Below are positions 1 through 59,206 of a stretch of DNA of 59,206 nucleotides, piece by piece. Below the pieces are notes generated by a model, which worked only from the letters and a program-made list of their open reading frames with translations, did no database searches and was not told the DNA's origin. Numbering within the stretch: position 1 is the stretch's first letter; each line of letters starts with the position of its first letter. The stretch is from Chloroflexota bacterium (GTDB taxonomy: Bacteria; Chloroflexota; Anaerolineae; Anaerolineales; Villigracilaceae), in assembly GCA_016235425.1 (NCBI GenBank), contig JACRLC010000063.1, positions 1 through 59,206 on the forward strand, written 5' to 3'. Position numbers and translations under genes: made by a program.

Positions 1-73
1 CATTGATCTCTGTGTGCATCACGTGTAATTTCTTGATGCCCAAAAGTTCATCCACAAAGTCATTCTGTATCAT
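1..73 (-). CDS. N-terminal fragment of a putative ISL3-type transposase
   Basis: An ATG at 73-71 on the minus strand follows a GGAAGGGAA ribosome binding site at good spacing and opens a frame that leaves the window after 24 codons. The visible protein starts MIQNDFVDELLGIKK. A short acidic and hydrophobic start with an LLGI motif resembles the N-terminus of ISL3 transposases, and the terminal-repeat-like sequence just upstream agrees. Only 24 residues are visible, so any other small or regulatory protein is possible. Confidence 0.4.
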   Translation of the reverse strand, partial: MIQNDFVDELLGIKKLHVMHTEIN

Positions 74-140
74 TGGAGTATTCCCTTCCACCCCAATGTT
101 AGCACTCTTGCCGACTTTTTACACCAAAAACGGTAGAGCC
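1..140 (-). mobile_element. one end of a probable ISL3-family insertion sequence (cut by window edge)
   Basis: Read on the minus strand, position 140 starts a GGCTCTACCG terminal-repeat-like sequence. It is followed by about 50 bases of leader, a good ribosome binding site and the start of an ORF that runs off the left edge. GGCTCT-type ends next to a transposase start are typical of ISL3-family elements. The bases just outside, 141-148 (AATATTCT), are AT-rich, as the 8-bp targets of this family usually are. The other end and nearly all of the transposase lie outside the window, so the family call rests on the terminal motif and the ORF start only. Confidence 0.5.
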
Positions 141-196
141 AATATTCTCAAACAAGAAACTGATTAAGCGGCTTCAGTTAAAAGTAGCGATGAATC

Positions 197-230
197 AAAA
201 GAGCCTGACGCTTTCGCATCAGGCTCTTTT
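197..230 (-). terminator. rho-independent terminator of the cold-shock gene
   Basis: Two 15-base arms (197-211 and 216-230) pair around a 4-base loop. Read on the minus strand the loop is GAAA, the single imperfect position becomes a G-U wobble and the stem ends in a T run. It lies 3 bases past the stop codon of the cold-shock gene. Confidence 0.9.
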
Positions 231-233
231 CGT

Positions 234-446
234 TTAGCTCAGAACAGTGACGTTGGTCGCCTGTGGGCCTTTGGGGCCTTTTTCGACAGTGAACTCAACC
301 TTCTGTCCTTCCTGAAGGTTACGGAAACCGTCACCCTGGATGGCGGAGAAATGGACGAAGACGTCCGCTCCACCTTCACGAGCGATAAAGCCGAAGCCTT
401 TGTCGCCATTGAACCACTTGACGGTACCAGTTATTCGATCAGACAT
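234..446 (-). CDS. cold-shock protein, CspA family
   Basis: A 70-residue single-domain CSD protein that binds single-stranded RNA and DNA and acts as an RNA chaperone in the cytoplasm. The start [13 protein letters not shown], the RNP1-like motif KGFGFI and the RNP2-like motif VFVHFSAI are all present, and the length is standard. The frame is open further upstream, but the ATG at 446 is the start because AAAGGAGG precedes it at ideal spacing and the family begins here. It is a single-gene transcript with a sigma-70 promoter at 591-619, a leader of about 138 bases containing a strong hairpin, and a terminator at 197-230. The long structured leader is reminiscent of cold-regulated csp mRNAs. 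Confidence 0.96.
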
Positions 447-517
447 TGTATTTGCCTCCTTTGGCAATTTAAAGATTTTTAGGTGTTCTGTTTTGTTCCA
501 TCGGAGGAAAAACAATG

Positions 518-543
518 CGGCTCACAGATATAACTGTGAGCCG
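518..543 (-). promoter_or_regulatory. hairpin in the cold-shock mRNA leader
   Basis: A perfect 10-bp stem (518-527 with 534-543) with a 6-base loop lies inside the transcribed leader of the cold-shock gene. On the minus strand it is followed a few bases later by TTGTTTTT, so it could act as an intrinsic attenuator, or as a structure that changes with temperature. The role is inferred. Confidence 0.6.
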
Positions 544-590
544 TTGCTGTTCTTTTACCAACGCGAACTTACTGTTATCCTACTTCGCCT

Positions 591-619
591 AATATAACAC
601 TCTAATTGGAGTGAGTCAA
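591..619 (-). promoter_or_regulatory. sigma-70-type promoter of the cold-shock gene
   Basis: On the minus strand TTGACT (619-614) and TATATT (596-591) are separated by exactly 17 bases. Each hexamer matches the consensus at five of six positions. Transcription should start near 584, about 138 bases before the start codon. Confidence 0.7.
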
Positions 620-670
620 TCAAAATTGATGGGCAATATTCAGGTTTTCAAATCACCATTTCCTTAATGC

Positions 671-676
671 TATAAT
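671..676 (+). promoter_or_regulatory. -10 element giving a nearly leaderless mRNA
   Basis: A perfect TATAAT ends only 9 bases before the ATG at 686, so transcription should start within a few bases of the start codon. The -35 region is weak (TTCAAA at 647-652 with an 18-base spacer is the best candidate), and no Shine-Dalgarno sequence is present. Confidence 0.5.
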
Positions 677-685
677 CTTTTTACT

Positions 686-1609
686 ATGAACTTTCTCATC
701 ACAGGCGCGGCGGGCTTTCTTGGTTCGTCGCTTGCAAATCATCTCGCCCGGGAGGGACATCAAGTGCGCGGCCTCGACGACCTCTCCACAGGCGATCCAC
801 AGGCGTTATCACCCGATGTCCATTTCACGCGCGGGGACGTGAGCGACCGTCCCAAGTTGTGGACTCTGCTCCAGGAAGTGGACGTGGTCTATCATCTCGC
901 GGCGCGCGTCTCAGTGCCCGAATCCATCTTGTATCCGCGCGATTACAACGCGGTCAATGTGGGGGGAACTGTCGCGTTAATGGAGGCCATGCGCGATGTG
1001 GGCGTGAGGCGCGTCGTTCTCGCTTCGTCAGGCCCGGTCTACGGCGACCTCGGCGAACAGCCTCTCAAAGAGTCCGCCGCGCCGAATCCGCGCTCGCCAT
1101 ACGCGGTCTCCAAACTCGCCGCAGAATATTACGTCCGCACGATTGGCAGGCTGTGGGGAATCGAAACGGTCAGCCTGCGAATTTTCAATGCCTACGGCCC
1201 GGGTCAGCACCTGCCGCCCTCCCACCCACCCGTCGTGCCGCACTTTCTCAAACAGGCGCAACGCGGCGGGACGCTCGTCGTCCACGGTGACGGAACGCAG
1301 ACACGCGATTACGTCTACGTGGATGACGTGGTCAGCGCGATGGTCGCGGCCTCAACCGCGCCAAACGTGGACGGACTCGTCATCAACGTGGGCTCCGGTA
1401 AAGAGACCAACATTCGCGATTTGGTGAAATGCGTGTTGGATGTGACGGGAAGCAACGCGGAGGTGCTCTACAACACCCAAACATCCGGCGGCGTCTCCCG
1501 CCTCTGCGCGGACCTGACGCTTGCCAGCCAGAAATTAAATTATCGCCCCTCAATCTCTCTCGCGGAGGGATTGAGGTTGACGTTGAAGCGCGACCCAAGG
1601 TTTAAATGA
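686..1609 (+). CDS. NAD-dependent epimerase/dehydratase, extended SDR, UDP-glucose 4-epimerase-like
   Basis: A 307-residue extended short-chain dehydrogenase acting on nucleotide sugars in the cytoplasm. The Rossmann motif GAAGFLG is at residues 7-13, and an acidic pair DD near 31-32 suits NAD binding. Ser 114-115 and the catalytic Y139-x3-K143 (PYAVSK) follow. The C-terminal half has the usual substrate-binding features, including RDYVYVDDV. It resembles GalE and WbpP-type 4-epimerases, but the exact sugar cannot be read. It has no ribosome binding site, which fits the -10 element just upstream. It is the first gene of a rightward run with the glycosylase gene 16 bases downstream. Confidence 0.85.
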   Translation: MNFLITGAAGFLGSSLANHLAREGHQVRGLDDLSTGDPQALSPDVHFTRGDVSDRPKLWTLLQEVDVVYHLAARVSVPESILYPRDYNAVNVGGTVALMEAMRDVGVRRVVLASSGPVYGDLGEQPLKESAAPNPRSPYAVSKLAAEYYVRTIGRLWGIETVSLRIFNAYGPGQHLPPSHPPVVPHFLKQAQRGGTLVVHGDGTQTRDYVYVDDVVSAMVAASTAPNVDGLVINVGSGKETNIRDLVKCVLDVTGSNAEVLYNTQTSGGVSRLCADLTLASQKLNYRPSISLAEGLRLTLKRDPRFK

Positions 1610-1625
1610 TTCAACTAAACTCTCT

Positions 1626-2252
1626 GTGAACCCTGTGGTTAAACCCCTCCCCCGCGACTTTTATGATCGCCCCACATTGACCGTCGCACGCGAACTGATT
1701 GGCGCGCGGTTGGTTCGGATTCTGGATGCCGCGAAATTGGTTGGGATAATCACCGAAACCGAAGCGTACATCGGTGAAGAGGATCTGGCTTGTCACGCCA
1801 AGTCAGGACTCACACCGCGCACGCAGGTGATGTACGGCCAGCCCGGTCACGCGTATGTCTATTTCACGTATGGCAATCACTGGATGCTGAACGCGGTCAC
1901 CGAGCGCGAGGGATTTCCCGCGGCGGTGCTGATTCGCGCCATCCAACCGATTGAGGGCGTGGAAGTGATATCGAAGAATCGTCAGGGGCGCGATACGTTT
2001 GGGCCGGGGAAACTCTGTCAGGCGATGGGAATCACCAAAACGGAGAACGGGGTTGATTTAACGGAAGCAAACCAAAGTCTATGGATCGAAGCGGGGATTT
2101 TCGTCCCCAATAAGAGCGTGACGATTGGCCCCCGTGTGGGGTTAAATAAAACACCGGAGCCGTGGCTGTCAAAGCCGTGGCGGTTTTTGGTAAAAGATAT
2201 TTCTGTCACACCTGCACTTGCGTCAGGTGCAAGTGTTGCGAGGAGGCCATAG
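1626..2252 (+). CDS. DNA-3-methyladenine glycosylase, Mpg/AAG family
   Basis: A 208-residue base-excision repair enzyme that removes alkylated purines such as 3-methyladenine. The family signature is clear: DFYDRPTLTVARELIG at the start, ETEAY with the probable catalytic base E46 and the stacking Y48, H57 in the ACHA motif, then QPGHAYVYFTYG. The GTG at 1626 is chosen because it gives the normal N-terminus. No good ribosome binding site is visible. The last dozen residues (about 3' of 2215) run into a dispersed palindromic repeat, so the C-terminal tail is probably not conserved. Confidence 0.9.
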   Translation: MNPVVKPLPRDFYDRPTLTVARELIGARLVRILDAAKLVGIITETEAYIGEEDLACHAKSGLTPRTQVMYGQPGHAYVYFTYGNHWMLNAVTEREGFPAAVLIRAIQPIEGVEVISKNRQGRDTFGPGKLCQAMGITKTENGVDLTEANQSLWIEAGIFVPNKSVTIGPRVGLNKTPEPWLSKPWRFLVKDISVTPALASGASVARRP

Positions 2253-2256
2253 GCCG

Positions 2257-2311
2257 ACAAAGCAATCCCTCCTTGCCAGGGGATTGCTTCGGGCTTCGCC
2301 CTCGCAATGAC
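2257..2311 (+). repeat. dispersed nested palindrome, copy 1
   Basis: Contains AAGCAATCCC and its inverse GGGATTGCTT around a short loop, then CTCGCAATGACG. The same parts in the same order occur at 22963-23033, where the outer arm is also intact. It fills the gap between the glycosylase and fabI genes. Confidence 0.7.
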
Positions 2312-2331
2312 GAACAACTTTTGGAGGAACA

Positions 2332-3129
2332 ATGGGACTGCTTGAAGGTAAAAACGCTTTAATTTTTGGTCTTGCAAACGAACGCTCGATTGCGTGGGGA
2401 ATCACGCAGGCGTTTCATCGCGAGGGTGCAAATATTGGAATCAGTTACGCGGGCGAAATGCTCGAGCGGCGCGTCAAGCCGCTGGCCGAACAGGTTGGAT
2501 GTAAATGGGTCGAGGAATGTGACGTGACCAGGGACGATCAAATTGCTGCCGCGGCGGAGAAGGCCGCGCAGAATTTTGGGAAGATTGATGTGCTCGTCCA
2601 TTCGATTGCGTTCGCAGGCCGCGAAGAATTGACCGGCCCGTATTACAACACCAGCCGCGAAGGCTTTAAGAACGCAATGGATATTTCGGTATTTTCATTT
2701 GTGGCGCTGTCGAGGGCATTTCAACCTTTGTTGAATCCAGGCGCGTCGCTGATGTGCCTGACATATTACGGTTCAGTGAAAGTCGCGCCGCATTACAACG
2801 TAATGGGCGTGGCAAAGGCCGCGCTCGAATCGTCGACGCGTTATCTGGCGTATGATTTCGGCCCGCAGAAAATTCGCGTCAACGCGATTTCGGCTGGCCC
2901 CATTCGCACGCTCGCCGCGGCTGGCGTAGGCGGCTTCCGCGATATGTACAAGCATTTCGCGGATATGTCCCCCATGCGCGAAAACGTGACGATTGAAGAC
3001 GTGGGTAACGCGGCAGTGTTCCTTGCATCGGATTTGTCTGCGCGAATCACGGGTGAAGTGTTGTATGTTGATTCGGGCTTCAATACGATTGGCGTGCAGA
3101 TGAGCGCGAAGGAAGAGAAGAGCGAGTAG
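2332..3129 (+). CDS. fabI: enoyl-[acyl-carrier-protein] reductase (NADH)
   Basis: A 265-residue FabI that reduces the double bond of enoyl-ACP in the last step of each fatty-acid elongation cycle. The start [20 protein letters not shown] is diagnostic of FabI. The catalytic pair Y155 and K162 has the FabI spacing Y-x6-K, unlike ordinary SDRs. [10 protein letters not shown] follows, and the C-terminal [10 protein letters not shown] is standard. TTTGGAGG lies 5 bases before the ATG. A terminator follows at 3160-3190. Confidence 0.96.
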
Positions 3130-3159
3130 TAGAGGAGAGACTGGAGATTAGAGAATTGG

Positions 3160-3190
3160 AAGGGTGGGCCTAGCGTCCACCCTTTTGTTT
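3160..3190 (+). terminator. rho-independent terminator after fabI
   Basis: AAGGGTGG (3160-3167) pairs with CCACCCTT (3177-3184) around a 9-base loop and is followed by TTGTTTT. Confidence 0.7.
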
Positions 3191-3223
3191 TAACGGTAAA
3201 ATTGGAGTAAGGAAACAGGGAAC

Positions 3224-3487
3224 ATGAAAATCCGCATCGAACCGCACACATTGGAACGCGCTGAATAACGCGGCGCGAGCGAAAACGAGATTCGAGACAC
3301 TCTTGAAACTGGATTGGATATTCCCGCCCGAGGCAACCGAAATGGAAAAGCCAAAATCTACGATTTCAAGCAGGAACGGCTTGGAAAATATTACGAGCAC
3401 AAACGCGTGGAAGTAATTTACGTGGAAGAAGAAAATCAATTTGTAACTGTTACCGTGTACGTCTTTTACGGAGAATGGAAGGCTTGA
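3224..3487 (+). pseudogene. DUF4258-like protein with an in-frame stop codon
   Basis: Reading from the ATG at 3224 gives MKIRIEPHTLERAE, then TAA at 3266-3268, then the same frame continues unbroken for 73 more codons (RGASENEIRDTLE to VYVFYGEWKA) up to TGA at 3485. The whole 87-codon product looks like a DUF4258-type protein. A GAA-to-TAA change (Glu to stop) is the simplest explanation, since the expected motif here is ERAEERGAS. AAGGA precedes the ATG. The gene ends one base before the ATG of the DUF2283 gene, the usual layout of this toxin-antitoxin-like pair. A sequencing error at one base would restore the gene. Confidence 0.75.
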
Positions 3488-3488
3488 A

Positions 3489-3707
3489 ATGCAAATCGTT
3501 TATAACCCCAAAACCGACGTGCTTTATATTCGTCTTGACGACGCGAAACAGGATGTACTAAACCAGCGGGTCTCGGAAGATGTTGTGCTTGATTTGGGCA
3601 GGGAAGATAAAATCGTTGGCATCGAAATTCTTGATGCTTCCGCACATCTTAACCTAAAAAAGATTTTACCTGTCGAATATCAAATCGCCGCAGGTGTCAG
3701 CGCATAA
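3489..3707 (+). CDS. DUF2283 family protein, possible antitoxin
   Basis: A 72-residue protein with the DUF2283 signature: YNPKTDVLYIRLDD near the start, VVLDLGREDKIVGIEILDAS in the middle and a short helical C-terminus. Genes of this family commonly sit next to DUF4258 genes and are thought to form toxin-antitoxin-like pairs. Here the upstream partner is interrupted by a stop while this gene is intact. Its stop overlaps the ATG of the bactofilin gene by one base (TAATG), so translation of the two may be coupled. Confidence 0.8.
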   Translation: MQIVYNPKTDVLYIRLDDAKQDVLNQRVSEDVVLDLGREDKIVGIEILDASAHLNLKKILPVEYQIAAGVSA

Positions 3708-4225
3708 TGTTCAAACGCAATACCACCCCATCCACTGAATCCACACCACAAGTTCAGGCCGTTGAGCGCATCACGTCTGTGCTCGGCTCGGGCGTCATCT
3801 GGCACGGTTCCATCAACGGCTCAGGCGGCATCCGCATCGAGGGCGCGTTCGAAGGCGAGATTGCCCTGCGCGGCATGTTGGTTGTCGGCGAGACGGGACG
3901 CGTCACCTGCCAGAACGTGCGCGCCAACACCGTGATTGTCGCGGGCGCGGTGCGCGGCAACATCACGACCCAGAAACTGGAAATCCGCGCCACAGGCCGC
4001 GTCTGGGGAGACGTGGTCACAACCGCGTTCGTGACCGAGGAAGGCGCGTTCCTGCGCGGTCAGATTCGGATGGAAGAAACGGTCGAACTGGACCTCGAGC
4101 CTGCTCCCGAGTCCACGCCTTCGGAGGCCGCCCAGGCAGAAGCCATCATCCAGGCCGCGCCGTCCGTGCAGGTTCCAGAACCCGTGCCTGATGCGACACA
4201 GAAGATTGCACGCAAGAAAAAATAA
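3707..4225 (+). CDS. bactofilin, polymer-forming cytoskeletal protein
   Basis: A 172-residue bactofilin. The central part (about residues 22-125) is the right-handed beta-helix of the family, visible as repeated hydrophobic/Gly turns: GVIWHGSINGSGGIRIEG, FEGEI, GMLVVGETG, VRANTVIVAGAVRGNI, LEIRATGRVWGDV. The N-terminus is short and polar. The C-terminal 45 residues are rich in Pro, Glu and Ala and probably disordered, ending in a basic RKKK tail. Bactofilins polymerise without nucleotide and help to place wall-modifying enzymes. The start overlaps the stop of the DUF2283 gene. Confidence 0.92.
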   Translation: MFKRNTTPSTESTPQVQAVERITSVLGSGVIWHGSINGSGGIRIEGAFEGEIALRGMLVVGETGRVTCQNVRANTVIVAGAVRGNITTQKLEIRATGRVWGDVVTTAFVTEEGAFLRGQIRMEETVELDLEPAPESTPSEAAQAEAIIQAAPSVQVPEPVPDATQKIARKKK

Positions 4226-4228
4226 GCA

Positions 4229-5221
4229 GTGCCCCTCATCCGCGACACCGCCAATCAAATACTTGACGCAGACCCAGACCCCGCAATCCGCCTTCGACTC
4301 CTGCGCGATGTCCTTCATTCTTCTCCCAAAGACCCACAACTCATTCAAGCAAAAACCGATCTGGATAAAAGCCGCTGGGTTATTCAACTAAAAAGTGAAC
4401 AGAGACAGGATGGCAGTTGGGGACGGTTTCATTCAGAAGACACCAAACACAGGCAGAGTATTCCCACAACTGAATTCGGTGTCGAACACGCGCAAGCCCT
4501 TGGACTGGACGAATCGCATCCAATCGTAGACAAAGTGATAAATTATCTAGCCCGGCTTATCGAAGTTCAAATTGACTTCCCCGACCCTCCAGAGAACAAC
4601 GACCGCTGGCCGACAGGTACGAAATTATTCACAGCATCCACGCTGGCTCGCATTAAACCTGAACATCCCGCTCTAAACGAATCCCTGAAATTATGGTCTG
4701 CAATTGCTGAGAAAACTTTTTCATCTGGAATGTACAATCCCGAAGCGGAGATTGAAGCGCATCTTCAACTCACGGGTGCATCGGTTAAGAATAGTTATCT
4801 GAGACTTCACGGTAAATATCAAATTGCCCTGTTGAGTTCACGTCCAAATCTCCTCTCCCATAAAACTGAAACGAGCCTGCTAAATTGGCTTTGGCGCAGG
4901 GACACTGGGATGGGCTATCTTGAAATGCCGTTAACACCGCTTCCTCGCGGCTCTTCATCAAGCCAAATTGAAAGATGGTTCACGTCACTTGAAATTGTGT
5001 CTCGGTTTTCAGGTTGGTGCGAGAGAGGAAAAGACATTATCCAATGGCTTTGGAATCAACACGGCGGAGATGGACTTTGGGATTTCGGCCCGAAAGCATC
5101 TCACACGACATTCATGCCGCTTTCTGAAAACTGGCAAAAGAAATCCACCCGTAGATTCGATTGGACGACCAGGACACTCCTCTTACTGGAGAAGTGCGTC
5201 GCACCAGACAAAGCGAATTAA
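4229..5221 (+). CDS. prenyltransferase/squalene-oxidase-repeat-like protein of unknown function
   Basis: A 330-residue protein with the alpha-toroid look of terpene-cyclase and prenyltransferase repeats: QDGSWGRF near residue 60 and GGDGLWDFG near residue 280 are QW-like motifs, and an LRLLRDVL helix starts the protein. No DxDD cyclase motif is seen, so enzymatic activity is doubtful. The GTG at 4229, three bases after the bactofilin stop, is the earliest start and no ribosome binding site is visible, which suggests coupled translation. Similar stand-alone proteins are common in Chloroflexota and are usually left as hypothetical. Confidence 0.6.
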   Translation: MPLIRDTANQILDADPDPAIRLRLLRDVLHSSPKDPQLIQAKTDLDKSRWVIQLKSEQRQDGSWGRFHSEDTKHRQSIPTTEFGVEHAQALGLDESHPIVDKVINYLARLIEVQIDFPDPPENNDRWPTGTKLFTASTLARIKPEHPALNESLKLWSAIAEKTFSSGMYNPEAEIEAHLQLTGASVKNSYLRLHGKYQIALLSSRPNLLSHKTETSLLNWLWRRDTGMGYLEMPLTPLPRGSSSSQIERWFTSLEIVSRFSGWCERGKDIIQWLWNQHGGDGLWDFGPKASHTTFMPLSENWQKKSTRRFDWTTRTLLLLEKCVAPDKAN

Positions 5222-5298
5222 TCCGCTAAAATGGATTGTCCACCCCGAAGGCAATATTTCATTTAGAAAGGTGCGACGCACCCGCGCAGACAATAAAT

Positions 5299-6525
5299 AT
5301 GAAATACCACGACCTATCCATCCAAACCCAACGCGAAGCCCCCAACAACGCACGGACTGAAGGTTTTTCCTTCCTTGTCCGCGCGGGTTATCTCACCCGT
5401 GAAAATGTCCCGACGCAATTGGGCGAATATGCAATCAATCACCTGGGAGAACTCGCCAAACAACACGACGAATCTCTCTTCTCTCATCTTTCCTTGCCCA
5501 CCATCACCAACGATACCGAAATCTTCTTTCCCATCAAATCGGGCTCAGTTGAAGTCATCCATTGTCCAGCGTGCAAGTATGCGGAGCGTCTCGAGCTTGC
5601 GCGTTTCGCAAAATCCGCGCTCCCGCGGGAAGAGCAACTTCCACTTGAAAAAGTTCTGACGCCCGACTGCAATACCATCGAGTCGCTTGCAAATTTTCTT
5701 GGAGTTCCCAAAGAAAAAACTGCCAAAGCGTTGATGTGCACGCGCCTTTCTGACAACAGATTCGTCTTCGTCGTCGTGCGCGGGGACATGCAGATGAGCG
5801 AAGCCAAGTTGAAGAAACTCGTCGGCGATGTCCGCCCTGCAACGGCGGAAGAAATCAGCAAATCAGGCGCGGCCGCGGGGTACGCGTCACCTGTGGGGCT
5901 GAAGGATGTGCTGATTGTCGTAGATGACTTAATACCGCAATCGCAGAATCTCGTCGCAGGTGCAAATGAAACTGGCTATCACTTGAAGAACACCAACTAC
6001 GAACGCGATTATCAAGCGGAAATCGTCGCGGACTTGGTTCAGACGCAGGAAGGTGACGGTTGCCCAAACTGCGGTAAGCCATTTTCCGTTCTCTCTTGCA
6101 TTAATCTATCTTCCACTTCATTTACTAACCTGGCTACGCGCAGAGAATTTCATTTCGAGAACATTCTGCTTGCCCTCGCTGAAAATTATCACGATGACAA
6201 GGGACTCACCCTCCCAAAGTCCGCCGCGCCGTTTGACGTGTATCTTATGCACATCCCTGGCAAGGAAATGGACACACATGCCAAAGCCGAAGAAATTTAC
6301 AACTCACTTCAAAGCGCGGGCATTTCAGTCTTGTTCGACGACCGCGACGAACGCGCAGGGGTGAAATTCAATGACGCGGATTTGATTGGGTGTCCAATCC
6401 GCGTGACGGTTGGGGAAAAGAATCTCAAAGAGGGGATGGTAGAATTGAAACTTCGTTCAGAGAAATCCAGCAGGCAGGTCTCTGTTATCGAAATCAAGTC
6501 CGCACTTGGATTAGACATCCTTTAG
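5299..6525 (+). CDS. prolyl-tRNA-synthetase-like protein lacking the catalytic core (INS editing domain plus anticodon-binding domain)
   Basis: The 408-residue product aligns with bacterial ProRS in three blocks: a short N-terminus (MKYHDLS, TQREAP, LLVRAGY-like), the YbaK/INS editing domain at about residues 90-240 (SVEVIHCPACKYAERLELA, FLGVPKEKTAKAL), and the C-terminal anticodon-binding domain (APFDVYLMHIPG, FDDRDERAGVKFNDADLIGCPIRVTVG). Class II motifs 1 and 2 are absent: the protein jumps from about residue 60 directly to the piece preceding INS. Motif 3 is replaced by REFHFENILLALAE without its GxGR arginine. It therefore cannot make prolyl-adenylate as read; a trans-editing or tRNA-binding role is inferred. 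A TTG at 5236 in frame is possible, but the ATG at 5299 matches the family start. Confidence 0.75.
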   Translation: MKYHDLSIQTQREAPNNARTEGFSFLVRAGYLTRENVPTQLGEYAINHLGELAKQHDESLFSHLSLPTITNDTEIFFPIKSGSVEVIHCPACKYAERLELARFAKSALPREEQLPLEKVLTPDCNTIESLANFLGVPKEKTAKALMCTRLSDNRFVFVVVRGDMQMSEAKLKKLVGDVRPATAEEISKSGAAAGYASPVGLKDVLIVVDDLIPQSQNLVAGANETGYHLKNTNYERDYQAEIVADLVQTQEGDGCPNCGKPFSVLSCINLSSTSFTNLATRREFHFENILLALAENYHDDKGLTLPKSAAPFDVYLMHIPGKEMDTHAKAEEIYNSLQSAGISVLFDDRDERAGVKFNDADLIGCPIRVTVGEKNLKEGMVELKLRSEKSSRQVSVIEIKSALGLDIL

Positions 6526-6546
6526 ACATAATAAAATGAGGCAGGA

Positions 6547-7401
6547 ATGACATTTAATACATCCATCAAGTCAAGAATCCGGCGTTTCATCCAACCATTT
6601 ACAAAATGGCTTCAGCACAAGACCTTCGGAGCGGACGGTTTTTCGTCACATTCCGGACTCTATACAGATGTCAGAACCCTCAATGCTAAAGATGTGGAAT
6701 TCATGGAAAATAATATCGTCGAATCCTGTAAACGAAGAAATTACGATCAGCAAAGCATCGCTAGTTGGAAAAGTCACACTTATCGCCTGTTGCTCACACA
6801 TCAATGGTTACATCGTATCACCGACAGACTTCCGGAACATGCAATCGTTTTTGACCTGGGCGTAGAGAGCGTTGCCACCGACCTTTTGAAAACCGAATTT
6901 CCAAAATTCCAATGGCAAAACACAAACTGGGATTTGCGGTATCGTTGGAAAACTGAGGACAATTCCCTGGATCTAATCGTCTGCACAGAACTTTTGGAAC
7001 ATCTTTCTGAACCGTCAAATGAGATATTTAATGAGGGCTTTTATAAAAAGGGATTGCGAGATACTCTAAAGGAGTTATTCCGTGTTCTAAAACCTGGTGG
7101 TTTTTTCTTTGCCACCACTCCGAACGTCGTATCGGTACTGCAACTGATGCACATCCTGAATAAAAGGGCACCATGGTTCTATGATTTACATGTTCGAGAA
7201 TATACCCTGGAAGAGATGGTGAGCGAAGTCACGAACACGGGATTCGATATAATTCAGGCAAAAGATGTGCATTGCATGAGCGTGTACAAGAAAGAAAACT
7301 ACTCTTCCCTTTTTGAGGCGTTGATCGCATATGGTTACCCGGTCGATGGACGAGGCGACGATTTATTCATTCTCGCCCAAAAACCCCTCAATTCCAAATA
7401 A
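6547..7401 (+). CDS. class I SAM-dependent methyltransferase
   Basis: A 284-residue protein of the Methyltransf_11/23 type. Post-motif ELLEHLSEP (about residue 150) and LFRVLKPGGFFFATTPN (about 180) are typical. Motif I is degenerate (VFDLGVES in place of DxGxGxG), so SAM binding is atypical. The target is unknown; the style is that of small-molecule or cell-surface methyltransferases. The gene sits between the ProRS-like gene and a second, decayed copy of that gene's 3' end. This suggests it entered by an insertion or duplication event at this site. Its base composition is more AT-rich than its neighbours. Confidence 0.75.
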   Translation: MTFNTSIKSRIRRFIQPFTKWLQHKTFGADGFSSHSGLYTDVRTLNAKDVEFMENNIVESCKRRNYDQQSIASWKSHTYRLLLTHQWLHRITDRLPEHAIVFDLGVESVATDLLKTEFPKFQWQNTNWDLRYRWKTEDNSLDLIVCTELLEHLSEPSNEIFNEGFYKKGLRDTLKELFRVLKPGGFFFATTPNVVSVLQLMHILNKRAPWFYDLHVREYTLEEMVSEVTNTGFDIIQAKDVHCMSVYKKENYSSLFEALIAYGYPVDGRGDDLFILAQKPLNSK

Positions 7402-7429
7402 AAATCTTCGTCAGCCTTACGCAAAGACC

Positions 7430-7630
7430 TCAGTCTTGTTCAATGACCATGACAAGCGCGCAGGCGTCAAATTCAACAGTGCGGATTTGTCTGGGTATCC
7501 AGTCCGCGTGACGGTTAGGGAAAAGAATCCCAAAGAGGGGATGGTAGAATTGAAGCCGCGCAAGGAAAAAGAGAATAAACGTGCTTTACTCGATAAATTA
7601 ATTGAGGAAATGAAGCAGGGGCGATGCTAA
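7430..7630 (+). pseudogene. duplicated 3'-end fragment of the ProRS-like gene
   Basis: This stretch translates to SVLFNDHDKRAGVKFNSADL, SGYPVRVTVREKNPKEGMVELK, which matches residues of the ProRS-like protein encoded near 6325-6450 at most positions. The nucleotide match is also obvious (for example GGGATGGTAGAATTGAA in both). No start codon or upstream domain belongs to it. It ends with TAA at 7628. It is a direct repeat of the end of the gene at 5299-6525, with the methyltransferase gene in between. Confidence 0.8.
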
Positions 7631-7644
7631 TGCATCGCCCCTGC
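7615..7644. repeat. perfect 13-bp palindrome
   Basis: GCAGGGGCGATGC pairs perfectly with GCATCGCCCCTGC around TAAT. There is no T run on either side, so it is not a standard terminator. It ends 10 bases before the aminotransferase ATG, where it could affect translation. Confidence 0.8.
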
Positions 7645-7654
7645 AACAGCAAAT

Positions 7655-8818
7655 ATGAATATCAAAATCTCCATGTCCTCCCCCGACCTGACAGATGCAG
7701 ACCGTCAGGCTGTTATTGATGTCATCAACACGCCCATCCTGAGCATGGGCAAGCATACGCCCGCGTTCGAAAAAACCTTCTGTGACCTGACTGGCGCGAA
7801 GCACGCCATCTCCGTCAATTCAGGGACGGCGGGTCTGCACCTCTGCGTCCGTGCGGCGGGAATCGGCGCGGGCGACCTGGTCATCACCACGCCGTTCTCC
7901 TTCGTGGCTTCGACGAATGTCCTGCTGTTCGAAAACGCGGTTCCTGTCTTCGTGGATATTGATCCGCGTACGGGAAATATCAATCCCGAGTTGGTGGCGG
8001 ATGCGGCACGCAATATTGAAAAATATCTCCCACGCAACACGCAACACGCAACACGCAGCACGTTGAAAGCATTATTGCCCGTTGACGTTTTCGGCCAGCC
8101 CGCAGACATGGACGCCATCAACACAATCGCGCAGGAACGCGGATTGACCGTCATCGAAGATTCATGCGAAGCATTGGGCGCGACATACAAAGGCAGGCAG
8201 GCTGGCACGCTCGGTGACTTCGGCGTCTTCGCGTTTTACCCGAACAAACAAATCACGACAGGCGAAGGCGGCGTCATCATCACGGACGACGACAAGGCCG
8301 CGGACTTCATGCGCGCGCTCCGCAATCAGGGACGCGCGCCTGGAGACACGTGGCTGCAACATACGCATCTCGGTTACAACTATCGCATTGACGAGATGTC
8401 CGCCGCGCTGGGTGCGTCGCAAATGGTTCGGCTGGAGGAACTGCTTTCGAAACGGGAGCAGGTCGCGGCCTGGTACGAATCGAGGCTGTCTGAAATAGCG
8501 GGAGTCGAAGTCCCGTTTGTTGAATCCAATACAACGCGCATGTCCTGGTTCGTGTATGTCATCCGCTTCGACAAAAAGATCAACCGCGATGAAATTGCGA
8601 AACGACTCGAAACGCGCGGCGTGCCTGTGCGTCCATATTTTTTGCCCATCCATTTGCAGCCGTACATGGTTGAAAAATTTGGTTACAGGGAAGGCGATTT
8701 CCCCGTGACCGAAGACCTGGGCAGGCGCGGGCTGGCGGTTCCGTTCAGCGGCGTGATGACCGAGGAGCAGGTGGATACGGTATGCAACATTCTCCACGAG
8801 GAAATGAAAAGGCAATGA
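7655..8818 (+). CDS. DegT/DnrJ/EryC1/StrS family PLP-dependent sugar aminotransferase
   Basis: A 387-residue fold-type I aminotransferase that puts an amino group on a keto nucleotide sugar. SVNSGTAGLHLCVRAAGIG (PLP phosphate binding), VIEDSCEALGATYKG, and the PLP lysine K198 in FYPNKQITTGEGG are all present. The C-terminus has RPYFLPIHLQPYM as in the family. Residues about 127-136 (RNTQHATRST) are an extra loop encoded by a 7-base tandem repeat at 8031-8062, inserted in frame between two beta-strands. No Shine-Dalgarno sequence is seen; a palindrome lies just upstream. A 12-bp hairpin follows at 8828-8864. Confidence 0.9.
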   Translation: MNIKISMSSPDLTDADRQAVIDVINTPILSMGKHTPAFEKTFCDLTGAKHAISVNSGTAGLHLCVRAAGIGAGDLVITTPFSFVASTNVLLFENAVPVFVDIDPRTGNINPELVADAARNIEKYLPRNTQHATRSTLKALLPVDVFGQPADMDAINTIAQERGLTVIEDSCEALGATYKGRQAGTLGDFGVFAFYPNKQITTGEGGVIITDDDKAADFMRALRNQGRAPGDTWLQHTHLGYNYRIDEMSAALGASQMVRLEELLSKREQVAAWYESRLSEIAGVEVPFVESNTTRMSWFVYVIRFDKKINRDEIAKRLETRGVPVRPYFLPIHLQPYMVEKFGYREGDFPVTEDLGRRGLAVPFSGVMTEEQVDTVCNILHEEMKRQ

Positions 8819-8827
8819 AGAATGCAA

Positions 8828-8864
8828 AATGAAGAATGCAGAATTCCATCCCGCATTCTTCATT
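8828..8864. repeat. 12-bp inverted repeat after the aminotransferase gene
   Basis: AATGAAGAATGC (8828-8839) pairs with GCATTCTTCATT (8853-8864) around 13 bases. There is no T tract after it. It may slow or stop transcription, or it may be a small dispersed repeat. Confidence 0.6.
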
Positions 8865-8883
8865 CCAACTTCTGAATTTTCGT

Positions 8884-9783
8884 ATGAACGTCGGACACTT
8901 TCCCCCATCCAAACGCCGCGGCATGTTGGTGCACGGCACATTGATTCTCGTGCTGGCCGTCATCGCCGCGGTTGGATTCGTCTTTTTATCGCGCGCAGAA
9001 GTCGGGCCAATATTTTTGGCGTCGCTTCTCGCGTCACTACTTGCGTTCGCACCGATTCCATTTCTTGGCTATCGCGCCTATTCCCTCTGGCGCGCGGATT
9101 ATCACCTCGACCGCGACAGTCTCGCGCTGAGTTGGGGCTTACGCGTCGAAGACATCCCGCTGACCGACATCGAATGGATTCGCCCCGCAGACGATTTGAC
9201 TCACGCGCTTGCATTGCCGTCGTTTCCACTCCCTGGCGCGTTGCTCGGCGTTCGCCGCCATCCAGATTTGGGCATAGTCGAGTTTCTCGCCTCCGACCGA
9301 AAAAATCTTTTGCTGGTCGCGACCGCCAAACGCGTCTTCGTCATCTCGCCCGAACATCCCGCCGCGCTCGCACAGACCTTCGCCCGCGCCACCGAGTTGG
9401 GAAGCCTTATGCCCACCGAAGCAAAATCGGTGTACCCATCCTTCGTCATCACGCAGGCATGGGAAAGCGCGCTCGCCCGCTATCTCTGGCTGAGCGGAAT
9501 CTTCGTCAACCTTGGCTTATTCGTTTGGGTCAGTCTCGTCATTCCGTCCACGCCGCAGGTCGCGCTGGGATTGCAGGGCGCGCTCGAAGCGGTTCCGTCC
9601 ACGCAATTGATTTTGCTCCCCGTCGCCAGCCTGCTCCTCTTCATCGCGGGTTGGCTTGCTGGCCTCTACTTCTATCGCTGGGACAAGGAGCGCGCTCTTG
9701 CCTTCATCGTCTGGGGTTCGGGAACTCTCACAAGTTTGCTTTTTCTCATCGCGGTCATGTTTGTGGTTACGACGCCCGTATAA
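8884..9783 (+). CDS. membrane protein of unknown function, PH-domain-like
   Basis: A protein of about 299 residues with two N-terminal membrane segments (around residues 17-35 and 40-60, LILVLAVIAAVGFVF and FLASLLASLLAFAPI). A soluble middle of about 130 residues carries the pattern YHLDRDSLALSWGLRVEDIPLTDIEWI, typical of bacterial PH-like domains. Two or three more membrane segments end the protein. The ATG at 8884 is preferred over an upstream in-frame ATG because the upstream part lies in the hairpin repeat. No function is known. It is followed after about 70 bases by the DUF92 gene. Confidence 0.6.
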   Translation: MNVGHFPPSKRRGMLVHGTLILVLAVIAAVGFVFLSRAEVGPIFLASLLASLLAFAPIPFLGYRAYSLWRADYHLDRDSLALSWGLRVEDIPLTDIEWIRPADDLTHALALPSFPLPGALLGVRRHPDLGIVEFLASDRKNLLLVATAKRVFVISPEHPAALAQTFARATELGSLMPTEAKSVYPSFVITQAWESALARYLWLSGIFVNLGLFVWVSLVIPSTPQVALGLQGALEAVPSTQLILLPVASLLLFIAGWLAGLYFYRWDKERALAFIVWGSGTLTSLLFLIAVMFVVTTPV

Positions 9784-9855
9784 ACGTAGACAGGTACACA
9801 CGTAAACAAGTAAACAACGGAACACGCTACACGTTCCACGCCGCACTCTTCCCAC

Positions 9856-10668
9856 ATGCCTCTCACTTATCAACTCCCCCTCGGCTTCCTTCTCGCCCTC
9901 ATCATCGCCTATCTCGCCTACCGCGCTCACAGCCTGAACAAAAGCGGAGCATACGCCGCCGCGTTCACGGGCACCATCATCTTCGGCATCGGCGGATGGC
10001 AGTGGGCAATTTTATTGCTCACGTTTTTCATCACATCGTCCGTGCTCAGCCGCGCCTTCAAAAAACGCAAGCAAGGCCTCAACGAAAAATTTTCAAAGGG
10101 ACACGAACGCGACGCGGGCCAAGTCTTTGGCAACGGCGGCATCGCCACGCTTTTCGCCGCGCTCCACTTTTTCCAACCCGAAGCCGCCTGGCCGTGGATT
10201 GGTTTCGCCGCCTCGCTCGCCGCGGTCAACGCCGACACCTGGGCCACCGAACTCGGCGTGTTGAATCCGCATCCCCCGCGCATGATTACCGACTTAAGAA
10301 AAGTTGTGGAAAAAGGCACCTCGGGCGGAATCTCAGTCACAGGCACGTTCGCATCCCTGGCAGGCGCGGCCTTAATCGGCATTCTCGCCTCTTTTCTTGG
10401 ACCTCAACCTGTCTCCGCTAAAACGGCATTCATCATCACCCTGGCAGGACTCGCTGGCTCCCTGTTCGACTCTTTGCTCGGCGGGACAGTCCAAGCCATG
10501 TACTTCTGCCCGAAAGACCAAAAGGAAACCGAGAAACATCCCCTCCACACCTGCGGCACAGAGACCGTCCACATCCGCGGCTGGAAGTGGCTGGACAATG
10601 ACTGGGTCAATTTTGCGTGCGGCGCGTTTGGGGTATTTACTTATCTTTTGCTAAAAGGATTTTTTTAA
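9856..10668 (+). CDS. DUF92 family membrane protein, VTE6-like
   Basis: A 270-residue polytopic protein with the DUF92 pattern: LNKSGAYAAAFTGTIIFGIGGW near the start, GNGGIATLFA, AASLAAVNADTWATELGVL, GTSGGISVTGTFASLAGA and GLAGSLFDSLLGGTVQA. The plant relative VTE6 phosphorylates phytyl phosphate, so a prenyl-phosphate kinase activity is possible but unproven in bacteria. There are about six membrane segments. The gene ends 3 bases before the next one. Confidence 0.8.
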   Translation: MPLTYQLPLGFLLALIIAYLAYRAHSLNKSGAYAAAFTGTIIFGIGGWQWAILLLTFFITSSVLSRAFKKRKQGLNEKFSKGHERDAGQVFGNGGIATLFAALHFFQPEAAWPWIGFAASLAAVNADTWATELGVLNPHPPRMITDLRKVVEKGTSGGISVTGTFASLAGAALIGILASFLGPQPVSAKTAFIITLAGLAGSLFDSLLGGTVQAMYFCPKDQKETEKHPLHTCGTETVHIRGWKWLDNDWVNFACGAFGVFTYLLLKGFF

Positions 10669-10671
10669 ACC

Positions 10672-11703
10672 ATGCCCTCCTCCTCCAAACCCATCCTCGT
10701 CACAGGCGCAAGCGGATTCCTCGCCTTGCATACCATCATCCAACTCCTCGAGCAGGGATACAAAGTCCGTGGAACGCTGCGAAGTCTTGCGCGCGAATCT
10801 GAAGTCCGCGAGACAGTTGGGAAATACGTCAAAGCAGATGACAGGCTCGAGATCGGTACTGCCGATCTATTGCAAGACTCAGGCTGGGATGAAGTCATGC
10901 AGGGCGTGGAATATGTCCTGCACGTTGCGTCCCCTTTCCCGCTGTATGAACCGAAACACGAAGATGAACTAATCATTCCCGCCGTGCAAGGGACTCTGCG
11001 TGTCCTGTGCGCCGCGCATAACGCAAAAGTCAAACGGGTTGTACAGGTTTCATCCAATGCCGCCATTTCCGCGGGACATCAAGGCGAAAACCGAACCTTC
11101 GACGAAAACGACTGGTCTATGATTGAAAACAACATCGGCGCATATTCCAAAAGCAAGACCCTCGCCGAACGCGCCGCGTGGGGCTTTATCAATGGCGCAG
11201 AGAACGCGAACAAAATGGAAATGGCCGCCATCAATCCCACGCTTATCCTCGGCCCCCTGCCAAACAAGGATTTCCCCACATCCGCAGAAATGATCCGAAC
11301 CCTTATGCTCGGGCAGGTTCCCGGGGTTGCGCGGATAAAAATGGGCATCGTTGACGTGCGCGACGCGGCATCAGCGCTTGTCCTTGCAATGAACGTTCCC
11401 GAAGCTGCAGGACATCGTTTCCTCTGCACCACTGCCACACCATGGATAAAAGACATGGCGGATATTTTGCAGGAAAAATATGCAGGGCGCGGATATAAAA
11501 TCCCAAGGATGCTGATCCCGGGATTTCTCGTCCGCATTCTTGCGCTGTTCGATAAAAAGATCGCCATCGTTGCCCGCGATCTCGATTGGGACTACGAGCT
11601 CTCCAACGAAAAGATCAAACGCGTCCTAAATTGGAACCCTCGCTCAAAGGAAGAAACCATTCTTTCCATGGCTGAAAGCCTGGTCGAACAGGGATTTGCA
11701 TAA
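10672..11703 (+). CDS. NAD-dependent epimerase/reductase, dihydroflavonol-4-reductase-like extended SDR
   Basis: A 343-residue extended SDR. The dinucleotide motif VTGASGFLALH begins at about residue 10. RGTLRSLARES (NADP-type Arg after beta 2), VLHVASPFPL, and the catalytic SKSK context Y-S-K-S-K (GAYSKSKTLAE) follow. The layout is that of dihydroflavonol reductase and cinnamoyl-CoA reductase relatives, so a ketone or aldehyde reductase is likely; the substrate is unknown. The start is 3 bases after the DUF92 stop, and the stop directly abuts the next start, so the three genes probably form an operon. Confidence 0.8.
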   Translation: MPSSSKPILVTGASGFLALHTIIQLLEQGYKVRGTLRSLARESEVRETVGKYVKADDRLEIGTADLLQDSGWDEVMQGVEYVLHVASPFPLYEPKHEDELIIPAVQGTLRVLCAAHNAKVKRVVQVSSNAAISAGHQGENRTFDENDWSMIENNIGAYSKSKTLAERAAWGFINGAENANKMEMAAINPTLILGPLPNKDFPTSAEMIRTLMLGQVPGVARIKMGIVDVRDAASALVLAMNVPEAAGHRFLCTTATPWIKDMADILQEKYAGRGYKIPRMLIPGFLVRILALFDKKIAIVARDLDWDYELSNEKIKRVLNWNPRSKEETILSMAESLVEQGFA

Positions 11704-13140
11704 ATGATGAAAAGAACATCTTCACTGGCCTTTATTACTGGCAATGCAATTGTCCTTGCGGGACTCGCCCTGCTCGCCTATCTCGGCTTCTACAACCGCT
11801 ACTGGGCCGATGACTGGTGTTACAGCGCGGATGCGCGTACGCTCGGCACGATGCCTGCCACGCTGCAATATTTCGATACCGAAACCACAGGTTATTCATC
11901 CAATCGTTATTCCCTCACCTTCTTCTCCGCATTGACGGAAAACACGCTGGGCATGTTCGGCAACCAGATCGTCGCCACAGTAACCATCGTTCTCTGGCTC
12001 ATCGGCCTGGTTTGGATTGGGCGCAATCTCTCGCGGTTGATTCGACCTGTGCCCACCAGCGTCATCCTGCTCACAATGGGATTTTTGCTTTTCTACAACC
12101 TCTACCTTTCCCCGCAACGCTTTCAGATTTTGTACTGGCGTTCGGGTGTTCTGCCTTACAGCACAGCGGTCATCTTTTGGCTGTTGATTCTTGGATTCAT
12201 CACCCGGCAAATGATCCGTGAAGCGCCTGTCAAGTGGGTGAATTTCGTTGTTGCGCCGCTGGCTTTCCTCGCGGCTGGACTTGGCGAAATCAGCAGTGTC
12301 TATCTCTTCAGCGGCACAACCCTGCTTCTGCTGGGGACATGGCTTGCAAAACGAGGAGGGCAGGCCTGGGCTGAAAAGTCATTTCAAACAACGCTCGTCG
12401 CGTGGCTCTTCCTTTTGCTTGGGATGCTCACTTTGATCGTCTCCCCCTCCAACGTGAGATTGGCAAACATGGAAGCCAGGCAAAGCCCTCTGCTCCTTGT
12501 CCCAGTCAAGTCACTTCGCCACGCGCTCGCTTTCATCGTGGACGCGGGACGGAGTCTGCCGATCCCGCACGCGATTTTTGGGATCAGTATTTTCGCTCTG
12601 GCGATTCTTTCTGATAGATCAACCGTCTCCTTTCAACGCGCATTGCTGATGATTGCCGCAACGGCAGTCGTCACTTATCTGATCATCGTCGCGATTCAAA
12701 CTCCCAGCGCCTATTTCTATAGCGCACCGCCCGACCCGCGCGGACAGTCTCTTTCGCGGTTTACGCTTTTGGTTGGGATCATGGTCATGGCATGGACAGC
12801 AGGAAGCTGGCTTGCAGGCAGACTTTCTGGAAACCGGCTTGCGATTGCATTTATCGTTGTTTTATTTGTTGGGTTTGCTTACACGGCACGCAGCATTTCG
12901 ACGATTTATGCGGAACTCCCCGGTTTCATCTACCGCGCGCAAATCTGGGATGAACGCGATGCCATCATCAAGCAGGCCAAAGCGCAGGGAATTACGCAGG
13001 TCGAGGTCCCCGTGATTGACACGGCGCAAATCCACACCCGTGACATGTTCGGCTCAAAAGGCAAAGGTATGACGGAGTTCTCAGAGAACTGCGCGGCGCG
13101 CTATTATGGGGTGGATGGTCTAAAAGCGGATTTGCCGTGA
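11704..13140 (+). CDS. polytopic membrane protein, DUF6056-like
   Basis: A 478-residue protein with about ten or eleven membrane segments. After the first segment comes NRYWADDWCYSADAR. An Asp pair in the first external loop is reminiscent of GT-C glycosyltransferases, but such enzymes are hard to identify by eye. The C-terminal 70 residues are soluble. It fits DUF6056-type proteins. The ATG follows directly on the stop of the SDR gene. It faces the minus-strand nucleoside kinase gene, with only 35 bases between the stops. Confidence 0.55.
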   Translation: MMKRTSSLAFITGNAIVLAGLALLAYLGFYNRYWADDWCYSADARTLGTMPATLQYFDTETTGYSSNRYSLTFFSALTENTLGMFGNQIVATVTIVLWLIGLVWIGRNLSRLIRPVPTSVILLTMGFLLFYNLYLSPQRFQILYWRSGVLPYSTAVIFWLLILGFITRQMIREAPVKWVNFVVAPLAFLAAGLGEISSVYLFSGTTLLLLGTWLAKRGGQAWAEKSFQTTLVAWLFLLLGMLTLIVSPSNVRLANMEARQSPLLLVPVKSLRHALAFIVDAGRSLPIPHAIFGISIFALAILSDRSTVSFQRALLMIAATAVVTYLIIVAIQTPSAYFYSAPPDPRGQSLSRFTLLVGIMVMAWTAGSWLAGRLSGNRLAIAFIVVLFVGFAYTARSISTIYAELPGFIYRAQIWDERDAIIKQAKAQGITQVEVPVIDTAQIHTRDMFGSKGKGMTEFSENCAARYYGVDGLKADLP

Positions 13141-13175
13141 GGATATAGACAGGGAAACAAGTCCACCTGTTTGCT

Positions 13176-14879
13176 TTACCGCGATCTGTCTTTCCACAAC
13201 CTGAAATCCTTCAAAATCGATCCCCCCAGGAACTCACGAACGATTGAATTTTCAGGGACGAGTTCCAGGTCTATGGGCAGGAACCATTCGAGAAAAGCCA
13301 ACAGCCGCTTGGCTTCGATGTATTCAGACGTGCCATAAGGAACCTGCCGCAATAACGGCTCGGCCAGCGGTTTGAGGGCGGAAAGTTCATACACCAGCGC
13401 GGAATTGAACATCACATCTGCATTTTCCTGGTAGGGGAAAATGTGTCTCTTTTCGCCGCGGCGGACGGATTCCCAGCGTGAGATGGTATCCTGCGCGGAG
13501 TAGCCGCGCTCGCGTGCATCGCGGACAATGCGGCGGATCAGGCGTGTATCAGTCGTCGAGACCCTGTTGTGGCGGTCAAGGTTGAGCTGTGTCAGGGCGG
13601 AGGCATAAACTCGAAATGCCGCGCCAGCCAAACGGTCCGGGATGAGGCGGGGGTTCATCCCGTGGATGCCTTCGAGAATGATCGGCTGTCCGCGCTTGAG
13701 CTGCACTTCGTCGCCCGGTTCGCTTAATCCGGTTAGAAAATTATAGTGCGGGAGTTTGGTTTTTTTACCGGCAACCAGCGATTCGAGATTCTCCGCAAGC
13801 AGGGGAAGGTTAAGCGCTTCAATCGTTTCAAAGTCGGGTTTGCCTTTTTCATCGAGGGGGGTCTTGTCGCGGTCGATAAAATAATGATCGAGCTCAAGCG
13901 GATACGGCGAGATGCCGAGCGCGAGCAACTGGACCGCCAGGCGGCGGGAGGTTGTGGTTTTGCCGGAGGAGGACGGACCGGCGATGAGAATGATCTGCGA
14001 ACCGCGCTTTGCGATTTCCTGCGCGAGGTCCGAGACGTTTTGTTCGTGCAGAGCTTCGGAGACCAAAACGATCTCATGTGCGCGCCCGGCCTGGATGGCA
14101 TCGTTCAACGATCCCACGTTGTCGATGTCGAGACGCGACAGCCATTTGCCGTACTGCAAAAACGCGGAGAGAAGTTTCGGGTAATTGACCATTGGCTTCA
14201 CTTCGGTGGGCGCATGGCGGCGCGGGAAGTGAAGTGTGAAGCCGCCGCTGATGGGTGTGAGGTCGAACCATTTCAGGTAACCAGTGGACGGAACCATGTA
14301 GCCGTGCATGTAGTCCATCATGCGGCTGCCGAGGCGATACAAGGTGAGGTAATCTTTTTTGCGGTATTTGAGCAGGTGTACTTTGTCGTAATAGCCGAGT
14401 CTTTCAAATTGCTCGATGGCCTGCTTGATCGGCACTTCCTGGCGTTCAAAGGGCTGATCTGCTTCAACCAATTCCTGCATGTGTTTCCTTAGCCTGGCAA
14501 GATCGGATTCATTCAGCGGTTTCATGCCCGTCACATGACAGTAATATCCTCCCGACGCGACGGAATGGTCGATGTTCAATTTGCCTTTGGAAAATAAATC
14601 GCTGAACGTCATCTCGAGCAGGAAGGTGAGCGAGCGGCGATAAATGCGCGCGCCATCGGGCATATCCATCGTAACGGGCTGGGCACGCGCGTCCATTTCG
14701 ACGGGATACGTCAATTCATGCAGGGCACCATTGACAATCGCACCAACCAGCGGTGAATCAAATTCGACGATTTTGAAAAAATCGCGGATCTGCGAACCGC
14801 GCGGGCCGGATATGACACGTCCATCCGGGAGGCGGATTTCGATTTCGGAACGGGGGGAAACCAATTTAATGTCAGACAT
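13176..14879 (-). CDS. uridine kinase-like nucleoside kinase with N-terminal TGS domain
   Basis: A 567-residue two-part protein. Residues 1-80 form a TGS-like domain and 81-230 resemble the ThrRS second domain (DHSVASGGYYCHV, MPLNESDLARL-like). Residues about 290-500 are a P-loop kinase of the uridine kinase/phosphoribulokinase type: Walker A GPSSSGKTT at 301-309, PLELDHYFIDRDKTP, DFETIEAL, and IILEGIHGMNPRL. This fusion is a known family that phosphorylates nucleosides. The ATG at 14879 lacks a strong ribosome binding site. It is the last gene of the minus-strand run that starts with glpK, 26 bases after the ketopantoate reductase gene. Confidence 0.88.
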   Translation of the reverse strand: MSDIKLVSPRSEIEIRLPDGRVISGPRGSQIRDFFKIVEFDSPLVGAIVNGALHELTYPVEMDARAQPVTMDMPDGARIYRRSLTFLLEMTFSDLFSKGKLNIDHSVASGGYYCHVTGMKPLNESDLARLRKHMQELVEADQPFERQEVPIKQAIEQFERLGYYDKVHLLKYRKKDYLTLYRLGSRMMDYMHGYMVPSTGYLKWFDLTPISGGFTLHFPRRHAPTEVKPMVNYPKLLSAFLQYGKWLSRLDIDNVGSLNDAIQAGRAHEIVLVSEALHEQNVSDLAQEIAKRGSQIILIAGPSSSGKTTTSRRLAVQLLALGISPYPLELDHYFIDRDKTPLDEKGKPDFETIEALNLPLLAENLESLVAGKKTKLPHYNFLTGLSEPGDEVQLKRGQPIILEGIHGMNPRLIPDRLAGAAFRVYASALTQLNLDRHNRVSTTDTRLIRRIVRDARERGYSAQDTISRWESVRRGEKRHIFPYQENADVMFNSALVYELSALKPLAEPLLRQVPYGTSEYIEAKRLLAFLEWFLPIDLELVPENSIVREFLGGSILKDFRLWKDRSR

Positions 14880-14905
14880 TTTGAAACAGAAAATGATATT
14901 TAGCT

Positions 14906-15988
14906 TTACAGCTTTGACGAAAACCTGGCGAGAAGTTTTTCCGGCTGATGGGCATACTCTTCGAAAGGAATCTCTTTCCGGGTTAGCGACATCAGCGTTT
15001 CGGTCAGGACCTTGTTGACTGGTGTGGCGATATTGGCTTTTTCCCCCGCCCGAACGACCGCGCCGTGCAAATATTCCACTTCACTCTTGCCGCGGCCGGA
15101 GTGCAAGTCAATGTGAAATGACGGCATCTTGCCGCCGCGCCCGGTCCCGGCGGCGCGGGCAAGAAAAGGTTTCGATAGCCACAAAGGTAATTTCGCGATA
15201 AACGCCAGCGCGCGGACGGGCGTGCCGGGCAAATCCATCACTTCCAAATGCTGCGCTTCCATCACCGCCAGGCATTCGCGAAGCATTTCAATCTCAAGTT
15301 TGTAAAGTTTCGGATTCGCAAAGACTTCCGCAGCAGTCATATCGAGGATGGCGGAGGTGGGATTTGCGATCAGGTTGGTCAGCATCTTCGACCATTTCAT
15401 GCTGTGGGCGTCTGGGTACAAACGGCAATTGAGATAGGCGGCGTTGAAAGCCGCCACCAATTTCGCGGACAAGTCGTGTCCTGCCGCGATGCCCATGCCG
15501 CGCAATTTCTCCAGCACAATGTCTCCCGCCGCGCGCCGCCCGATAGCCGAGGTCACAGTGCCGTAGATGACCTTGTCCGCGCCGAGTTCGCGCGCGATGG
15601 CAGGCTCATTGTCCACGCCGTTGGAGAGGCAAAGGATGGGAGGCAGTTTTTCGGCAAAGGGTTTCATTCCTTCGAGCGCGGCGGGCGTATCGAAGGATTT
15701 GAGGGCAAAAAGCGCCGCATCGAACGGACCGTATTTCAACGCCTCTTCCAACGACGGCGCAATCACAAAAGACTGCGGACGAATGATAAACGCTTCTTTC
15801 GTCTTTCTTCTTTCATCTATCGTCAAATCCAAACGCAAACCGCGCTCGCGCAATTCATCCACCACTTTGGGCTGTTCCACAAAAACGACGTGATGCCCCG
15901 CGAGCGCGAGACTGCCGCCAAAATAGGTCCCGATCGCGCCCGCGCCGAAGACAAGGATTTTTAAAGAGGAAGAATGATTGGGTTGCAA
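14906..15988 (-). CDS. ketopantoate reductase family protein (ApbA/PanE)
   Basis: A 360-residue NADPH-dependent reductase. GAGAIGTYFGG is at residues 15-25; ALKSFDTPAAL, LCLSNGVDNE and the lysine region MKWSKMLTNLIANPTSAI are the family's binding and catalytic parts. It is longer than the classic PanE (about 300), with an extra C-terminal stretch and a short insertion (about residues 60-70) encoded by an AAAGAAGAAAG-like simple repeat. It may be the pantothenate enzyme or a paralogue. The start is a TTG at 15988 with CGGAG eight bases upstream. Gaps to its neighbours are 18 and 26 bases. Confidence 0.85.
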   Translation of the reverse strand: MQPNHSSSLKILVFGAGAIGTYFGGSLALAGHHVVFVEQPKVVDELRERGLRLDLTIDERRKTKEAFIIRPQSFVIAPSLEEALKYGPFDAALFALKSFDTPAALEGMKPFAEKLPPILCLSNGVDNEPAIARELGADKVIYGTVTSAIGRRAAGDIVLEKLRGMGIAAGHDLSAKLVAAFNAAYLNCRLYPDAHSMKWSKMLTNLIANPTSAILDMTAAEVFANPKLYKLEIEMLRECLAVMEAQHLEVMDLPGTPVRALAFIAKLPLWLSKPFLARAAGTGRGGKMPSFHIDLHSGRGKSEVEYLHGAVVRAGEKANIATPVNKVLTETLMSLTRKEIPFEEYAHQPEKLLARFSSKL

Positions 15989-16006
15989 AATGAAAACTCC
16001 GGGGAA

Positions 16007-16660
16007 TTATTCCGTCACGTTATTCCAGTGGGCATGATCGTTCAAAGCGTCAATTGCCCAGCGATGTTGATGGGGAAAATAGATCAGACGCGCAAAACCC
16101 GTGTTTGCAAACCGAAAACGCGGACCGGCGTCATTGGCGTGCGGCGCGATGCCCACCACTGCGTGCATGAACTGGTTCAGCAATCCGCCATGCGAGACGA
16201 TCAGGTATCGTCCCGCGGGTCTTTGTAAAAGGCTGTGCAGGGCTTGTCCTGCGCGCAGGTAGAGCGCCCAATCCCCTTCCCAGTCACCTGTCGCCGGGTC
16301 GTAGGGCGTAAAAAATTCGGAGCGGGGGAATCGTTCCTTGACCTCCACCGAAGTCAGGCCCGAATACTCGCCGAGGAATCTTTCCATCCATTCGGGGTCG
16401 GACTCGACGCTGACATCCAACGCGGAAGCGATGATCTCCGCCGTCTCCTTCGCGCGGACGAGGGGGCTGGTGATGATCAAATCGAACTTCATCCCCTCCG
16501 CCTTCCAGCGTTTAGCCAGGGCATGCGCCTGCGCCTGCCCGGTCTCCGTCAGTGGGAAATCGGACTGTCCCTGCCAGCGCGACTCGGCATTTCCCACAGA
16601 CTCGCCGTGACGAAGCAGGGTAAATACAAAAGACCGGGGTTTATTGTTGTCCATCGTCAT
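16007..16660 (-). CDS. histidine phosphatase family protein (phosphoglycerate-mutase-like)
   Basis: A 217-residue cytosolic phosphatase of the branch-1 histidine phosphatase superfamily. The phosphohistidine motif LLRHGES is at residues 15-21. The second Arg is in SPLVRAKETAEII, the acid is in the MERFLGEYSG loop, and the second His is in VSHGGLLNQF. The substrate cannot be told. The first codons overlap the end of the glycosyltransferase gene by 20 bases, and AAGGGGAAAAGC lies just before the ATG, so translation is probably coupled. Confidence 0.88.
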   Translation of the reverse strand: MTMDNNKPRSFVFTLLRHGESVGNAESRWQGQSDFPLTETGQAQAHALAKRWKAEGMKFDLIITSPLVRAKETAEIIASALDVSVESDPEWMERFLGEYSGLTSVEVKERFPRSEFFTPYDPATGDWEGDWALYLRAGQALHSLLQRPAGRYLIVSHGGLLNQFMHAVVGIAPHANDAGPRFRFANTGFARLIYFPHQHRWAIDALNDHAHWNNVTE

Positions 16661-17600
16661 GCTTTTCCCCTTTCACTAAATACACCGGCCTGCGCTTGAC
16701 TTCCTGAAAGATGTAGCCAACATAAACGCCGATAAAACCAAGCAAAGCCATCAACATGCCTCCGACAATTAAAATGACAAACATCAAAGAACTCCAGCCC
16801 GGCGCAAGGTTGGATGTGCGCCCGGTCACCCAGAACGACAGTACGTAGATCATCTCCAACGCGGCCAGGCAAAACAATATACCCCCAAGGCTCAAACCAA
16901 TGTACAAAGGCACAAGCGAAAACGAAAAGATCGCATCCATCGCGAGGCCGATCATCTTTACCAGCGAATACTTGGATTGGCCGCTGATTCTTTCCGCGGG
17001 CTGGTAGGGCAGGATCACCATCGGGTAGCCGATCCACGATACCATGCCGCGCAGGAAGCGATGATATTCCGGCATCTGCTTTAGCGCGTCCACGGCCTGG
17101 CGCGAGAGGGCGCGGAAATCCGCAGTACCCGGCAGGACACGCGTCCCGCTGATGGCGTTGATCAACCGATAGAACATCCCGGACGTCCATTTTTTGAACG
17201 AGGCCGGCTGCGCCGCGTCCATGCGCTGGGTCTGTACCACGTCATAGCCCTGCTGAACCAAATCGAGCATCTGCGGGATCATCTCCGGCGGGTGCTGGCC
17301 GTCGGCGTCCATCGTGATGACCACGTCACCGCTCGAAGCGTCCATGCCGGCCGTCAGCGCGGCCTGGTGCCCGAAATTGCGGCTCAGAGATAAAACGGAA
17401 ACACGCCCATCGCTGGAAGAAATCGCTCGAAGCGAATCAGCCGTCCCGTCGCGTGAACCGTCGTCAACGTACAGAAAATGAAAATCGTACGGGAGTCCGT
17501 CCACGATGGAACAAATCCTTGTGTGAGTTTTTTCAACCACACCTTCTTCATTGAAGACAGGGATGATCAGATCGACTGAGCGATCAAGTTTTGAGGACAT
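16641..17600 (-). CDS. family 2 glycosyltransferase, GtrB/DPM1-like, membrane-anchored
   Basis: A 319-residue GT-A enzyme that moves a sugar from a nucleotide donor to a polyprenyl phosphate. It starts MSSKLDRSVDLIIPVFNEE, then has DDGSRDG, SRNFGHQAALTAGMD, and the metal-binding DADGQHPPEM. The C-terminal 90 residues hold two membrane helices, as in GtrB-type enzymes. The frame is open further upstream, but 17600 is the start by family alignment. It lies 32 bases after glpD. The product probably feeds wall or glycolipid glycosylation. Confidence 0.9.
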   Translation of the reverse strand: MSSKLDRSVDLIIPVFNEEGVVEKTHTRICSIVDGLPYDFHFLYVDDGSRDGTADSLRAISSSDGRVSVLSLSRNFGHQAALTAGMDASSGDVVITMDADGQHPPEMIPQMLDLVQQGYDVVQTQRMDAAQPASFKKWTSGMFYRLINAISGTRVLPGTADFRALSRQAVDALKQMPEYHRFLRGMVSWIGYPMVILPYQPAERISGQSKYSLVKMIGLAMDAIFSFSLVPLYIGLSLGGILFCLAALEMIYVLSFWVTGRTSNLAPGWSSLMFVILIVGGMLMALLGFIGVYVGYIFQEVKRRPVYLVKGEKHDDGQQ

Positions 17601-17632
17601 TAAAAAGATTTTACCACGCCCCCAAAACCGCC

Positions 17633-19324
17633 TCACAACCGGACGCCGTGCCTGCCTGCCAGCATGGACAGAGCGCGCGTGACCTCGGCTTTTTTCTTCT
17701 CCCCCGTCCACGCAAGGGTGTCGGCCAGTACGTCGGCGATTTCTTCGAGGCCGTCTCGCGTCAACCGTCCGAGCATGGCAAGCATGGTGCGGCGAAGGAG
17801 GAGGTCGTCCAGGTGCTGCACTTTTTCATTCGAGGCAAGGAACATGATTTCGCGCCGGGAGTAATCGGGAGCGAATTTCAGCGGCGCGTCGCTGGCGCGT
17901 TTGATGTAGTCGGCAATGGTTTCCACGCGCGAACCGTAGCGGTCGTAGAGAGCATTCAATCGTTCCTTGTCTATTCCGGTCCACGCGACAAGGACATCAA
18001 TTTGGCGCTTGCGCTCGTTTGCGTCGCGCGCAAAGCCGCGCCCGCCGCCGATTGCCAGATCGCCGGTGCTTTTCTTGCGCTGAATGTCGAGATGCGCAAG
18101 CGCCTTATCTGTCGTTTGCTCCGAGAAGGCGCGGAACGATGTCCACTTGCCGCCGACGAGCGAATACACCGGGAAGTCGAGTCCCGTCCATTCGCCGCTG
18201 GCGACCTCGATGGCGTGGTCGCGCGTGATTTGGCCGGTTGTCTTTGCATGGCTGTACGCGAGCGGACGCACACCCGAAAACTGGAACACAACATGCTCGC
18301 GCGTGACTTTGATGGCCGGAAATACGCGCGCCACCATTTCGAGAAAATATCCGATCTCTTCGTCGGTGCAAAAGGCTTCGTCGGGATTTTCGATGGGCAG
18401 GTCCGAGGTCCCGATCAAGACGCGGTCGTACAACGGGAAGATCAAAACGATGCGCCCATCCTTGTTTTCAAAGAAGAATTCATTTTCGCCAATCGCCTGT
18501 CTCAATTCGGGGTGATCGAGAACGAGGTGCGAGCCTTTTGTGCCGCCGATGAAGCGCGTGGAGAGGCCGATGTTTTTGTTGGCAAAGTCGATCCACGGCC
18601 CGGCGGCGTTGATGAGGAGCTTCGGCCTGACTTCAAAGGTTTCGTCCGTTATTTCATCGCGCAACAAGACAGAATCCTTTTGCCCGGAAACCAAACTGAC
18701 GTAATTCAGCGCGTGCGCCTTCGGGTTTTCGGCTTCGGCATCCAGCACGAGTTCGAGCGCGAGTCGTTCCGGGTTTTGGATGGAACCATCATAGTAGGTG
18801 GCTGTGTTCACGATTTTCGGATTGAGCCGCGGCCATTTTTTCAGCGAAGCATCTCTTCCCAGAAACTGATGACGCGGCACTGCCCCCTTGCGGCCTGTGT
18901 AGGCGTCGTACAGCATGAGACCAATTTTGATCACGAATGAACCGCGTTCGGAGGGCCGGTCCAGCAGTTTCAAGAACTTGAGCGGCGCGTTGAGCAAGCC
19001 CGAAAGATATTTGAACATCGGGACGGTCGTCGGAAGCGGCTTGACGATGTGCGGCGCGTTCTGGATCATGCGGTTTCGTTCCCGCACCGCTTCGCGCACG
19101 AGACGGAATTCTCCGTTTTCGAGATAGCGGATTCCGCCGTGTGCCATGTGTGAAGAAGCCGAGCTTGCGCCGGAGCAAAAATCGCCGCGGTCCACGATGA
19201 GCACCTCCACTCCGTTCAAGGCCAGGTCGCGGAATGTGCCGATGCCATTGATCCCCGCGCCCACGATCAGCACAGAGACTTGGGGATTATTCTTGAAAGA
19301 AGAGATGATTTCGTTGCGGTTCAT
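17633..19324 (-). CDS. glpD: glycerol-3-phosphate dehydrogenase (FAD-dependent)
   Basis: A 563-residue flavoprotein that oxidises glycerol 3-phosphate to dihydroxyacetone phosphate and gives the electrons to quinone at the membrane. The FAD motif VGAGINGIGTFRDLALNG comes near residue 22, then DRGDFCSGASSASSHMAHGGIRYLE, GPWIDFAN, and the C-terminal DAO_C domain (REIMFLASNE). TTTTAGGAG precedes the ATG at 19324. The layout is glpK, a GxxExxY gene, then glpD, all on the minus strand. The glycerol route is therefore split by an inserted gene but probably still co-transcribed. Confidence 0.93.
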   Translation of the reverse strand: MNRNEIISSFKNNPQVSVLIVGAGINGIGTFRDLALNGVEVLIVDRGDFCSGASSASSHMAHGGIRYLENGEFRLVREAVRERNRMIQNAPHIVKPLPTTVPMFKYLSGLLNAPLKFLKLLDRPSERGSFVIKIGLMLYDAYTGRKGAVPRHQFLGRDASLKKWPRLNPKIVNTATYYDGSIQNPERLALELVLDAEAENPKAHALNYVSLVSGQKDSVLLRDEITDETFEVRPKLLINAAGPWIDFANKNIGLSTRFIGGTKGSHLVLDHPELRQAIGENEFFFENKDGRIVLIFPLYDRVLIGTSDLPIENPDEAFCTDEEIGYFLEMVARVFPAIKVTREHVVFQFSGVRPLAYSHAKTTGQITRDHAIEVASGEWTGLDFPVYSLVGGKWTSFRAFSEQTTDKALAHLDIQRKKSTGDLAIGGGRGFARDANERKRQIDVLVAWTGIDKERLNALYDRYGSRVETIADYIKRASDAPLKFAPDYSRREIMFLASNEKVQHLDDLLLRRTMLAMLGRLTRDGLEEIADVLADTLAWTGEKKKAEVTRALSMLAGRHGVRL

Positions 19325-19343
19325 GTTTCTCCTAAAATCTTTA

Positions 19344-19847
19344 GCCGCGAATTTCACCGATTTGCGCGGATTTTTTTGTCTGTTTTTTCCGATTTAATCA
19401 CACGGCGATATTCTAGAGAGCCAGCGCCAAAATTTACGAGAAGAGCCAGTTGCAAACCAGTTGCGGTCAGGTAGTGAATAGCTTGCGCTTCGTGAATGGA
19501 ATTGAGTCTGGATATTGACTTAATTTCAACAACGATCTTTCCATCCACCACAAGATCGGCTTCATATTCACTGATCAATTCGCCTTTATACATCACAGGC
19601 AGTTTCACCTTGTGTTCAAATGGAATCCCACGAAGCATTAATTCCTTTTCAAGAGCCTTTTGATAAACTGCTTCAAGGAAACCAGAGCCAAGAATATTAT
19701 GCACCTCCATTGCCGCGCCGATAATCGCAAAGGACAACTGTTTAAAAAGCAACTCAGCCATGGGACCTCCCGAATTGGCAATTTTGTCCAGAGGAGTGCA
19801 AGAATTTTGTAAAAAACAAATCCGCGAAAATTCGCGAAATCCGCGGC
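19344..19847. mobile_element. candidate cassette: GxxExxY gene between inverted repeats
   Basis: Left arm 19344-19380 and right arm 19811-19847 are imperfect inverted copies of a 37-base repeat built from CCGCGAATTT/GCGCGGATTT words. They flank the GxxExxY gene exactly, and the gene's last seven codons lie inside the left arm. The unit separates glpK from glpD, which normally adjoin. Related repeat words without the gene occur near 25910 and 26093. That the unit moved as a block is inferred. Confidence 0.45.
19354..19761 (-). CDS. GxxExxY protein
   Basis: A 135-residue protein of the GxxExxY family, related to PD-(D/E)XK nucleases by fold. The naming motif is GSGFLEAVY near residue 25, followed by ELMLRGIPFEHKVKLPV, YEADLVVDGKIVVEIKS (the D-x-EIK nuclease-like core) and HEAQAIHYLTATGLQLALLVNFG. 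The C-terminus KKIRANR is encoded by the flanking repeat. A strong GGGAGGT ribosome binding site precedes the ATG. The function of the family is unknown; multicopy occurrence in genomes suggests mobility. Confidence 0.9.
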   Translation of the reverse strand: MAELLFKQLSFAIIGAAMEVHNILGSGFLEAVYQKALEKELMLRGIPFEHKVKLPVMYKGELISEYEADLVVDGKIVVEIKSISRLNSIHEAQAIHYLTATGLQLALLVNFGAGSLEYRRVIKSEKTDKKIRANR

Positions 19848-19851
19848 AAAA

Positions 19852-21381
19852 TTAACTGACCCAATCAAACGTTCTCGTAACAGCCTTCTTCCAATTCGCG
19901 TACAACCCATCACGCGCGGAGGCTTCCATGCGCGGTTTCCATTCCTTGTCGCGGCCCCAGTTGGCACGCAATTCATCATAGTCTTTCCAGAAGCCGACTG
20001 CAAGACCTGCCGCGTAGGCCGCGCCAAGCGCGGTTGTCTCCGCGATTTTGGGGCGGATGACAGGCACGTCCAAAATATCGGCCTGGAATTGCATCAGCAA
20101 TTCATTGAAAACCATGCCGCCGTCCACTTTGAGAGCGGTCAATGTGACGCCCGAATCCTTTTCCATCGCATCAAGCACTTCGCGCGTCTGGAACGCGGTC
20201 GCTTCGAGGGCGGCGCGGGCAATGTGGCCTTTGTTGACGTAACGCGTCATGCCCACGATCACCCCGCGCGCGTCGCTTCGCCAATAGGGTGCGAACAGCC
20301 CCGAAAAGGCCGGGACGAAGTAAACGCCGCCGTTATCTTCCACGGTCCCTGCCAGCGCCTCAATATCGGACGATTTGCTGATCAGCCCCAAATTGTCTCT
20401 CAGCCATTGAACCAACGCGCCCGTAATCGCAATCGAACCTTCCAGCGCGTAGACTGCTTTTTCCTTCCCAATTTTATATCCAAGCGTGGTGAGCAGACCA
20501 GATTTCGATGGTACTGGTTTCCCGCCTGTGTTCAACAACATGAAGCATCCCGTGCCATAAGTATTTTTTGCTTCGCCCGCGCTATAGCAAGTCTGCCCGA
20601 AGAGCGCGGCCTGCTGATCGCCCAGATCGCCAGCAACTGGAACACCACCCAATGCGCCCTTCGCTGAACCGTACACTTCCGAAGATGACCGTATTTCAGG
20701 CAACATCGCACGCGGGATGCCAAGTAATTTCAAGATCTCATCGTCCCAATCGAGCGTGGACAAATCCATCAACAACGTGCGCGAAGCATTGGTCACATCT
20801 GTGACGTGTGCGCCGGTGAGATTCCAGATCACCCACGTATCAATATTTCCAAACAGCAACTCCCCTTTTTCAGCGCGCCCGCGCGCGCCGGAGACGTTAT
20901 CCAGAATCCATTTTATTTTCGGGCCGGAAAAATATGTCGCAAGCGGCAGGCCGGTCTTCGCGCGGAAACGATCCTGCCCCTTATTCGCGTTGAGCGGAGA
21001 GACTGCGTTCGCGAGTCCCGCAGTCGAAGCGCCTTTCGCCAGTTCATTGCAAATTGCATCTGTGCGAGTATCCTGCCAGACAATCGCGTTATAGATCGGA
21101 CGCCCCGTTTCCTTTTCCCAAACGACCGTCGTCTCGCGTTGATTGGTCACACCCACCGCGGCAATGTCACTGGCTTCTGCATCGGCTTTCTCCAATGCGC
21201 CGCGGATGACGCGTTGAGTCCGCTCCCAAATCTCCAGCGGATCGTGCTCCACCCATCCCGGTTTGGGATAGATCTGCTGGTGTTCCTTCTGGTCCACGGC
21301 AACGATGTTCCCCTCGTGATTGAAAATAATAAATCGTGTGCTGGTCGTGCCCTGATCAATCGCAGCGATGTACTTGGTCAT
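19852..21381 (-). CDS. glpK: glycerol kinase
   Basis: A 509-residue FGGY-family kinase that phosphorylates glycerol with [23 protein letters not shown] starts it, [29 protein letters not shown] and [13 protein letters not shown] follow, and [10 protein letters not shown] and [16 protein letters not shown] close it. The ATG at 21381 is preferred over an earlier in-frame start because GGAGGG lies just before it and the family starts here. It heads the minus-strand run continuing into glpD and beyond. A possible promoter lies at 21412-21439. Confidence 0.95.
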
Positions 21382-21411
21382 GCCGGCCCTCCAAAACGGG
21401 AGATATACCCT

Positions 21412-21439
21412 ATTGTAAAACAAAAAAGGGCTGAGACAA
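21412..21439 (-). promoter_or_regulatory. possible promoter of glpK
   Basis: On the minus strand TTGTCT (21439-21434) and TACAAT (21417-21412) are 16 bases apart. The -35 box lies inside the loop of the rubrerythrin terminator, so the two signals overlap. Confidence 0.35.
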
Positions 21440-21456
21440 AAAGCCCAGCCCTTTTT
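21423..21456 (-). terminator. rho-independent terminator after the rubrerythrin gene
   Basis: AAAAAGGGCTG (21423-21433) pairs with CAGCCCTTTTT (21446-21456). On the minus strand it ends in a T run and lies 25 bases after the rubrerythrin stop codon. Confidence 0.85.
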
Positions 21457-21481
21457 GATTCCTTACCCACCGGTTGACAAC

Positions 21482-21979
21482 TTACACCAGAATAAACTTA
21501 TCCGGCTTGGTTCCGCAAACAGGACAGGCCTCGGTCGGCTTTCCAAACTCGATATAGCCACAGACCGGGCAAAGGTAGAACTCGACTTCGGTCAGGTCCC
21601 TGCCCTGTTTCACCGCTTCGAGCGCCAGCGCATACAACCTGGCATGAACCTCTTCCGCTTTCAGCGCATACCCAAACATCCGTTTGGCCTTGTGTTCGTC
21701 GGCCTCCGCCTGTTCCAACATGGGCGGGTACATCCTGGTGTATTCGTATGTCTCCCCGTCAATTGCGGCCTGCAAATTATCGGCAGTGGATTTGAGCCCC
21801 TCCATCGCGCCCAAATGCCCTGCCGCATGGATCCTTTCCGCCTCCGCCGCCGTGCGGAACAAACGCGCGACATTCGGAAAACCATCCTGCTCAGCCTTTT
21901 TTGCAAACGCGCGGTACTTCTGATTCGCCTGGCTCTCACCGGCAAACGCCTCTTTGAGATTATCCAATGTGCTTGGCAT
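21482..21979 (-). CDS. rubrerythrin family protein
   Basis: A 165-residue non-haem iron protein that reduces peroxide in anaerobes and microaerophiles. The ferritin-like part has the two E-x2-H type ligand sets (AFAGESQANQKYRAF, AEAERIHAAGHL, DGETYEYTRMYPPM, ALKAEEVHARLY). The C-terminal rubredoxin-like domain has CPVCGYIEFG and CPVCG. AGGAGGT precedes the ATG at 21979. It is a single-gene unit with its own terminator, and suits an organism with an anaerobic lifestyle. Confidence 0.94.
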   Translation of the reverse strand: MPSTLDNLKEAFAGESQANQKYRAFAKKAEQDGFPNVARLFRTAAEAERIHAAGHLGAMEGLKSTADNLQAAIDGETYEYTRMYPPMLEQAEADEHKAKRMFGYALKAEEVHARLYALALEAVKQGRDLTEVEFYLCPVCGYIEFGKPTEACPVCGTKPDKFILV

Positions 21980-22025
21980 GGTACCTCCTGAGTTCAAGTT
22001 GATTGAGAAAATTTACACAATACAA

Positions 22026-22940
22026 TTATATCTCAACCCAACCGCGTGCCCCGCTCAAAAACGATTTCCCATCCATGGACTTCTTCCCCGCCGGCTGCAC
22101 TTCATCAAGGATCAAAACCCCGCTTCCCGCGCCGACCGCGGGCTGATTCCGCCAAACCAGCCTCCTCCCCGCTGATTCATTTCCCGCCTCCTCATGCGCG
22201 CGATGGACTTTGAGAATCCCCCCATCGAAATCCATAAACGTCCCCGGCCACGGGTTGAACGCGCGCACGCGTCGCTCCAACTCTTCGGCGGGGCGCGTAA
22301 AGTCAAGGCGGCCCTCTTCCTTCTTCATCATCGGGGCATACGTCACGCCTTCTTCGGGTTGAGGGACCGGTTGGAGTTTTCCGGAAAAATAATCGGGCAG
22401 GGTCTCGATCAGCAGGTCCGCTCCCAGCGTGGATAATGATTCAAAAACGGAACCAGCCGTATCGTCCCGCGTGAGGCGGATGGATTTCTGACTCAGCATC
22501 GGCCCGGTATCAAGTCCCACATCCATTTTCATGATGGTCACACCCGTCTCTTCATCGCCGTGTAATATCGCGGCATTGATCGGAGCCGCGCCGCGCCAGC
22601 GCGGAAGCAGGGATGCGTGCACGTTGATGCAGCCGAAGCGCGGCAGATCCAAAACATCCTTTTTCAGAATCTGACCAAACGCCGCGACGACAATCGCATC
22701 CGGCGACCAGGCGCGGAGTTGATCCATCGCGGTTGGCTCGCGAAGTTTTTCAGGTTGAATGACAGGGATGTTCAATTCAAGCGCGAGCGTTTTGACAGGC
22801 GGCGCTTTCAACCCGCGCCCGCGGCCTGACGGACGATCCGGCTGTGTGACGACGCCGACTACTTCATACGCGCCCGCAAGCGCGCGCAGACCAGGTAATG
22901 AAAAATCTGGCGAACCCATGAATACAATGCGATATGACAT
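22026..22940 (-). CDS. fmt: methionyl-tRNA formyltransferase
   Basis: A 304-residue enzyme that formylates initiator Met-tRNA using 10-formyltetrahydrofolate. The N-terminus RIVFMGSPDFSLPGL, the catalytic N106, H108 (NVHASLLPRWRGAAPI) and D144 (DVGLDTGPML) are in place. The C-terminal OB-like domain (ARVRAFNPWPG region) follows. The start at 22940 has no clear ribosome binding site. Upstream lies a dispersed palindrome. The def gene that often neighbours fmt is not in this window. Confidence 0.95.
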   Translation of the reverse strand: MSYRIVFMGSPDFSLPGLRALAGAYEVVGVVTQPDRPSGRGRGLKAPPVKTLALELNIPVIQPEKLREPTAMDQLRAWSPDAIVVAAFGQILKKDVLDLPRFGCINVHASLLPRWRGAAPINAAILHGDEETGVTIMKMDVGLDTGPMLSQKSIRLTRDDTAGSVFESLSTLGADLLIETLPDYFSGKLQPVPQPEEGVTYAPMMKKEEGRLDFTRPAEELERRVRAFNPWPGTFMDFDGGILKVHRAHEEAGNESAGRRLVWRNQPAVGAGSGVLILDEVQPAGKKSMDGKSFLSGARGWVEI

Positions 22941-22962
22941 ATTCGGATTTTACTTTATATCA

Positions 22963-23033
22963 CGTCATTGCGAGCACACGTTGCGAAGCAATCTCCAATA
23001 AACGGGGGATTGCTTCCCGAAGGTCGCAATGAC
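22963..23033. repeat. dispersed nested palindrome, copy 2
   Basis: Outer arms GTCATTGCGA (22965-22974) and TCGCAATGAC (23024-23033) enclose inner arms GAAGCAATC and GATTGCTTC. The same modules occur at 2257-2311. It lies between the divergent fmt and DUF4870-like genes. Confidence 0.8.
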
Positions 23034-23072
23034 ATCATTGACATCCACAGTACCAATGGCGGAATGTTTTGG

Positions 23073-23101
23073 TTGCTTTTTGCCCTGAATGGTTGTAAAA
23101 T
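23073..23101 (+). promoter_or_regulatory. promoter of the DUF4870-like gene
   Basis: TTGCTT (23073-23078) and TAAAAT (23096-23101) are separated by 17 bases, about 38 bases before the ATG at 23140. Confidence 0.5.
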
Positions 23102-23139
23102 ACTGCAAATCAAAAATCAATTCATTCGGAGGAAAAATC

Positions 23140-23451
23140 ATGTCCCAAGCACCCATGTCCCCTGATGTCACGAGCGATGACAAACTGTGGGCCGCGCTCG
23201 GTTACGTTATTCCGCTTATCGCCCTTGTCGTTCTGTTCATGGAAGACAAAAAGTCCCGCCCGTACGTAAAGTTTAACGCCGTGCAATCCCTCGTGGCAAC
23301 CGTGGTACTTTCGATCCTTTCCACTGTCACGTGCGGCTTTGGCGCAGTTCTCTTCCTCATTATGCTTTGGTGGGCTTACCAGGCTTACCAGGGACAGGAC
23401 GTGAAGATCCCGATGATCTCGGACTTCATCCGCAATCAAGGCTGGGCGTAA
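23140..23451 (+). CDS. small membrane protein, DUF4870/Tic20-like
   Basis: A 103-residue protein: polar start MSQAPMSPDVTSDDKLWAA, then three hydrophobic segments (ALGYVIPLIALVVLFM, SLVATVVLSILSTVTCGFGAVLF, LIMLWWAYQAYQ) with the EDKKSRPYVKFNAVQSL loop typical of DUF4870. The ATG at 23140 is chosen because CGGAGG lies 7 bases upstream. A promoter and a strong terminator bracket it, so it is a single-gene unit. Function is unknown. Confidence 0.85.
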   Translation: MSQAPMSPDVTSDDKLWAALGYVIPLIALVVLFMEDKKSRPYVKFNAVQSLVATVVLSILSTVTCGFGAVLFLIMLWWAYQAYQGQDVKIPMISDFIRNQGWA

Positions 23452-23468
23452 TCCCTGCTCCTGTTTCA

Positions 23469-23501
23469 AAAAAACTCACGGCATGATGCCGTGAGTTTTT
23501 T
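23469..23501. terminator. bidirectional terminator
   Basis: A perfect 15-bp stem (23469-23483 with 23487-23501), 3-base loop, A tract on one side and T tract on the other. It serves the plus-strand DUF4870-like gene and probably the convergent LCP gene. Confidence 0.95.
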
Positions 23502-23541
23502 GATTCCCAAGAGGTGTATGCAGGATTAATTTCGCATACTA

Positions 23542-25029
23542 TTACGGGATACTTCCCGCCAAATCAGACCCAACGCGGATTTCAATATCCACCGCGGAGG
23601 CCGGGTCGGGACTAAATCGAATCTGCGCGCTGGAAAAGCCATACGTGGCGACCAAATAACGCAGGGTATAAAGCTTCGGCCCATACACAACGATGACCGA
23701 CTGCCCATACACGTCGTTCGCCGGGCCAACTTCGGTCACATTCAAACCCTGGGATTGGAAGAAAACACCTGCGCGTTGTTCGAGCCCCGTGAAAGTGCCG
23801 TCCACCACGCGGACTCGGGCTTCCTCTTGCTGCATTAAAGTGACCGGGTCACCGCTGGCGATCGGGCTAAGCGGACCGCTGGTGGTGAAGATTTCGTCGC
23901 GCAAAACGCGGATCTTATCTGCAATCGGCTTCAGGATGCTGGCGTTCTGCCCGCCCAAAACCACGTTATCGAGCGTGACCATGGAAATATCGATGACTCC
24001 CGACTTGATATTCTCAGGTGTGATGTCCTTGCCCAGAACGGCCAATTTTATGGCCTCATCCAACGACATGTTGGTATGGATGCCGTGTGACAACTTTGCG
24101 TAGATCGCCGGAGCCTGCGGAATCAACACGGGGAAGAATGCCGGGTCGAATACCTTTTTCTGAATGGCAAAGATGACCTGTTGCTGGCGCTTGGCGCGGT
24201 CCACATCGCCGCCTTCGGTTTTGCGGGTGCGCGCGTAGGCCAGGGCTTTCCATCCATCCAAATGACGATACCCGCCGGGGGTCACAACCACATGATCCGT
24301 ACCGGGGCCCATGGGATCGAGCACGAGCCGCTCCTCGGGCCACACTTCAATGCCGCCGATCATGTTGATCATTTCCGCGAAGGCGTAAAAATCTATCTGG
24401 GCATAGTATTGCACGGGAACACCAAGCAACTGCTCGACGGTCTTCATCGCCAACCCCGGTCCGCCTCCGGGAAGCTGGTTGCCTTCGCCGGTGGAATACG
24501 CGGTATTGATGCGGCTGTATCCATAACCGGGGATATTCACCCACAGGTCACGCGGAATGGACAACATGCCCGCCGTCTTGGTAAGCGGGTCAATGGTGAA
24601 CAGGATCATCGTGTCCGAACGCGGCGGCCCCTCGTTGGCTTGGAGGTCGCGGTAATCCAGGCCGATGAAAAGCACGTTGATGCGGCTGGCCCCGTCCCAC
24701 GCGGGAGGAAGCAGGCTGTCTGCCACAGGAATGGGCGTTGCAGGCAGGGCATCAACCGCCAGGGGAGTGCCCTCTGCATTCAATACCGGCGTAGATAATG
24801 CGTCAACCGTCCCGCCTTCACAACTGGCGGGAGGAATGCCCGGCAGGCTGGTGAGAAGCCAGCAGGCGGTAAACCCGCGTGTGAAAATAAAAGCGCCGAC
24901 GCCTAAAGCCAGGGTCACCACCCAGAAAATGATCTGCCCCACCGAGGGACGTCCCAGTTTCAATTTTGGAAATTTGATATTTTTCAGATTTGGGAATTTG
25001 ATGTTTTTCAGAAATTCAAGTATTTTCAT
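23542..25029 (-). CDS. LytR-CpsA-Psr (LCP) family wall-polymer ligase with C-terminal LytR_C domain
   Basis: A 495-residue membrane-anchored enzyme that attaches undecaprenyl-linked glycopolymers to peptidoglycan outside the cell. A basic start with repeated FPNLKNIKFPKLK words precedes one membrane helix (about 33-52). The LCP core at about 115-290 has VLFIGLDYRD, RSDTMILFTIDP, LSIPRDLWVNIPGYGYSRINTAY and YARTRKTEGGDVDRAKRQQ, with the usual Arg and Asp residues. The LytR_C domain is at about 390-485. Its ATG overlaps the stop of the HEAT gene (ATGA). Confidence 0.92.
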   Translation of the reverse strand: MKILEFLKNIKFPNLKNIKFPKLKLGRPSVGQIIFWVVTLALGVGAFIFTRGFTACWLLTSLPGIPPASCEGGTVDALSTPVLNAEGTPLAVDALPATPIPVADSLLPPAWDGASRINVLFIGLDYRDLQANEGPPRSDTMILFTIDPLTKTAGMLSIPRDLWVNIPGYGYSRINTAYSTGEGNQLPGGGPGLAMKTVEQLLGVPVQYYAQIDFYAFAEMINMIGGIEVWPEERLVLDPMGPGTDHVVVTPGGYRHLDGWKALAYARTRKTEGGDVDRAKRQQQVIFAIQKKVFDPAFFPVLIPQAPAIYAKLSHGIHTNMSLDEAIKLAVLGKDITPENIKSGVIDISMVTLDNVVLGGQNASILKPIADKIRVLRDEIFTTSGPLSPIASGDPVTLMQQEEARVRVVDGTFTGLEQRAGVFFQSQGLNVTEVGPANDVYGQSVIVVYGPKLYTLRYLVATYGFSSAQIRFSPDPASAVDIEIRVGSDLAGSIP

Positions 25030-25598
25030 GGCTTAATATATACCATATTCAGGCCGAGTCGGTCCAAGCCTTCCTTCGCCCAGTACTGCACAATGGCAGA
25101 GTCGTCGCTCATGGAATCCATCATCGTTTTGATGGCGCGATGGTCCTTGATCTCGGACAGCGCGCGCAAAGCGATAATGCGGACGCCCACGCCCGCTTCT
25201 TTCATGACCTCGAGCAGGGCCAGCACCGAGGGGACTCCGATGGCAGCCAGGGCATTCCCCGCCAAGCCCGCCGTCAGAGAGTCTTCATCGGCGAGGGTCT
25301 TTATCAACGCGGGGACCGCGCTTTCGTGCGGATGACTGCATAGGGCCAGTGCAGTGGCCGCGCGCACTTCGGGGGCTGAGTCGCTGAGAAGCGGGACCAG
25401 GTTTTCGGTCCGCGTGTGAGGCGAATTTGCGAGGGCGCGCACTGCCCACCAGCGATGATCAGAATCCGGGGAGTGGGTCAAATCCAATAACGCGGGAATC
25501 GAGTCCTCACCCATTGCAGTGAGGCCGGGGATGGCCGATTCGGCGCGGGAGTCGTCGCCGCTGGTGAGTTCGGCCAGGAGGTCGTTCAGACTTGGCAC
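25026..25598 (-). CDS. HEAT-repeat protein
   Basis: A 190-residue all-helical protein with about five HEAT-like repeats, for example PALLDLTHSPDSDHRWWAVRALA, LVPLLSDSAPEVRAATALAL and ALIKTLADEDSLTAGLAGNAL. Such proteins act as scaffolds; no enzyme motif is present. The GTG at 25598 is chosen since it lies 8 bases after the previous stop and begins the repeat region; earlier in-frame codons overlap the Trm112-like gene. The stop overlaps the LCP start by 4 bases, so the two are translationally coupled. Confidence 0.75.
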   Translation of the reverse strand: MPSLNDLLAELTSGDDSRAESAIPGLTAMGEDSIPALLDLTHSPDSDHRWWAVRALANSPHTRTENLVPLLSDSAPEVRAATALALCSHPHESAVPALIKTLADEDSLTAGLAGNALAAIGVPSVLALLEVMKEAGVGVRIIALRALSEIKDHRAIKTMMDSMSDDSAIVQYWAKEGLDRLGLNMVYIKP

Positions 25599-25606
25599 TC
25601 GAAACC

Positions 25607-25825
25607 TTATTTTGCGGGAGGCGGAACGGGAAGTTTGTCCTGCGCAGTGTCTTTCCACTTATCCCCTTCATCAATCAACATTACGGGGATGTCATCCACA
25701 ATGGGGTATTTGCGGCCACAATCCTGACAGATGAGCCACGAATCCTTGTGCAAGACAAGCAAACCATCTTTTTCACGAACGCAGTTTGGGCATCGTAGAA
25801 TTTCAAGCAGTTCCTGACTGACCAT
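25607..25825 (-). CDS. Trm112-like zinc-ribbon protein (UPF0434 type)
   Basis: A 72-residue protein with the family layout: LLEILRCPNC, then WLICQDCGRKYPIVDDIPVML. Four cysteines (CPNC and CQDC) can bind zinc. Bacterial relatives are small partners of other enzymes, often near wall or lipid A genes. AAGGAG precedes the ATG. It is the first gene of the Trm112-HEAT-LCP operon. Confidence 0.88.
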   Translation of the reverse strand: MVSQELLEILRCPNCVREKDGLLVLHKDSWLICQDCGRKYPIVDDIPVMLIDEGDKWKDTAQDKLPVPPPAK

Positions 25826-26226
25826 ATTTGCTCCTTATCAGGCGAGGATTGTACCATGCCTGAGATGGTGTTTAAACGCAGACTTCGGAGGTTTCGATGA
25901 AGAGCATTTTGCCACGAATTACGCGGATTCACGCGGATTTTAAAACTAATTTCAGTAAATCACAGATTGCACGGAATGCAGACTTCAGTCTGCAATTTTT
26001 CGAGGCCAAAGCAGACTACACCTGCCCCCTGGACTGTCCGTACGTCCAGGACAGGCTGGCGGGCGGTGCCAGGGAAGTCCGCGCTCCGAAACAAATTCGT
26101 AAAAATCCGCGTAACACCTGCACTGCACCAACGCAGTGCAGGTGTTACGCGGTCGGTTGTCTACTTATAACCATGTTCAAAACGACGAGCGTAGAGAGGC
26201 GGCCACTCATCGTTTCAAAGTCTATT
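25826..26226. repeat. gene-free region with several palindromic repeats
   Basis: No convincing gene. It contains CCGCG/GCGGATTT words like those at the GxxExxY cassette (about 25910-25940 and 26092-26115), a small hairpin TGCAGAC-TTCA-GTCTGCA near 25977-25994, an imperfect CCTGGAC/GTCCAGG repeat near 26030-26055, and a long hairpin at 26107-26152. It separates two minus-strand units. Confidence 0.6.
26107..26152. repeat. perfect 20-bp stem hairpin
   Basis: Arms 26107-26126 and 26133-26152 are perfectly complementary over 20 bases around ACCAAC. No T run follows on either strand, so it is not a classic terminator, although it lies 75 bases after the VanW-gene stop. Confidence 0.85.
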
Positions 26227-28116
26227 TTACGAACTTGGCGAGAGGCACAATTCTTTCTTCTTGGCTTGTTTGGCAGGGTCTTCCGTGCCGGGGCCGTATT
26301 CACAGACCGCGCTCCAGGGTTCGTAATGTGTTTTGAACGTATCGGCAAAATAGACTGCACCGTCTCGCAAGACCGTGCGCGTGACGGTGACATCGGCTCC
26401 CTCCGCGGCGTAATCCACCTGATTGATTTGGTTTTTACTCAGCTCGGGATTTTCTTCAAAGATCGGCTTCGTCGCGGGCACGATACCCACCGGCCCGGTA
26501 GTTTCCCAGGTAACGGAGCGGCCGTCGGAGGTGGAATAAAGTTTCCACGTGAGCGTACGCGCGCCGACATCAACGTAGGTTTCCATCAGCATCCAGTAGG
26601 GTGTATCGTTTGTAAATTTGAAATCCACAAGCGGGAAATATACTGTGGCATCCAGCCCGGCAAGATCTGAATCCCGGTCGCCGCTTTGCGTCATCTCATA
26701 ATATGAAACGCGATAGGCATGTGAGTAGCGTTCTGCCACCGGAAAACCTGCGAAGAATACGGTGCGGAACAGCGTAGTGCTCACCTGGCACACTCCCCCG
26801 CCCACGCCTTTGATCGTCCGCCCGCCGTAAATAATCAGCGCTTCGGCAAACCCGTTTTCAAGGCTCACATCGCCAAGCTGGGAACCCATCGAAAAAGTTT
26901 CGCCGGGCGCGACCAAAACGCCGTGATAACGTTCGGAGGCCGCGACAATATTTTGAATACGCGCTTCACTCGAGCCATAGAAAAACGATGTCTGCTGGCC
27001 GACGAGCTGCGTGATGCCCAATTCGGCGGCAGTGGCGATATCCTGTGCGGCGGGTTGCTGCTCCGCGACCGAAAGCAAAACGGTGTGCTCGCCGCGCAAA
27101 AGCGCGTCGTTGATGGCGGTGATGCTGGCTTCCACGTCCATCTCGCGTCCCACCTGCGAAGAAGCCAGCAATTCCAACTGGAGTGTGGCATCGTTGAAGA
27201 TGAACTTCGCATTCGCAGGCAGACGATCCACGAACGGCTTGAGATCATTTAATATCCCTCTCAGCGCCGCAGGGTCGAGTCCAACCCGGACCTCGGTCTG
27301 GCCGCCGTTATCAATGCGACTCACCCCGATCATATTCGCCACCACCGGCACATCATAAGTCCACGGGCCGGGATCGCCTTCACGATAGTTGGGCAGGGAA
27401 AGCACAAGCGGCTGGCTGAGAATTCGCCGCGCGGCTTCCGCTTGAGCCGAAACATCGAGGGTGGTGGGTGCGGCTTCCTGAATAACGAGCGGCACCTCCC
27501 CATCGCGGAAAGACTGCAACTGCCCGCCGAGATAGATCAAAGTGGCATCGAGATTTAAGATGCGCCCCACCTGCCCCGGCTCAGCAACGACATTCGTCCC
27601 TTCGAGGCGCAGGCTGGCCTCAACAACCGGGCGATTTACTTCGGTTCCAATCCTCTGCAAATAACTGTAAGCCACGCGCTGATCGAAGATGATGACCGGT
27701 GCGACGTCCGCGCCTACGCCGCGTGCGCGGATTTGCCCGGCCAACGCGCCGAAGAGTCCACCTTCGCGGCCGAGGTGATACGCGGCCAACGCGCTGGAGG
27801 AGGGATCGAAGACCATGCCCAATTCCGCGGGCGAAGCCACCCAAATCTTTTCGCCGTCACGGAACAGGATTTTCCCGGTGATCGGATAGGAAAGGGTCTG
27901 GCTGAGTTTCAGCGCGGCATCGTTGGGCGATAAACCGGATAAATCCACGCCTGCCACCGAGACACCGGGGAAAATGCGCCCGGCATACAATAGCTGATAG
28001 CCAAGCGTCCAGACGATTACTGCGCCGAAAAAGAGCACCAGTCCGCCCGCGAGTGCGGTGATAATCAAAGCCATCGGGTTCTGGCGTTGTGGTAATGGGT
28101 AAGAGAGGGTAGTCAT
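26227..28116 (-). CDS. VanW family protein with peptidoglycan-binding-like domains
   Basis: A 629-residue surface protein. One N-terminal membrane helix (about 16-40, LIITALAGGLVLFFGAVIVW) is followed by GRIFPGVSVAGVDLSGLS, the start typical of this family. Two PG_binding_4-like regions follow (about 50-330). The VanW domain is at about 385-520: GSSEARIQNIVAASER, LVAPGETFSMGSQLGD, IKGVGGGVCQVSTTLFR, ERYSHAYRVSYYE. Its C-terminus contains TDTFKTHYEPW-like sequence. The role is linked to the cell wall but not defined. The start has TATAAT only 8 bases upstream and no ribosome binding site, so the mRNA is probably leaderless. Confidence 0.92.
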   Translation of the reverse strand: MTTLSYPLPQRQNPMALIITALAGGLVLFFGAVIVWTLGYQLLYAGRIFPGVSVAGVDLSGLSPNDAALKLSQTLSYPITGKILFRDGEKIWVASPAELGMVFDPSSSALAAYHLGREGGLFGALAGQIRARGVGADVAPVIIFDQRVAYSYLQRIGTEVNRPVVEASLRLEGTNVVAEPGQVGRILNLDATLIYLGGQLQSFRDGEVPLVIQEAAPTTLDVSAQAEAARRILSQPLVLSLPNYREGDPGPWTYDVPVVANMIGVSRIDNGGQTEVRVGLDPAALRGILNDLKPFVDRLPANAKFIFNDATLQLELLASSQVGREMDVEASITAINDALLRGEHTVLLSVAEQQPAAQDIATAAELGITQLVGQQTSFFYGSSEARIQNIVAASERYHGVLVAPGETFSMGSQLGDVSLENGFAEALIIYGGRTIKGVGGGVCQVSTTLFRTVFFAGFPVAERYSHAYRVSYYEMTQSGDRDSDLAGLDATVYFPLVDFKFTNDTPYWMLMETYVDVGARTLTWKLYSTSDGRSVTWETTGPVGIVPATKPIFEENPELSKNQINQVDYAAEGADVTVTRTVLRDGAVYFADTFKTHYEPWSAVCEYGPGTEDPAKQAKKKELCLSPSS

Positions 28117-28124
28117 AGGCAAAG

Positions 28125-28130
28125 ATTATA
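28125..28130 (-). promoter_or_regulatory. -10 element giving a leaderless mRNA
   Basis: On the minus strand TATAAT (28130-28125) is followed by 8 bases and the ATG at 28116. The arrangement is like that of the gene at 686. No good -35 box is seen. Confidence 0.5.
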
Positions 28131-28235
28131 ACGATTAAAGTGAGTACAAATATGAGAAAAAGTGAAGTACTCGTGCTGCGCCGAGAGCAATCCCGAAGGG
28201 ATGGAATGACTGTAGAATAAGCGCAGACCCGCCGA

Positions 28236-28289
28236 AATCCCAAAGGGATGACATGGTCTGTGAAAAATCCATGACACCCCTTCGGGGTT
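28236..28289. repeat. inverted repeat in a gene-free stretch
   Basis: AATCCCAAAGGGATGACATGG (28236-28256, 21 bases with the last G shared by the loop) is an imperfect inverse of the arm at 28268-28289, each arm itself holding a small CCC-GGG palindrome. The 28123-28392 stretch around it holds no gene and further similar GAAGGG words. Confidence 0.6.
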
Positions 28290-28392
28290 CACACAAATAT
28301 TCGTTCAATCTATAAACATTTCACTCGTTTCGACAAGCTCAACGCAGCGCCTTCGGAGTTGTTTTGTCCAGGGTAAGCGAAATAGTCTCATG

Positions 28393-28977
28393 CTAGAGTT
28401 TAAGCCCAGGAATCAGCATTGGCGTGACACGTTTGTAATCCGCGTAGGTCTGGCCGAATTCCCGTAGAAGTTTTCGTTCCTCGAAATAAGCACCAACGAG
28501 GATGTATACTGTCGCGGCAGCATAGACAGTGAAGGAGTTGAGCGTCACGGTTGGGGTGAGCCAGAGAAAAAGCAGGCTAAACGTGTACAACGGGTGGCGG
28601 ATGTAGCGATAGAGTCCGCGGGTGGTGAGTTGGCCAGGCTTTTCTTCTTCGAAAAGTTGGCGCAAACCGACGAAGGAAAGCGTGTCCGTTTGCAGAAGCG
28701 CGGCCAAAAGCAGAAGCGCGGCGAGTCCCTGCCCGGCGGGCATGAGCAAATTCCACGGCGATGCAACCGAATACAGAGGGCGATCTGGCAATGCGACCAT
28801 GAGATACAAAATCGGCAAAAAACTCAACACGGCAAAGACATTGTAGCTGAGACGATAGATCCGCATGAAACCGGAACCGAATACGCCGCGAAAGAAATCT
28901 TTTGCAGAGTTTGATGCAAGAATGGAATGGACGATTCCCCAAATGGCAATGGCGAGAGCGAGGTAGAAAATGCTCAT
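28393..28977 (-). CDS. NnrU/isoprenylcysteine methyltransferase-like membrane protein
   Basis: A 194-residue protein with about five membrane segments. The C-terminal part RGLYRYIRHPLYTFSLLFLW and EERKLLREFGQTYADYKRV are the SAM-binding features shared by isoprenylcysteine methyltransferases, PEMT-like proteins and NnrU relatives, including the methanethiol methyltransferase MddA. The N-terminal IWGIVHSILASNSAKDFF is NnrU-like. The substrate cannot be read. The ATG at 28977 is preceded by AAGGAT. Confidence 0.8.
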   Translation of the reverse strand: MSIFYLALAIAIWGIVHSILASNSAKDFFRGVFGSGFMRIYRLSYNVFAVLSFLPILYLMVALPDRPLYSVASPWNLLMPAGQGLAALLLLAALLQTDTLSFVGLRQLFEEEKPGQLTTRGLYRYIRHPLYTFSLLFLWLTPTVTLNSFTVYAAATVYILVGAYFEERKLLREFGQTYADYKRVTPMLIPGLKL

Positions 28978-28998
28978 CAATGATTTATCCTTTAACAC

Positions 28999-29090
28999 GT
29001 AGTGACGACATAAGTCGTCACTACCTTACAAACGCTTTTGGAGTCCGAAGTTTCCCAACTTCGGTGCAAAATCGGGAGATTTTGCACTCC
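28999..29090. repeat. cluster of three perfect hairpins, two nested in an outer stem
   Basis: Hairpin 1 pairs GTAGTGACGAC with GTCGTCACTAC (28999-29024). Then GGAGT at 29040-29044 pairs with ACTCC at 29086-29090 and encloses CCGAAGTT/AACTTCGG (29045-29064) and a 10-bp TGCAAAATC stem (29064-29087). The second unit can fold as a three-way junction. It lies between two minus-strand genes. Confidence 0.8.
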
Positions 29091-29097
29091 CCAGCCA

Positions 29098-31704
29098 TTA
29101 CTCCGCGCCGAACGCGGGAAGTTCGAGCGTCTCCGCACCGGATTGCACGAGATAATACGGCATCCACGCCACGCCAAAGAGGTTGACGAAGATGTCAGTT
29201 TTCTTGGGATTGATGGTGATTTCGCCCGTCTCGTTGACCACTCGTCCCCAGCGGTCGTTGATCTCCGCGATAACCTCTTCGCGCTGACGCTCTTTTTCGG
29301 CCAAATCTTTTTTGAATTGGGCAATTGCGTCAACGGATTCTTCCACGTCGGCCTTGGCGTTTTCAGTCATGCGGCGTTTGCTGAGGGAGGAGGAAAGTTT
29401 GCGCGTACTGCGGCTGCCGGTGAACAGTCCGAGCACGTTTTCAGCGTGGGTGCCCATTTCTTCCATTTTGCGGTTTTGAAGGTCGGCTTCATCCTCGCGG
29501 AGTTCGCGTTCTTCGCGGGCGAGCTTGTCTTCGAGCGTTTTGATCTGGCGGTCAAGTGTGGCAACTTTTTTGGCAATCTCAGCGTCACGCGCATCGCGGG
29601 CGGTATCGGCGCAGGCTTTCATGAATTCGGCCTGGCTCACATCCGGCCCGGCATAAACTTTGAGGGCGGCATTGGCGCGCGCAGTGACGGCGGAATTGCG
29701 GAAGACCCAATCCATAAAATCTTTTTGGAGAGCGGTCATGGATTTGGAGTCATTCAGCGGCGTGTCTATCGTTCCGAAACGCGCGGAAGCGGCGGGCATG
29801 GTTTCCACTTTGTCCAGGGAGGGGCCGTTATACGTGAATTCATCCCAGCGGATGACGCCGCGTTTATCCGGTGAGGCTATCAGCGCGGCGCGCGTAATTT
29901 CCGTGTCCACGCCATATTTGCGGTCAAGGATGCGGACTTGGGCGGCGGCAAGCAGAGATGGCTTGTAGACAATGCCCTGAATCATCGCGTCGCCGGGCAT
30001 GGCGCGTTGTGCGGAGGAGAATGCTTCGGGCAGGCTGTAATTCTGCGGGAGGAAGTATTCGCGGATACCGGCGGGGAGGGTTGGCTTGGTTAAACTTGCG
30101 TCGGATTTTTGATTTCCGATTTCCGATTTACGATTTACGATTTGCGATTGACGATTGGCGGGGGGTGATTGGTAATTGGAGATTGGAGATTGGAAACTGG
30201 TGTCGGGCACGGGGACGGGTTGGAGGGTCTCCATCGAGGGCTGACTCACAGTGGCGGACATGTCCCTCGAAACGGTGGCAGGTTTCGGGGCGGTGCGAAG
30301 CGTTGTGTCAGCGTTGGCAAGTTCGTTGAGGGCGGGAATCTGAGTCCGCGTGAGAGGGCCGGCGAGGAAGTTCATCGCCCAACGAGTCTGGAATACCGCG
30401 GGCGTTTTCTCGTGGACGTTGTGCATGATGAAGACGCGCTTGCCCAAAGTCGAAATGAGTTTGTCCATCGTGGCGCGTGAGACGCCGCCCGCCGCGCTTT
30501 CGAGGCCATCGAGCAAACGATTCTTGTCCTGTTCGGTTTGCAGTTTGCCGATGAACCACGTGCCCGCGTTGGAGAGGGCCTTGTAATCCACGTCCACTGG
30601 ATTTTGGGTGGCGAGCAGGAGGCCGAGGCCAAAGGCGCGCGCCTGTTTGAGCATTCGCAGAAGCGGCTGTTTTGAGGGTGGATTGCGCTGGGGAGGAAGG
30701 TAGCCGAAAATCTCGTCCATGTAGAGGAGCGCGCGCAGTGAGGTGGAACCGCTTTGCGTACGCATCCAGGTTTCGACCGCGGAGAGCAACAGTGTGACGA
30801 AGAACATGCGCTCGGTATCCGAAAGATGGGCGAGGTAGAAAATGTTGTGGCGCGGGCGGCCATCTGCGGTGAACAACATGGACTGGATATCAAGCGGCTG
30901 GCCCTCGCGCCAGGTCTCAAACGCGGGCGCGGCGAGAATATTGTTCAGGATCATCGCCAGTTCCATGCGTTCTTTGGGCGGGAAGAAAGTATCCACAGGA
31001 AACGCGCCGAGTTTTTCAAAAGGCGGGGTTTGGGTTTGCAGGATGAGTTCGGTCAGTTCGACGTCGCGGCCTTCGCTCCAGGCGTTCTCGAAAATGTTGG
31101 AAAGCAAAATGTGTTCACGCGAACGGATGGGGTCAACATCCTCCATACCTACGAGACCGAGCAAGGCAATGACAGTGCTGGAAATCTTTTCGCGCAGGGC
31201 TTCGCGGTTTCCATCCCATTCCAGGGCGGGCGCGGCAAGCGACGACAAAACGCTGACAGGTATCCCCGCATCCGAGCCGGGAGTATAGATTGCAAACTGT
31301 ACGGCATTTTTCAACGCGAGGAGACGATCCGGGCCAATGCCCCACTCTTTGAGTCCATTTCTCCACGCGGTCGAGGCCTCCGCCGCGGCCTGCTCCAGCG
31401 ATTTGCCGGCGCGGCGCGCCATCTCCGGCTCGATCCACGGTTGGAAATCCTGCGGCGCAAGTTCGGGGAAATGCAGAAGTAAATTTGTAAGATCACCCTT
31501 GGGGTCAATAATGATCGCGGGGATTCCCTGCAAGGCGGCTTCTTCAAGCAAGCCGATACATAAGCCGGTCTTGCCTGAACCGGTCATACCCGTGACGACG
31601 GCGTGAGTGGTCAGGTCCGCGGGATCGTACTCCACAACTCTCGCGGTCACTTTGCCGGTTTTTGCGTCGAACAATCTGCCGAGATAAAAAGATGAGTCTG
31701 CCAT
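29098..31704 (-). CDS. HerA-like ATPase (helicase HerA/DUF853-type ATP-binding protein)
   Basis: An 868-residue P-loop ATPase of the FtsK/HerA group. Walker A GMTGSGKTG is near residue 40; IIIDPKGDL follows; Walker B RALLYMDEIFGYLPPQ is near 325; LLLATQNPVDVDYKALSN is the sensor region. A coiled-coil stretch rich in Glu, Lys and Arg (about 680-800) follows, and the last part is ordered again. Residues about 502-534 are a linker encoded by simple AATC-type repeats (30105-30200). HerA-type ATPases move DNA, often with a nuclease; no NurA-like gene is next to it. The ATG at 31704 follows GAGGAGAG. Confidence 0.85.
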   Translation of the reverse strand: MADSSFYLGRLFDAKTGKVTARVVEYDPADLTTHAVVTGMTGSGKTGLCIGLLEEAALQGIPAIIIDPKGDLTNLLLHFPELAPQDFQPWIEPEMARRAGKSLEQAAAEASTAWRNGLKEWGIGPDRLLALKNAVQFAIYTPGSDAGIPVSVLSSLAAPALEWDGNREALREKISSTVIALLGLVGMEDVDPIRSREHILLSNIFENAWSEGRDVELTELILQTQTPPFEKLGAFPVDTFFPPKERMELAMILNNILAAPAFETWREGQPLDIQSMLFTADGRPRHNIFYLAHLSDTERMFFVTLLLSAVETWMRTQSGSTSLRALLYMDEIFGYLPPQRNPPSKQPLLRMLKQARAFGLGLLLATQNPVDVDYKALSNAGTWFIGKLQTEQDKNRLLDGLESAAGGVSRATMDKLISTLGKRVFIMHNVHEKTPAVFQTRWAMNFLAGPLTRTQIPALNELANADTTLRTAPKPATVSRDMSATVSQPSMETLQPVPVPDTSFQSPISNYQSPPANRQSQIVNRKSEIGNQKSDASLTKPTLPAGIREYFLPQNYSLPEAFSSAQRAMPGDAMIQGIVYKPSLLAAAQVRILDRKYGVDTEITRAALIASPDKRGVIRWDEFTYNGPSLDKVETMPAASARFGTIDTPLNDSKSMTALQKDFMDWVFRNSAVTARANAALKVYAGPDVSQAEFMKACADTARDARDAEIAKKVATLDRQIKTLEDKLAREERELREDEADLQNRKMEEMGTHAENVLGLFTGSRSTRKLSSSLSKRRMTENAKADVEESVDAIAQFKKDLAEKERQREEVIAEINDRWGRVVNETGEITINPKKTDIFVNLFGVAWMPYYLVQSGAETLELPAFGAE
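30105..30200 (-). repeat. in-frame simple repeat inside the HerA-like gene
   Basis: Degenerate tandem copies of a seven- to nine-base GATTTACGATT / GATTGGAGATT motif encode a Ser/Gln/Asn/Lys-rich linker. The same kind of sequence is usually intergenic. It keeps the frame open and joins the ATPase and C-terminal parts. Confidence 0.7.
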
Positions 31705-31779
31705 CGAGTCTCTCCTCACACAAATAGAACGTACGTGCTAGACGGTTAATTTACTCTATTTTATGCCAAATGGCAACAA

Positions 31780-31809
31780 AAAACTGCGAGGCTTTCGCCT
31801 CGCAGTTTT
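31780..31809 (-). terminator. rho-independent terminator after the DUF5667 gene
   Basis: A perfect 13-bp stem (31780-31792 with 31797-31809). On the minus strand it has a GAAA tetraloop and is followed by a T run. Confidence 0.95.
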
Positions 31810-31821
31810 GATCCTTTCGTT

Positions 31822-33183
31822 CTAGCTCCCGTTGTCGTTATCGTTGTTGTCATTATCGTTACTATTGTTATCGTTGCTATCGTTATCATTACTGTCATTA
31901 TCGTTGCCGTCGTTGGTGTTATCGTCACCGCCGCCGTCATTGGTGTTATCGTCGCCGCCGCCGTCGTTGGTGTTATCGTCGCCGCCGCCGTCATTGGTAT
32001 TATCGTCACCGCCGCCGCCATTGGTGTTATCGTCGCCGCCGCCGTCGTTGCTATTATCATCGCCGCCATCGTTGGTGTTCTCGTCACCGCCGCCGTCGTT
32101 GGTGTTGTCATCGTTCGAATTGGAGCCAGAGTTACTGTTTTGGTTCTCATCTCCAGAGTTCGACCCGATCACTTCGATCCTGGTCACGATGAAGTTTCCA
32201 TTGGCATCATAATAGCCTTGAATTTTTATGATTGCGCCCGGTTTTAAATCACCTATGATCTGAGCCTGGGCGATGGAAACCGTCAGCCCGTTGATAACCA
32301 AGGTATCGCCGGTGATGGTTTCAACCGTTCCTTCCATCTCGATCTTATCCGACTCACCGCCATCCTGATTATCCGACCCATCGCCGCCCGCATCATCACC
32401 GGGCTCCGGGGTTGGTTCCGTTTCAGAAGGTGAATCAGCAGGCGACTCATCCTCCGTATCCATTTCAACAGGTTTGCCCTCCGGCACAAGAGTCCCCGAA
32501 GGAAGCAATTTAAGCGACTGGGCCTCCACAAACCCTTCCGCATTCGTGCGGCCGGTGACCACCACCGCCGCGCCATTTTGCAAAGGCTCGGCCGGAAGTT
32601 TCGTGGAATCCAGGATCACCACGCGAATCCCGCTAACGTAATACCGATCTTTGAGCACCTGCAACTCACCAGCGAACTGGATCGTTTCATGCCTGCCTTC
32701 GGCAAGCAACTCGCTCACCTCATGCAGTCGTTCATTCTCAAATTCAACTTTCAGGGACTCGCGCTGTTTTTGATCAAAAATGAAGAATAAGCGCATATCC
32801 TCCCAGGTACGTTTGACCGTGTACAGGCTTTCACCCGGCAAAGCCGAGGCTGAAGCATTCACAAGTCCGGTGCCGCTAAGCAGGAAAAGGGCGGCGAGGA
32901 GGAAGGAAATTGCAAATCGCTGGATGCCGGGAATCACGCGCCGGCGCGGGGCAATTTTTGCTTCACGCAACTCAGCGGCGCGTTGAAGCAGTTTTGCACG
33001 CCCGCGGCGCATGGCTTCGGGAGAGGGATCGGGCGCTGTCAGCGCGCGTGCCCGCGAAGATGCTTCAAGGATTGGGCGCAGTTCATCGGCCAGATCGGGA
33101 TATCGAGCAACGATAGAATCGATAGCCGTACCCTGCTCGATTGCCTGCAAGCCTTCTTCTAGTGCTTCATATAACTTATTCAT
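31822..33183 (-). CDS. DUF5667-type membrane protein with Asn/Asp/Gly-rich repeat tail, sigma-factor partner
   Basis: A 453-residue protein. Residues 1-70 look like a cytoplasmic helical domain (LYEALEEGLQAIEQG, RYPDLADELRPIL). One membrane helix at about 90-115 is followed by the DUF5667 part (ALPGESLYTVKRTWEDMRLFF). Two small DUF5666-like beta domains follow outside (about 180-240 and 280-330), separated by an acidic Pro/Ser/Glu linker. The last 120 residues are tandem DNTNDGGGD-like repeats. The start overlaps the stop of the ECF sigma gene by 8 bases. The layout suggests a sigma/regulator pair in which this membrane protein senses the envelope; this is inferred from the pairing. Confidence 0.8.
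   Translation of the reverse strand: MNKLYEALEEGLQAIEQGTAIDSIVARYPDLADELRPILEASSRARALTAPDPSPEAMRRGRAKLLQRAAELREAKIAPRRRVIPGIQRFAISFLLAALFLLSGTGLVNASASALPGESLYTVKRTWEDMRLFFIFDQKQRESLKVEFENERLHEVSELLAEGRHETIQFAGELQVLKDRYYVSGIRVVILDSTKLPAEPLQNGAAVVVTGRTNAEGFVEAQSLKLLPSGTLVPEGKPVEMDTEDESPADSPSETEPTPEPGDDAGGDGSDNQDGGESDKIEMEGTVETITGDTLVINGLTVSIAQAQIIGDLKPGAIIKIQGYYDANGNFIVTRIEVIGSNSGDENQNSNSGSNSNDDNTNDGGGDENTNDGGDDNSNDGGGDDNTNGGGGDDNTNDGGGDDNTNDGGGDDNTNDGGGDDNTNDGNDNDSNDNDSNDNNSNDNDNNDNDNGS
31906..32100 (-). repeat. 27-base tandem repeats coding for the acidic tail
   Basis: Units of about 27 bases with the core TTGGTGTTATCGTCGCCGCC (plus-strand reading) are repeated about seven times with small changes, and encode DNTNDGGGD-like blocks. 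Number and order of units may vary between strains. Confidence 0.85.
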
Positions 33184-33775
33184 AATCCACCTCGCCAATC
33201 TGGCGCTGGAGAGCGGCCAGCGCGCGAAACTGGAGGGCTTTTACTGCATTGACATTTTTCTTCATGTGAGACGCAGTTTCTTCCAGGGAATATCCCTGAC
33301 CAAATCGTAAAGCCAGAACATCCTGTTGTTCGGAAGTGAGCTGGGCATAGGCCTGCTGTACACAGCGATTCTGTTCGCGCTGATCAAGCTCGGTATGTAT
33401 GGCAGGCCCAAGGTCCGGCATGGATTCGGAGATGGCTTCCACCGGCCTGCGATATTTGCGGCGCAGGTGGTCCATCACAGCATGTGAAGCCGTCGAAATC
33501 AGCCAGCCCTTCAGGTTGGTCTGCGGGGCGCGTCCGCTTTGAGCGGCTTCGAGCAGGCGCACGAACACGTCACTGGCGATATCCTCCGCGAGCGTTTGGT
33601 CGCTCAGACGGTAGAAAACGTAGCGATAGACCTCGGAAAAATACTGGTCATACACTGCACCGATAACCTGCGAGTCGAGTTGTTGCAGGCCATCCAGCGC
33701 GCGTCTGTCATTATGGGCAATCATGATATACGCGGTACTCGGTTGAAAGAAAGTGGAATTAGGTTGATCTTTCAT
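33176..33775 (-). CDS. RNA polymerase sigma factor, ECF subfamily
   Basis: A 199-residue ECF sigma factor. Region 2 is at about 35-105 (YDQYFSEVYRYVFYRL, LAEDIASDVFVRLLEAA, NLKGWLISTASHAVMDHLRR) and region 4 at about 135-195 (LTSEQQDVLALRFGQGYSLEETASHMKKNVNAVKALQFRALAAL). The start at 33775 has GGTGG 9 bases upstream; an internal ATG at 33724 would shorten it by 17 residues. It is coupled to the DUF5667 gene downstream. A short coding leader and a hairpin precede it, so translation may be controlled. Confidence 0.92.
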   Translation of the reverse strand: MKDQPNSTFFQPSTAYIMIAHNDRRALDGLQQLDSQVIGAVYDQYFSEVYRYVFYRLSDQTLAEDIASDVFVRLLEAAQSGRAPQTNLKGWLISTASHAVMDHLRRKYRRPVEAISESMPDLGPAIHTELDQREQNRCVQQAYAQLTSEQQDVLALRFGQGYSLEETASHMKKNVNAVKALQFRALAALQRQIGEVDYE

Positions 33776-33786
33776 CGGAGTATACC

Positions 33787-33816
33787 ACCCAGGCCGGTGA
33801 CTTTATCGGCCTGGGT
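33787..33816 (-). promoter_or_regulatory. hairpin just upstream of the sigma gene
   Basis: A perfect 10-bp stem (33787-33796 with 33807-33816) whose 3' arm on the minus strand overlaps the GGGTGG that would serve as ribosome binding site of the sigma gene. The stop codon of a short leader ORF lies in the loop. Confidence 0.6.
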
Positions 33817-33865
33817 ACGCAACGCTTTGGATATCAACCGCCTGAACTGTTTTCGCAGTCTTCAT
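33803..33865 (-). CDS. possible 20-residue leader peptide before the sigma factor
   Basis: An ATG at 33865 follows a strong CCGGAGG site at proper spacing and opens a 20-codon frame (MKTAKTVQAV, DIQSVAYPGR) ending in TAA at 33803-33805. The last codons form the 5' arm of the hairpin that masks the sigma-gene ribosome binding site, so ribosomes finishing here would open it. Its short length means that chance cannot be excluded. Confidence 0.45.
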   Translation of the reverse strand: MKTAKTVQAVDIQSVAYPGR

Positions 33866-34068
33866 ATTTAGCCTCCGGAAGCCTCATGACCATGGTTTGT
33901 GTTTGGATTTCCAACTATATAGTCGTACAAATTGCAGAAAGGTTATGGGCTGTCCCCTATTTTTAATGATTCGCCCCCTCCCTATGCCTGGTTGTGGATT
34001 TTGGGAAGAGATGAAAAGGCCCCATCCCCAGGCCTGGTTTGTTGCGGGAAAAATAAAATCAGGCGTAT

Positions 34069-34097
34069 TGTTCAGACCGGCTATTTATGCTATCATA
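34069..34097 (+). promoter_or_regulatory. possible promoter of the response-regulator gene
   Basis: TTGTTC (34069-34074) and TATCAT (34092-34097) are 17 bases apart. The leader would be about 140 bases. The remaining 33866-34247 region shows no gene. Confidence 0.4.
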
Positions 34098-34247
34098 TGC
34101 GCAGGGTGAGCAACTGAAATAATTTTGGATGGTAATTGACAGGAACCAAGGTTCTGTCATGATTTAGTGGATAAGAATCATAGGCCCAATTTAGAGTTAT
34201 AGGATATACAAGCAAACCCACTTAGACGCCCCGGGAGGGAGAAGGTA

Positions 34248-34955
34248 ATGAATAAAAAGGTGCTTGTCATTGACGATGATCCCGATCTCGGCAAGCTCGT
34301 TGAGGCCATCTTAAAACCAATTGACCTGATGGTCTTTCAGGCTTGTTCCGGCAGTGCCGGGTTAAAAAAAGCGTACGAGGTTCAACCCGATATTGTCATA
34401 CTCGACGTTATGATGCCCGGATTGAATGGCTTCGACGTATGCACGCGCCTCCGGGAAATGGCCGGTGTGCCTATTCTCATGCTTACCGCCCGGGGTAATC
34501 CATCCGATGTTTTGCATGGCTTCAATGTTGGAGCGGATGATTATATTAAGAAACCATTCAACAAGGATGAATTCACCGCACGCGTATGCGCCCTGTTGAG
34601 ACGTTCCAGCAACCACACTGGAAGCGAAACATCAAATATTACCAATTACACAGACAACCTTCTACACATCAACCTGGAATCACAGTCAGTGGAACTGGCA
34701 GGTAATATACTGGAATTATCCCCGACGGAATATAGCCTATTGGCATGCCTGGTGCGAAATATGGGAAAAATCGTGCCACACAGGCAGATCTTCCGTGAGG
34801 TTTGGGGAAGTACCTATGGAGATATATCCTCCACGCTAACGCTCTATATCTATTACCTGCGGAAGAAGCTTGAGGATTCCAAGCACGGCCATCAATACAT
34901 CCATACGCAGTGGGGACGCGGGTATTTGTTCCTGCCGCGGCAAACGGACCGATAA
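34248..34955 (+). CDS. OmpR/PhoB-family response regulator, orphan
   Basis: A 235-residue two-domain regulator. The receiver domain (1-115) has the acidic pair at D10-D11, the phosphorylation site D53 (VILDVMMPG), T80 (MLTARG) and K102 (IKKPF). The C-terminal winged helix (about 135-232) has ELSPTEYSLLACLVRN, GKIVPHRQIFREVWG and the recognition helix LYIYYLRKKLEDS. A GGGAGGGAGAAGG site precedes the ATG. No histidine kinase gene is adjacent. Its position at the head of the polysaccharide locus suggests that it regulates it. Confidence 0.93.
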   Translation: MNKKVLVIDDDPDLGKLVEAILKPIDLMVFQACSGSAGLKKAYEVQPDIVILDVMMPGLNGFDVCTRLREMAGVPILMLTARGNPSDVLHGFNVGADDYIKKPFNKDEFTARVCALLRRSSNHTGSETSNITNYTDNLLHINLESQSVELAGNILELSPTEYSLLACLVRNMGKIVPHRQIFREVWGSTYGDISSTLTLYIYYLRKKLEDSKHGHQYIHTQWGRGYLFLPRQTDR

Positions 34956-35283
34956 ACCAGATAAAAAATGGGGGAATTCAAAGGATTTTTAAATGAATCT
35001 CCAAGTCTCCCAAATAATACTTTTGGTAAAGTAATTGTAATTCCATATATCCACTGATTATTCCAATTCTCAATGGGTGTATCAGCCCTTTCTCAAGTCA
35101 ATAAAGTGCCAGCGGTCCTTGCATAGATATTCAGAGCAAACAAGAGGGTTTTTTTACAGGTATTTGTAGTTGGGCAGGCAATTTCCTCTATAGGTGTTTT
35201 TATCCCCAATTCCTTATCGTTACTGCCAATTTATGATTTCTACTGGTGATTGGTTGATTAAATTTCCCATCGCGAGGAGAAAT
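34956..35283 (+). other. gene-free AT-rich region
   Basis: No gene, terminator stem or clear promoter was recognised here. Its place just before the small HTH-like gene and the sugar transferase makes it a likely place for regulatory sites of the polysaccharide locus. Confidence 0.4.
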
Positions 35284-35508
35284 ATGTGCAGTAAAGTTCA
35301 AGAATTAGCCCGAAAAATAAGTATAACAGTCGATGATTTCGTGGGCGAAATGCGAAAACGAGGATGCAGTGAGCAAACCGCATTGAAAATCTGGCGCGGC
35401 GTTTATGAGGAGTTCACGGATTTCAATGACAACGATATCTATCTAAGCAATCTCCGTAAAGCGGCCGATGTATTGAAAGTTACCACCGGAACGCTTTTGC
35501 CAAGATAA
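35284..35508 (+). CDS. small HTH-like (XRE-type) protein
   Basis: A 74-residue helical protein: KVQELARKISITVDDFVGEM, RGCSEQTALKIWRGVYEEF, YLSNLRKAADVLKVTTGTLLPR. The last part is the typical end of XRE-type helix-turn-helix domains (a KAADVLKV helix followed by G-x-LL). It probably binds DNA. GAGGAG precedes the ATG at 35284, which is better than an earlier in-frame start. It lies just before the sugar transferase gene. Confidence 0.65.
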   Translation: MCSKVQELARKISITVDDFVGEMRKRGCSEQTALKIWRGVYEEFTDFNDNDIYLSNLRKAADVLKVTTGTLLPR

Positions 35509-35527
35509 AAAACACAACAATTCACAA

Positions 35528-36358
35528 TTGCCTTGTGACGAAGGCACTTCCATTTCCTTGATTAAACCGGATGCAGAAATTACGAAAGATCTAGCCAGTG
35601 GCGAGGGTATTACTTTGCAGAACGAAATTTTACTAGCACCGAATCAAAGAGAAACTGACGCCTCACATATGGTTCAAGGACGGAATGGCTATTACATTAC
35701 CAAACGCATTATTGATCTACTAATTGCCCTGTTTTTTTTAGCGATCTTATTCCCATTGATGGCAATCATCGCCATAGCAATACTCATTTATTCGCCAGGC
35801 CCGATATTTTATATTCAGGAACGAGTCGGTGCAAGGAGAGAACAACGGGGGAAGAACTCGTACTGGAAGATGGTGCATTTTCCTTGTTACAAATTTCGAA
35901 CAATGAAAATAAATTCGGATGCCTCGATACATCAAGCATATGTCAAGGCATTAATTGAGAATAATCAGGAACAGATGGCGGCACTACAAGGCAAGGAGAC
36001 GGAAATCCGTAAATTGGTGAATGATCCAAGGATCATCCGCCCGGGAAAATTATTGCGTAAATATAGTCTTGATGAATTACCTCAACTCTTGAATGTATTG
36101 CGTGGAGATATGAGCATGGTTGGCCCTCGACCTGCAATACCCTATGAAGTGGAAGTTTACAAGCCGTTTCACTTGAGACGCCTAGAGGCCCAACCCGGCA
36201 TCACCGGCTTACAGCAAGTCACCGCCCGTTGCATTGCGGATTTTGACCAGCAGGTGCAATTGGATATCCAGTACATTGAGCATCAGTCTCTTTGGCTTGA
36301 CACCAAAATCATGTTGAAGACCCCTTTGGCAATCCTTTTTGCAAAGGGAGCATATTGA
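35528..36358 (+). CDS. initiating sugar-phosphate transferase (PF02397 type, WcaJ/EpsL-like)
   Basis: A polyprenyl-phosphate sugar-1-phosphate transferase that starts the repeat unit on undecaprenyl phosphate. YYITKRIIDLLIALFFLAIL is the membrane or re-entrant helix, followed by SPGPIFYIQERVG, YKFRTMKINSD, RIIRPGKLLRKYSLDELPQLLNVLRGDMSMVGPRP and QPGITGLQQVTAR, all family signatures. The frame starts at TTG 35528 (276 residues), and an ATG at 35669 would also give the full domain; neither has a clear ribosome binding site. It is the first enzyme gene of the locus. Confidence 0.9.
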   Translation: MPCDEGTSISLIKPDAEITKDLASGEGITLQNEILLAPNQRETDASHMVQGRNGYYITKRIIDLLIALFFLAILFPLMAIIAIAILIYSPGPIFYIQERVGARREQRGKNSYWKMVHFPCYKFRTMKINSDASIHQAYVKALIENNQEQMAALQGKETEIRKLVNDPRIIRPGKLLRKYSLDELPQLLNVLRGDMSMVGPRPAIPYEVEVYKPFHLRRLEAQPGITGLQQVTARCIADFDQQVQLDIQYIEHQSLWLDTKIMLKTPLAILFAKGAY

Positions 36359-36376
36359 CAGCGGAGGAGAATTTGC

Positions 36377-37393
36377 ATGAATACGATCAGAATAGGGATC
36401 ATTGGATATGGCTATTGGGGACCGAACATCACGCGCAATTTTGTTGAACTTCCCGGATCGGAGGTTATCGCCATTGCCGATCTCAAAGAAGAACAACTGA
36501 AACGCGCCAAAGCAAAACATCCTCAGGTTGTTTTGGTCAAAGATTATCACGAGCTCTTTAAACTCGAACTAGATGCGGTTGTTGTAGCCACCCCCCCGGC
36601 CACCCATTACACCATCGCCAAAGACTGCCTGGAACAAGGTTTGCATGTCCTGGTCGAAAAGCCACTAACACTTGACAGTCAGCAGGCCAAGGGATTGATT
36701 GAACTCGCGGACTCAAAATGCTTGACCCTGATGGTGGGGCATACCTTTGAATACAACACAGCCGTACAAGCCCTGAAAGCATATATCGATAGCGGGGAAC
36801 TGGGAGAAATATATTACATTGATACCGCGCGGCTGAATCTGGGATTGTTCCAAAGAGACTCAAATGTGCTGTGGGATCTTGCACCCCACGATATTTCCAT
36901 TTTGCTTTACCTTCTTAACCAGACCCCGGTCTCAGTCAGTGCGCAGGGAGTTCCCTGTATTTTTAAGGGTATTTATGATCTCGCTTACTTGAATTTGATT
37001 TTCCCAAGCGGTATTCCAGCCTATGTGCATGTAAGCTGGCTGGATCCATGTAAAGTCCGCCGGGTTACCGTCGTTGGCAGTAAAAAAATGGCGGTCTACA
37101 ACGATGTGGAAACTGATGGGAAAATCAGAATCTATGACAAAGGCATTGAAGCGCCAGCATATACAAACGGTTTCGGAGAATTCCAATTCAACTATCACCA
37201 TGGGGATGTCACCATACCAAACATTCGATTCTCCGAGCCTTTGCGCGAGGAATGCCAGCATTTCATCAACAGCATCATAAATCATACCGAGCCCTGTAGC
37301 TGTGGAAACGACGGGTTGAGAGTCGTCAAAATATTGGAAGCCGCTCAACGGTCTATGATGAACGGTTCGACTCATGAGGTGATCCAATGGTGA
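36377..37393 (+). CDS. Gfo/Idh/MocA oxidoreductase, WbpB/WlbA-like sugar dehydrogenase
   Basis: A 338-residue NAD-dependent oxidoreductase. The dinucleotide motif IGIIGYGYWGPN starts at about residue 6, and E94-K95-P96 is the family's catalytic EKP. Together with the following acetyltransferase and aminotransferase it makes the trio that turns UDP-GlcNAcA into UDP-GlcNAc3NAcA in WbpBDE-type pathways, where this enzyme oxidises C3. GGAGGAG precedes the ATG. It overlaps the next gene by 7 bases. Confidence 0.88.
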   Translation: MNTIRIGIIGYGYWGPNITRNFVELPGSEVIAIADLKEEQLKRAKAKHPQVVLVKDYHELFKLELDAVVVATPPATHYTIAKDCLEQGLHVLVEKPLTLDSQQAKGLIELADSKCLTLMVGHTFEYNTAVQALKAYIDSGELGEIYYIDTARLNLGLFQRDSNVLWDLAPHDISILLYLLNQTPVSVSAQGVPCIFKGIYDLAYLNLIFPSGIPAYVHVSWLDPCKVRRVTVVGSKKMAVYNDVETDGKIRIYDKGIEAPAYTNGFGEFQFNYHHGDVTIPNIRFSEPLREECQHFINSIINHTEPCSCGNDGLRVVKILEAAQRSMMNGSTHEVIQW

Positions 37394-37893
37394 ACGCAGA
37401 ATTCGCCCGTATCGCCCCTGACGTGAAGTTGGGGAAGGATGTCAAAATTTTTGCCTTCGTCAACCTGTATGGCTGTGAGATTGGCGACGAAAGCAAGATT
37501 GGCACGTTCGTGGAAGTTCAAAGAGGTGCCAAAATTGGAAACCGGGTAAAGGTTTCAAGTCACTCGTTTATCTGCGATGGTGTCACTATTGAAGATGAAG
37601 TTTTCATCGGTCACGGGGTAATGTTCATCAACGATAAATACCCAAGATCGACCGCACAAGATGGTGCTCTCCAAACCGAGGCGGACTGGACGTGTATTCC
37701 AACTTTGATCCAACGCGGCGCCTCAATCGGAAGCAATGCCACCATCCTGTGTGGAGTAACCATTGGTGAAGGTGCAATTGTCGGTGCCGGCAGTGTTGTC
37801 ACGCAGGATGTTCCGCCCTGGACAATTGTGGCTGGCAATCCGGCAAAGACTCTGCGCACAGTGGAACCAGTGCAAGAATCCGAAACCAAATAA
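37387..37893 (+). CDS. hexapeptide-repeat N-acetyltransferase, WbpD/WlbB-like
   Basis: A 168-residue left-handed beta-helix acetyltransferase that acetylates an amino sugar nucleotide. Hexapeptide turns run from IAPDVKLGKDV to IGEGAIVGAGSVVTQDVPPWTIVAGNPAKTLR. The FINDKYPR segment in the middle matches the sugar N-acetyltransferase subgroup. The gene overlaps the upstream dehydrogenase by 7 bases and has GAGGTG upstream, so translation is coupled. Confidence 0.9.
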   Translation: MVNAEFARIAPDVKLGKDVKIFAFVNLYGCEIGDESKIGTFVEVQRGAKIGNRVKVSSHSFICDGVTIEDEVFIGHGVMFINDKYPRSTAQDGALQTEADWTCIPTLIQRGASIGSNATILCGVTIGEGAIVGAGSVVTQDVPPWTIVAGNPAKTLRTVEPVQESETK

Positions 37894-37912
37894 GTATCAT
37901 TAGGAGGTTGTC

Positions 37913-39037
37913 ATGAATGTCCCATTGGTTGATTTGAAGGCCCAATACGCACCGCTTAAAGATGAAATTCTCAGCGGCATTTCCAAAGTTTTTGACAGCA
38001 TGCAGTTGTTCCTTGGAGAAAATGTCCAGGGACTTGAAAAAGAATTTGCCCAATTCTGTGGTGCCCCGTGCGGCATCGGTGTGAGCGATGGCACAAACGC
38101 GTTGCACATCATCCTGCGCGCCCTTGATATTGGGCCTGGTGATGAGGTAATTACTGTCTCGCACTCCTTCATGGCCACCACTGAAGCAATTCTTCTGACC
38201 GGAGCACAGCCGGTGTTCGTAGACATTAATCCGGATACCTACCTGATGGATGTTTCCCAGATTGAAGCAAAAATCACACCACGCACCAAGGCTATCTTGC
38301 CCGTACATTTGTATGGCCAGGCAGTGGATATGGACCCTCTGCTGGAAATAGCATCACGGCATGGATTGCGAGTGGTTGAGGATTGTGCCCAGGCTCATGG
38401 CGCTGAATACAAAGGGCACAAAGTGGGTTCTCTAGGAGATGCGGCAGGCTTTAGCTTCTACTTCTCGAAAAATCTGGGCGCGTATGGCGAAGGCGGTTTC
38501 ATTACGGCAAAGGATCCTGAACTTGCGACAAAAATCCGTAAGATCCGCGATCATGGCTCAGGGGTTAGATATCACCATGACATCGTTGGCTTGAACGGAC
38601 GGTTGGATGAAATTCAGGCTGTGGTGCTGCGCGCAAAACTGCCGCATCTTGCCTCCTGGAATGAGAAACGCCGTGAACATGCCGTAATGTACAACTCCTT
38701 GTTGGAGGGTTTGCCGCTAACAATACCTGTTGAGCTGACCGATAACCATCATGTATATCACCTATATGTCATCCGGGTTTCAAATCGGGATCAGCTTCAA
38801 GCTTACTTAAAAGAGCAAGGTGTTTTTACCGGGATACACTATCCGGTGCCAATTCACCTGCAGCAATCTGTGGCTACACTCGGCTATAAAAATGGGGACT
38901 TGCCGGTCACTGAACGCGTAGCGAACGAAATTTTGTCACTACCAATGTATGCAGAATTAACCGATGGGCAAATCGGCTTTGTTGTTGAGACCATCAAGAA
39001 GTTTATAGCCCAAAAAGAGACTTTGATTCCTGCATAG
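37913..39037 (+). CDS. DegT/DnrJ/EryC1/StrS sugar aminotransferase, WbpE/WlbC-like
   Basis: A 374-residue PLP enzyme, with the PLP lysine K186 in [28 protein letters not shown] for phosphate binding, and [15 protein letters not shown]. It adds the amino group at C3 of the 3-keto sugar in the WbpBDE type of pathway. TAGGAGG lies just before the ATG. The trio (dehydrogenase, acetyltransferase, aminotransferase) is compact and in one direction. A second, distant family member is at 7655. Confidence 0.92.
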
Positions 39038-39053
39038 GAAAGAATAAGCCAAC

Positions 39054-40394
39054 GTGGAGCTATTAACTTATTTACACGTACTACAGCATAGAAAGCGGGT
39101 GATTTTGATCGTGGCCTTGGTTACAGTTGTTGTAGCCGTAATTGGGCGTTTACAAATGCCTGTCAAATACGAATCCACTGCGATACTGCGCGTTGTACCA
39201 TATTCCACCAATAACCCATCCTCTACTCAACTGGCTTATGCCGACCGGATTATGAAGACATACGTAGAAATCGGATCAGGATCAGTCGTAATGTCGAATC
39301 TGCGTGAGGAACTGGGGCTGACTCCTGATCAGCCAGCATCAGTAAACATTGAGATTATTTCCGGCACCGAGTTGTTACGGATAAGCGTGGCGGATAACGA
39401 TCCCGCTCTGGCGACTGATGTTGCAAATACTCTCGTGAGTTATTTGATTAATGATAACGCCATCCGCGATGTTCGCATTACTCTAATGGAACCAGCCAAT
39501 ACTCCTGAGCCACCATCTACACTAAGTATTATCCTTTTCTATGCACTTGCCGTATTGGTTGGACTGCTGGGTGGCATTGGGATGGTTTTTCTGCTTGAGA
39601 ATATCGACCCCCGCTTGTACGATGAAAAGCAAGTGGAGAATATATCCGGTCTGCCGGTCCTCGGCAATATTCCTTCAATTTCTGGTTGGCGAGCGGAGAA
39701 ATTAGTCGTCAGGCGCTTCCCATATAACCATGCATTCCAACGTTTGGGTATTAACTTACAGGCCATAGCACAGGAGAAAAAGTTGCATGCCATCATGGTT
39801 ACCAGCCCTGAGCCGAGCGAAGGGAAGTCTTCAGTGGCAGCCAATCTGGCCTACAGCTTGGCCAAGTCTGGCTGTAAAACCATCCTGGTAGATGCGGACC
39901 TGCATCGGCCTACGACACACCGCTACTTCGGTCTCCCAAACGAACAAGGTTTAAGCAATACCCTATTCTCAAATGTCCCGCTGGAGAATATCGTTCGTGA
40001 GACAGACTTATCAGGGTTGTCAATAATCACCAATGGAACCATGCCAGACCATCTGGAAGAGTTGCTGCTGGATGGCGGACAGATGAAAAAAACTTTGGGC
40101 CAGCTTACCCGCCAATATGACTATGTGATCCTTGATACGCCCGCTTTCCTTGGCCTGGTTGACAGCATGATACTTTCCTCCTTGGTGGATGGCGTACTGC
40201 TCGTCGCTCGGTTGGGAATAACCCGGCAGGCTTCGTTGACGACTACGTGTCAACAGCTTGAAAAAATGCATGCTGCCATTCTCGGTTTGGTCATTAACCA
40301 GACTACGGAAATCCTACCCACCAGTCTTTATCATTACAGTAAACGGAAGCTCATACCATTTGCAGCAACAAAAGATCAATTACCACTTAAATAA
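39054..40394 (+). CDS. polysaccharide chain-length protein fused to BY-type tyrosine kinase
   Basis: A 446-residue membrane protein controlling polysaccharide assembly. Residues 1-180 are Wzz-like: helix at about 15-32, extracellular part, Pro-rich TPEPPS before helix 2 (about 157-180). The kinase domain has Walker A SPEPSEGKSS (251-260), Walker A' ILVDADLHRP (277-286) and Walker B YVILDTPAF. The C-terminus has only a few tyrosines (SLYHYSK), fewer than in classic BY-kinases, so the phosphorylated cluster may be reduced. The start is a GTG. Confidence 0.92.
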   Translation: MELLTYLHVLQHRKRVILIVALVTVVVAVIGRLQMPVKYESTAILRVVPYSTNNPSSTQLAYADRIMKTYVEIGSGSVVMSNLREELGLTPDQPASVNIEIISGTELLRISVADNDPALATDVANTLVSYLINDNAIRDVRITLMEPANTPEPPSTLSIILFYALAVLVGLLGGIGMVFLLENIDPRLYDEKQVENISGLPVLGNIPSISGWRAEKLVVRRFPYNHAFQRLGINLQAIAQEKKLHAIMVTSPEPSEGKSSVAANLAYSLAKSGCKTILVDADLHRPTTHRYFGLPNEQGLSNTLFSNVPLENIVRETDLSGLSIITNGTMPDHLEELLLDGGQMKKTLGQLTRQYDYVILDTPAFLGLVDSMILSSLVDGVLLVARLGITRQASLTTTCQQLEKMHAAILGLVINQTTEILPTSLYHYSKRKLIPFAATKDQLPLK

Positions 40395-40467
40395 TTTCAT
40401 CAAGCAAGCAACATCACTGAATTATATAGAACTCCCGAACAGTTCTTGATTTGAACAAAGATTCACT

Positions 40468-41877
40468 ATGCAGTCAACACAAAGAATTATTGGAGCCATG
40501 TTAACAAAACAATTTACTATTCCAGTTATTAATAAACACCAAAAGCAACTCATTCTTATGTGGTTATCTGGATTGGGGCTTGGAACGCTTTTGTTGATCT
40601 CACCATGGCTGGGGTTGGCGGGAGCGATTGGCGAATTATTCGTTATCCTGGCACTTTCCAGACCTGTTTATTTGTGTTACGTAGTGATTCTAACCACTGT
40701 GCTTGCGTCTGGTATGATCCGCGGGGCAATAATTCCATACTTGATTCCCAATGAGGCTGTACTTGTCCTGGTAACTGCATTGGCCTTCCCGGCAATCCTT
40801 ACTGTTAGTAGACGCCGGCAAGCATCCAGTTCAGGATTGATAATAACAGGATTAGTTATTCTATCCGCAGGGACATCAGTCTTTCCTCTGTTAATCTATT
40901 TGGTCAGGGGGGTTAACCTGTCCGTTAACGAGATATTTTCCTTGATCGCTCCTCTTCAATATTTATTGATCTATTTGATTTTTCGTTACCTGCCCAGGCA
41001 TGAAGGGGAAGCACGCGCTATTTTACGCTTGATGATGGTCTGTGCGGCAGTGGTAGGGTTGGTTGGGCTACTTCAAACTATGCGGGTGGAATTTATATTG
41101 AATTTACTTGGCACCTGGTATAGATCCAGTCATGAAGAAGCTGCGCTGGAAGCTGGTCGGGTTTCTTCATTATTGGGTGCATGGAATAGCCTGGGCACAT
41201 TCCTCATGCTCAATCTGCTTGTTCTTCGCGCCATAAGTATTGTCAAGCCTGCATTGATGAGCCAAAAAACTCTTTTCCTTGTTATGGTCTTTTGCACTGG
41301 TTGCCTCATTGCAAGCGGTTCTTATGCGGGCTTGATAGGTTTGGCGTTAGGTCTGCTGCTATTTGAAACTTTCGATAGCAGGGGCAGAATGACAATAATA
41401 ATCCTTCTAGTTAGTATTGTCATTCTAGCAATTCCTTTGCGCGATAATATATTGATACGATTTGCATTCCAATTTCGTTATGGAGGCTTTATTCCGCAAA
41501 CACTCGACTATCGGTTTATGGTTTGGGAGGATGTGTTCTGGCCAATTATACAGAAGACCTGGTTGTGGGGCTTTCGCCCGGATCTACCAGCAACACTCGC
41601 ATGGCAATCTCCCGAAAGTCAATACCTTGGACTACTGCTCAGGTCGGGAATTTTCTCTTTATTGGCACACATATCATGGGTGGGGGTGACCCTAGTGTGG
41701 CTATATCGCAATATTCATACAAGTAATGATCTATGTCGTTCCCTGTCTGTCAGTGCTTTCATACTTTTTATTGTACTTTCAATTATGGGCTTGACAAACC
41801 CGGTCTTTACTTTTTCAGGCGTGATTGAATACTTATGGATCTTGCTCGGGCTCATCGGAGTAATCAGAGAAAGCTAA
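40468..41877 (+). CDS. O-antigen polymerase/ligase-like membrane protein (Wzy-type)
   Basis: A 469-residue protein with ten or more membrane helices and one large external loop (about 320-380, FRYGGFIPQTLDYRFMVWEDVFWP). This is the layout of Wzy polymerases and WaaL ligases. Little primary sequence is conserved in these families, so the call rests on topology and on the neighbours (chain-length protein before, flippase after). The stop overlaps the ATG of a 37-codon ORF. Confidence 0.75.
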   Translation: MQSTQRIIGAMLTKQFTIPVINKHQKQLILMWLSGLGLGTLLLISPWLGLAGAIGELFVILALSRPVYLCYVVILTTVLASGMIRGAIIPYLIPNEAVLVLVTALAFPAILTVSRRRQASSSGLIITGLVILSAGTSVFPLLIYLVRGVNLSVNEIFSLIAPLQYLLIYLIFRYLPRHEGEARAILRLMMVCAAVVGLVGLLQTMRVEFILNLLGTWYRSSHEEAALEAGRVSSLLGAWNSLGTFLMLNLLVLRAISIVKPALMSQKTLFLVMVFCTGCLIASGSYAGLIGLALGLLLFETFDSRGRMTIIILLVSIVILAIPLRDNILIRFAFQFRYGGFIPQTLDYRFMVWEDVFWPIIQKTWLWGFRPDLPATLAWQSPESQYLGLLLRSGIFSLLAHISWVGVTLVWLYRNIHTSNDLCRSLSVSAFILFIVLSIMGLTNPVFTFSGVIEYLWILLGLIGVIRES

Positions 41878-41990
41878 TGAATCCTATGCTGAACAATCGT
41901 ATTTCTGTTATTGCTTGGGTCACAGATAAATATAAGGTGCGGAAGGCTAATTTCAGGTTATTACGCCAGATGATTGGAACAGTGCTGTGA
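41877..41990 (+). CDS. 37-residue ORF coupled to both neighbours
   Basis: The ATG overlaps the polymerase stop (TAATG at 41875-41879), and the TGA overlaps the GTG start of the flippase gene (GTGA at 41987-41990). The product MNPMLNNRISVIAWVTDKYK... is basic and not recognised. It could be a translated coupling leader or a small protein. With no homologue known it is tentative. Confidence 0.35.
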   Translation: MNPMLNNRISVIAWVTDKYKVRKANFRLLRQMIGTVL

Positions 41991-43258
41991 GTGCCGATAC
42001 TGTCGAACGTATGAAAAGGTCGATATCCCGATTGGACTGGTCCTTGCTAAAAGGATCAGCCGTAATTACAGTCGGCATGATCTTAGCAAGGGGTGTTGGA
42101 TTTATTGTGTCATTTCTACAAGCGCGTTTCTTTGATCCCATGAATTTTGGCGTTATCCAGTACGCCGTTTCACTGGCAGGCCTATTGGCCATCGGCATGC
42201 AGCCGCTAGGACAACATGTGATTGCGCGTTATGTAGGCATGGGCAGGGACAAGCCCGAAGAACTACAGAAAACTCTGTCAAATATATGGTTTATGTTGAT
42301 AGTAGTATTTTGCGTCTCAATTTTTCTAGGCGTGCCCATTTTACTGGTCACAGGAAAATTCAATTCCGGCATTCTGGTAATTTTCTTTGGCACAAGCATT
42401 TATTATGCATATTGGGGACTAGCACGTGGTTATCTGGCCTCGAGTAGGTTAGTCATAGTGGACGTTGGCAACAATCTTATACAGGTGTTATTGATCATCT
42501 GGTTGATCGGGATACTTGGCATGAAATCCACCTTATTGGCAATGTTTATCCAGGGACTATCCTGCTTTGTCCCCCTGATATTCCTGCAATCTTTTTGGCC
42601 ACTTCCGATAATCTTCAGAAGAGAACTGATTAGCAAGGCTATTACCAAGAACATATTTAAGTTTTCAATGCCTGTCTGGCTTTCCCATGCCAGTTATATG
42701 CTTTATACGAATGTCGCGATCCTCTTTCTGGAGCACTATATGGGCAATACGACAGTGGGCATATTCTCACTTGCTGGCACCTTGAGCATCTTGTTTTCTT
42801 TTTTCCCGACCGGACTTTCTACTTACCTAATGCCAAAGATTGCCGGGGCCTCAGGCTTGCGTCATCGGGAGTTGCTTGTAAATGCATTGGGGATGGCGAT
42901 GCTGATAAACATTTCTCTTCTTGTAGTGTATTTTTTTACTGCGCCATGGCTTGTAGAAAAGTTATTTGGTCTTGAATACCTGGCAGTCCCAGGATTATTC
43001 ATCCTAATGGCAATCGTGATGACCATGAATGGGACGTACGGGATCATCACCTCTGTATTTGTAGGAAGCGGCCGTGCCCATGAGGAAACAAAAAGTCGCC
43101 TAATGATTGTTTTGGTGACTGTCATAGGTTGTTGGCTGTTGATACCCAAGTACGGCATCTTAGGGGCCGCTTGGGCGATGCTGATCGGAATTGTTAGCGG
43201 CTTCGGCGTGTATGGCTTAATTTATTTGTGGGATTACTTCCACCGAACTCGCCATTAG
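41987..43258 (+). CDS. oligosaccharide flippase (Wzx/MATE-like)
   Basis: A 423-residue protein with about twelve membrane helices that flips undecaprenyl-linked repeat units across the membrane. GSAVITVGMILARGVGFIVSFLQARFFDPMNFGVIQYAVSLAG at the start is typical of the polysaccharide biosynthesis transporter family, and a second half repeats the pattern. The GTG at 41987 overlaps the preceding ORF's stop. An ATG seven codons later is also possible. Confidence 0.9.
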   Translation: MSADTVERMKRSISRLDWSLLKGSAVITVGMILARGVGFIVSFLQARFFDPMNFGVIQYAVSLAGLLAIGMQPLGQHVIARYVGMGRDKPEELQKTLSNIWFMLIVVFCVSIFLGVPILLVTGKFNSGILVIFFGTSIYYAYWGLARGYLASSRLVIVDVGNNLIQVLLIIWLIGILGMKSTLLAMFIQGLSCFVPLIFLQSFWPLPIIFRRELISKAITKNIFKFSMPVWLSHASYMLYTNVAILFLEHYMGNTTVGIFSLAGTLSILFSFFPTGLSTYLMPKIAGASGLRHRELLVNALGMAMLINISLLVVYFFTAPWLVEKLFGLEYLAVPGLFILMAIVMTMNGTYGIITSVFVGSGRAHEETKSRLMIVLVTVIGCWLLIPKYGILGAAWAMLIGIVSGFGVYGLIYLWDYFHRTRH

Positions 43259-43406
43259 CCCAAAAAATTAGTGAATGATGTTGTTCACTCAATATTCCAG
43301 CGATGTTTAATAAGACTTCTTCCAATCAACCCTCCCTATTTTACGGGAACTGCACAAGTAATACTTTGTCTGACGAAGAAGACTATCACACATAAAGGAT
43401 AAACGC

Positions 43407-44474
43407 ATGATCCTTAAATCATTCATTCGCAAGCTCGGCCTGGAAAAGGAAATAAAAACTGCCATTATTAATTGTGGAAAATGGGGGGAAGATTTCGTCC
43501 ATCTTTACAAGAAACCCGATCCCACGAATAGTATTCTACTTGCAGGATCGGGAAGAAGTGGAACTACTTGGCTAGCCGGCCTTATTTGTGGTTCAAGAAA
43601 AGGTGTACAAGAAATATTTGAACCGATCCATCCAACTATCAGCGCAGAGATCAGAAAACTGACAGGATTTGATGAGAAAGATCCATATGTACGGTCCCTT
43701 TACCTAAGACCACACGAGTCATATCCTCAATGGGAGGATTTGTGGCACAGAATATTAACCGGTGGATTTCGGAATTATTGGACAGACTATCATGAGCGCT
43801 GGTCTTATTTCCCAAGCATCTACCTAGTTAAGGAAATTCGAGCCAATTTGATGCTGGGATATATAGATCTGAACTTTAAACCCAAAATTGTGTTTATTAT
43901 CCGACATCCCTGTGCTGTGATCTATTCCCGTATCAAGAAAGTTCAAAAAGTGTGGCAAGCATCCATACGGGATATCCTTAAACAGGAAGACCTCGTTCAC
44001 GATCACCTTCTACCCTGGGTAGCTGATATCGAACATGAAAGTGATCTGGTTGGAGCTCATGCGGTTTGGTGGGCCATTGAAAATTATATTGCCCAAAAAC
44101 AGTTATCGAATAGCAGGTACTTTTTCCTGACATATGAAGATCTGTCAATGAATCCGGTCGAGGAATTAACCAGATTATTCATGTTCTTGGATGCTAAAAA
44201 AGTAAATATATCTCAAAGATTAATAGATAAGCCAAGCCGGTTGTCAAGTAACAAGGGAAAAATGGAAAGGGATGTTGTCAAGAGGCTCGGATCCTGGAAA
44301 GGTGGTTTTGATGAAAAAACGCAATTCAGGATTTTGGATTGGGCACAAAAATTTGGCATAACACTCTACAACGAACATACATTACCAAGAAATGGCACTT
44401 CTTTGAACAATGGATATCTTCAAAAAACGAATAGCGATTTACGCTTTATCAATTCAGGTGCAATACGCGACTAA
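43407..44474 (+). CDS. PAPS-dependent sulfotransferase
   Basis: A 355-residue sulfotransferase. The 5'-phosphosulfate loop GSGRSGTTWL is near 47-56, and the 3'-phosphate motif KIVFIIRHPCAVIYSRI is near 157-172. The remainder fits the Sulfotransfer_1/3 fold. It would put sulfate from PAPS on a sugar or tyrosine hydroxyl; in this locus a sugar is likely. AAGGA precedes the ATG. No PAPS synthesis genes lie in the window. Confidence 0.88.
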   Translation: MILKSFIRKLGLEKEIKTAIINCGKWGEDFVHLYKKPDPTNSILLAGSGRSGTTWLAGLICGSRKGVQEIFEPIHPTISAEIRKLTGFDEKDPYVRSLYLRPHESYPQWEDLWHRILTGGFRNYWTDYHERWSYFPSIYLVKEIRANLMLGYIDLNFKPKIVFIIRHPCAVIYSRIKKVQKVWQASIRDILKQEDLVHDHLLPWVADIEHESDLVGAHAVWWAIENYIAQKQLSNSRYFFLTYEDLSMNPVEELTRLFMFLDAKKVNISQRLIDKPSRLSSNKGKMERDVVKRLGSWKGGFDEKTQFRILDWAQKFGITLYNEHTLPRNGTSLNNGYLQKTNSDLRFINSGAIRD

Positions 44475-44605
44475 CACGATAAATGATTTAGAAAAAATTC
44501 AAGATGGTTGAACAACATATTAGCAATTTTGGGAATGACCATGCACGATTTGCATCGCGCTATTCCCCCAGACGAGCCCTACTAGACTTAAAGGTATCGA
44601 TCTAA

Positions 44606-44806
44606 CAGTGGTTACACAAGAGAATGGATTACCGAATGGCAAAAAAAGATAGAACCCCTCACATGGTCATATTATCACTGTCAATGAATCATTTCCCCGG
44701 GTTACAAGTATGTGAGGTCCCATTGCACCAAGAAAAATCATCCGGTTTTATTACTGCGCTAGTCAACGCAACAATGATTTCGGAAGGCAGAGGTGCTCAT
44801 GAGTAA
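44606..44806 (+). pseudogene. unrecognised short frame, possible gene remnant
   Basis: An open frame containing ATG 44624 runs to TAA 44804-44806, overlapping the next gene's ATG (ATGAGTAA). The product has NHFPGLQVCEVPLHQEKSSG, which vaguely resembles the end of a family 2 glycosyltransferase. Upstream in all frames there are stops. Coupled stop and start suggest the end of a former gene. The stretch 44475-44605 holds nothing else recognisable. Confidence 0.3.
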
Positions 44807-45785
44807 CCCCCCCAAGATTGTAGCCATTGCGTGGGCACCATACCAGGATCATGTCGAGAAATATGCCAACCAATTGGGCGCTCAACTTTACAACGTGCAT
44901 TACTTTTCATTTCAAAATCCAGCACTGGCTCCTATAAAATATGTCCCACAAACCCTTCGAACTTGGCTAATCCTTATGCGTGAACATCCGACCGCGGTGT
45001 ACATTCTGAATCCCCCCGTATTTGCTCCTTTGGTGGTCTGGGCATATTGCGTATTTTCAGGAGCTAAGATCCTAATGGATACGCACTACTCCGCATTGTA
45101 TGGCACAAAATGGAAATGGCTTCTACCAGTTACGCGCTTCCTGGCAAAACGCGCAATTATTAACATCGTTGATCAGGAACGCAATAAACGATTGTTAAAT
45201 TCGTGGAATGCTGAAGCGATTGTTCTCGAAAAACCCCCATATCAGGAATTTGACACCGCGAGAAGGGATGTAACCAGGGATAGATTCAACATTGTAGTTA
45301 TCAATACTTTTGCCGAGGATGACCCAGTTGAAATTATTCTTGAAGCAGCAACTTTGTGTGCCGACATCGACTGGTATATCCTCGGCGACCCAAAACGCGC
45401 CCGGCAGAGTTTACTCACCCGAGTTTCAAAAAACGTAACGTTCACGGGGTATCTACTGAAAGAGGATTATTGGAATTGCCTCTTTCCTGCAAACGCAGTT
45501 ATGGCTTTGACGACGCGTGAATATTCCTTGATGGCTGGTGCAATAGACGGCCTCTCTATTGACAAACCATTGATTTTGTCACGGCAACCGACTTTGGAAG
45601 AATACTTTACCAAGGGTGTTGTTTTTGTTGATAATGAAGCTAAAAGCATTGCTCGCGGGGTAAGAGAATTTCAGAAGTTGGAAAAACGGCTGATTGGCGA
45701 AATTGCCTCTTTGCACAATGAGAAACGTATCAAATGGGAAAAAGCGTTTGCGTACCTGCAAAACGTTGTTGCCCAAAAGTCATAA
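44799..45785 (+). CDS. glycosyltransferase, GT-B fold
   Basis: A 328-residue protein with the N- and C-terminal Rossmann-like halves of GT-B enzymes: KIVAIAWAPYQDHVEKYANQLG near the start, AKILMDTHYSALYG in the middle and NIVVINTFAEDDPVEIILEAA, then VTFTGYLLKEDYWNCLFPANAVMALTTREYSLMAGAIDGLSIDKPLILS. Acceptor and donor are unknown. The ATG at 44799 has GGCAGAGGTG upstream. Confidence 0.8.
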   Translation: MSNPPKIVAIAWAPYQDHVEKYANQLGAQLYNVHYFSFQNPALAPIKYVPQTLRTWLILMREHPTAVYILNPPVFAPLVVWAYCVFSGAKILMDTHYSALYGTKWKWLLPVTRFLAKRAIINIVDQERNKRLLNSWNAEAIVLEKPPYQEFDTARRDVTRDRFNIVVINTFAEDDPVEIILEAATLCADIDWYILGDPKRARQSLLTRVSKNVTFTGYLLKEDYWNCLFPANAVMALTTREYSLMAGAIDGLSIDKPLILSRQPTLEEYFTKGVVFVDNEAKSIARGVREFQKLEKRLIGEIASLHNEKRIKWEKAFAYLQNVVAQKS

Positions 45786-45797
45786 AGACGACATACC

Positions 45798-47045
45798 ATG
45801 AATATGAAACCTTATTCTCACAACCAAAATTCAAGAAGCACGCTCATAATCATAGAGAATTCATCATTTCTCTGCGATCCTCGCGTTCAAAATGAAGCGT
45901 TTTCTCTACGGGATGCAGGGTGGAATGTGTCTGTGTTATGTCCTTTATTTAAAGAATATGAAGGGGATAATGTCACTTCTGCTAATTTCTGGCATCAACA
46001 CAACAGAGAAGGTATCTTTGTCTACTATTATCCTTCATCTTATAGGGGAGATGGATTTTTCTCTTACCTTATTGAATACCTAGCAGCTTTCTATTGGATT
46101 GCCTTGCGCTCATGGCACATTTGGCTCAAGACCCATTTCAAAGTCATCCATTTGTGTAATCCTCCAGATATTTTCTTTCCGATTGCTTTTATTTATCGCT
46201 TGCTTGGCGTCAGAGTACTCTTTGACCACCATGATCTTTTCCCGGAATTGATTTTAGTAAGATTCCATGGACTGAGAGGAAAGATGCTCTACTGGTTCAG
46301 CCGGCTTGTGGAGTTCTGGACCTTTCGCGTGGCCCACATGGTTATTACAACCAATCGCTCCTTCCAGCAAATAGCTGAGACAAGAGGAATGTATCCATCT
46401 GAACGCATATTCAACGTCAGAAATGGGCCCCGGCTGGCAGAATTTGTTCCCTTAGCACCTGAACCAGCTTTGAAGTGTGGGTTTGCCAAGATGGTGGTAT
46501 ACGCGGGCGTCATGGGTTATCAAGATGGCGTTTTGGAATATCTCGAATCAATTCGTTATCTTATCCAGGATCAAAATCGTCGCGATATTCTGTTTGTCCT
46601 ACTCGGAGATGGTGCAGTGCGATCCATTGCCTGTGAACACGTAAAGGCTTGGAAGACGGATTGCGTTCAACTACCAGGAATGATCCGCGACAAGCATCTT
46701 CTACGTCAGTATCTTTCTACAGCAGATATCCTTGTCGCACCTGAACCATATAACGAACTCAATGAGCATTCGACTTTCATCAAGGTTGCAGAATATATGG
46801 CTATGGGAAAACCCATCATCGCCTATGATCTCAAAGAGACCCGTTATACCGCACAAGAATCTGCTCTTTATGTACCGCATGATGACGTGAATGCTTTTGC
46901 AGAGGCAATTCTGAAACTGGTTGATCAGCCCGAGTTATGCACCAAACTTACGAATTTTGCAAAAAAAAGAATTGCAGAAGTATCCTGGGAGAGCCAGCAA
47001 CCGCTTCTTCTCTCTGCTTATGAGGCAGCGTTGCGAATCAAATAA
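45798..47045 (+). CDS. glycosyltransferase family 4
   Basis: A 415-residue GT-B enzyme. SFLCDPRVQNEAFSLRDAGWNVSVLCP is a classic GT4 start. HLCNPPDIFFPIAFIYRLLGVRVLFDHHDLFPE follows, and the C-terminal half has VVYAGVMGYQDGV and EHSTFIKVAEYMAMGKPIIAYDLKE, with the donor-binding E-x7-E pattern shifted. It adds a sugar to the growing repeat unit. The gap to the previous gene is 12 bases. The 47046-47309 gap after it is AT-rich without a gene. Confidence 0.9.
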   Translation: MNMKPYSHNQNSRSTLIIIENSSFLCDPRVQNEAFSLRDAGWNVSVLCPLFKEYEGDNVTSANFWHQHNREGIFVYYYPSSYRGDGFFSYLIEYLAAFYWIALRSWHIWLKTHFKVIHLCNPPDIFFPIAFIYRLLGVRVLFDHHDLFPELILVRFHGLRGKMLYWFSRLVEFWTFRVAHMVITTNRSFQQIAETRGMYPSERIFNVRNGPRLAEFVPLAPEPALKCGFAKMVVYAGVMGYQDGVLEYLESIRYLIQDQNRRDILFVLLGDGAVRSIACEHVKAWKTDCVQLPGMIRDKHLLRQYLSTADILVAPEPYNELNEHSTFIKVAEYMAMGKPIIAYDLKETRYTAQESALYVPHDDVNAFAEAILKLVDQPELCTKLTNFAKKRIAEVSWESQQPLLLSAYEAALRIK

Positions 47046-47309
47046 TGGAACTTACAATGCATAATCTAATCATGTTTTACGCCCTTATATATTTCAAAAG
47101 CATTGTGTCTCTCTAGCGAATCTCTTTTTTTTCAAAACCTAAGTATTCATAAGGTTTTGGATTTTAAATTTTCATATGAAACTAGCTACGATATTCAAAT
47201 CTTAAGCAATATGACGGGAACGAATTATAGAGCCGTGAAACTAATTAAATCTGTTCTGAGTTATCCACTAAACCAAGGATGATGTTCTTTACTTCAGATA
47301 AGGTGTTTT

Positions 47310-48545
47310 ATGACAAACCTTTGGAGTTCCAACCACCCACGAAATTTCTGGCTTTGCCAGCCGGACTTGCCGGATGAAGTATGGCAGGAAGCAATTTTCC
47401 GCGCTCTGCCGCTTCTGGGTTTGAACGACACTGTGTTGGATGTCGACTCACTATTGGAATTTACTCTTGGTGAGAGGCAATTTGGTCCTAACCATCACCA
47501 TCTCGGCTTTGTTCTTAACCTATACTATATGCTTAAACCACTTCTGCCAAAATCCTTCACATGGCCAATGCGCCGTTTATTTAGCACTATAAACAAGAAG
47601 GAATATCTGAAGTGGCCAATTGAGCCTCGTTTCGCGCAATTCCAGTGGGAAATCCTTCGTCAAGCTTTGCTAATTTCCAAAAAACAAGAAATTGCATTTC
47701 AGCATTTCTGGCCAGAAGCCAAGAGATTTGCCTTTGTACTCACACACGACATTGAGTCAGCCGAAGGTCAACATCTGGCACCTGTGTTAGCTGATTTGGA
47801 GGAGTCCCTAGGATTCTCCTCATCGTTTAATTTTGTACCTGAACGATACCCGCTGGATTTAGGATTGATTAAGGATTTACAGCAACGCGGCTTTGAAATT
47901 GGTGTGCATGGGTTGAAACATGACGGCAGGTTGTTTTGTACATACACCAGCTTTTCTAAACGTGCGATTCAAATTAATCGTTATTTGCATAAGTTTCGGG
48001 CTGTGGGCTTCCGCTCGCCATATACTCATCGCAACCCGGAATGGATGCAACTATTAAACCTGGAATATGATTTGTCGTTTTTCGATACCGATCCTTATGA
48101 ACCGATGCCGGGTGGCGTAATGAGCATTTGGCCGTTTCGTGCAGGCCGCTTTCTCGAATTGCCTTATACCCTGCCACAGGATTCAACACTATTCAACGTC
48201 TTGGGCGAAACTTCTCCCCAGATCTGGTTGGAGAAAACTACTTTTATCAGAAAATATTATGGAATGGCATTGATGCTCGTGCATCCCGATTACTCAGCCA
48301 GTGGGATGGCAAGGCAGTGTTATGCAGCATTTTTGCAGGAGATGAAAGCACGTGGAGAATATTGGCACGCAATACCGTGCCAGGTGGCTTCCTGGTGGAA
48401 AACGCGCATTCTTTCGAGCAATATTGACGGCATCGCATCCCTGATGGCACATGCGACATTGACAGAAGATAGTATCAATATCAAGAACTCACTTGAGCTT
48501 GACAATTTTTCATCACAAGCTAATCCTGCTCTGTACTTACCATAA
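47310..48545 (+). CDS. polysaccharide deacetylase family protein (CE4-like)
   Basis: A 411-residue protein with a NodB-like core: LTHDIES with D147, then IGVHGLKHDGRLF with H200 and H204 as the metal-binding set, and GFRSPYTHRNPEWM. About 120 residues precede the core. No signal peptide is visible, so it may act in the cytoplasm on a lipid-linked or nucleotide sugar, or be a non-classical member. AAGGTG precedes the ATG. Confidence 0.8.
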   Translation: MTNLWSSNHPRNFWLCQPDLPDEVWQEAIFRALPLLGLNDTVLDVDSLLEFTLGERQFGPNHHHLGFVLNLYYMLKPLLPKSFTWPMRRLFSTINKKEYLKWPIEPRFAQFQWEILRQALLISKKQEIAFQHFWPEAKRFAFVLTHDIESAEGQHLAPVLADLEESLGFSSSFNFVPERYPLDLGLIKDLQQRGFEIGVHGLKHDGRLFCTYTSFSKRAIQINRYLHKFRAVGFRSPYTHRNPEWMQLLNLEYDLSFFDTDPYEPMPGGVMSIWPFRAGRFLELPYTLPQDSTLFNVLGETSPQIWLEKTTFIRKYYGMALMLVHPDYSASGMARQCYAAFLQEMKARGEYWHAIPCQVASWWKTRILSSNIDGIASLMAHATLTEDSINIKNSLELDNFSSQANPALYLP

Positions 48546-48577
48546 TTATCAGTATATAGAAATAAGGAGACAATCCA

Positions 48578-49369
48578 ATGTCAATTACCAAAGCCAAGAT
48601 AGTTATTTGCACCTTGTTACTCTCAATATTGGTAGGTTGCACCCAATCGCCAACTTCCACCTTTACCTCACCTCTTGCGCCCCCCAGGCCAACCTACACA
48701 ATAGATGCCGGCATTATCGCGAAAAGCATACTTGTACCGAAACACATTATCCAGTTGGCATTTAATATTTCAGGCCGCGTTCGGAGTACGTATGTTGAAA
48801 TTGGCAATGAAGTTCACACTGGGGACGCCTTGATCCAACTTGAGACGGTCTTACTGGAAGCAGATGTGGTCCGCGCCGAGAGTGCCCTCCAGGCAGCACA
48901 AGCAGAATCTGAATATCGTAAAAGTCTACTGGACCCACCGGAACTGCAAACTGTTGCAGATTCCAGAATCAGTATAGCAGAAGCCGATCTGGTAAAAGCT
49001 CGCTACATGTTGACGCAGGCAACATTAACGGCTCCCTTTGATGGCACTATTGTAGATGTACAGATATTGCCCGGAGAAACGGTCAATCCTGGCAGGGCGA
49101 TCATTACGCTGGCAGATTTGCGAATCTTTCAAGTTGAGACACTTGACCTAGATGAAGTGGATGTTCCGCGAATTTATGTGGGTCAGCCTGTTGACATCCA
49201 TATAGAATCCCTTGATATTAAAGTTGATGGAATCGTTGTAACAATTGCGCCGCAAGCCACAATATTGGGAGAGAAGAGGGTATATAAGGTAATTATCAAG
49301 CTCAATTCCCAGCCGAACGGCATCCGCTGGGGAATGAGCGCTGAAGCAAATTTTGTCATCAATGAGTAG
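48578..49369 (+). CDS. HlyD-like periplasmic adaptor lipoprotein
   Basis: A 263-residue lipoprotein. A signal peptide ends in the lipobox LVGC with C21. A biotinyl-lipoyl-like half (ISGRVRSTYVEIGNEVHTGDALIQLE), a coiled-coil hairpin (EADVVRAESALQAAQAESEY), the second lipoyl half (LTAPFDGTIVDVQILPGETVNPG) and a beta-barrel follow, as in RND and ABC adaptor proteins. No ABC transporter or RND pump gene adjoins it. AAGGAG precedes the ATG. Confidence 0.85.
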   Translation: MSITKAKIVICTLLLSILVGCTQSPTSTFTSPLAPPRPTYTIDAGIIAKSILVPKHIIQLAFNISGRVRSTYVEIGNEVHTGDALIQLETVLLEADVVRAESALQAAQAESEYRKSLLDPPELQTVADSRISIAEADLVKARYMLTQATLTAPFDGTIVDVQILPGETVNPGRAIITLADLRIFQVETLDLDEVDVPRIYVGQPVDIHIESLDIKVDGIVVTIAPQATILGEKRVYKVIIKLNSQPNGIRWGMSAEANFVINE

Positions 49370-49523
49370 CCATTTCTAGTCTTTCATGCTTCGGCAAACC
49401 AACCGGTTGAGACAATTTAGAGCTAATAAAAGCTACAGGAGTCCTTGATATGTCTCGTCTTTGAACACAGTGATGACGTCAATTTCAAGAAAAGGAAGAA
49501 CTAATCAAGAAGGAGTACCAGCA

Positions 49524-50198
49524 ATGCTCGAAAATATCATGGTGATCTATCATCAGATCCGCGAAGCCTGGACAGGGGGGAGCTTGAGGGATATTTTTCG
49601 CCCACGGGTTTTCCGACAGAGAGTAGCAACGCCGGTGGAGATGGATCTCTCAGGTACTATCCCCCACCCGGCAGACTTTCTTCAAGGTTCTGACTATCGG
49701 TTCGTTGAACTCAAAATGGATGAACTCCGCGCTGGGAAATGGTCTTTTGCGGTATCCAGTCGTCGATTCAAGGTTCACCGCAATCTCAAAAAGGGATTGC
49801 GTAATTTTGCTCTTGTTAAAGATTCCACTGTGGTGGGTGATGTCTGGTGTGCCAGCCCGCATAAGGACGGGAACCCCGTCACCCATCCCGATCTCAAAAT
49901 GCTTGGAATCAGTTGCGGAGAGAAGGAAGTTTACGCTTTCGACATGCTCATTGATCCCATATATCGCGGGAAAAACTTTGCGGTCTTGCTCCAGCGTTTT
50001 TTACACTTCACCTTGAAGATGGAGGGATTTCGGAAGGTCTACGGCTTCTATTGGGACGACAACCTTCCCGCGCTTTGGATGCACCGCATGCTCAAGTATA
50101 AAGAACTGCCAAAGAGGCGCGTGTCTCGTTTCTTTTTCCTCAAAAGCATGGAAAATGCTATCAAGCCTGATTCTTCAATCAAAGTATTTGATTCATAA
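49524..50198 (+). CDS. GNAT-like acyltransferase
   Basis: A 224-residue protein. The C-terminal 120 residues have the GNAT look: KEVYAFDMLIDPIYRGKNFAVLLQRFLHFTLK, where R-G-K-N-F resembles the acyl-CoA pyrophosphate loop, and VYGFYWDDNLPALWMHRMLKY. The first 90 residues are not recognised. The ATG at 49524 is chosen because AAGGAG lies 10 bases upstream. It precedes the acyl carrier protein gene and might use carrier-bound acyl groups. Confidence 0.65.
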   Translation: MLENIMVIYHQIREAWTGGSLRDIFRPRVFRQRVATPVEMDLSGTIPHPADFLQGSDYRFVELKMDELRAGKWSFAVSSRRFKVHRNLKKGLRNFALVKDSTVVGDVWCASPHKDGNPVTHPDLKMLGISCGEKEVYAFDMLIDPIYRGKNFAVLLQRFLHFTLKMEGFRKVYGFYWDDNLPALWMHRMLKYKELPKRRVSRFFFLKSMENAIKPDSSIKVFDS

Positions 50199-50338
50199 AA
50201 ACTCACTTCAGCTACCTTGAAGATTACTCATAGATTTCTTAGGGCACTTCTGCGATGAAATACTTCAACCTTCCATCAGAACTAGTTCAGCACCTGACAA
50301 CACAATTGTCAGTCTAATCAATAAGGAGGATTAAAACC

Positions 50339-50587
50339 GTGAACACATGCAACACCATTCGCGATTTCATCACCCACGAAATGCTTCATGATTCCTTGAA
50401 AACCCCGCTGGGCGATGATGATCAGCTTGTCGATTCGGGAATTATCGACTCGTTGGGAGTCATGAACTTGTTGAGCTTCCTTGAGGAGAAATTCTCCATT
50501 CAGATACCCGACGATGACCTCATCCCGGAGAACTTCGCATCTTTATCCACTATCACCGCTCTCGTCGAACGCCAGATGGCCAGGTAA
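50339..50587 (+). CDS. acyl/peptidyl carrier protein
   Basis: An 82-residue free-standing carrier. The phosphopantetheine serine is S38 in the motif GIIDSLGVMNLLSFLEE, with the usual acidic helix 2 after it and the VERQM end. The length is typical of dedicated carriers of adenylating ligases. AAGGAGG lies just before the GTG start. The next gene starts 13 bases downstream, which suggests one operon with the dehydrogenase and ligase. Confidence 0.93.
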   Translation: MNTCNTIRDFITHEMLHDSLKTPLGDDDQLVDSGIIDSLGVMNLLSFLEEKFSIQIPDDDLIPENFASLSTITALVERQMAR

Positions 50588-50600
50588 GGAGAAGGGACCA

Positions 50601-51746
50601 ATGAATTTCGCCTTCACTGAAGAACAGCAGAAAATCCGCAACACCATCATCGACTTTGCTCGCCAAGAACTCAACCCGGGGATTATAGAACGGGATCGAG
50701 CAGGCGTCTTTCCGCGAGATCTTTGGGTAAAGTGTGCAGAAATGCGGCTTATGGCCCTTCCTTTCCCCGAAGCACATGGAGGAGATGGATTCGACTTCGT
50801 TACCACGGTGGCAGTCTTTCATGCCCTGGGATATGCTTGTAAAGATTCTGGACTTATTCTCTCGCTCGCAACCCAGGTAATCTGTGGACTTACAATCCAA
50901 CTCTCAGGGAATCAGGAGCAGGCCGCCTGTCTTCTTCCTGACCTCGCGTCAGGTACGCTCATCTATGCGCAAGGCATTACGGAACCAGACTCAGGCTCAG
51001 ATACATTTGCCATGCGGACAACCGCAACCAAGAAGGACGGCGGGTACATTCTCAACGGCACCAAGACCATGATTAGCAATGGTCCGGTTACGGATCGGGC
51101 ACTGATATATGCAGTGACCAATCCGACAAAAAAGACGCTGGCACGAATCTCTTGCTTCCTCGTCCCCAAGGGGAATCCGGGATTCTCCGCAGGAAATCCG
51201 ATGGAGAAGATGGGACTTCGCACCATGACCAACGGGGAACTGGTCTGCACAGATTGTTATGTCCCCGGCCCTTCTTTGGTGGGTCGGGAAGGTCAGGGAG
51301 TAATCCTCTTCAGCGAAGTCGTGGAATGGGAACGGGTTTTGATTTGCGCAGGTTTGCTAGGAGGATTGGAACGGGTTTTGGAGGATTGCATCCGATACGC
51401 GAAAGAACGCAAGGCTTTCGGTCAGTCCATTGGAACCTTTCAAGCCATCTCCCACAAGATAGCAACTATGAGGATGAATGTGGAATTGGGAAGACTCGCA
51501 CTATATAGTGCCGCAATTCTGAAAAATAAACGGAAGCGCGCCGCACTGGAATCTTCTGTTGCCAAGTTTTTTATCAGCGAGAGTCTCAAGCAAGCCTGCC
51601 TCGATGCTGTACAAATCCGTGGCGGTTACGGGTATATGTCGGAATTCGAGGTAGAACGCGATCTTCGTGACAGCATAGCCGCCACGATCTACTCGGGTAC
51701 ATCAGAGATGCAGGCCAACACTATCGCCCGCCTTGCAGGTTTGTAA
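50601..51746 (+). CDS. acyl-CoA-dehydrogenase-like flavoprotein, possibly aminoacyl-carrier dehydrogenase
   Basis: A 381-residue member of the acyl-CoA dehydrogenase family. FTEEQQKIRNTIIDFARQEL, AQGITEPDSGSD (FAD-binding loop), KTMISNGPVTDRALIYA, RKAFGQSIGTFQAISHKIA and the end RDSIAATIYSGTSEMQ are present. The canonical base in the IYEGTS position is Ser here, but E244 in VVEWERVL lies at the alternative helix-G site used by isovaleryl-CoA dehydrogenase and the prolyl-carrier oxidases. With the carrier upstream and AMP ligase downstream it resembles enzymes that oxidise prolyl-S-carrier to pyrrolyl-2-carboxyl-S-carrier. This substrate is inferred. AAGGAGAAGGG precedes the ATG at 50601. Confidence 0.85.
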   Translation: MNFAFTEEQQKIRNTIIDFARQELNPGIIERDRAGVFPRDLWVKCAEMRLMALPFPEAHGGDGFDFVTTVAVFHALGYACKDSGLILSLATQVICGLTIQLSGNQEQAACLLPDLASGTLIYAQGITEPDSGSDTFAMRTTATKKDGGYILNGTKTMISNGPVTDRALIYAVTNPTKKTLARISCFLVPKGNPGFSAGNPMEKMGLRTMTNGELVCTDCYVPGPSLVGREGQGVILFSEVVEWERVLICAGLLGGLERVLEDCIRYAKERKAFGQSIGTFQAISHKIATMRMNVELGRLALYSAAILKNKRKRAALESSVAKFFISESLKQACLDAVQIRGGYGYMSEFEVERDLRDSIAATIYSGTSEMQANTIARLAGL

Positions 51747-51871
51747 GCCAATGAGAAAACTCTCTTTCATAGGTACCTCGACCACACTAGGATCACATAC
51801 CTAGAAAACGGCCATAACCAACAAGCACATTGCCATTGATATCCCTAAAAAGGATAGAGAAGGAGATCATA

Positions 51872-53452
51872 ATGGCCTTCCTTTTACATCATCTTTTGTC
51901 TGAAAGTGCATCTAAATATCCGGATAGAGAGGCGATATCATTCAAAGGTCGCACTATCACGTATGCCGAATTAGAAAGAGAGTCAAACAAACTAGCCCAT
52001 ACACTCGTAGCACTCGGAATAGTGAAGGGAGACCGTGTAGGACTCTATTTCGACAGAGGTATCGAATCAATTATCTCAGCCTGTGGGGTCTTGAAGGCGG
52101 GAGCAATCTATGTCCCCATAGATCCATCGAGTCCTTTGAGGCGGGCCATTTATATAATAGAAAAATGTGGCATAAAATCATTGCTTTCCACCCAGGAAAA
52201 ACTGACGAAGATAGTGGAGGCATTTCCTGAAAATTCACCACTCGAACGCATTATTCTGATGGATAAAAACGATCAATATTCCGGGTCAATAGGATCAACC
52301 CAATTGATCAATGGTTACTCTGTATTGCGTGAAGTTGGGGGAAATGTCCCTGTCGTGAGTGTCATAGATTCTGACATAGCCTACATTTTATTTACTTCCG
52401 GCTCGACGGGAAATCCTAAAGGGGTGGTGATATCACACCTGAACTCCATAACATTCGTGAATTCCGCTTGTGATTTTTTCCACATAGAAAAGGAAGATAG
52501 ATTTTCTAACATTGCTCCCTTGCATTTTGATATGTCGATCTTCGATATATTCGTCGCATTCAAAGCTGGAGCTTGTGTAGTGATCATTCCTGAGACTATT
52601 GCCATTTTCCCAGCAAAACTGGCTCAATATATTTCAGAAAAGAAGATATCGGTATGGAATTCTGTTCCCTCTGCGCTTTCTCTTTTGGCAACATATAAGA
52701 ACCTTGTTACTTGCGACTTGTCAAGTTTGCGATTGATTCTATTCGCCGGGGAATTATTCCCGTTGAAATATTTACGATTTCTTCGGGAAGTTATACCCGG
52801 AGCAAGATTCTGCAATATGTATGGTCAAACAGAGGCAAATTCTTCAACCTATTATTGGGTTGACCAGTTGCCTACAGATGACAGAGAAATGCTTCCCATC
52901 GGCAGGGCACTCCCGAATTTCGAAGTCTTCGCTTTGGATGAAAATGGCAATTATGTTGATACTCCTGAACACGAGGGCGAGCTATATGTAAGGGCATCGA
53001 CAGTTGCGTCGGGTTATTGGAATGAACCCCAAAAAACAGAAAACTCCTTTGTAAAAAATCCTCTTCGCCCCGACCTACATGAAAGAGTCTACAAGACAGG
53101 CGATTTAGTCCGCCGAGATTCCAACGGCAACTATGTGTTCTTGGGCCGAAAAGACCATATGATCAAGAGTCGGGGCTATAGGATCGAGATTGGAGAGATT
53201 GAAACAGTTTTATGCAACCACCCGGAAATCAAAAACGCCGTTGTCATCCCAATTCCTGACGAACTCATAGGGAATAGGATTTCAGCGATCGTCGTTCCGT
53301 TTACGCCAGGCAAAATCACAAAAGACGACATCTTGAAACATTGTTTTGCGCAATTGCCAAAATACATGGTACCTGAGGTTGTCGAACTCCGTGATTCTGT
53401 GCCCATGACTTCATCTGGAAAGATTGATAGAAAGAAGTTGAGTGACTCATGA
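51872..53452 (+). CDS. amino-acid-type AMP ligase (adenylation enzyme)
   Basis: A 526-residue stand-alone adenylation enzyme. Core A3 LFTSGSTGNPKG (173-184), A4 region APLHFDMSIFDIF with D220 (an Asp at the position that binds the alpha-amino group in amino-acid adenylation domains), A5 NMYGQTEAN, A7 YKTGDLVRRD, A8 GRKDHMIKSRGYRIEIGEIE and A10 SSGKIDRKKL with K517 are all present. It looks like PltF/RedM/DltA-type enzymes that load a carrier protein with an amino acid, rather than a fatty acyl-CoA ligase. The substrate cannot be read by eye. GAAGGAG precedes the ATG; the stop overlaps the next gene. Confidence 0.88.
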   Translation: MAFLLHHLLSESASKYPDREAISFKGRTITYAELERESNKLAHTLVALGIVKGDRVGLYFDRGIESIISACGVLKAGAIYVPIDPSSPLRRAIYIIEKCGIKSLLSTQEKLTKIVEAFPENSPLERIILMDKNDQYSGSIGSTQLINGYSVLREVGGNVPVVSVIDSDIAYILFTSGSTGNPKGVVISHLNSITFVNSACDFFHIEKEDRFSNIAPLHFDMSIFDIFVAFKAGACVVIIPETIAIFPAKLAQYISEKKISVWNSVPSALSLLATYKNLVTCDLSSLRLILFAGELFPLKYLRFLREVIPGARFCNMYGQTEANSSTYYWVDQLPTDDREMLPIGRALPNFEVFALDENGNYVDTPEHEGELYVRASTVASGYWNEPQKTENSFVKNPLRPDLHERVYKTGDLVRRDSNGNYVFLGRKDHMIKSRGYRIEIGEIETVLCNHPEIKNAVVIPIPDELIGNRISAIVVPFTPGKITKDDILKHCFAQLPKYMVPEVVELRDSVPMTSSGKIDRKKLSDS

Positions 53453-54636
53453 TAAACATATCCATACCAAAACTCATCAAAAATGAATGGCGCTATGAAT
53501 CTGGAAAGCCTTATGCTAACGCCAAGATCCTTAGTCATGACATCCATCCCGAAGGGTTAGATGTCGATCGGATTCGTTTTTTCGAGGTTGGAAGCCTCAT
53601 ACCGAATTCGAATGTTGGTCACATCATCAGTGTTCTTCAAGGCAGCGGACAGCTATACCTGGCAGGCAACAATAAACAACCACTTCACCTAGTTGCAGGA
53701 GTTCACCTCTATCTTCCACCTGGCCTGGAGAGTGTTCTTGACGCTGATTCGGGGACTGAACTTCTGCGCGTTTCGTGTACATCAGCCTCGCAGGCGCGTG
53801 GAAAGCAACTATTGCTCCGTGATGAAATGTTTCTCGCAGCCTGTGCTACAGCGCCTCAATCGTTGCGGTGGATACTCACACCCCAGTATTTAAGCCGTCG
53901 AATTTTCCTGCACCATGATCCGATCCTTCTGTCGAAATCCGGAAACCCAGTATCCTGGTTTCGCACCACGATGTTCGACGTGGCCGGTCTTCCCAAAAAC
54001 GAGGATGGGGAGTCGGTGTTCAAGATGTCCTACAATTCCCGAACTGAGTTCAACGTCTGTTACGATGTGAAAGGAACCACCCGCGTTCGTATGGCACAAC
54101 ATCCGTATAAAGGGACGAAACAACTCTGGAGCCAATGGTTCCCGCTTGATGGAGACTCAACATACCACTTAAACGAAGCCGCAGGAGGGGCCGAAGAAGA
54201 GTGTCGTTTCGACGAGGTAACCCAGACCCAACAATTCCTTCGCAATAAGCACGAAGTTTATATACACAATGGACATGTGACACTTTTCTGTTTATTTGAT
54301 CCGGCATCAACAGGCATTGAGCGTCATCGACCAGGCGAGTATAGCGACTACGAACCTCTGTCGCAAGTGTTAGGAACCAAACTGTACGAATCTTACAAGC
54401 GAGAGATCGTTAGATACGATGAGATGGCAGATCGGCTTTCCCTGGCCAAGGCGATGGGCAAGTTGAGCACATTTCAGGGAACTTCGATTTGGAAACTTTA
54501 CTTACAAGGCAGAGATGCTCAAGTATGCATCGAAACCGAACTTGCAAAAACCCTTACTATGGAAGGCAACCAACGCGAGCGAATTCTTGCGGACTGGATG
54601 CAACCCGCCGTAATTGATGAGCGGTCGTTTGCATAA
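53449..54636 (+). CDS. unrecognised cupin-like protein
   Basis: A 395-residue protein that I do not recognise. The stretch GHIISVLQGSGQLYLAG, HLVAGVHLYLPPGLESVL (about residues 60-105) has the turn pattern of a cupin barrel, and a second barrel-like part is possible at about 200-290 (STYHLNEAAGGAEEE). No classical HxH metal motif is clear. Its ATG overlaps the ligase stop (ATGA), so translation is coupled to the ligase and the product probably works in the same pathway. The 54637-54888 gap after it holds no gene. Confidence 0.5.
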   Translation: MINISIPKLIKNEWRYESGKPYANAKILSHDIHPEGLDVDRIRFFEVGSLIPNSNVGHIISVLQGSGQLYLAGNNKQPLHLVAGVHLYLPPGLESVLDADSGTELLRVSCTSASQARGKQLLLRDEMFLAACATAPQSLRWILTPQYLSRRIFLHHDPILLSKSGNPVSWFRTTMFDVAGLPKNEDGESVFKMSYNSRTEFNVCYDVKGTTRVRMAQHPYKGTKQLWSQWFPLDGDSTYHLNEAAGGAEEECRFDEVTQTQQFLRNKHEVYIHNGHVTLFCLFDPASTGIERHRPGEYSDYEPLSQVLGTKLYESYKREIVRYDEMADRLSLAKAMGKLSTFQGTSIWKLYLQGRDAQVCIETELAKTLTMEGNQRERILADWMQPAVIDERSFA

Positions 54637-54888
54637 GGTGACTCACTTCCTCCAATTTCTCTCTATGGTTCAAGGAAAGGTTTTTATCTTATGAAAAGAC
54701 GCCTCCGCGAGGAAATCCTGCAGGATTACTCAAAAGCAAATGAATATCCCAATTTTAGATCCCATTGACCTATCTTCCTTATAGCATGGACGCTCAGTAT
54801 CGGATGAAGATATCACCATCGTAATCCCACATCCATATATTAGATTATCGTTTAACCCATTCTACTCAATTAGGATTTCAAATCAATT

Positions 54889-55911
54889 ATGACCCAATTA
54901 AACGATCCTTTTAGCCAAGATTGGATAGATTTTATCAATAGCAACGCCGGAGCGACTATTTTCCATCACCCGGCCTGGTTGCGCTTATTGGTTGAATGTT
55001 ATGCTTATCAACCGTTTGTTCTTGGCTTGCGCGATGAAAATGATAAATATAGGGCAGGTATACCAATGATGGAGATAAAAAGCCCCATTACCGGCAGAAG
55101 ATGGGTATCGTTGCCATTTTCAGATTTCTGCTCTCCATTGTTTGAAAATGATAGTGATCATGGACAAATAATCGAGAGCTTACTCTCACTGGCGAAAGTT
55201 GAACACATTCACAGCGTTGAACTCCGCGGGGCATATTCAGACAACCCTGCTCTTATTACGGAATCAGACTATGTTTTCCACGAGCTTGATTTGGAGCCGG
55301 ATAATGAAAAAGTATTTGCCCGCATGCATGAGATGCATCGCCGCAACATCAAAACTGCTCGTCTGAAAGGTGTCCAGATTGTCCGGGGCGATACATCTGA
55401 ACACCTAAGAGAGTATTACAACCTGCATCTGCAAACTCGGCGTCGCCAGGGTGTTCCCATTCAACCGTGGAAATTCTTCGCTGCATTAAGAAAACTTTTT
55501 GAACAAGGCCTGGGCTTTGTTTTGTTAGCCTACGATAATCAGCGTTGCATCGCAGGTGCCATCTTCTTGCATTGGCAAAAAACATTGACATACAAGTATG
55601 GTGCTTCTCTTTCTGATGACCTTCAGGTTCGCCCCAACAATCTGATAATGTGGACCGCAATACAATGGGGCTGCAATAACGGATTCAACAAGTTGGACTT
55701 GGGTAGAACTACTCTTTCAAATGAAGGTCTCCGAGCATTCAAGAGCCGTTGGGGTGCGCGCGAATATTGTTTGCCCTACACGTATCTTGTTCCACATGCA
55801 AAGAAGGTTTACACCGGCAAACTCACGGCACTTTTAAGTATGCTTATTAGAAATTCTCCGCCCTGGTTTTGCCGAATCTCAGGCGAATTGCTTTATAAGC
55901 ATTTTGGATAA
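54889..55911 (+). CDS. FemAB/GNAT-like acyltransferase
   Basis: A 340-residue protein with two GNAT-like halves, as in FemAB and BioF2-type acetyltransferases. GATIFHHPAWLRLLVECY at the start, MHEMHRRNIKTARLKGVQIVRG, EYYNLHLQTRRRQGVPIQPWKFF, and NLIMWTAIQWGCNNGFNKLDLGRT with AFKSRWGA at the end are typical. Relatives transfer amino acids from aminoacyl-tRNA to peptidoglycan precursors, or act in polysaccharide clusters. With a carrier and an amino-acid-type ligase nearby, it may transfer a carrier-bound group to the glycan; this is inferred. Confidence 0.8.
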   Translation: MTQLNDPFSQDWIDFINSNAGATIFHHPAWLRLLVECYAYQPFVLGLRDENDKYRAGIPMMEIKSPITGRRWVSLPFSDFCSPLFENDSDHGQIIESLLSLAKVEHIHSVELRGAYSDNPALITESDYVFHELDLEPDNEKVFARMHEMHRRNIKTARLKGVQIVRGDTSEHLREYYNLHLQTRRRQGVPIQPWKFFAALRKLFEQGLGFVLLAYDNQRCIAGAIFLHWQKTLTYKYGASLSDDLQVRPNNLIMWTAIQWGCNNGFNKLDLGRTTLSNEGLRAFKSRWGAREYCLPYTYLVPHAKKVYTGKLTALLSMLIRNSPPWFCRISGELLYKHFG

Positions 55912-56219
55912 AGTTAAATTCAATGGTTACTGATGCAGTAAGTACCCAGTGAATAATGCGTATTCATTTTCATGATGTCTTTCATATTCTGGTCACTGAT
56001 GTGATCCAAAGGAGGTGAAGGAAAATTGGTTCTGTGGGTTTGGTGGGTAAATTCTCTTTGTACACAGATTTTAAGTTTTTTTTGTGAAATCTGGGTAATT
56101 CGTGTCCCCACTCCCACTTGATACCAGAGAGCTGAAAATAAAAACCAAACCACTTTGAGGCTATCCCTGCTGGTGGGAAATTGATCATCCTCCAGCTCTA
56201 TCCACTAATAAGGAGAAAC
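55912..56219 (+). other. gene-free region before the SLH gene
   Basis: About 308 bases without a gene. It holds a weak inverted repeat (CAGATTT at 56065 with AAATCTG at 56087) and ends in the TAAGGAG ribosome binding site of the SLH gene. A promoter may lie here but no clear pair of boxes was found. Confidence 0.4.
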
Positions 56220-58853
56220 ATGAACACAAAATCTAGTATATCTTTTTGGGCTCGGACAATAGTCGCAGTCTTTGTGATTGTAATGCTAATCCTTCCAGTG
56301 ACGCCGGCCTATGCTGCCGGAGCAGTTGCCCCACTGGATGAATGGCCGACGACCCCTCAAATGATAGCAACCACTGGAAACCTGTCCGGGGCTTTTGCAA
56401 TTTCAAGTGGCACAAACCGGTTGCTGGTGGTGCTGGTCTCCAGTTACAATAGTGGCGGCTCAGGCGGACAAACATTCAGCGCTACTTATGGCGGAAAACC
56501 CCTAACCGGAGCATTTCTCGAAAACTCTAACAGACTTACAACCTGGATCGCCTACCTAAAGGAAACGGATATCGCCGATCGCGCTGGGGACGCAGTAGCG
56601 GTTACGGTTACTGGGCCCCATACAAATGTGGTCGGCTACATCGCCAGTTACAGTGGGGTAGACCAAACCACACCAATCACAGGTGCCAATGGCGTATACA
56701 TCCCCAACGTAAACAACCGACCTATTGGTGGACCGCTCACCGTGAACGCGGGTGGATACGGCATTTACGGTTGGTCGGGTAGTTCTGGGATCACACGTAC
56801 CAGCGATACCGAAACTTATACCGAGCATAGCGATTACACTGCTGTGGGTTACAATTCGGGCATAGCATCCAAGGCTTTTGCCTCCGCATTCAGCAGCGAT
56901 CCATCGGTCACATGGTCGGCAAATAACCGCGTGTCAGTTTCGTTTGTCACGCTCAATCCAGCCAGCACAACTGCCACCACACTGGCTGTTACTGCGGCCA
57001 CTGGCACGTATGGTGGCACGGTCAACCTGATTGCCGCCCTATCACCCGCAGTAGCCGATAAACTGATCAACTTCACGCTCAACGGTGTTCCGGTCGGCAC
57101 CGCTACAACCAATAGCAGCGGCATCGCAAACATTCCTGCCGCCGACCTGACTGGCATCAATACCGGCACATATCCCAGTGGTGTGGGCGCCAGCTTTGCA
57201 GGCGATGGTACCCACGACGCGAGTAGTGGTACGGCCAGCCTGACAATTAATCCCAAAGCCTTGACCATCACTGCCAGCGACGCCAGCAAGACCTACGGTG
57301 ACACCCAAACCTTCGCCGGAACTGAGTTCACCACCTCCGCACTGATCAGCGGCGACTCTGTTGACAGCGTAACCCTCACCAGCACGGGAGCAGTTTCAAC
57401 CGCGGCAGTGAGTAACTACGACATCGTGCCTAGCGCCGCATCCGGCACAGGCTTGGGCAACTACAATATCACCTATGCCAACGGTACGCTGACGGTTAAT
57501 CCCAAAGCCTTGACCATCACTGCCAGCGATGCCAGCAAGACCTACGGTGATACCCAAACCTTCGCCGGGACTGAGTTCACCACCTCCGCATTGATCAGCG
57601 GCGACTCTGTTGACAGCGTAACCCTCACCAGCACAGGCGCAGTTTCAACCGCGGCAGTGGGTAACTACAACATCGTACCTAGCGCCGCATCCGGCACAGG
57701 CCTGAGTAACTACAATATCACCTATGCCAACGGTACGCTGACGGTTAACAAAGCCAGCCTAACAGTGACGGCTGATATTCAGACCATCAACACCGGTGAT
57801 CCCGATCCGGTCTTCACTTTCTCCTATGGTGGCTTCGTTAGCGGCGATGATGGAACTGTCATTGACACCCCACCCACCTGCAATGTGCCTGTTGCGCACA
57901 ACACTCCAGGCACATATGATATCGTTTGCACAGGCGGTATTGACAATAACTACAACTTTACTTACGTCAACGGCACGCTGATCGTCTCCGCCGTCAACTC
58001 TCCCCCGACCGACATCAGCCTCTCCAACTCTTCTGTGAATGAGAACCAACCGGTCGGCACTGTTATCGGCACGCTTACCACTACCGACATGGACACAGGC
58101 GACACTTTCACCTACGCCTTCTGCGGCGGCACGGACGATGCATCCTTTAGCATCGAAATCGGTGTTCTTAAGACAGCGGCCACATTCGACTACGAGACAA
58201 AGAACGGTTACAGTATCTGCATCCGCTCTACAGACAACGGTGCCTCGAGTACGAACAAAACGTTCGCCATCACGGTCAACAACCTGATCGACACAACAAC
58301 CTTTGCCGATGTCTCGACCAACTACTGGGCCTGGCAGTACATTGAATCCATCTATTCAGCCGGCATTACCGCCGGTTGCGGTACCTCTCCGCTCATCTAC
58401 TGCCCAACTGCCCCGGTCACGCGCGCCCAGATGGCCGTCTTCATTTTACGCGGCATTCATGGCGGCGCTTACACCCCCCCGACGCCCACTGGCAATATCT
58501 TCGCCGACGTGCCGGACAGCTATTGGGCAGCGGCTTGGATCGAGCAATTAGCCGCGGAGGGAATCACAGCTGGCTGTGGCGGTAGCAATTACTGCCCCGA
58601 TCAAGCCGCCACACGCGACCAAATGGCCGTCTTTCTTTTGCGCGCTAAACACGGCAGTGCCTATACACCTCCGACGCCCACTGGCACAGTCTTTAGCGAT
58701 GTGCCAGACTCATACTGGGCGGCTAGTTGGATTGAGCAATTAGCCGCGGAGGGAATCACAGGTGGCTGTGGTGGAACTAACTATTGTCCCGCTAGTACGG
58801 TCACTCGTGATCAGATGGCTGTTTTTTTGGTAAAGACGTTTAGCCTTCCATAA
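56220..58853 (+). CDS. secreted S-layer-homology protein with MBG and cadherin-like repeats
   Basis: An 877-residue cell-surface protein. A signal peptide (about 1-33, ending near AYA-AG) starts it, and an unrecognised beta-rich region follows (about 35-250). After an Ig-like domain at about 255-340 come three MBG-type beta domains, the first two (345-427 and 428-510) nearly identical. A cadherin-like domain is at about 595-690, and three SLH repeats end the protein (about 695-755, 762-815, 822-877; for example YWAWQYIESIYSAGITAGCG, TRAQMAVFILR). Each SLH repeat has a Cys pair. SLH domains bind wall glycans, so this protein could be anchored by the polysaccharide of this locus. GGAG precedes the ATG. 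Confidence 0.92.
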   Translation: MNTKSSISFWARTIVAVFVIVMLILPVTPAYAAGAVAPLDEWPTTPQMIATTGNLSGAFAISSGTNRLLVVLVSSYNSGGSGGQTFSATYGGKPLTGAFLENSNRLTTWIAYLKETDIADRAGDAVAVTVTGPHTNVVGYIASYSGVDQTTPITGANGVYIPNVNNRPIGGPLTVNAGGYGIYGWSGSSGITRTSDTETYTEHSDYTAVGYNSGIASKAFASAFSSDPSVTWSANNRVSVSFVTLNPASTTATTLAVTAATGTYGGTVNLIAALSPAVADKLINFTLNGVPVGTATTNSSGIANIPAADLTGINTGTYPSGVGASFAGDGTHDASSGTASLTINPKALTITASDASKTYGDTQTFAGTEFTTSALISGDSVDSVTLTSTGAVSTAAVSNYDIVPSAASGTGLGNYNITYANGTLTVNPKALTITASDASKTYGDTQTFAGTEFTTSALISGDSVDSVTLTSTGAVSTAAVGNYNIVPSAASGTGLSNYNITYANGTLTVNKASLTVTADIQTINTGDPDPVFTFSYGGFVSGDDGTVIDTPPTCNVPVAHNTPGTYDIVCTGGIDNNYNFTYVNGTLIVSAVNSPPTDISLSNSSVNENQPVGTVIGTLTTTDMDTGDTFTYAFCGGTDDASFSIEIGVLKTAATFDYETKNGYSICIRSTDNGASSTNKTFAITVNNLIDTTTFADVSTNYWAWQYIESIYSAGITAGCGTSPLIYCPTAPVTRAQMAVFILRGIHGGAYTPPTPTGNIFADVPDSYWAAAWIEQLAAEGITAGCGGSNYCPDQAATRDQMAVFLLRAKHGSAYTPPTPTGTVFSDVPDSYWAASWIEQLAAEGITGGCGGTNYCPASTVTRDQMAVFLVKTFSLP
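57252..57749 (+). repeat. 249-bp tandem duplication inside the SLH gene
   Basis: Units 57252-57500 and 57501-57749 are nearly identical and each encodes one 83-residue MBG domain. They differ at only a few positions, mostly silent. A third, diverged unit follows. Confidence 0.95.
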
Positions 58854-58871
58854 GAGAGTGCAAACCTGCAA

Positions 58872-58910
58872 CGAAAAAAAGAGTCTCCTTCATGGAGACT
58901 CTTTTTTTCG
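58872..58910. terminator. strong bidirectional terminator
   Basis: A perfect 17-bp stem (58872-58888 with 58894-58910), 5-base loop, with A and T tracts. It stops the SLH gene and the convergent gene at the right edge. Confidence 0.95.
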
Positions 58911-58969
58911 TACATTCATCAACTCGCCAGCAATTTCCATCGTTCTTCTCTGGTCGCCATAATTAATAA

Positions 58970-59206
58970 TCAGGGACCTAGCGTGCCGTCTACTGTCCAT
59001 GTTGCAGTAGGTGGTGGAGTGGTTGCATACTCAGCTTCGAGCGTTTCCACGTGATATTGATAAGTGATGGCTGTAAACTCAAAAGCGCCGATGTCATATC
59101 CATTTCCAACTGGGCGCATATTCATCTCAAAGTCATCGCTCACCAAACCAGACAGGTTTTCACCTCTGTCAATCAACGGAGACGAGGCCACCAGGTGAAA
59201 ATCATA
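58970..59206 (-). CDS. C-terminal fragment of a probable beta-helix surface protein (choice-of-anchor Q type)
   Basis: The minus-strand frame is open to the window edge and ends at 58970. The visible 78 residues include YDFHLVASSPLIDRGEN and NGYDIGAFEF. The DFHL-x-SPLIDRG and DIGAFE motifs are the usual end of large extracellular right-handed beta-helix proteins with a choice-of-anchor Q domain. About 40 residues after DIGAFEF are Thr/Pro-rich. The start lies outside. Confidence 0.75.
   Translation of the reverse strand, partial: YDFHLVASSPLIDRGENLSGLVSDDFEMNMRPVGNGYDIGAFEFTAITYQYHVETLEAEYATTPPPTATWTVDGTLGP

Follow-up and report, generated by a model that had tools for sequence, protein, structure and literature searches.

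The six genes between positions 49524 and 55911 of the window, the 59,206-nucleotide stretch analysed here, appear to constitute a carrier-protein cassette in which an amino acid other than proline is turned into an unusual acyl group for decorating a surface glycan, a reading to which we assign a probability of about 0.55. The gene content, its conservation, a ligase code unlike that for proline, a prolyl-type dehydrogenase that retains the Glu and a domain resembling ectoine synthase are established at the level of sequence. A sequence-only reading had described six open reading frames here, and all six were recovered at the same positions, on the + strand and beside polysaccharide genes:

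35528..47045, + strand, polysaccharide locus (Pfam)
47310..48545, + strand, weakly polysaccharide-deacetylase-like protein (DUF2334 / Polysacc_deac_1, E 0.013-0.016, below cut-off)
49524..50198, + strand, GNAT-like transferase, candidate acyltransferase (assigned via relatives, without a direct family match)
50339..50587, + strand, free carrier protein with phosphopantetheine Ser38 in DSLG (PF00550, 32.8 bits)
50601..51746, + strand, acyl-CoA-dehydrogenase-family flavoprotein of the prolyl-carrier dehydrogenase type (Acyl-CoA_dh N/M/1)
51872..53452, + strand, stand-alone amino-acid adenylating ligase with pocket code DMFNLAMSSK (AMP-binding and its C-terminal domain)
53449..54636, + strand, two-cupin protein (N-terminal cupin, ectoine-synthase-like domain, C-terminal helices)
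54889..55911, + strand, FemAB-like transferase, candidate aminoacyl/acyl transferase (PF13480, Acetyltransf_6, and PF02388, FemAB, above cut-off)

By Pfam, the polysaccharide locus encodes a sugar-phosphate transferase, Gfo/Idh dehydrogenase, hexapeptide acyltransferase, DegT aminotransferase, Wzz/ATPase, Wzy-like protein, Wzx, sulfotransferase and two glycosyltransferases; the Wzy_C match (28.3 bits) and that of the glycosyltransferase at 44793 (22.8 bits) lie below their cut-offs. Proteins directly preceding the carrier in L121 and L122, two of the 25 related loci searched, share 40% identity with the deacetylase-like protein at 47310 across 312 residues. The ligase and cupin-like frames overlap by 4 bases (ATGA), and neither Pfam nor NCBIfam matched the cupin-like or the GNAT-like protein at E 0.001.

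The proposal that the ligase is of the amino-acid-activating type holds: it scores 382.7 bits against the amino-acid adenylation model TIGR01733 (cut-off 317.4), its best single-domain match in the PDB is the L-proline ligase 6o6e_B, and Asp235, the residue that binds the alpha-amino group, is conserved together with Lys517 in every ligase row coded, the window ligase included. It is highly improbable that an exosortase-A-associated acyl ligase and an ordinary acyl-ACP dehydrogenase modify here a short fatty acyl substituent of a sugar. The ligase matches TIGR03098 (ligase_PEP_1) at 379.7 bits and the FemAB-like protein resembles TIGR03019, but the former score is far below its cut-off of 592, whereas the amino-acid adenylation model exceeds its own; the conserved Asp235 argues the same way, as does the lack of any match to exosortase TIGR02602 in the window genome (109 contigs, 99.57% complete). 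Firm clustering with fatty-acyl ligases, an outcome named in advance as counting against the sequence-only reading, was not found. Membership of TIGR03098, of Dlt (DltA models, 293.7 bits with cut-off 476 and 281.9 with cut-off 559.85) and of TIGR03019 (XrtA-associated FemAB; 129.7 bits for the window protein, cut-off 260, against 390.7 for the L060 protein) was rejected because each score falls under its cut-off.

The kinship of carrier, ligase and dehydrogenase with prolyl-carrier systems was likewise upheld, by 6o6e_B for the ligase and by the following matches for its partners. The best NCBIfam models for the dehydrogenase are PigA (332 bits, cut-off 500) and RedW (306 bits, cut-off 650), both below threshold; its best PDB match, at 313 bits, is the prolyl-ACP dehydrogenase 4irn, with whose EWER motif Glu242 in VEWER aligns; the second-best match scores 257 bits. 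The carrier aligned with the peptidyl carrier 2my5, and its best NCBIfam model is AmcB (58.5 bits, below the cut-off of 80). In a tree, the window dehydrogenase forms a long branch (0.96) apart from the dehydrogenases of other cupin loci.

These likenesses favour the more specific suggestion that proline is loaded and oxidised to pyrrole-2-carboxyl-carrier and the pyrrole then placed on the glycan, as does a PltF-type proline code in 11 of 14 related ligases of the window's own class, 10 of those 11 being accompanied by a halogenase-like flavoprotein. The code of the window ligase nonetheless differs from that of PltF, DLLYLALVC(K) as derived from alignment to 6o6e_B, at positions that include Y278N, V330S and C331S, and it does not fit the proline code tested, DL[LF]YLALVCK. 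Asn278 and Ser331 occur in all 28 rows compared (9 cupin-linked and 19 cupin-less), Tyr278 and Cys331 in all 11 proline-code rows. Counting further against pyrrole, we know of no role for a cupin or an arginase-family enzyme in the proline-to-pyrrole route. Because of the difference in code, we reject pyrrole from proline as distinctly improbable for the window locus. The codes closest to that of the window ligase are presumably alanine- and cysteine-like, and also that for proline, a resemblance too weak for a substrate call.

In a tree of 46 ligases, from which 7 duplicate rows had been removed and which includes cupin-less Geobacter-class relatives, 30 Asn278 rows separate from the proline-code rows (SH-aLRT 88). 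The cupin-linked ligases fall into two separate groups, of five and four, the latter among cupin-less relatives, a pattern that implies repeated gain or exchange of the cupin. A single clade of all cupin-linked ligases appeared only in a 23-row tree (100/99) without the cupin-less Geobacter-class relatives and was broken in the larger tree, which we prefer.

The cupin protein (64-73% identity) occurs with a related ligase (50-74% identity to the window ligase, two seen partially) in nine other loci, eight of which belong to the class of a Geobacter record. With the window counted, the ligase adjoins the cupin gene in all 10 cupin loci, and the arrangement is above chance for that reason; the core of carrier, dehydrogenase, ligase and cupin is present in 8 of the 10, and in the other two (L023 and L029) the contig begins inside the ligase. 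Lack of co-occurrence had been named as a second ground for abandoning the sequence-only reading; the genes do co-occur, within glycan loci where these were examined. Among 301 genomes of the window's phylum, the cupin protein was found in none beyond the window's own, and its gene may therefore have entered this genome recently from elsewhere. An arginase-family enzyme, whose DxD motif has Cys in place of its first Asp, occupies the cupin slot in 13 of the 16 cupin-less Geobacter-class regions examined (L118-L133, 16 of the 23 cupin-less ligase matches). None of the loci examined had both enzymes, and no arginase-family orthologue was found in the 10 cupin genomes; as far as the sequences tell, the arginase-family enzyme replaces the cupin in related loci and never stands alongside it.

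The two-cupin protein consists of an N-terminal cupin (residues ~25-110), an ectoine-synthase-like domain (~121-306) and C-terminal helices. Alignment of the second cupin domain with ectoine synthase scored 37.8 (E 5e-5, for a single comparison), against a top score of 20.0 in 60 column shuffles; PF06339 gave 12.8 bits for the window protein and 14.4, 14.5 and 11.8 for three orthologues, all under the gathering cut-off of 27. The domain aligns across the whole of EctC, and Arg25, Thr40, Tyr84, Cys104 and Phe106 of EctC (PMC6344544) are matched by both MAFFT and hhalign and invariant in the cupin protein. The iron ligands of EctC are Glu57, Tyr84 and His92 (PMC6344544). Tyr84 corresponds to Tyr239 in both alignments and His92 to His268 in hhalign only, the two differing by three residues there; Glu57 falls on Asn202 in the hhalign register, with Glu200 two residues off within a Y(X)4E motif. 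Unlike EctC, the cupin protein fuses an N-terminal cupin and helices to the EctC-like domain, with insertions. Sequence comparison of the cupin profile with the PDB gave chance-level matches only (best E 0.064). The two structure models are of poor quality. The full-length one (pLDDT 52) retrieved cupins generally, and among the 50 entries shown EctC took ranks 22, 32 and 46; the domain model (pLDDT 59) placed EctC 5by5 first (Z 8.2, rmsd 3.0, 102 aligned) in a tie with other cupins, a match that is not independent because EctC rows sat in its input alignment. A true ectoine route was rejected, with no EctA above cut-off in any of the 10 cupin genomes and weak sub-cut-off matches in 3.

The type of transferase varies among the cupin loci. 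Of the 16 cupin-less regions L118-L133, 12 encode relatives of the window GNAT-like protein (30-43% identity), and none of the nine other cupin loci does; the relatives in L121 and L124, the two tested, both exceed the PF00583 cut-off, and the GNAT call for the 49524 protein derives from them. A double GNAT is present in six cupin loci (L021, L060-L064), five of which also have a NeuD-like hexapeptide protein. By hhalign, no relation was detected between the window GNAT and either the Geobacter double GNAT or the L022 GNAT, nor between the window FemAB and the FemAB-like protein of L022. Relatives of the window FemAB were found in L121 (40% identity over 156 residues) and in L060 and L130 (25-26%).

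Profiles identified glycan genes in the window (Bac_transf, Wzx, Wzz and glycosyltransferases), L060, L061 and L121 (one marginal glycosyltransferase); those of L062-L064 were recognised from their similarity to L061. In L060, exosortase A, EpsI and FemAB are above cut-off, as is an XrtA deacetylase in L061. A DesI-like 4-amino-sugar aminotransferase lies near the ligase in L021, L022, L029, L060, L118 and L119 (70-82% alike; assigned by profile for L022 and by similarity for the others). None stands beside the window set, the genome's best being 35% identical, and the window DegT protein (37913) scores 186 bits for DesI (cut-off 650) and 267 for PseC (cut-off 423). Both the glycan genes and the recurrent DesI-like gene argue against a cassette that makes a small diffusible metabolite and has a polysaccharide locus as an incidental neighbour, as does the finding that a second adenylation-domain gene was matched in neither the window stretch nor the other cupin loci. 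We consider such a metabolite unlikely, while noting that related trios in L043, L045, L046 and L049 are joined by further adenylation domains in large, NRPS-like frames, that an FkbH-domain gene, of a type familiar from polyketide pathways, adjoins the carrier in L022, and that gene context, not a structure, links product to sugar.

For the glycan-decoration reading, we infer the substrate, order of steps, transferase, acceptor and metal as follows. The ligase would adenylate a non-proline alpha-amino acid and load it onto the carrier phosphopantetheine, and the dehydrogenase would oxidise the aminoacyl group, while held on the carrier, at C-alpha/C-beta. The window pathway probably includes an amide/amidine C-N step, which the two-cupin protein could perform as an iron-dependent reaction like that of ectoine synthase, an amide or amidine being either formed by ring closure or hydrolysed. 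The amino acid could at that stage still be free, ahead of loading, or already be bound to the carrier. Candidate substrates would carry an amide or amidine in the side chain (glutamine-, arginine- or N-acyl-diamino-acid-like amino acids). The GNAT and/or FemAB may then move the product to an amino sugar, followed by Wzx/Wzy-type export and polymerisation of the glycan. Counting against this reading are the inconstant transferase, the isolated position of the window dehydrogenase, the lack of a DesI-like neighbour, the shifted Glu57 and His registers, the poor structure models, the single occurrence of the cupin in the phylum and the FkbH-domain gene of L022. Transfer of an oxidised aminoacyl group to a sugar, the original proposal, would still be the best reading once its proline version is set aside.

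A tentative and unlikely extension is that such loci are modular, type-II-NRPS-like glycan-decoration cassettes, in which tailoring enzymes can be swapped around a core of carrier, adenylating ligase and prolyl-type dehydrogenase according to ligase-code group: a halogenase-like flavoprotein with the proline code (halopyrrole), an arginase-family enzyme or ectoine-synthase-like two-cupin protein with DxFN codes, and, with DMFKLGVGSK, an amidohydrolase. The window cupin would close a side-chain amide to a cyclic proline-like amidine, which the dehydrogenase would oxidise, possibly to an aromatic ring, before transfer to the amino sugar.

If the glycan reading is correct, aminoacyl chemistry familiar from antibiotics and toxins of the prodigiosin, pyoluteorin and anatoxin type also builds polysaccharide substituents in environmental bacteria, among them relatives of Geobacter, a group with a surface matrix of interest in electron-transfer research. 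A protein family that has no name and contains an ectoine-synthase-like domain would thereby gain a function, EctC-like chemistry could be traced beyond ectoine synthesis, and new acyl sugars, open to detection by mass spectrometry, would be predicted.

Known pyrrolyl-carrier trios include PltF/PltE/PltL, PigI/PigA/PigG and the anatoxin enzymes. The window set shares with them a stand-alone adenylating ligase, a free carrier and an acyl-CoA-dehydrogenase-type flavoprotein with the EWER Glu, but differs in its ligase code, its extra two-cupin protein and its setting in a glycan locus. In D-alanylation, DltA and DltC likewise pair an amino-acid ligase with a free carrier that serves a cell-surface polymer, to which the window set adds a dehydrogenase and a cupin. 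An Acinetobacter cluster reportedly also contains a ligase, a carrier and a dehydrogenase. A literature search by title and opening of the abstract, covering few subscription papers, found no description of this gene set in a glycan locus. In the viosamine island of Pseudomonas syringae, a carrier and enzymes are proposed to build an acyl group, as here, which is carried on the amino group of the 4-amino-4,6-dideoxy sugar of flagellin; its source, however, is a ketoacyl synthase and a reductase, not an adenylated amino acid and a dehydrogenase (PMC3927599). DstH, the marginolactone amidinohydrolase, which hydrolyses an amidine for a thioester-built product, offers a possible parallel to the arginase-family enzyme found in sister loci, although it serves a polyketide rather than a glycan (PMC4737276).

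The six genes that the sequence-only reading described are present in the ORF list of the window exactly as it had them:

49524-50198, + strand, GNAT-like protein
50339-50587, + strand, carrier protein
50601-51746, + strand, acyl-CoA-dehydrogenase-family flavoprotein
51872-53452, + strand, AMP ligase
53449-54636, + strand, cupin-like protein
54889-55911, + strand, FemAB-like protein

Pfam and NCBIfam identified four of the proteins (carrier, dehydrogenase, ligase, FemAB-like), and neither database had a match at E 0.001 for the two others, cupin-like and GNAT-like. Upstream of the set, Pfam recognizes genes for a sugar-phosphate transferase, a Gfo/Idh dehydrogenase, a hexapeptide acyltransferase, a DegT aminotransferase and a Wzz/ATPase, and further Wzx, a sulfotransferase, two glycosyltransferases and a Wzy-like protein; the Wzy-like match and one of the glycosyltransferase matches lie below cut-off. 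The sulfotransferase-family gene lies at 43407-44474, within the polysaccharide locus, and the window glycan is possibly sulfated. Directly after the FemAB gene (56181-58853) comes a large secreted-looking repeat protein, ending in what by eye are S-layer-homology-like repeats; in a sister locus, L021, the ligase is preceded by another, unlike large protein that carries Ig/cadherin-like domains. Far upstream, 5236-6525 encodes a short proline--tRNA ligase-like protein of 429 amino acids, below the cut-offs of the models it matched.

The ligase had been taken for an amino-acid-activating enzyme, and profiling bore this out: it scored 382.7 bits against the amino-acid adenylation model TIGR01733 (cut-off 317.4), whereas with the exosortase-associated model TIGR03098 it reached 379.7 of 592, under the cut-off. 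In NCBIfam it also fell under the cut-off for DltA. Among solved structures, the single-domain protein it matches best is the L-proline ligase 6o6e_B (308 bits), with a multi-domain gramicidin synthase (better domain 235) and a 1634-residue synthetase ranking above it. The dehydrogenase is closest among solved proteins to prolyl-ACP dehydrogenase 4irn (313 bits; the next, 257), whose EWER motif aligns with its Glu242; PigA and RedW are its nearest NCBIfam models, both under cut-off. The carrier's best solved relative is the peptidyl carrier 2my5, from the alignment with which Ser38 was assigned. Electron-transfer-flavoprotein (ETF) genes adjoin the cassette in three other loci (L060:10837-12567, after the cupin gene; L129, also with an Fe-S protein; and L130), which suggests an electron route for the dehydrogenase. 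In L022 an FkbH-domain protein (2869-4707; 303 bits, cut-off 146.65) stands just before the carrier, possibly a second carrier-loading activity.

We then compared the substrate-pocket codes of the ligases. A search of the window's own class at E 1e-100 matched 14 of 249 genomes, with 15 matches including the window's; the 14 others read DLFYLALVCK (nine), DLLYLALVCK (one), DLLYNALVCK (one) and D(M/Q)FY(L/T)GVQCK (three). PltF reads DLLYLALVC in the printed alignment, Lys517 lying beyond that stretch. The window ligase shares DMFNLAMSSK with those of L021, L023 and L060, while L022 has DMFNLAMTSK and L061-L064 have DLFNHSISSK. In the class of Geobacter, 30 of 277 genomes had ligase matches, 28 with Asn278 and two with Lys278. 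Across nine cupin-linked and 19 cupin-less rows (L091-L109; L085, L086 and three GVQCK rows set aside), Asn278, Gln325, Ala328 and Ser331 occur in 28/28, and Tyr, Pro, Thr and Cys take these places in 11/11 proline-code rows. A tree of 46 ligases separates the Asn278 and proline-code rows (SH-aLRT 88, not starred) and divides the cupin-linked rows into two groups, five with the DMFN code and four with the DLFNH code, the latter among cupin-less relatives. By the code comparison and the tree, the window ligase, though akin to proline ligases, has a changed and more polar pocket, and the cupin is linked to two ligase lineages; these two independent links leave the reading as a carrier cassette unweakened.

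The proposal that a pyrrole is made from proline and placed on a glycan fits the window less well than it fits the proline-code loci. Of these, 10/11 hold a halogenase-like flavoprotein (absent from L044), as against 0/3 GVQCK loci. All three such proteins tested were over the PF04820 Trp_halogenase cut-off; since they fell far below that of the CmlS halogenase model, some other flavin oxygenase is possible. In L040, L041, L043 and L044, all of the window's class, membrane-acyltransferase-like genes stand next to a carrier and a proline-code ligase, in most cases along with a dehydrogenase and a halogenase-like flavoprotein; L040, L041 and L044 have glycosyltransferases as well. Pfam covered one of the acyltransferase-like proteins, from L041. 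These four loci are candidates for (halo)pyrrole glycan decoration.

A pattern-based ligase scan of a one-genome-per-species collection, which detects close relatives only, retrieved 15 loci, four at 69-74% identity and eleven at 22-30%. The close ones are from a Geobacter sp. (L021), a Chloroflexi bacterium (L022), a Deltaproteobacteria bacterium (L023) and another Geobacter sp. (L029), L023 and L029 being partial; the cupin protein adjoins the ligase in all four. It was found in 1/61 related genomes and 1/301 genomes of the phylum, both times the window's own, and was matched in 9/277 genomes of the Geobacter class, eight strongly; the ninth, marginal at E 8e-4, was excluded. In total, ten loci hold the cupin, at 64-73% identity to the window's. 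Conserved co-occurrence was upheld, as carrier, dehydrogenase and ligase accompany the cupin in 8/10; in the other two, L023 and L029, the contig begins within the ligase. A glycan setting recurs in sister loci: exosortase A, EpsI and XrtA-FemAB are all present over cut-off in L060, an XrtA deacetylase is present in L061, and a DesI-like 4-amino-sugar aminotransferase lies near the ligase in L021, L022, L029, L060, L118 and L119 (the L022 protein, the sole one of the six profiled, scored 570 bits, cut-off 650).

From 23 cupin-less ligase hits, 16 regions were fetched. The cluster contains an arginase-family protein in 13, an amidohydrolase in two and neither in one (L118, cut by the contig end); Pfam covered four of the 13 and both amidohydrolases. 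The query for this family was:

L119, 8718-9743, arginase-family protein (relatives in L120-L130 and L133)

Cupin and arginase-family protein occurred together in none of the 10 cupin and 13 arginase-family loci. In the 10 cupin genomes the L119 query hit no orthologue, just remote 25-30% matches in two, against 70-100% identity in 3/3 genomes of the arginase type. This enzyme most resembles the agmatinase-2 and formimidoylglutamase types, and Cys replaces the first Asp of its DxD motif in L119, L121, L123 and L124; it appears atypical, perhaps one-metal. Because a DLFNHSISSK-type code is common to L061-L064 and most arginase-family loci, cupin and arginase-family enzymes probably serve the same ligase substrate. 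Relatives of the window GNAT, 30-43% identical, are found in 12/16 cupin-less regions and 0/9 other cupin loci, and L121 also holds proteins related to the deacetylase-like protein (40%) and the FemAB (40% over 156 residues) of the window. By this kinship, the window locus looks like an L121-like one with the cupin gene standing where the arginase-family gene would be. The amidohydrolase-2 genes lie in the cassette at L131:805-1914 and L132:7312-8421, where the ligase code is DMFKLGVGSK.

The ten cupin orthologues share long invariant stretches. Pfam matches to ectoine synthase (EctC) were weak (E 0.04-0.3, in 4/4 tested). In a profile-profile comparison with seven ectoine synthases, run with a relaxed setting for how far the printed alignment extends, residues 121-306 spanned the whole enzyme (score 37.8, E 5e-5; best of 60 column-shuffled controls, 20.0); an earlier default-setting run with six less well trimmed synthases gave the identical score at E 3e-4. 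Residue roles come from PMC6344544, whose numbers were mapped onto the alignment by eye. Ser23, Arg25, Thr40, Tyr84, Cys104 and Phe106 of EctC align with Ser149, Arg151, Thr173, Tyr239, Cys281 and Phe283, all invariant in the orthologues, and Trp21 with Tyr147. Asn38, which in that paper holds the substrate carboxylate, aligns with Phe171, a position taken by Tyr in some orthologues, and the cupin may therefore bind no free carboxylate. Glu57 is placed less surely: hhalign gives Asn202, but Tyr195 and Glu200 match the Y(X)4E motif; for His92 hhalign gives His268, and MAFFT is three residues off. Structure models were poor (pLDDT 52 and 59) and support a cupin fold and nothing beyond. PMC6344544 and PMC5924519 describe ectoine synthase as also turning glutamine, with very low efficiency, into a five-membered cyclic amidine (ADPC).

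Taken together, gene content, conservation, ligase type, altered code, mutually exclusive tailoring enzymes and, where examined, glycan context are established at the level of sequence. We infer a pathway in which the ligase would load an amino acid onto the carrier, the flavoprotein would dehydrogenate the bound group, the cupin would carry out an amide/amidine C-N step, and the GNAT or FemAB protein would move the product to an amino sugar. All protein types fall in known superfamilies; our literature search, largely at the level of titles and abstracts, did not find the combination, the altered code or the ectoine-synthase-like two-cupin protein described. The core of the cassette (carrier, dehydrogenase and ligase) would work like the known prolyl-carrier trio. 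For the later steps, published work offers precedents: in the viosamine island, acyl groups are proposed to be built on a carrier for a 4-amino sugar (PMC3927599), and DstH hydrolyses an amidine in the service of a thioester-built product (PMC4737276).
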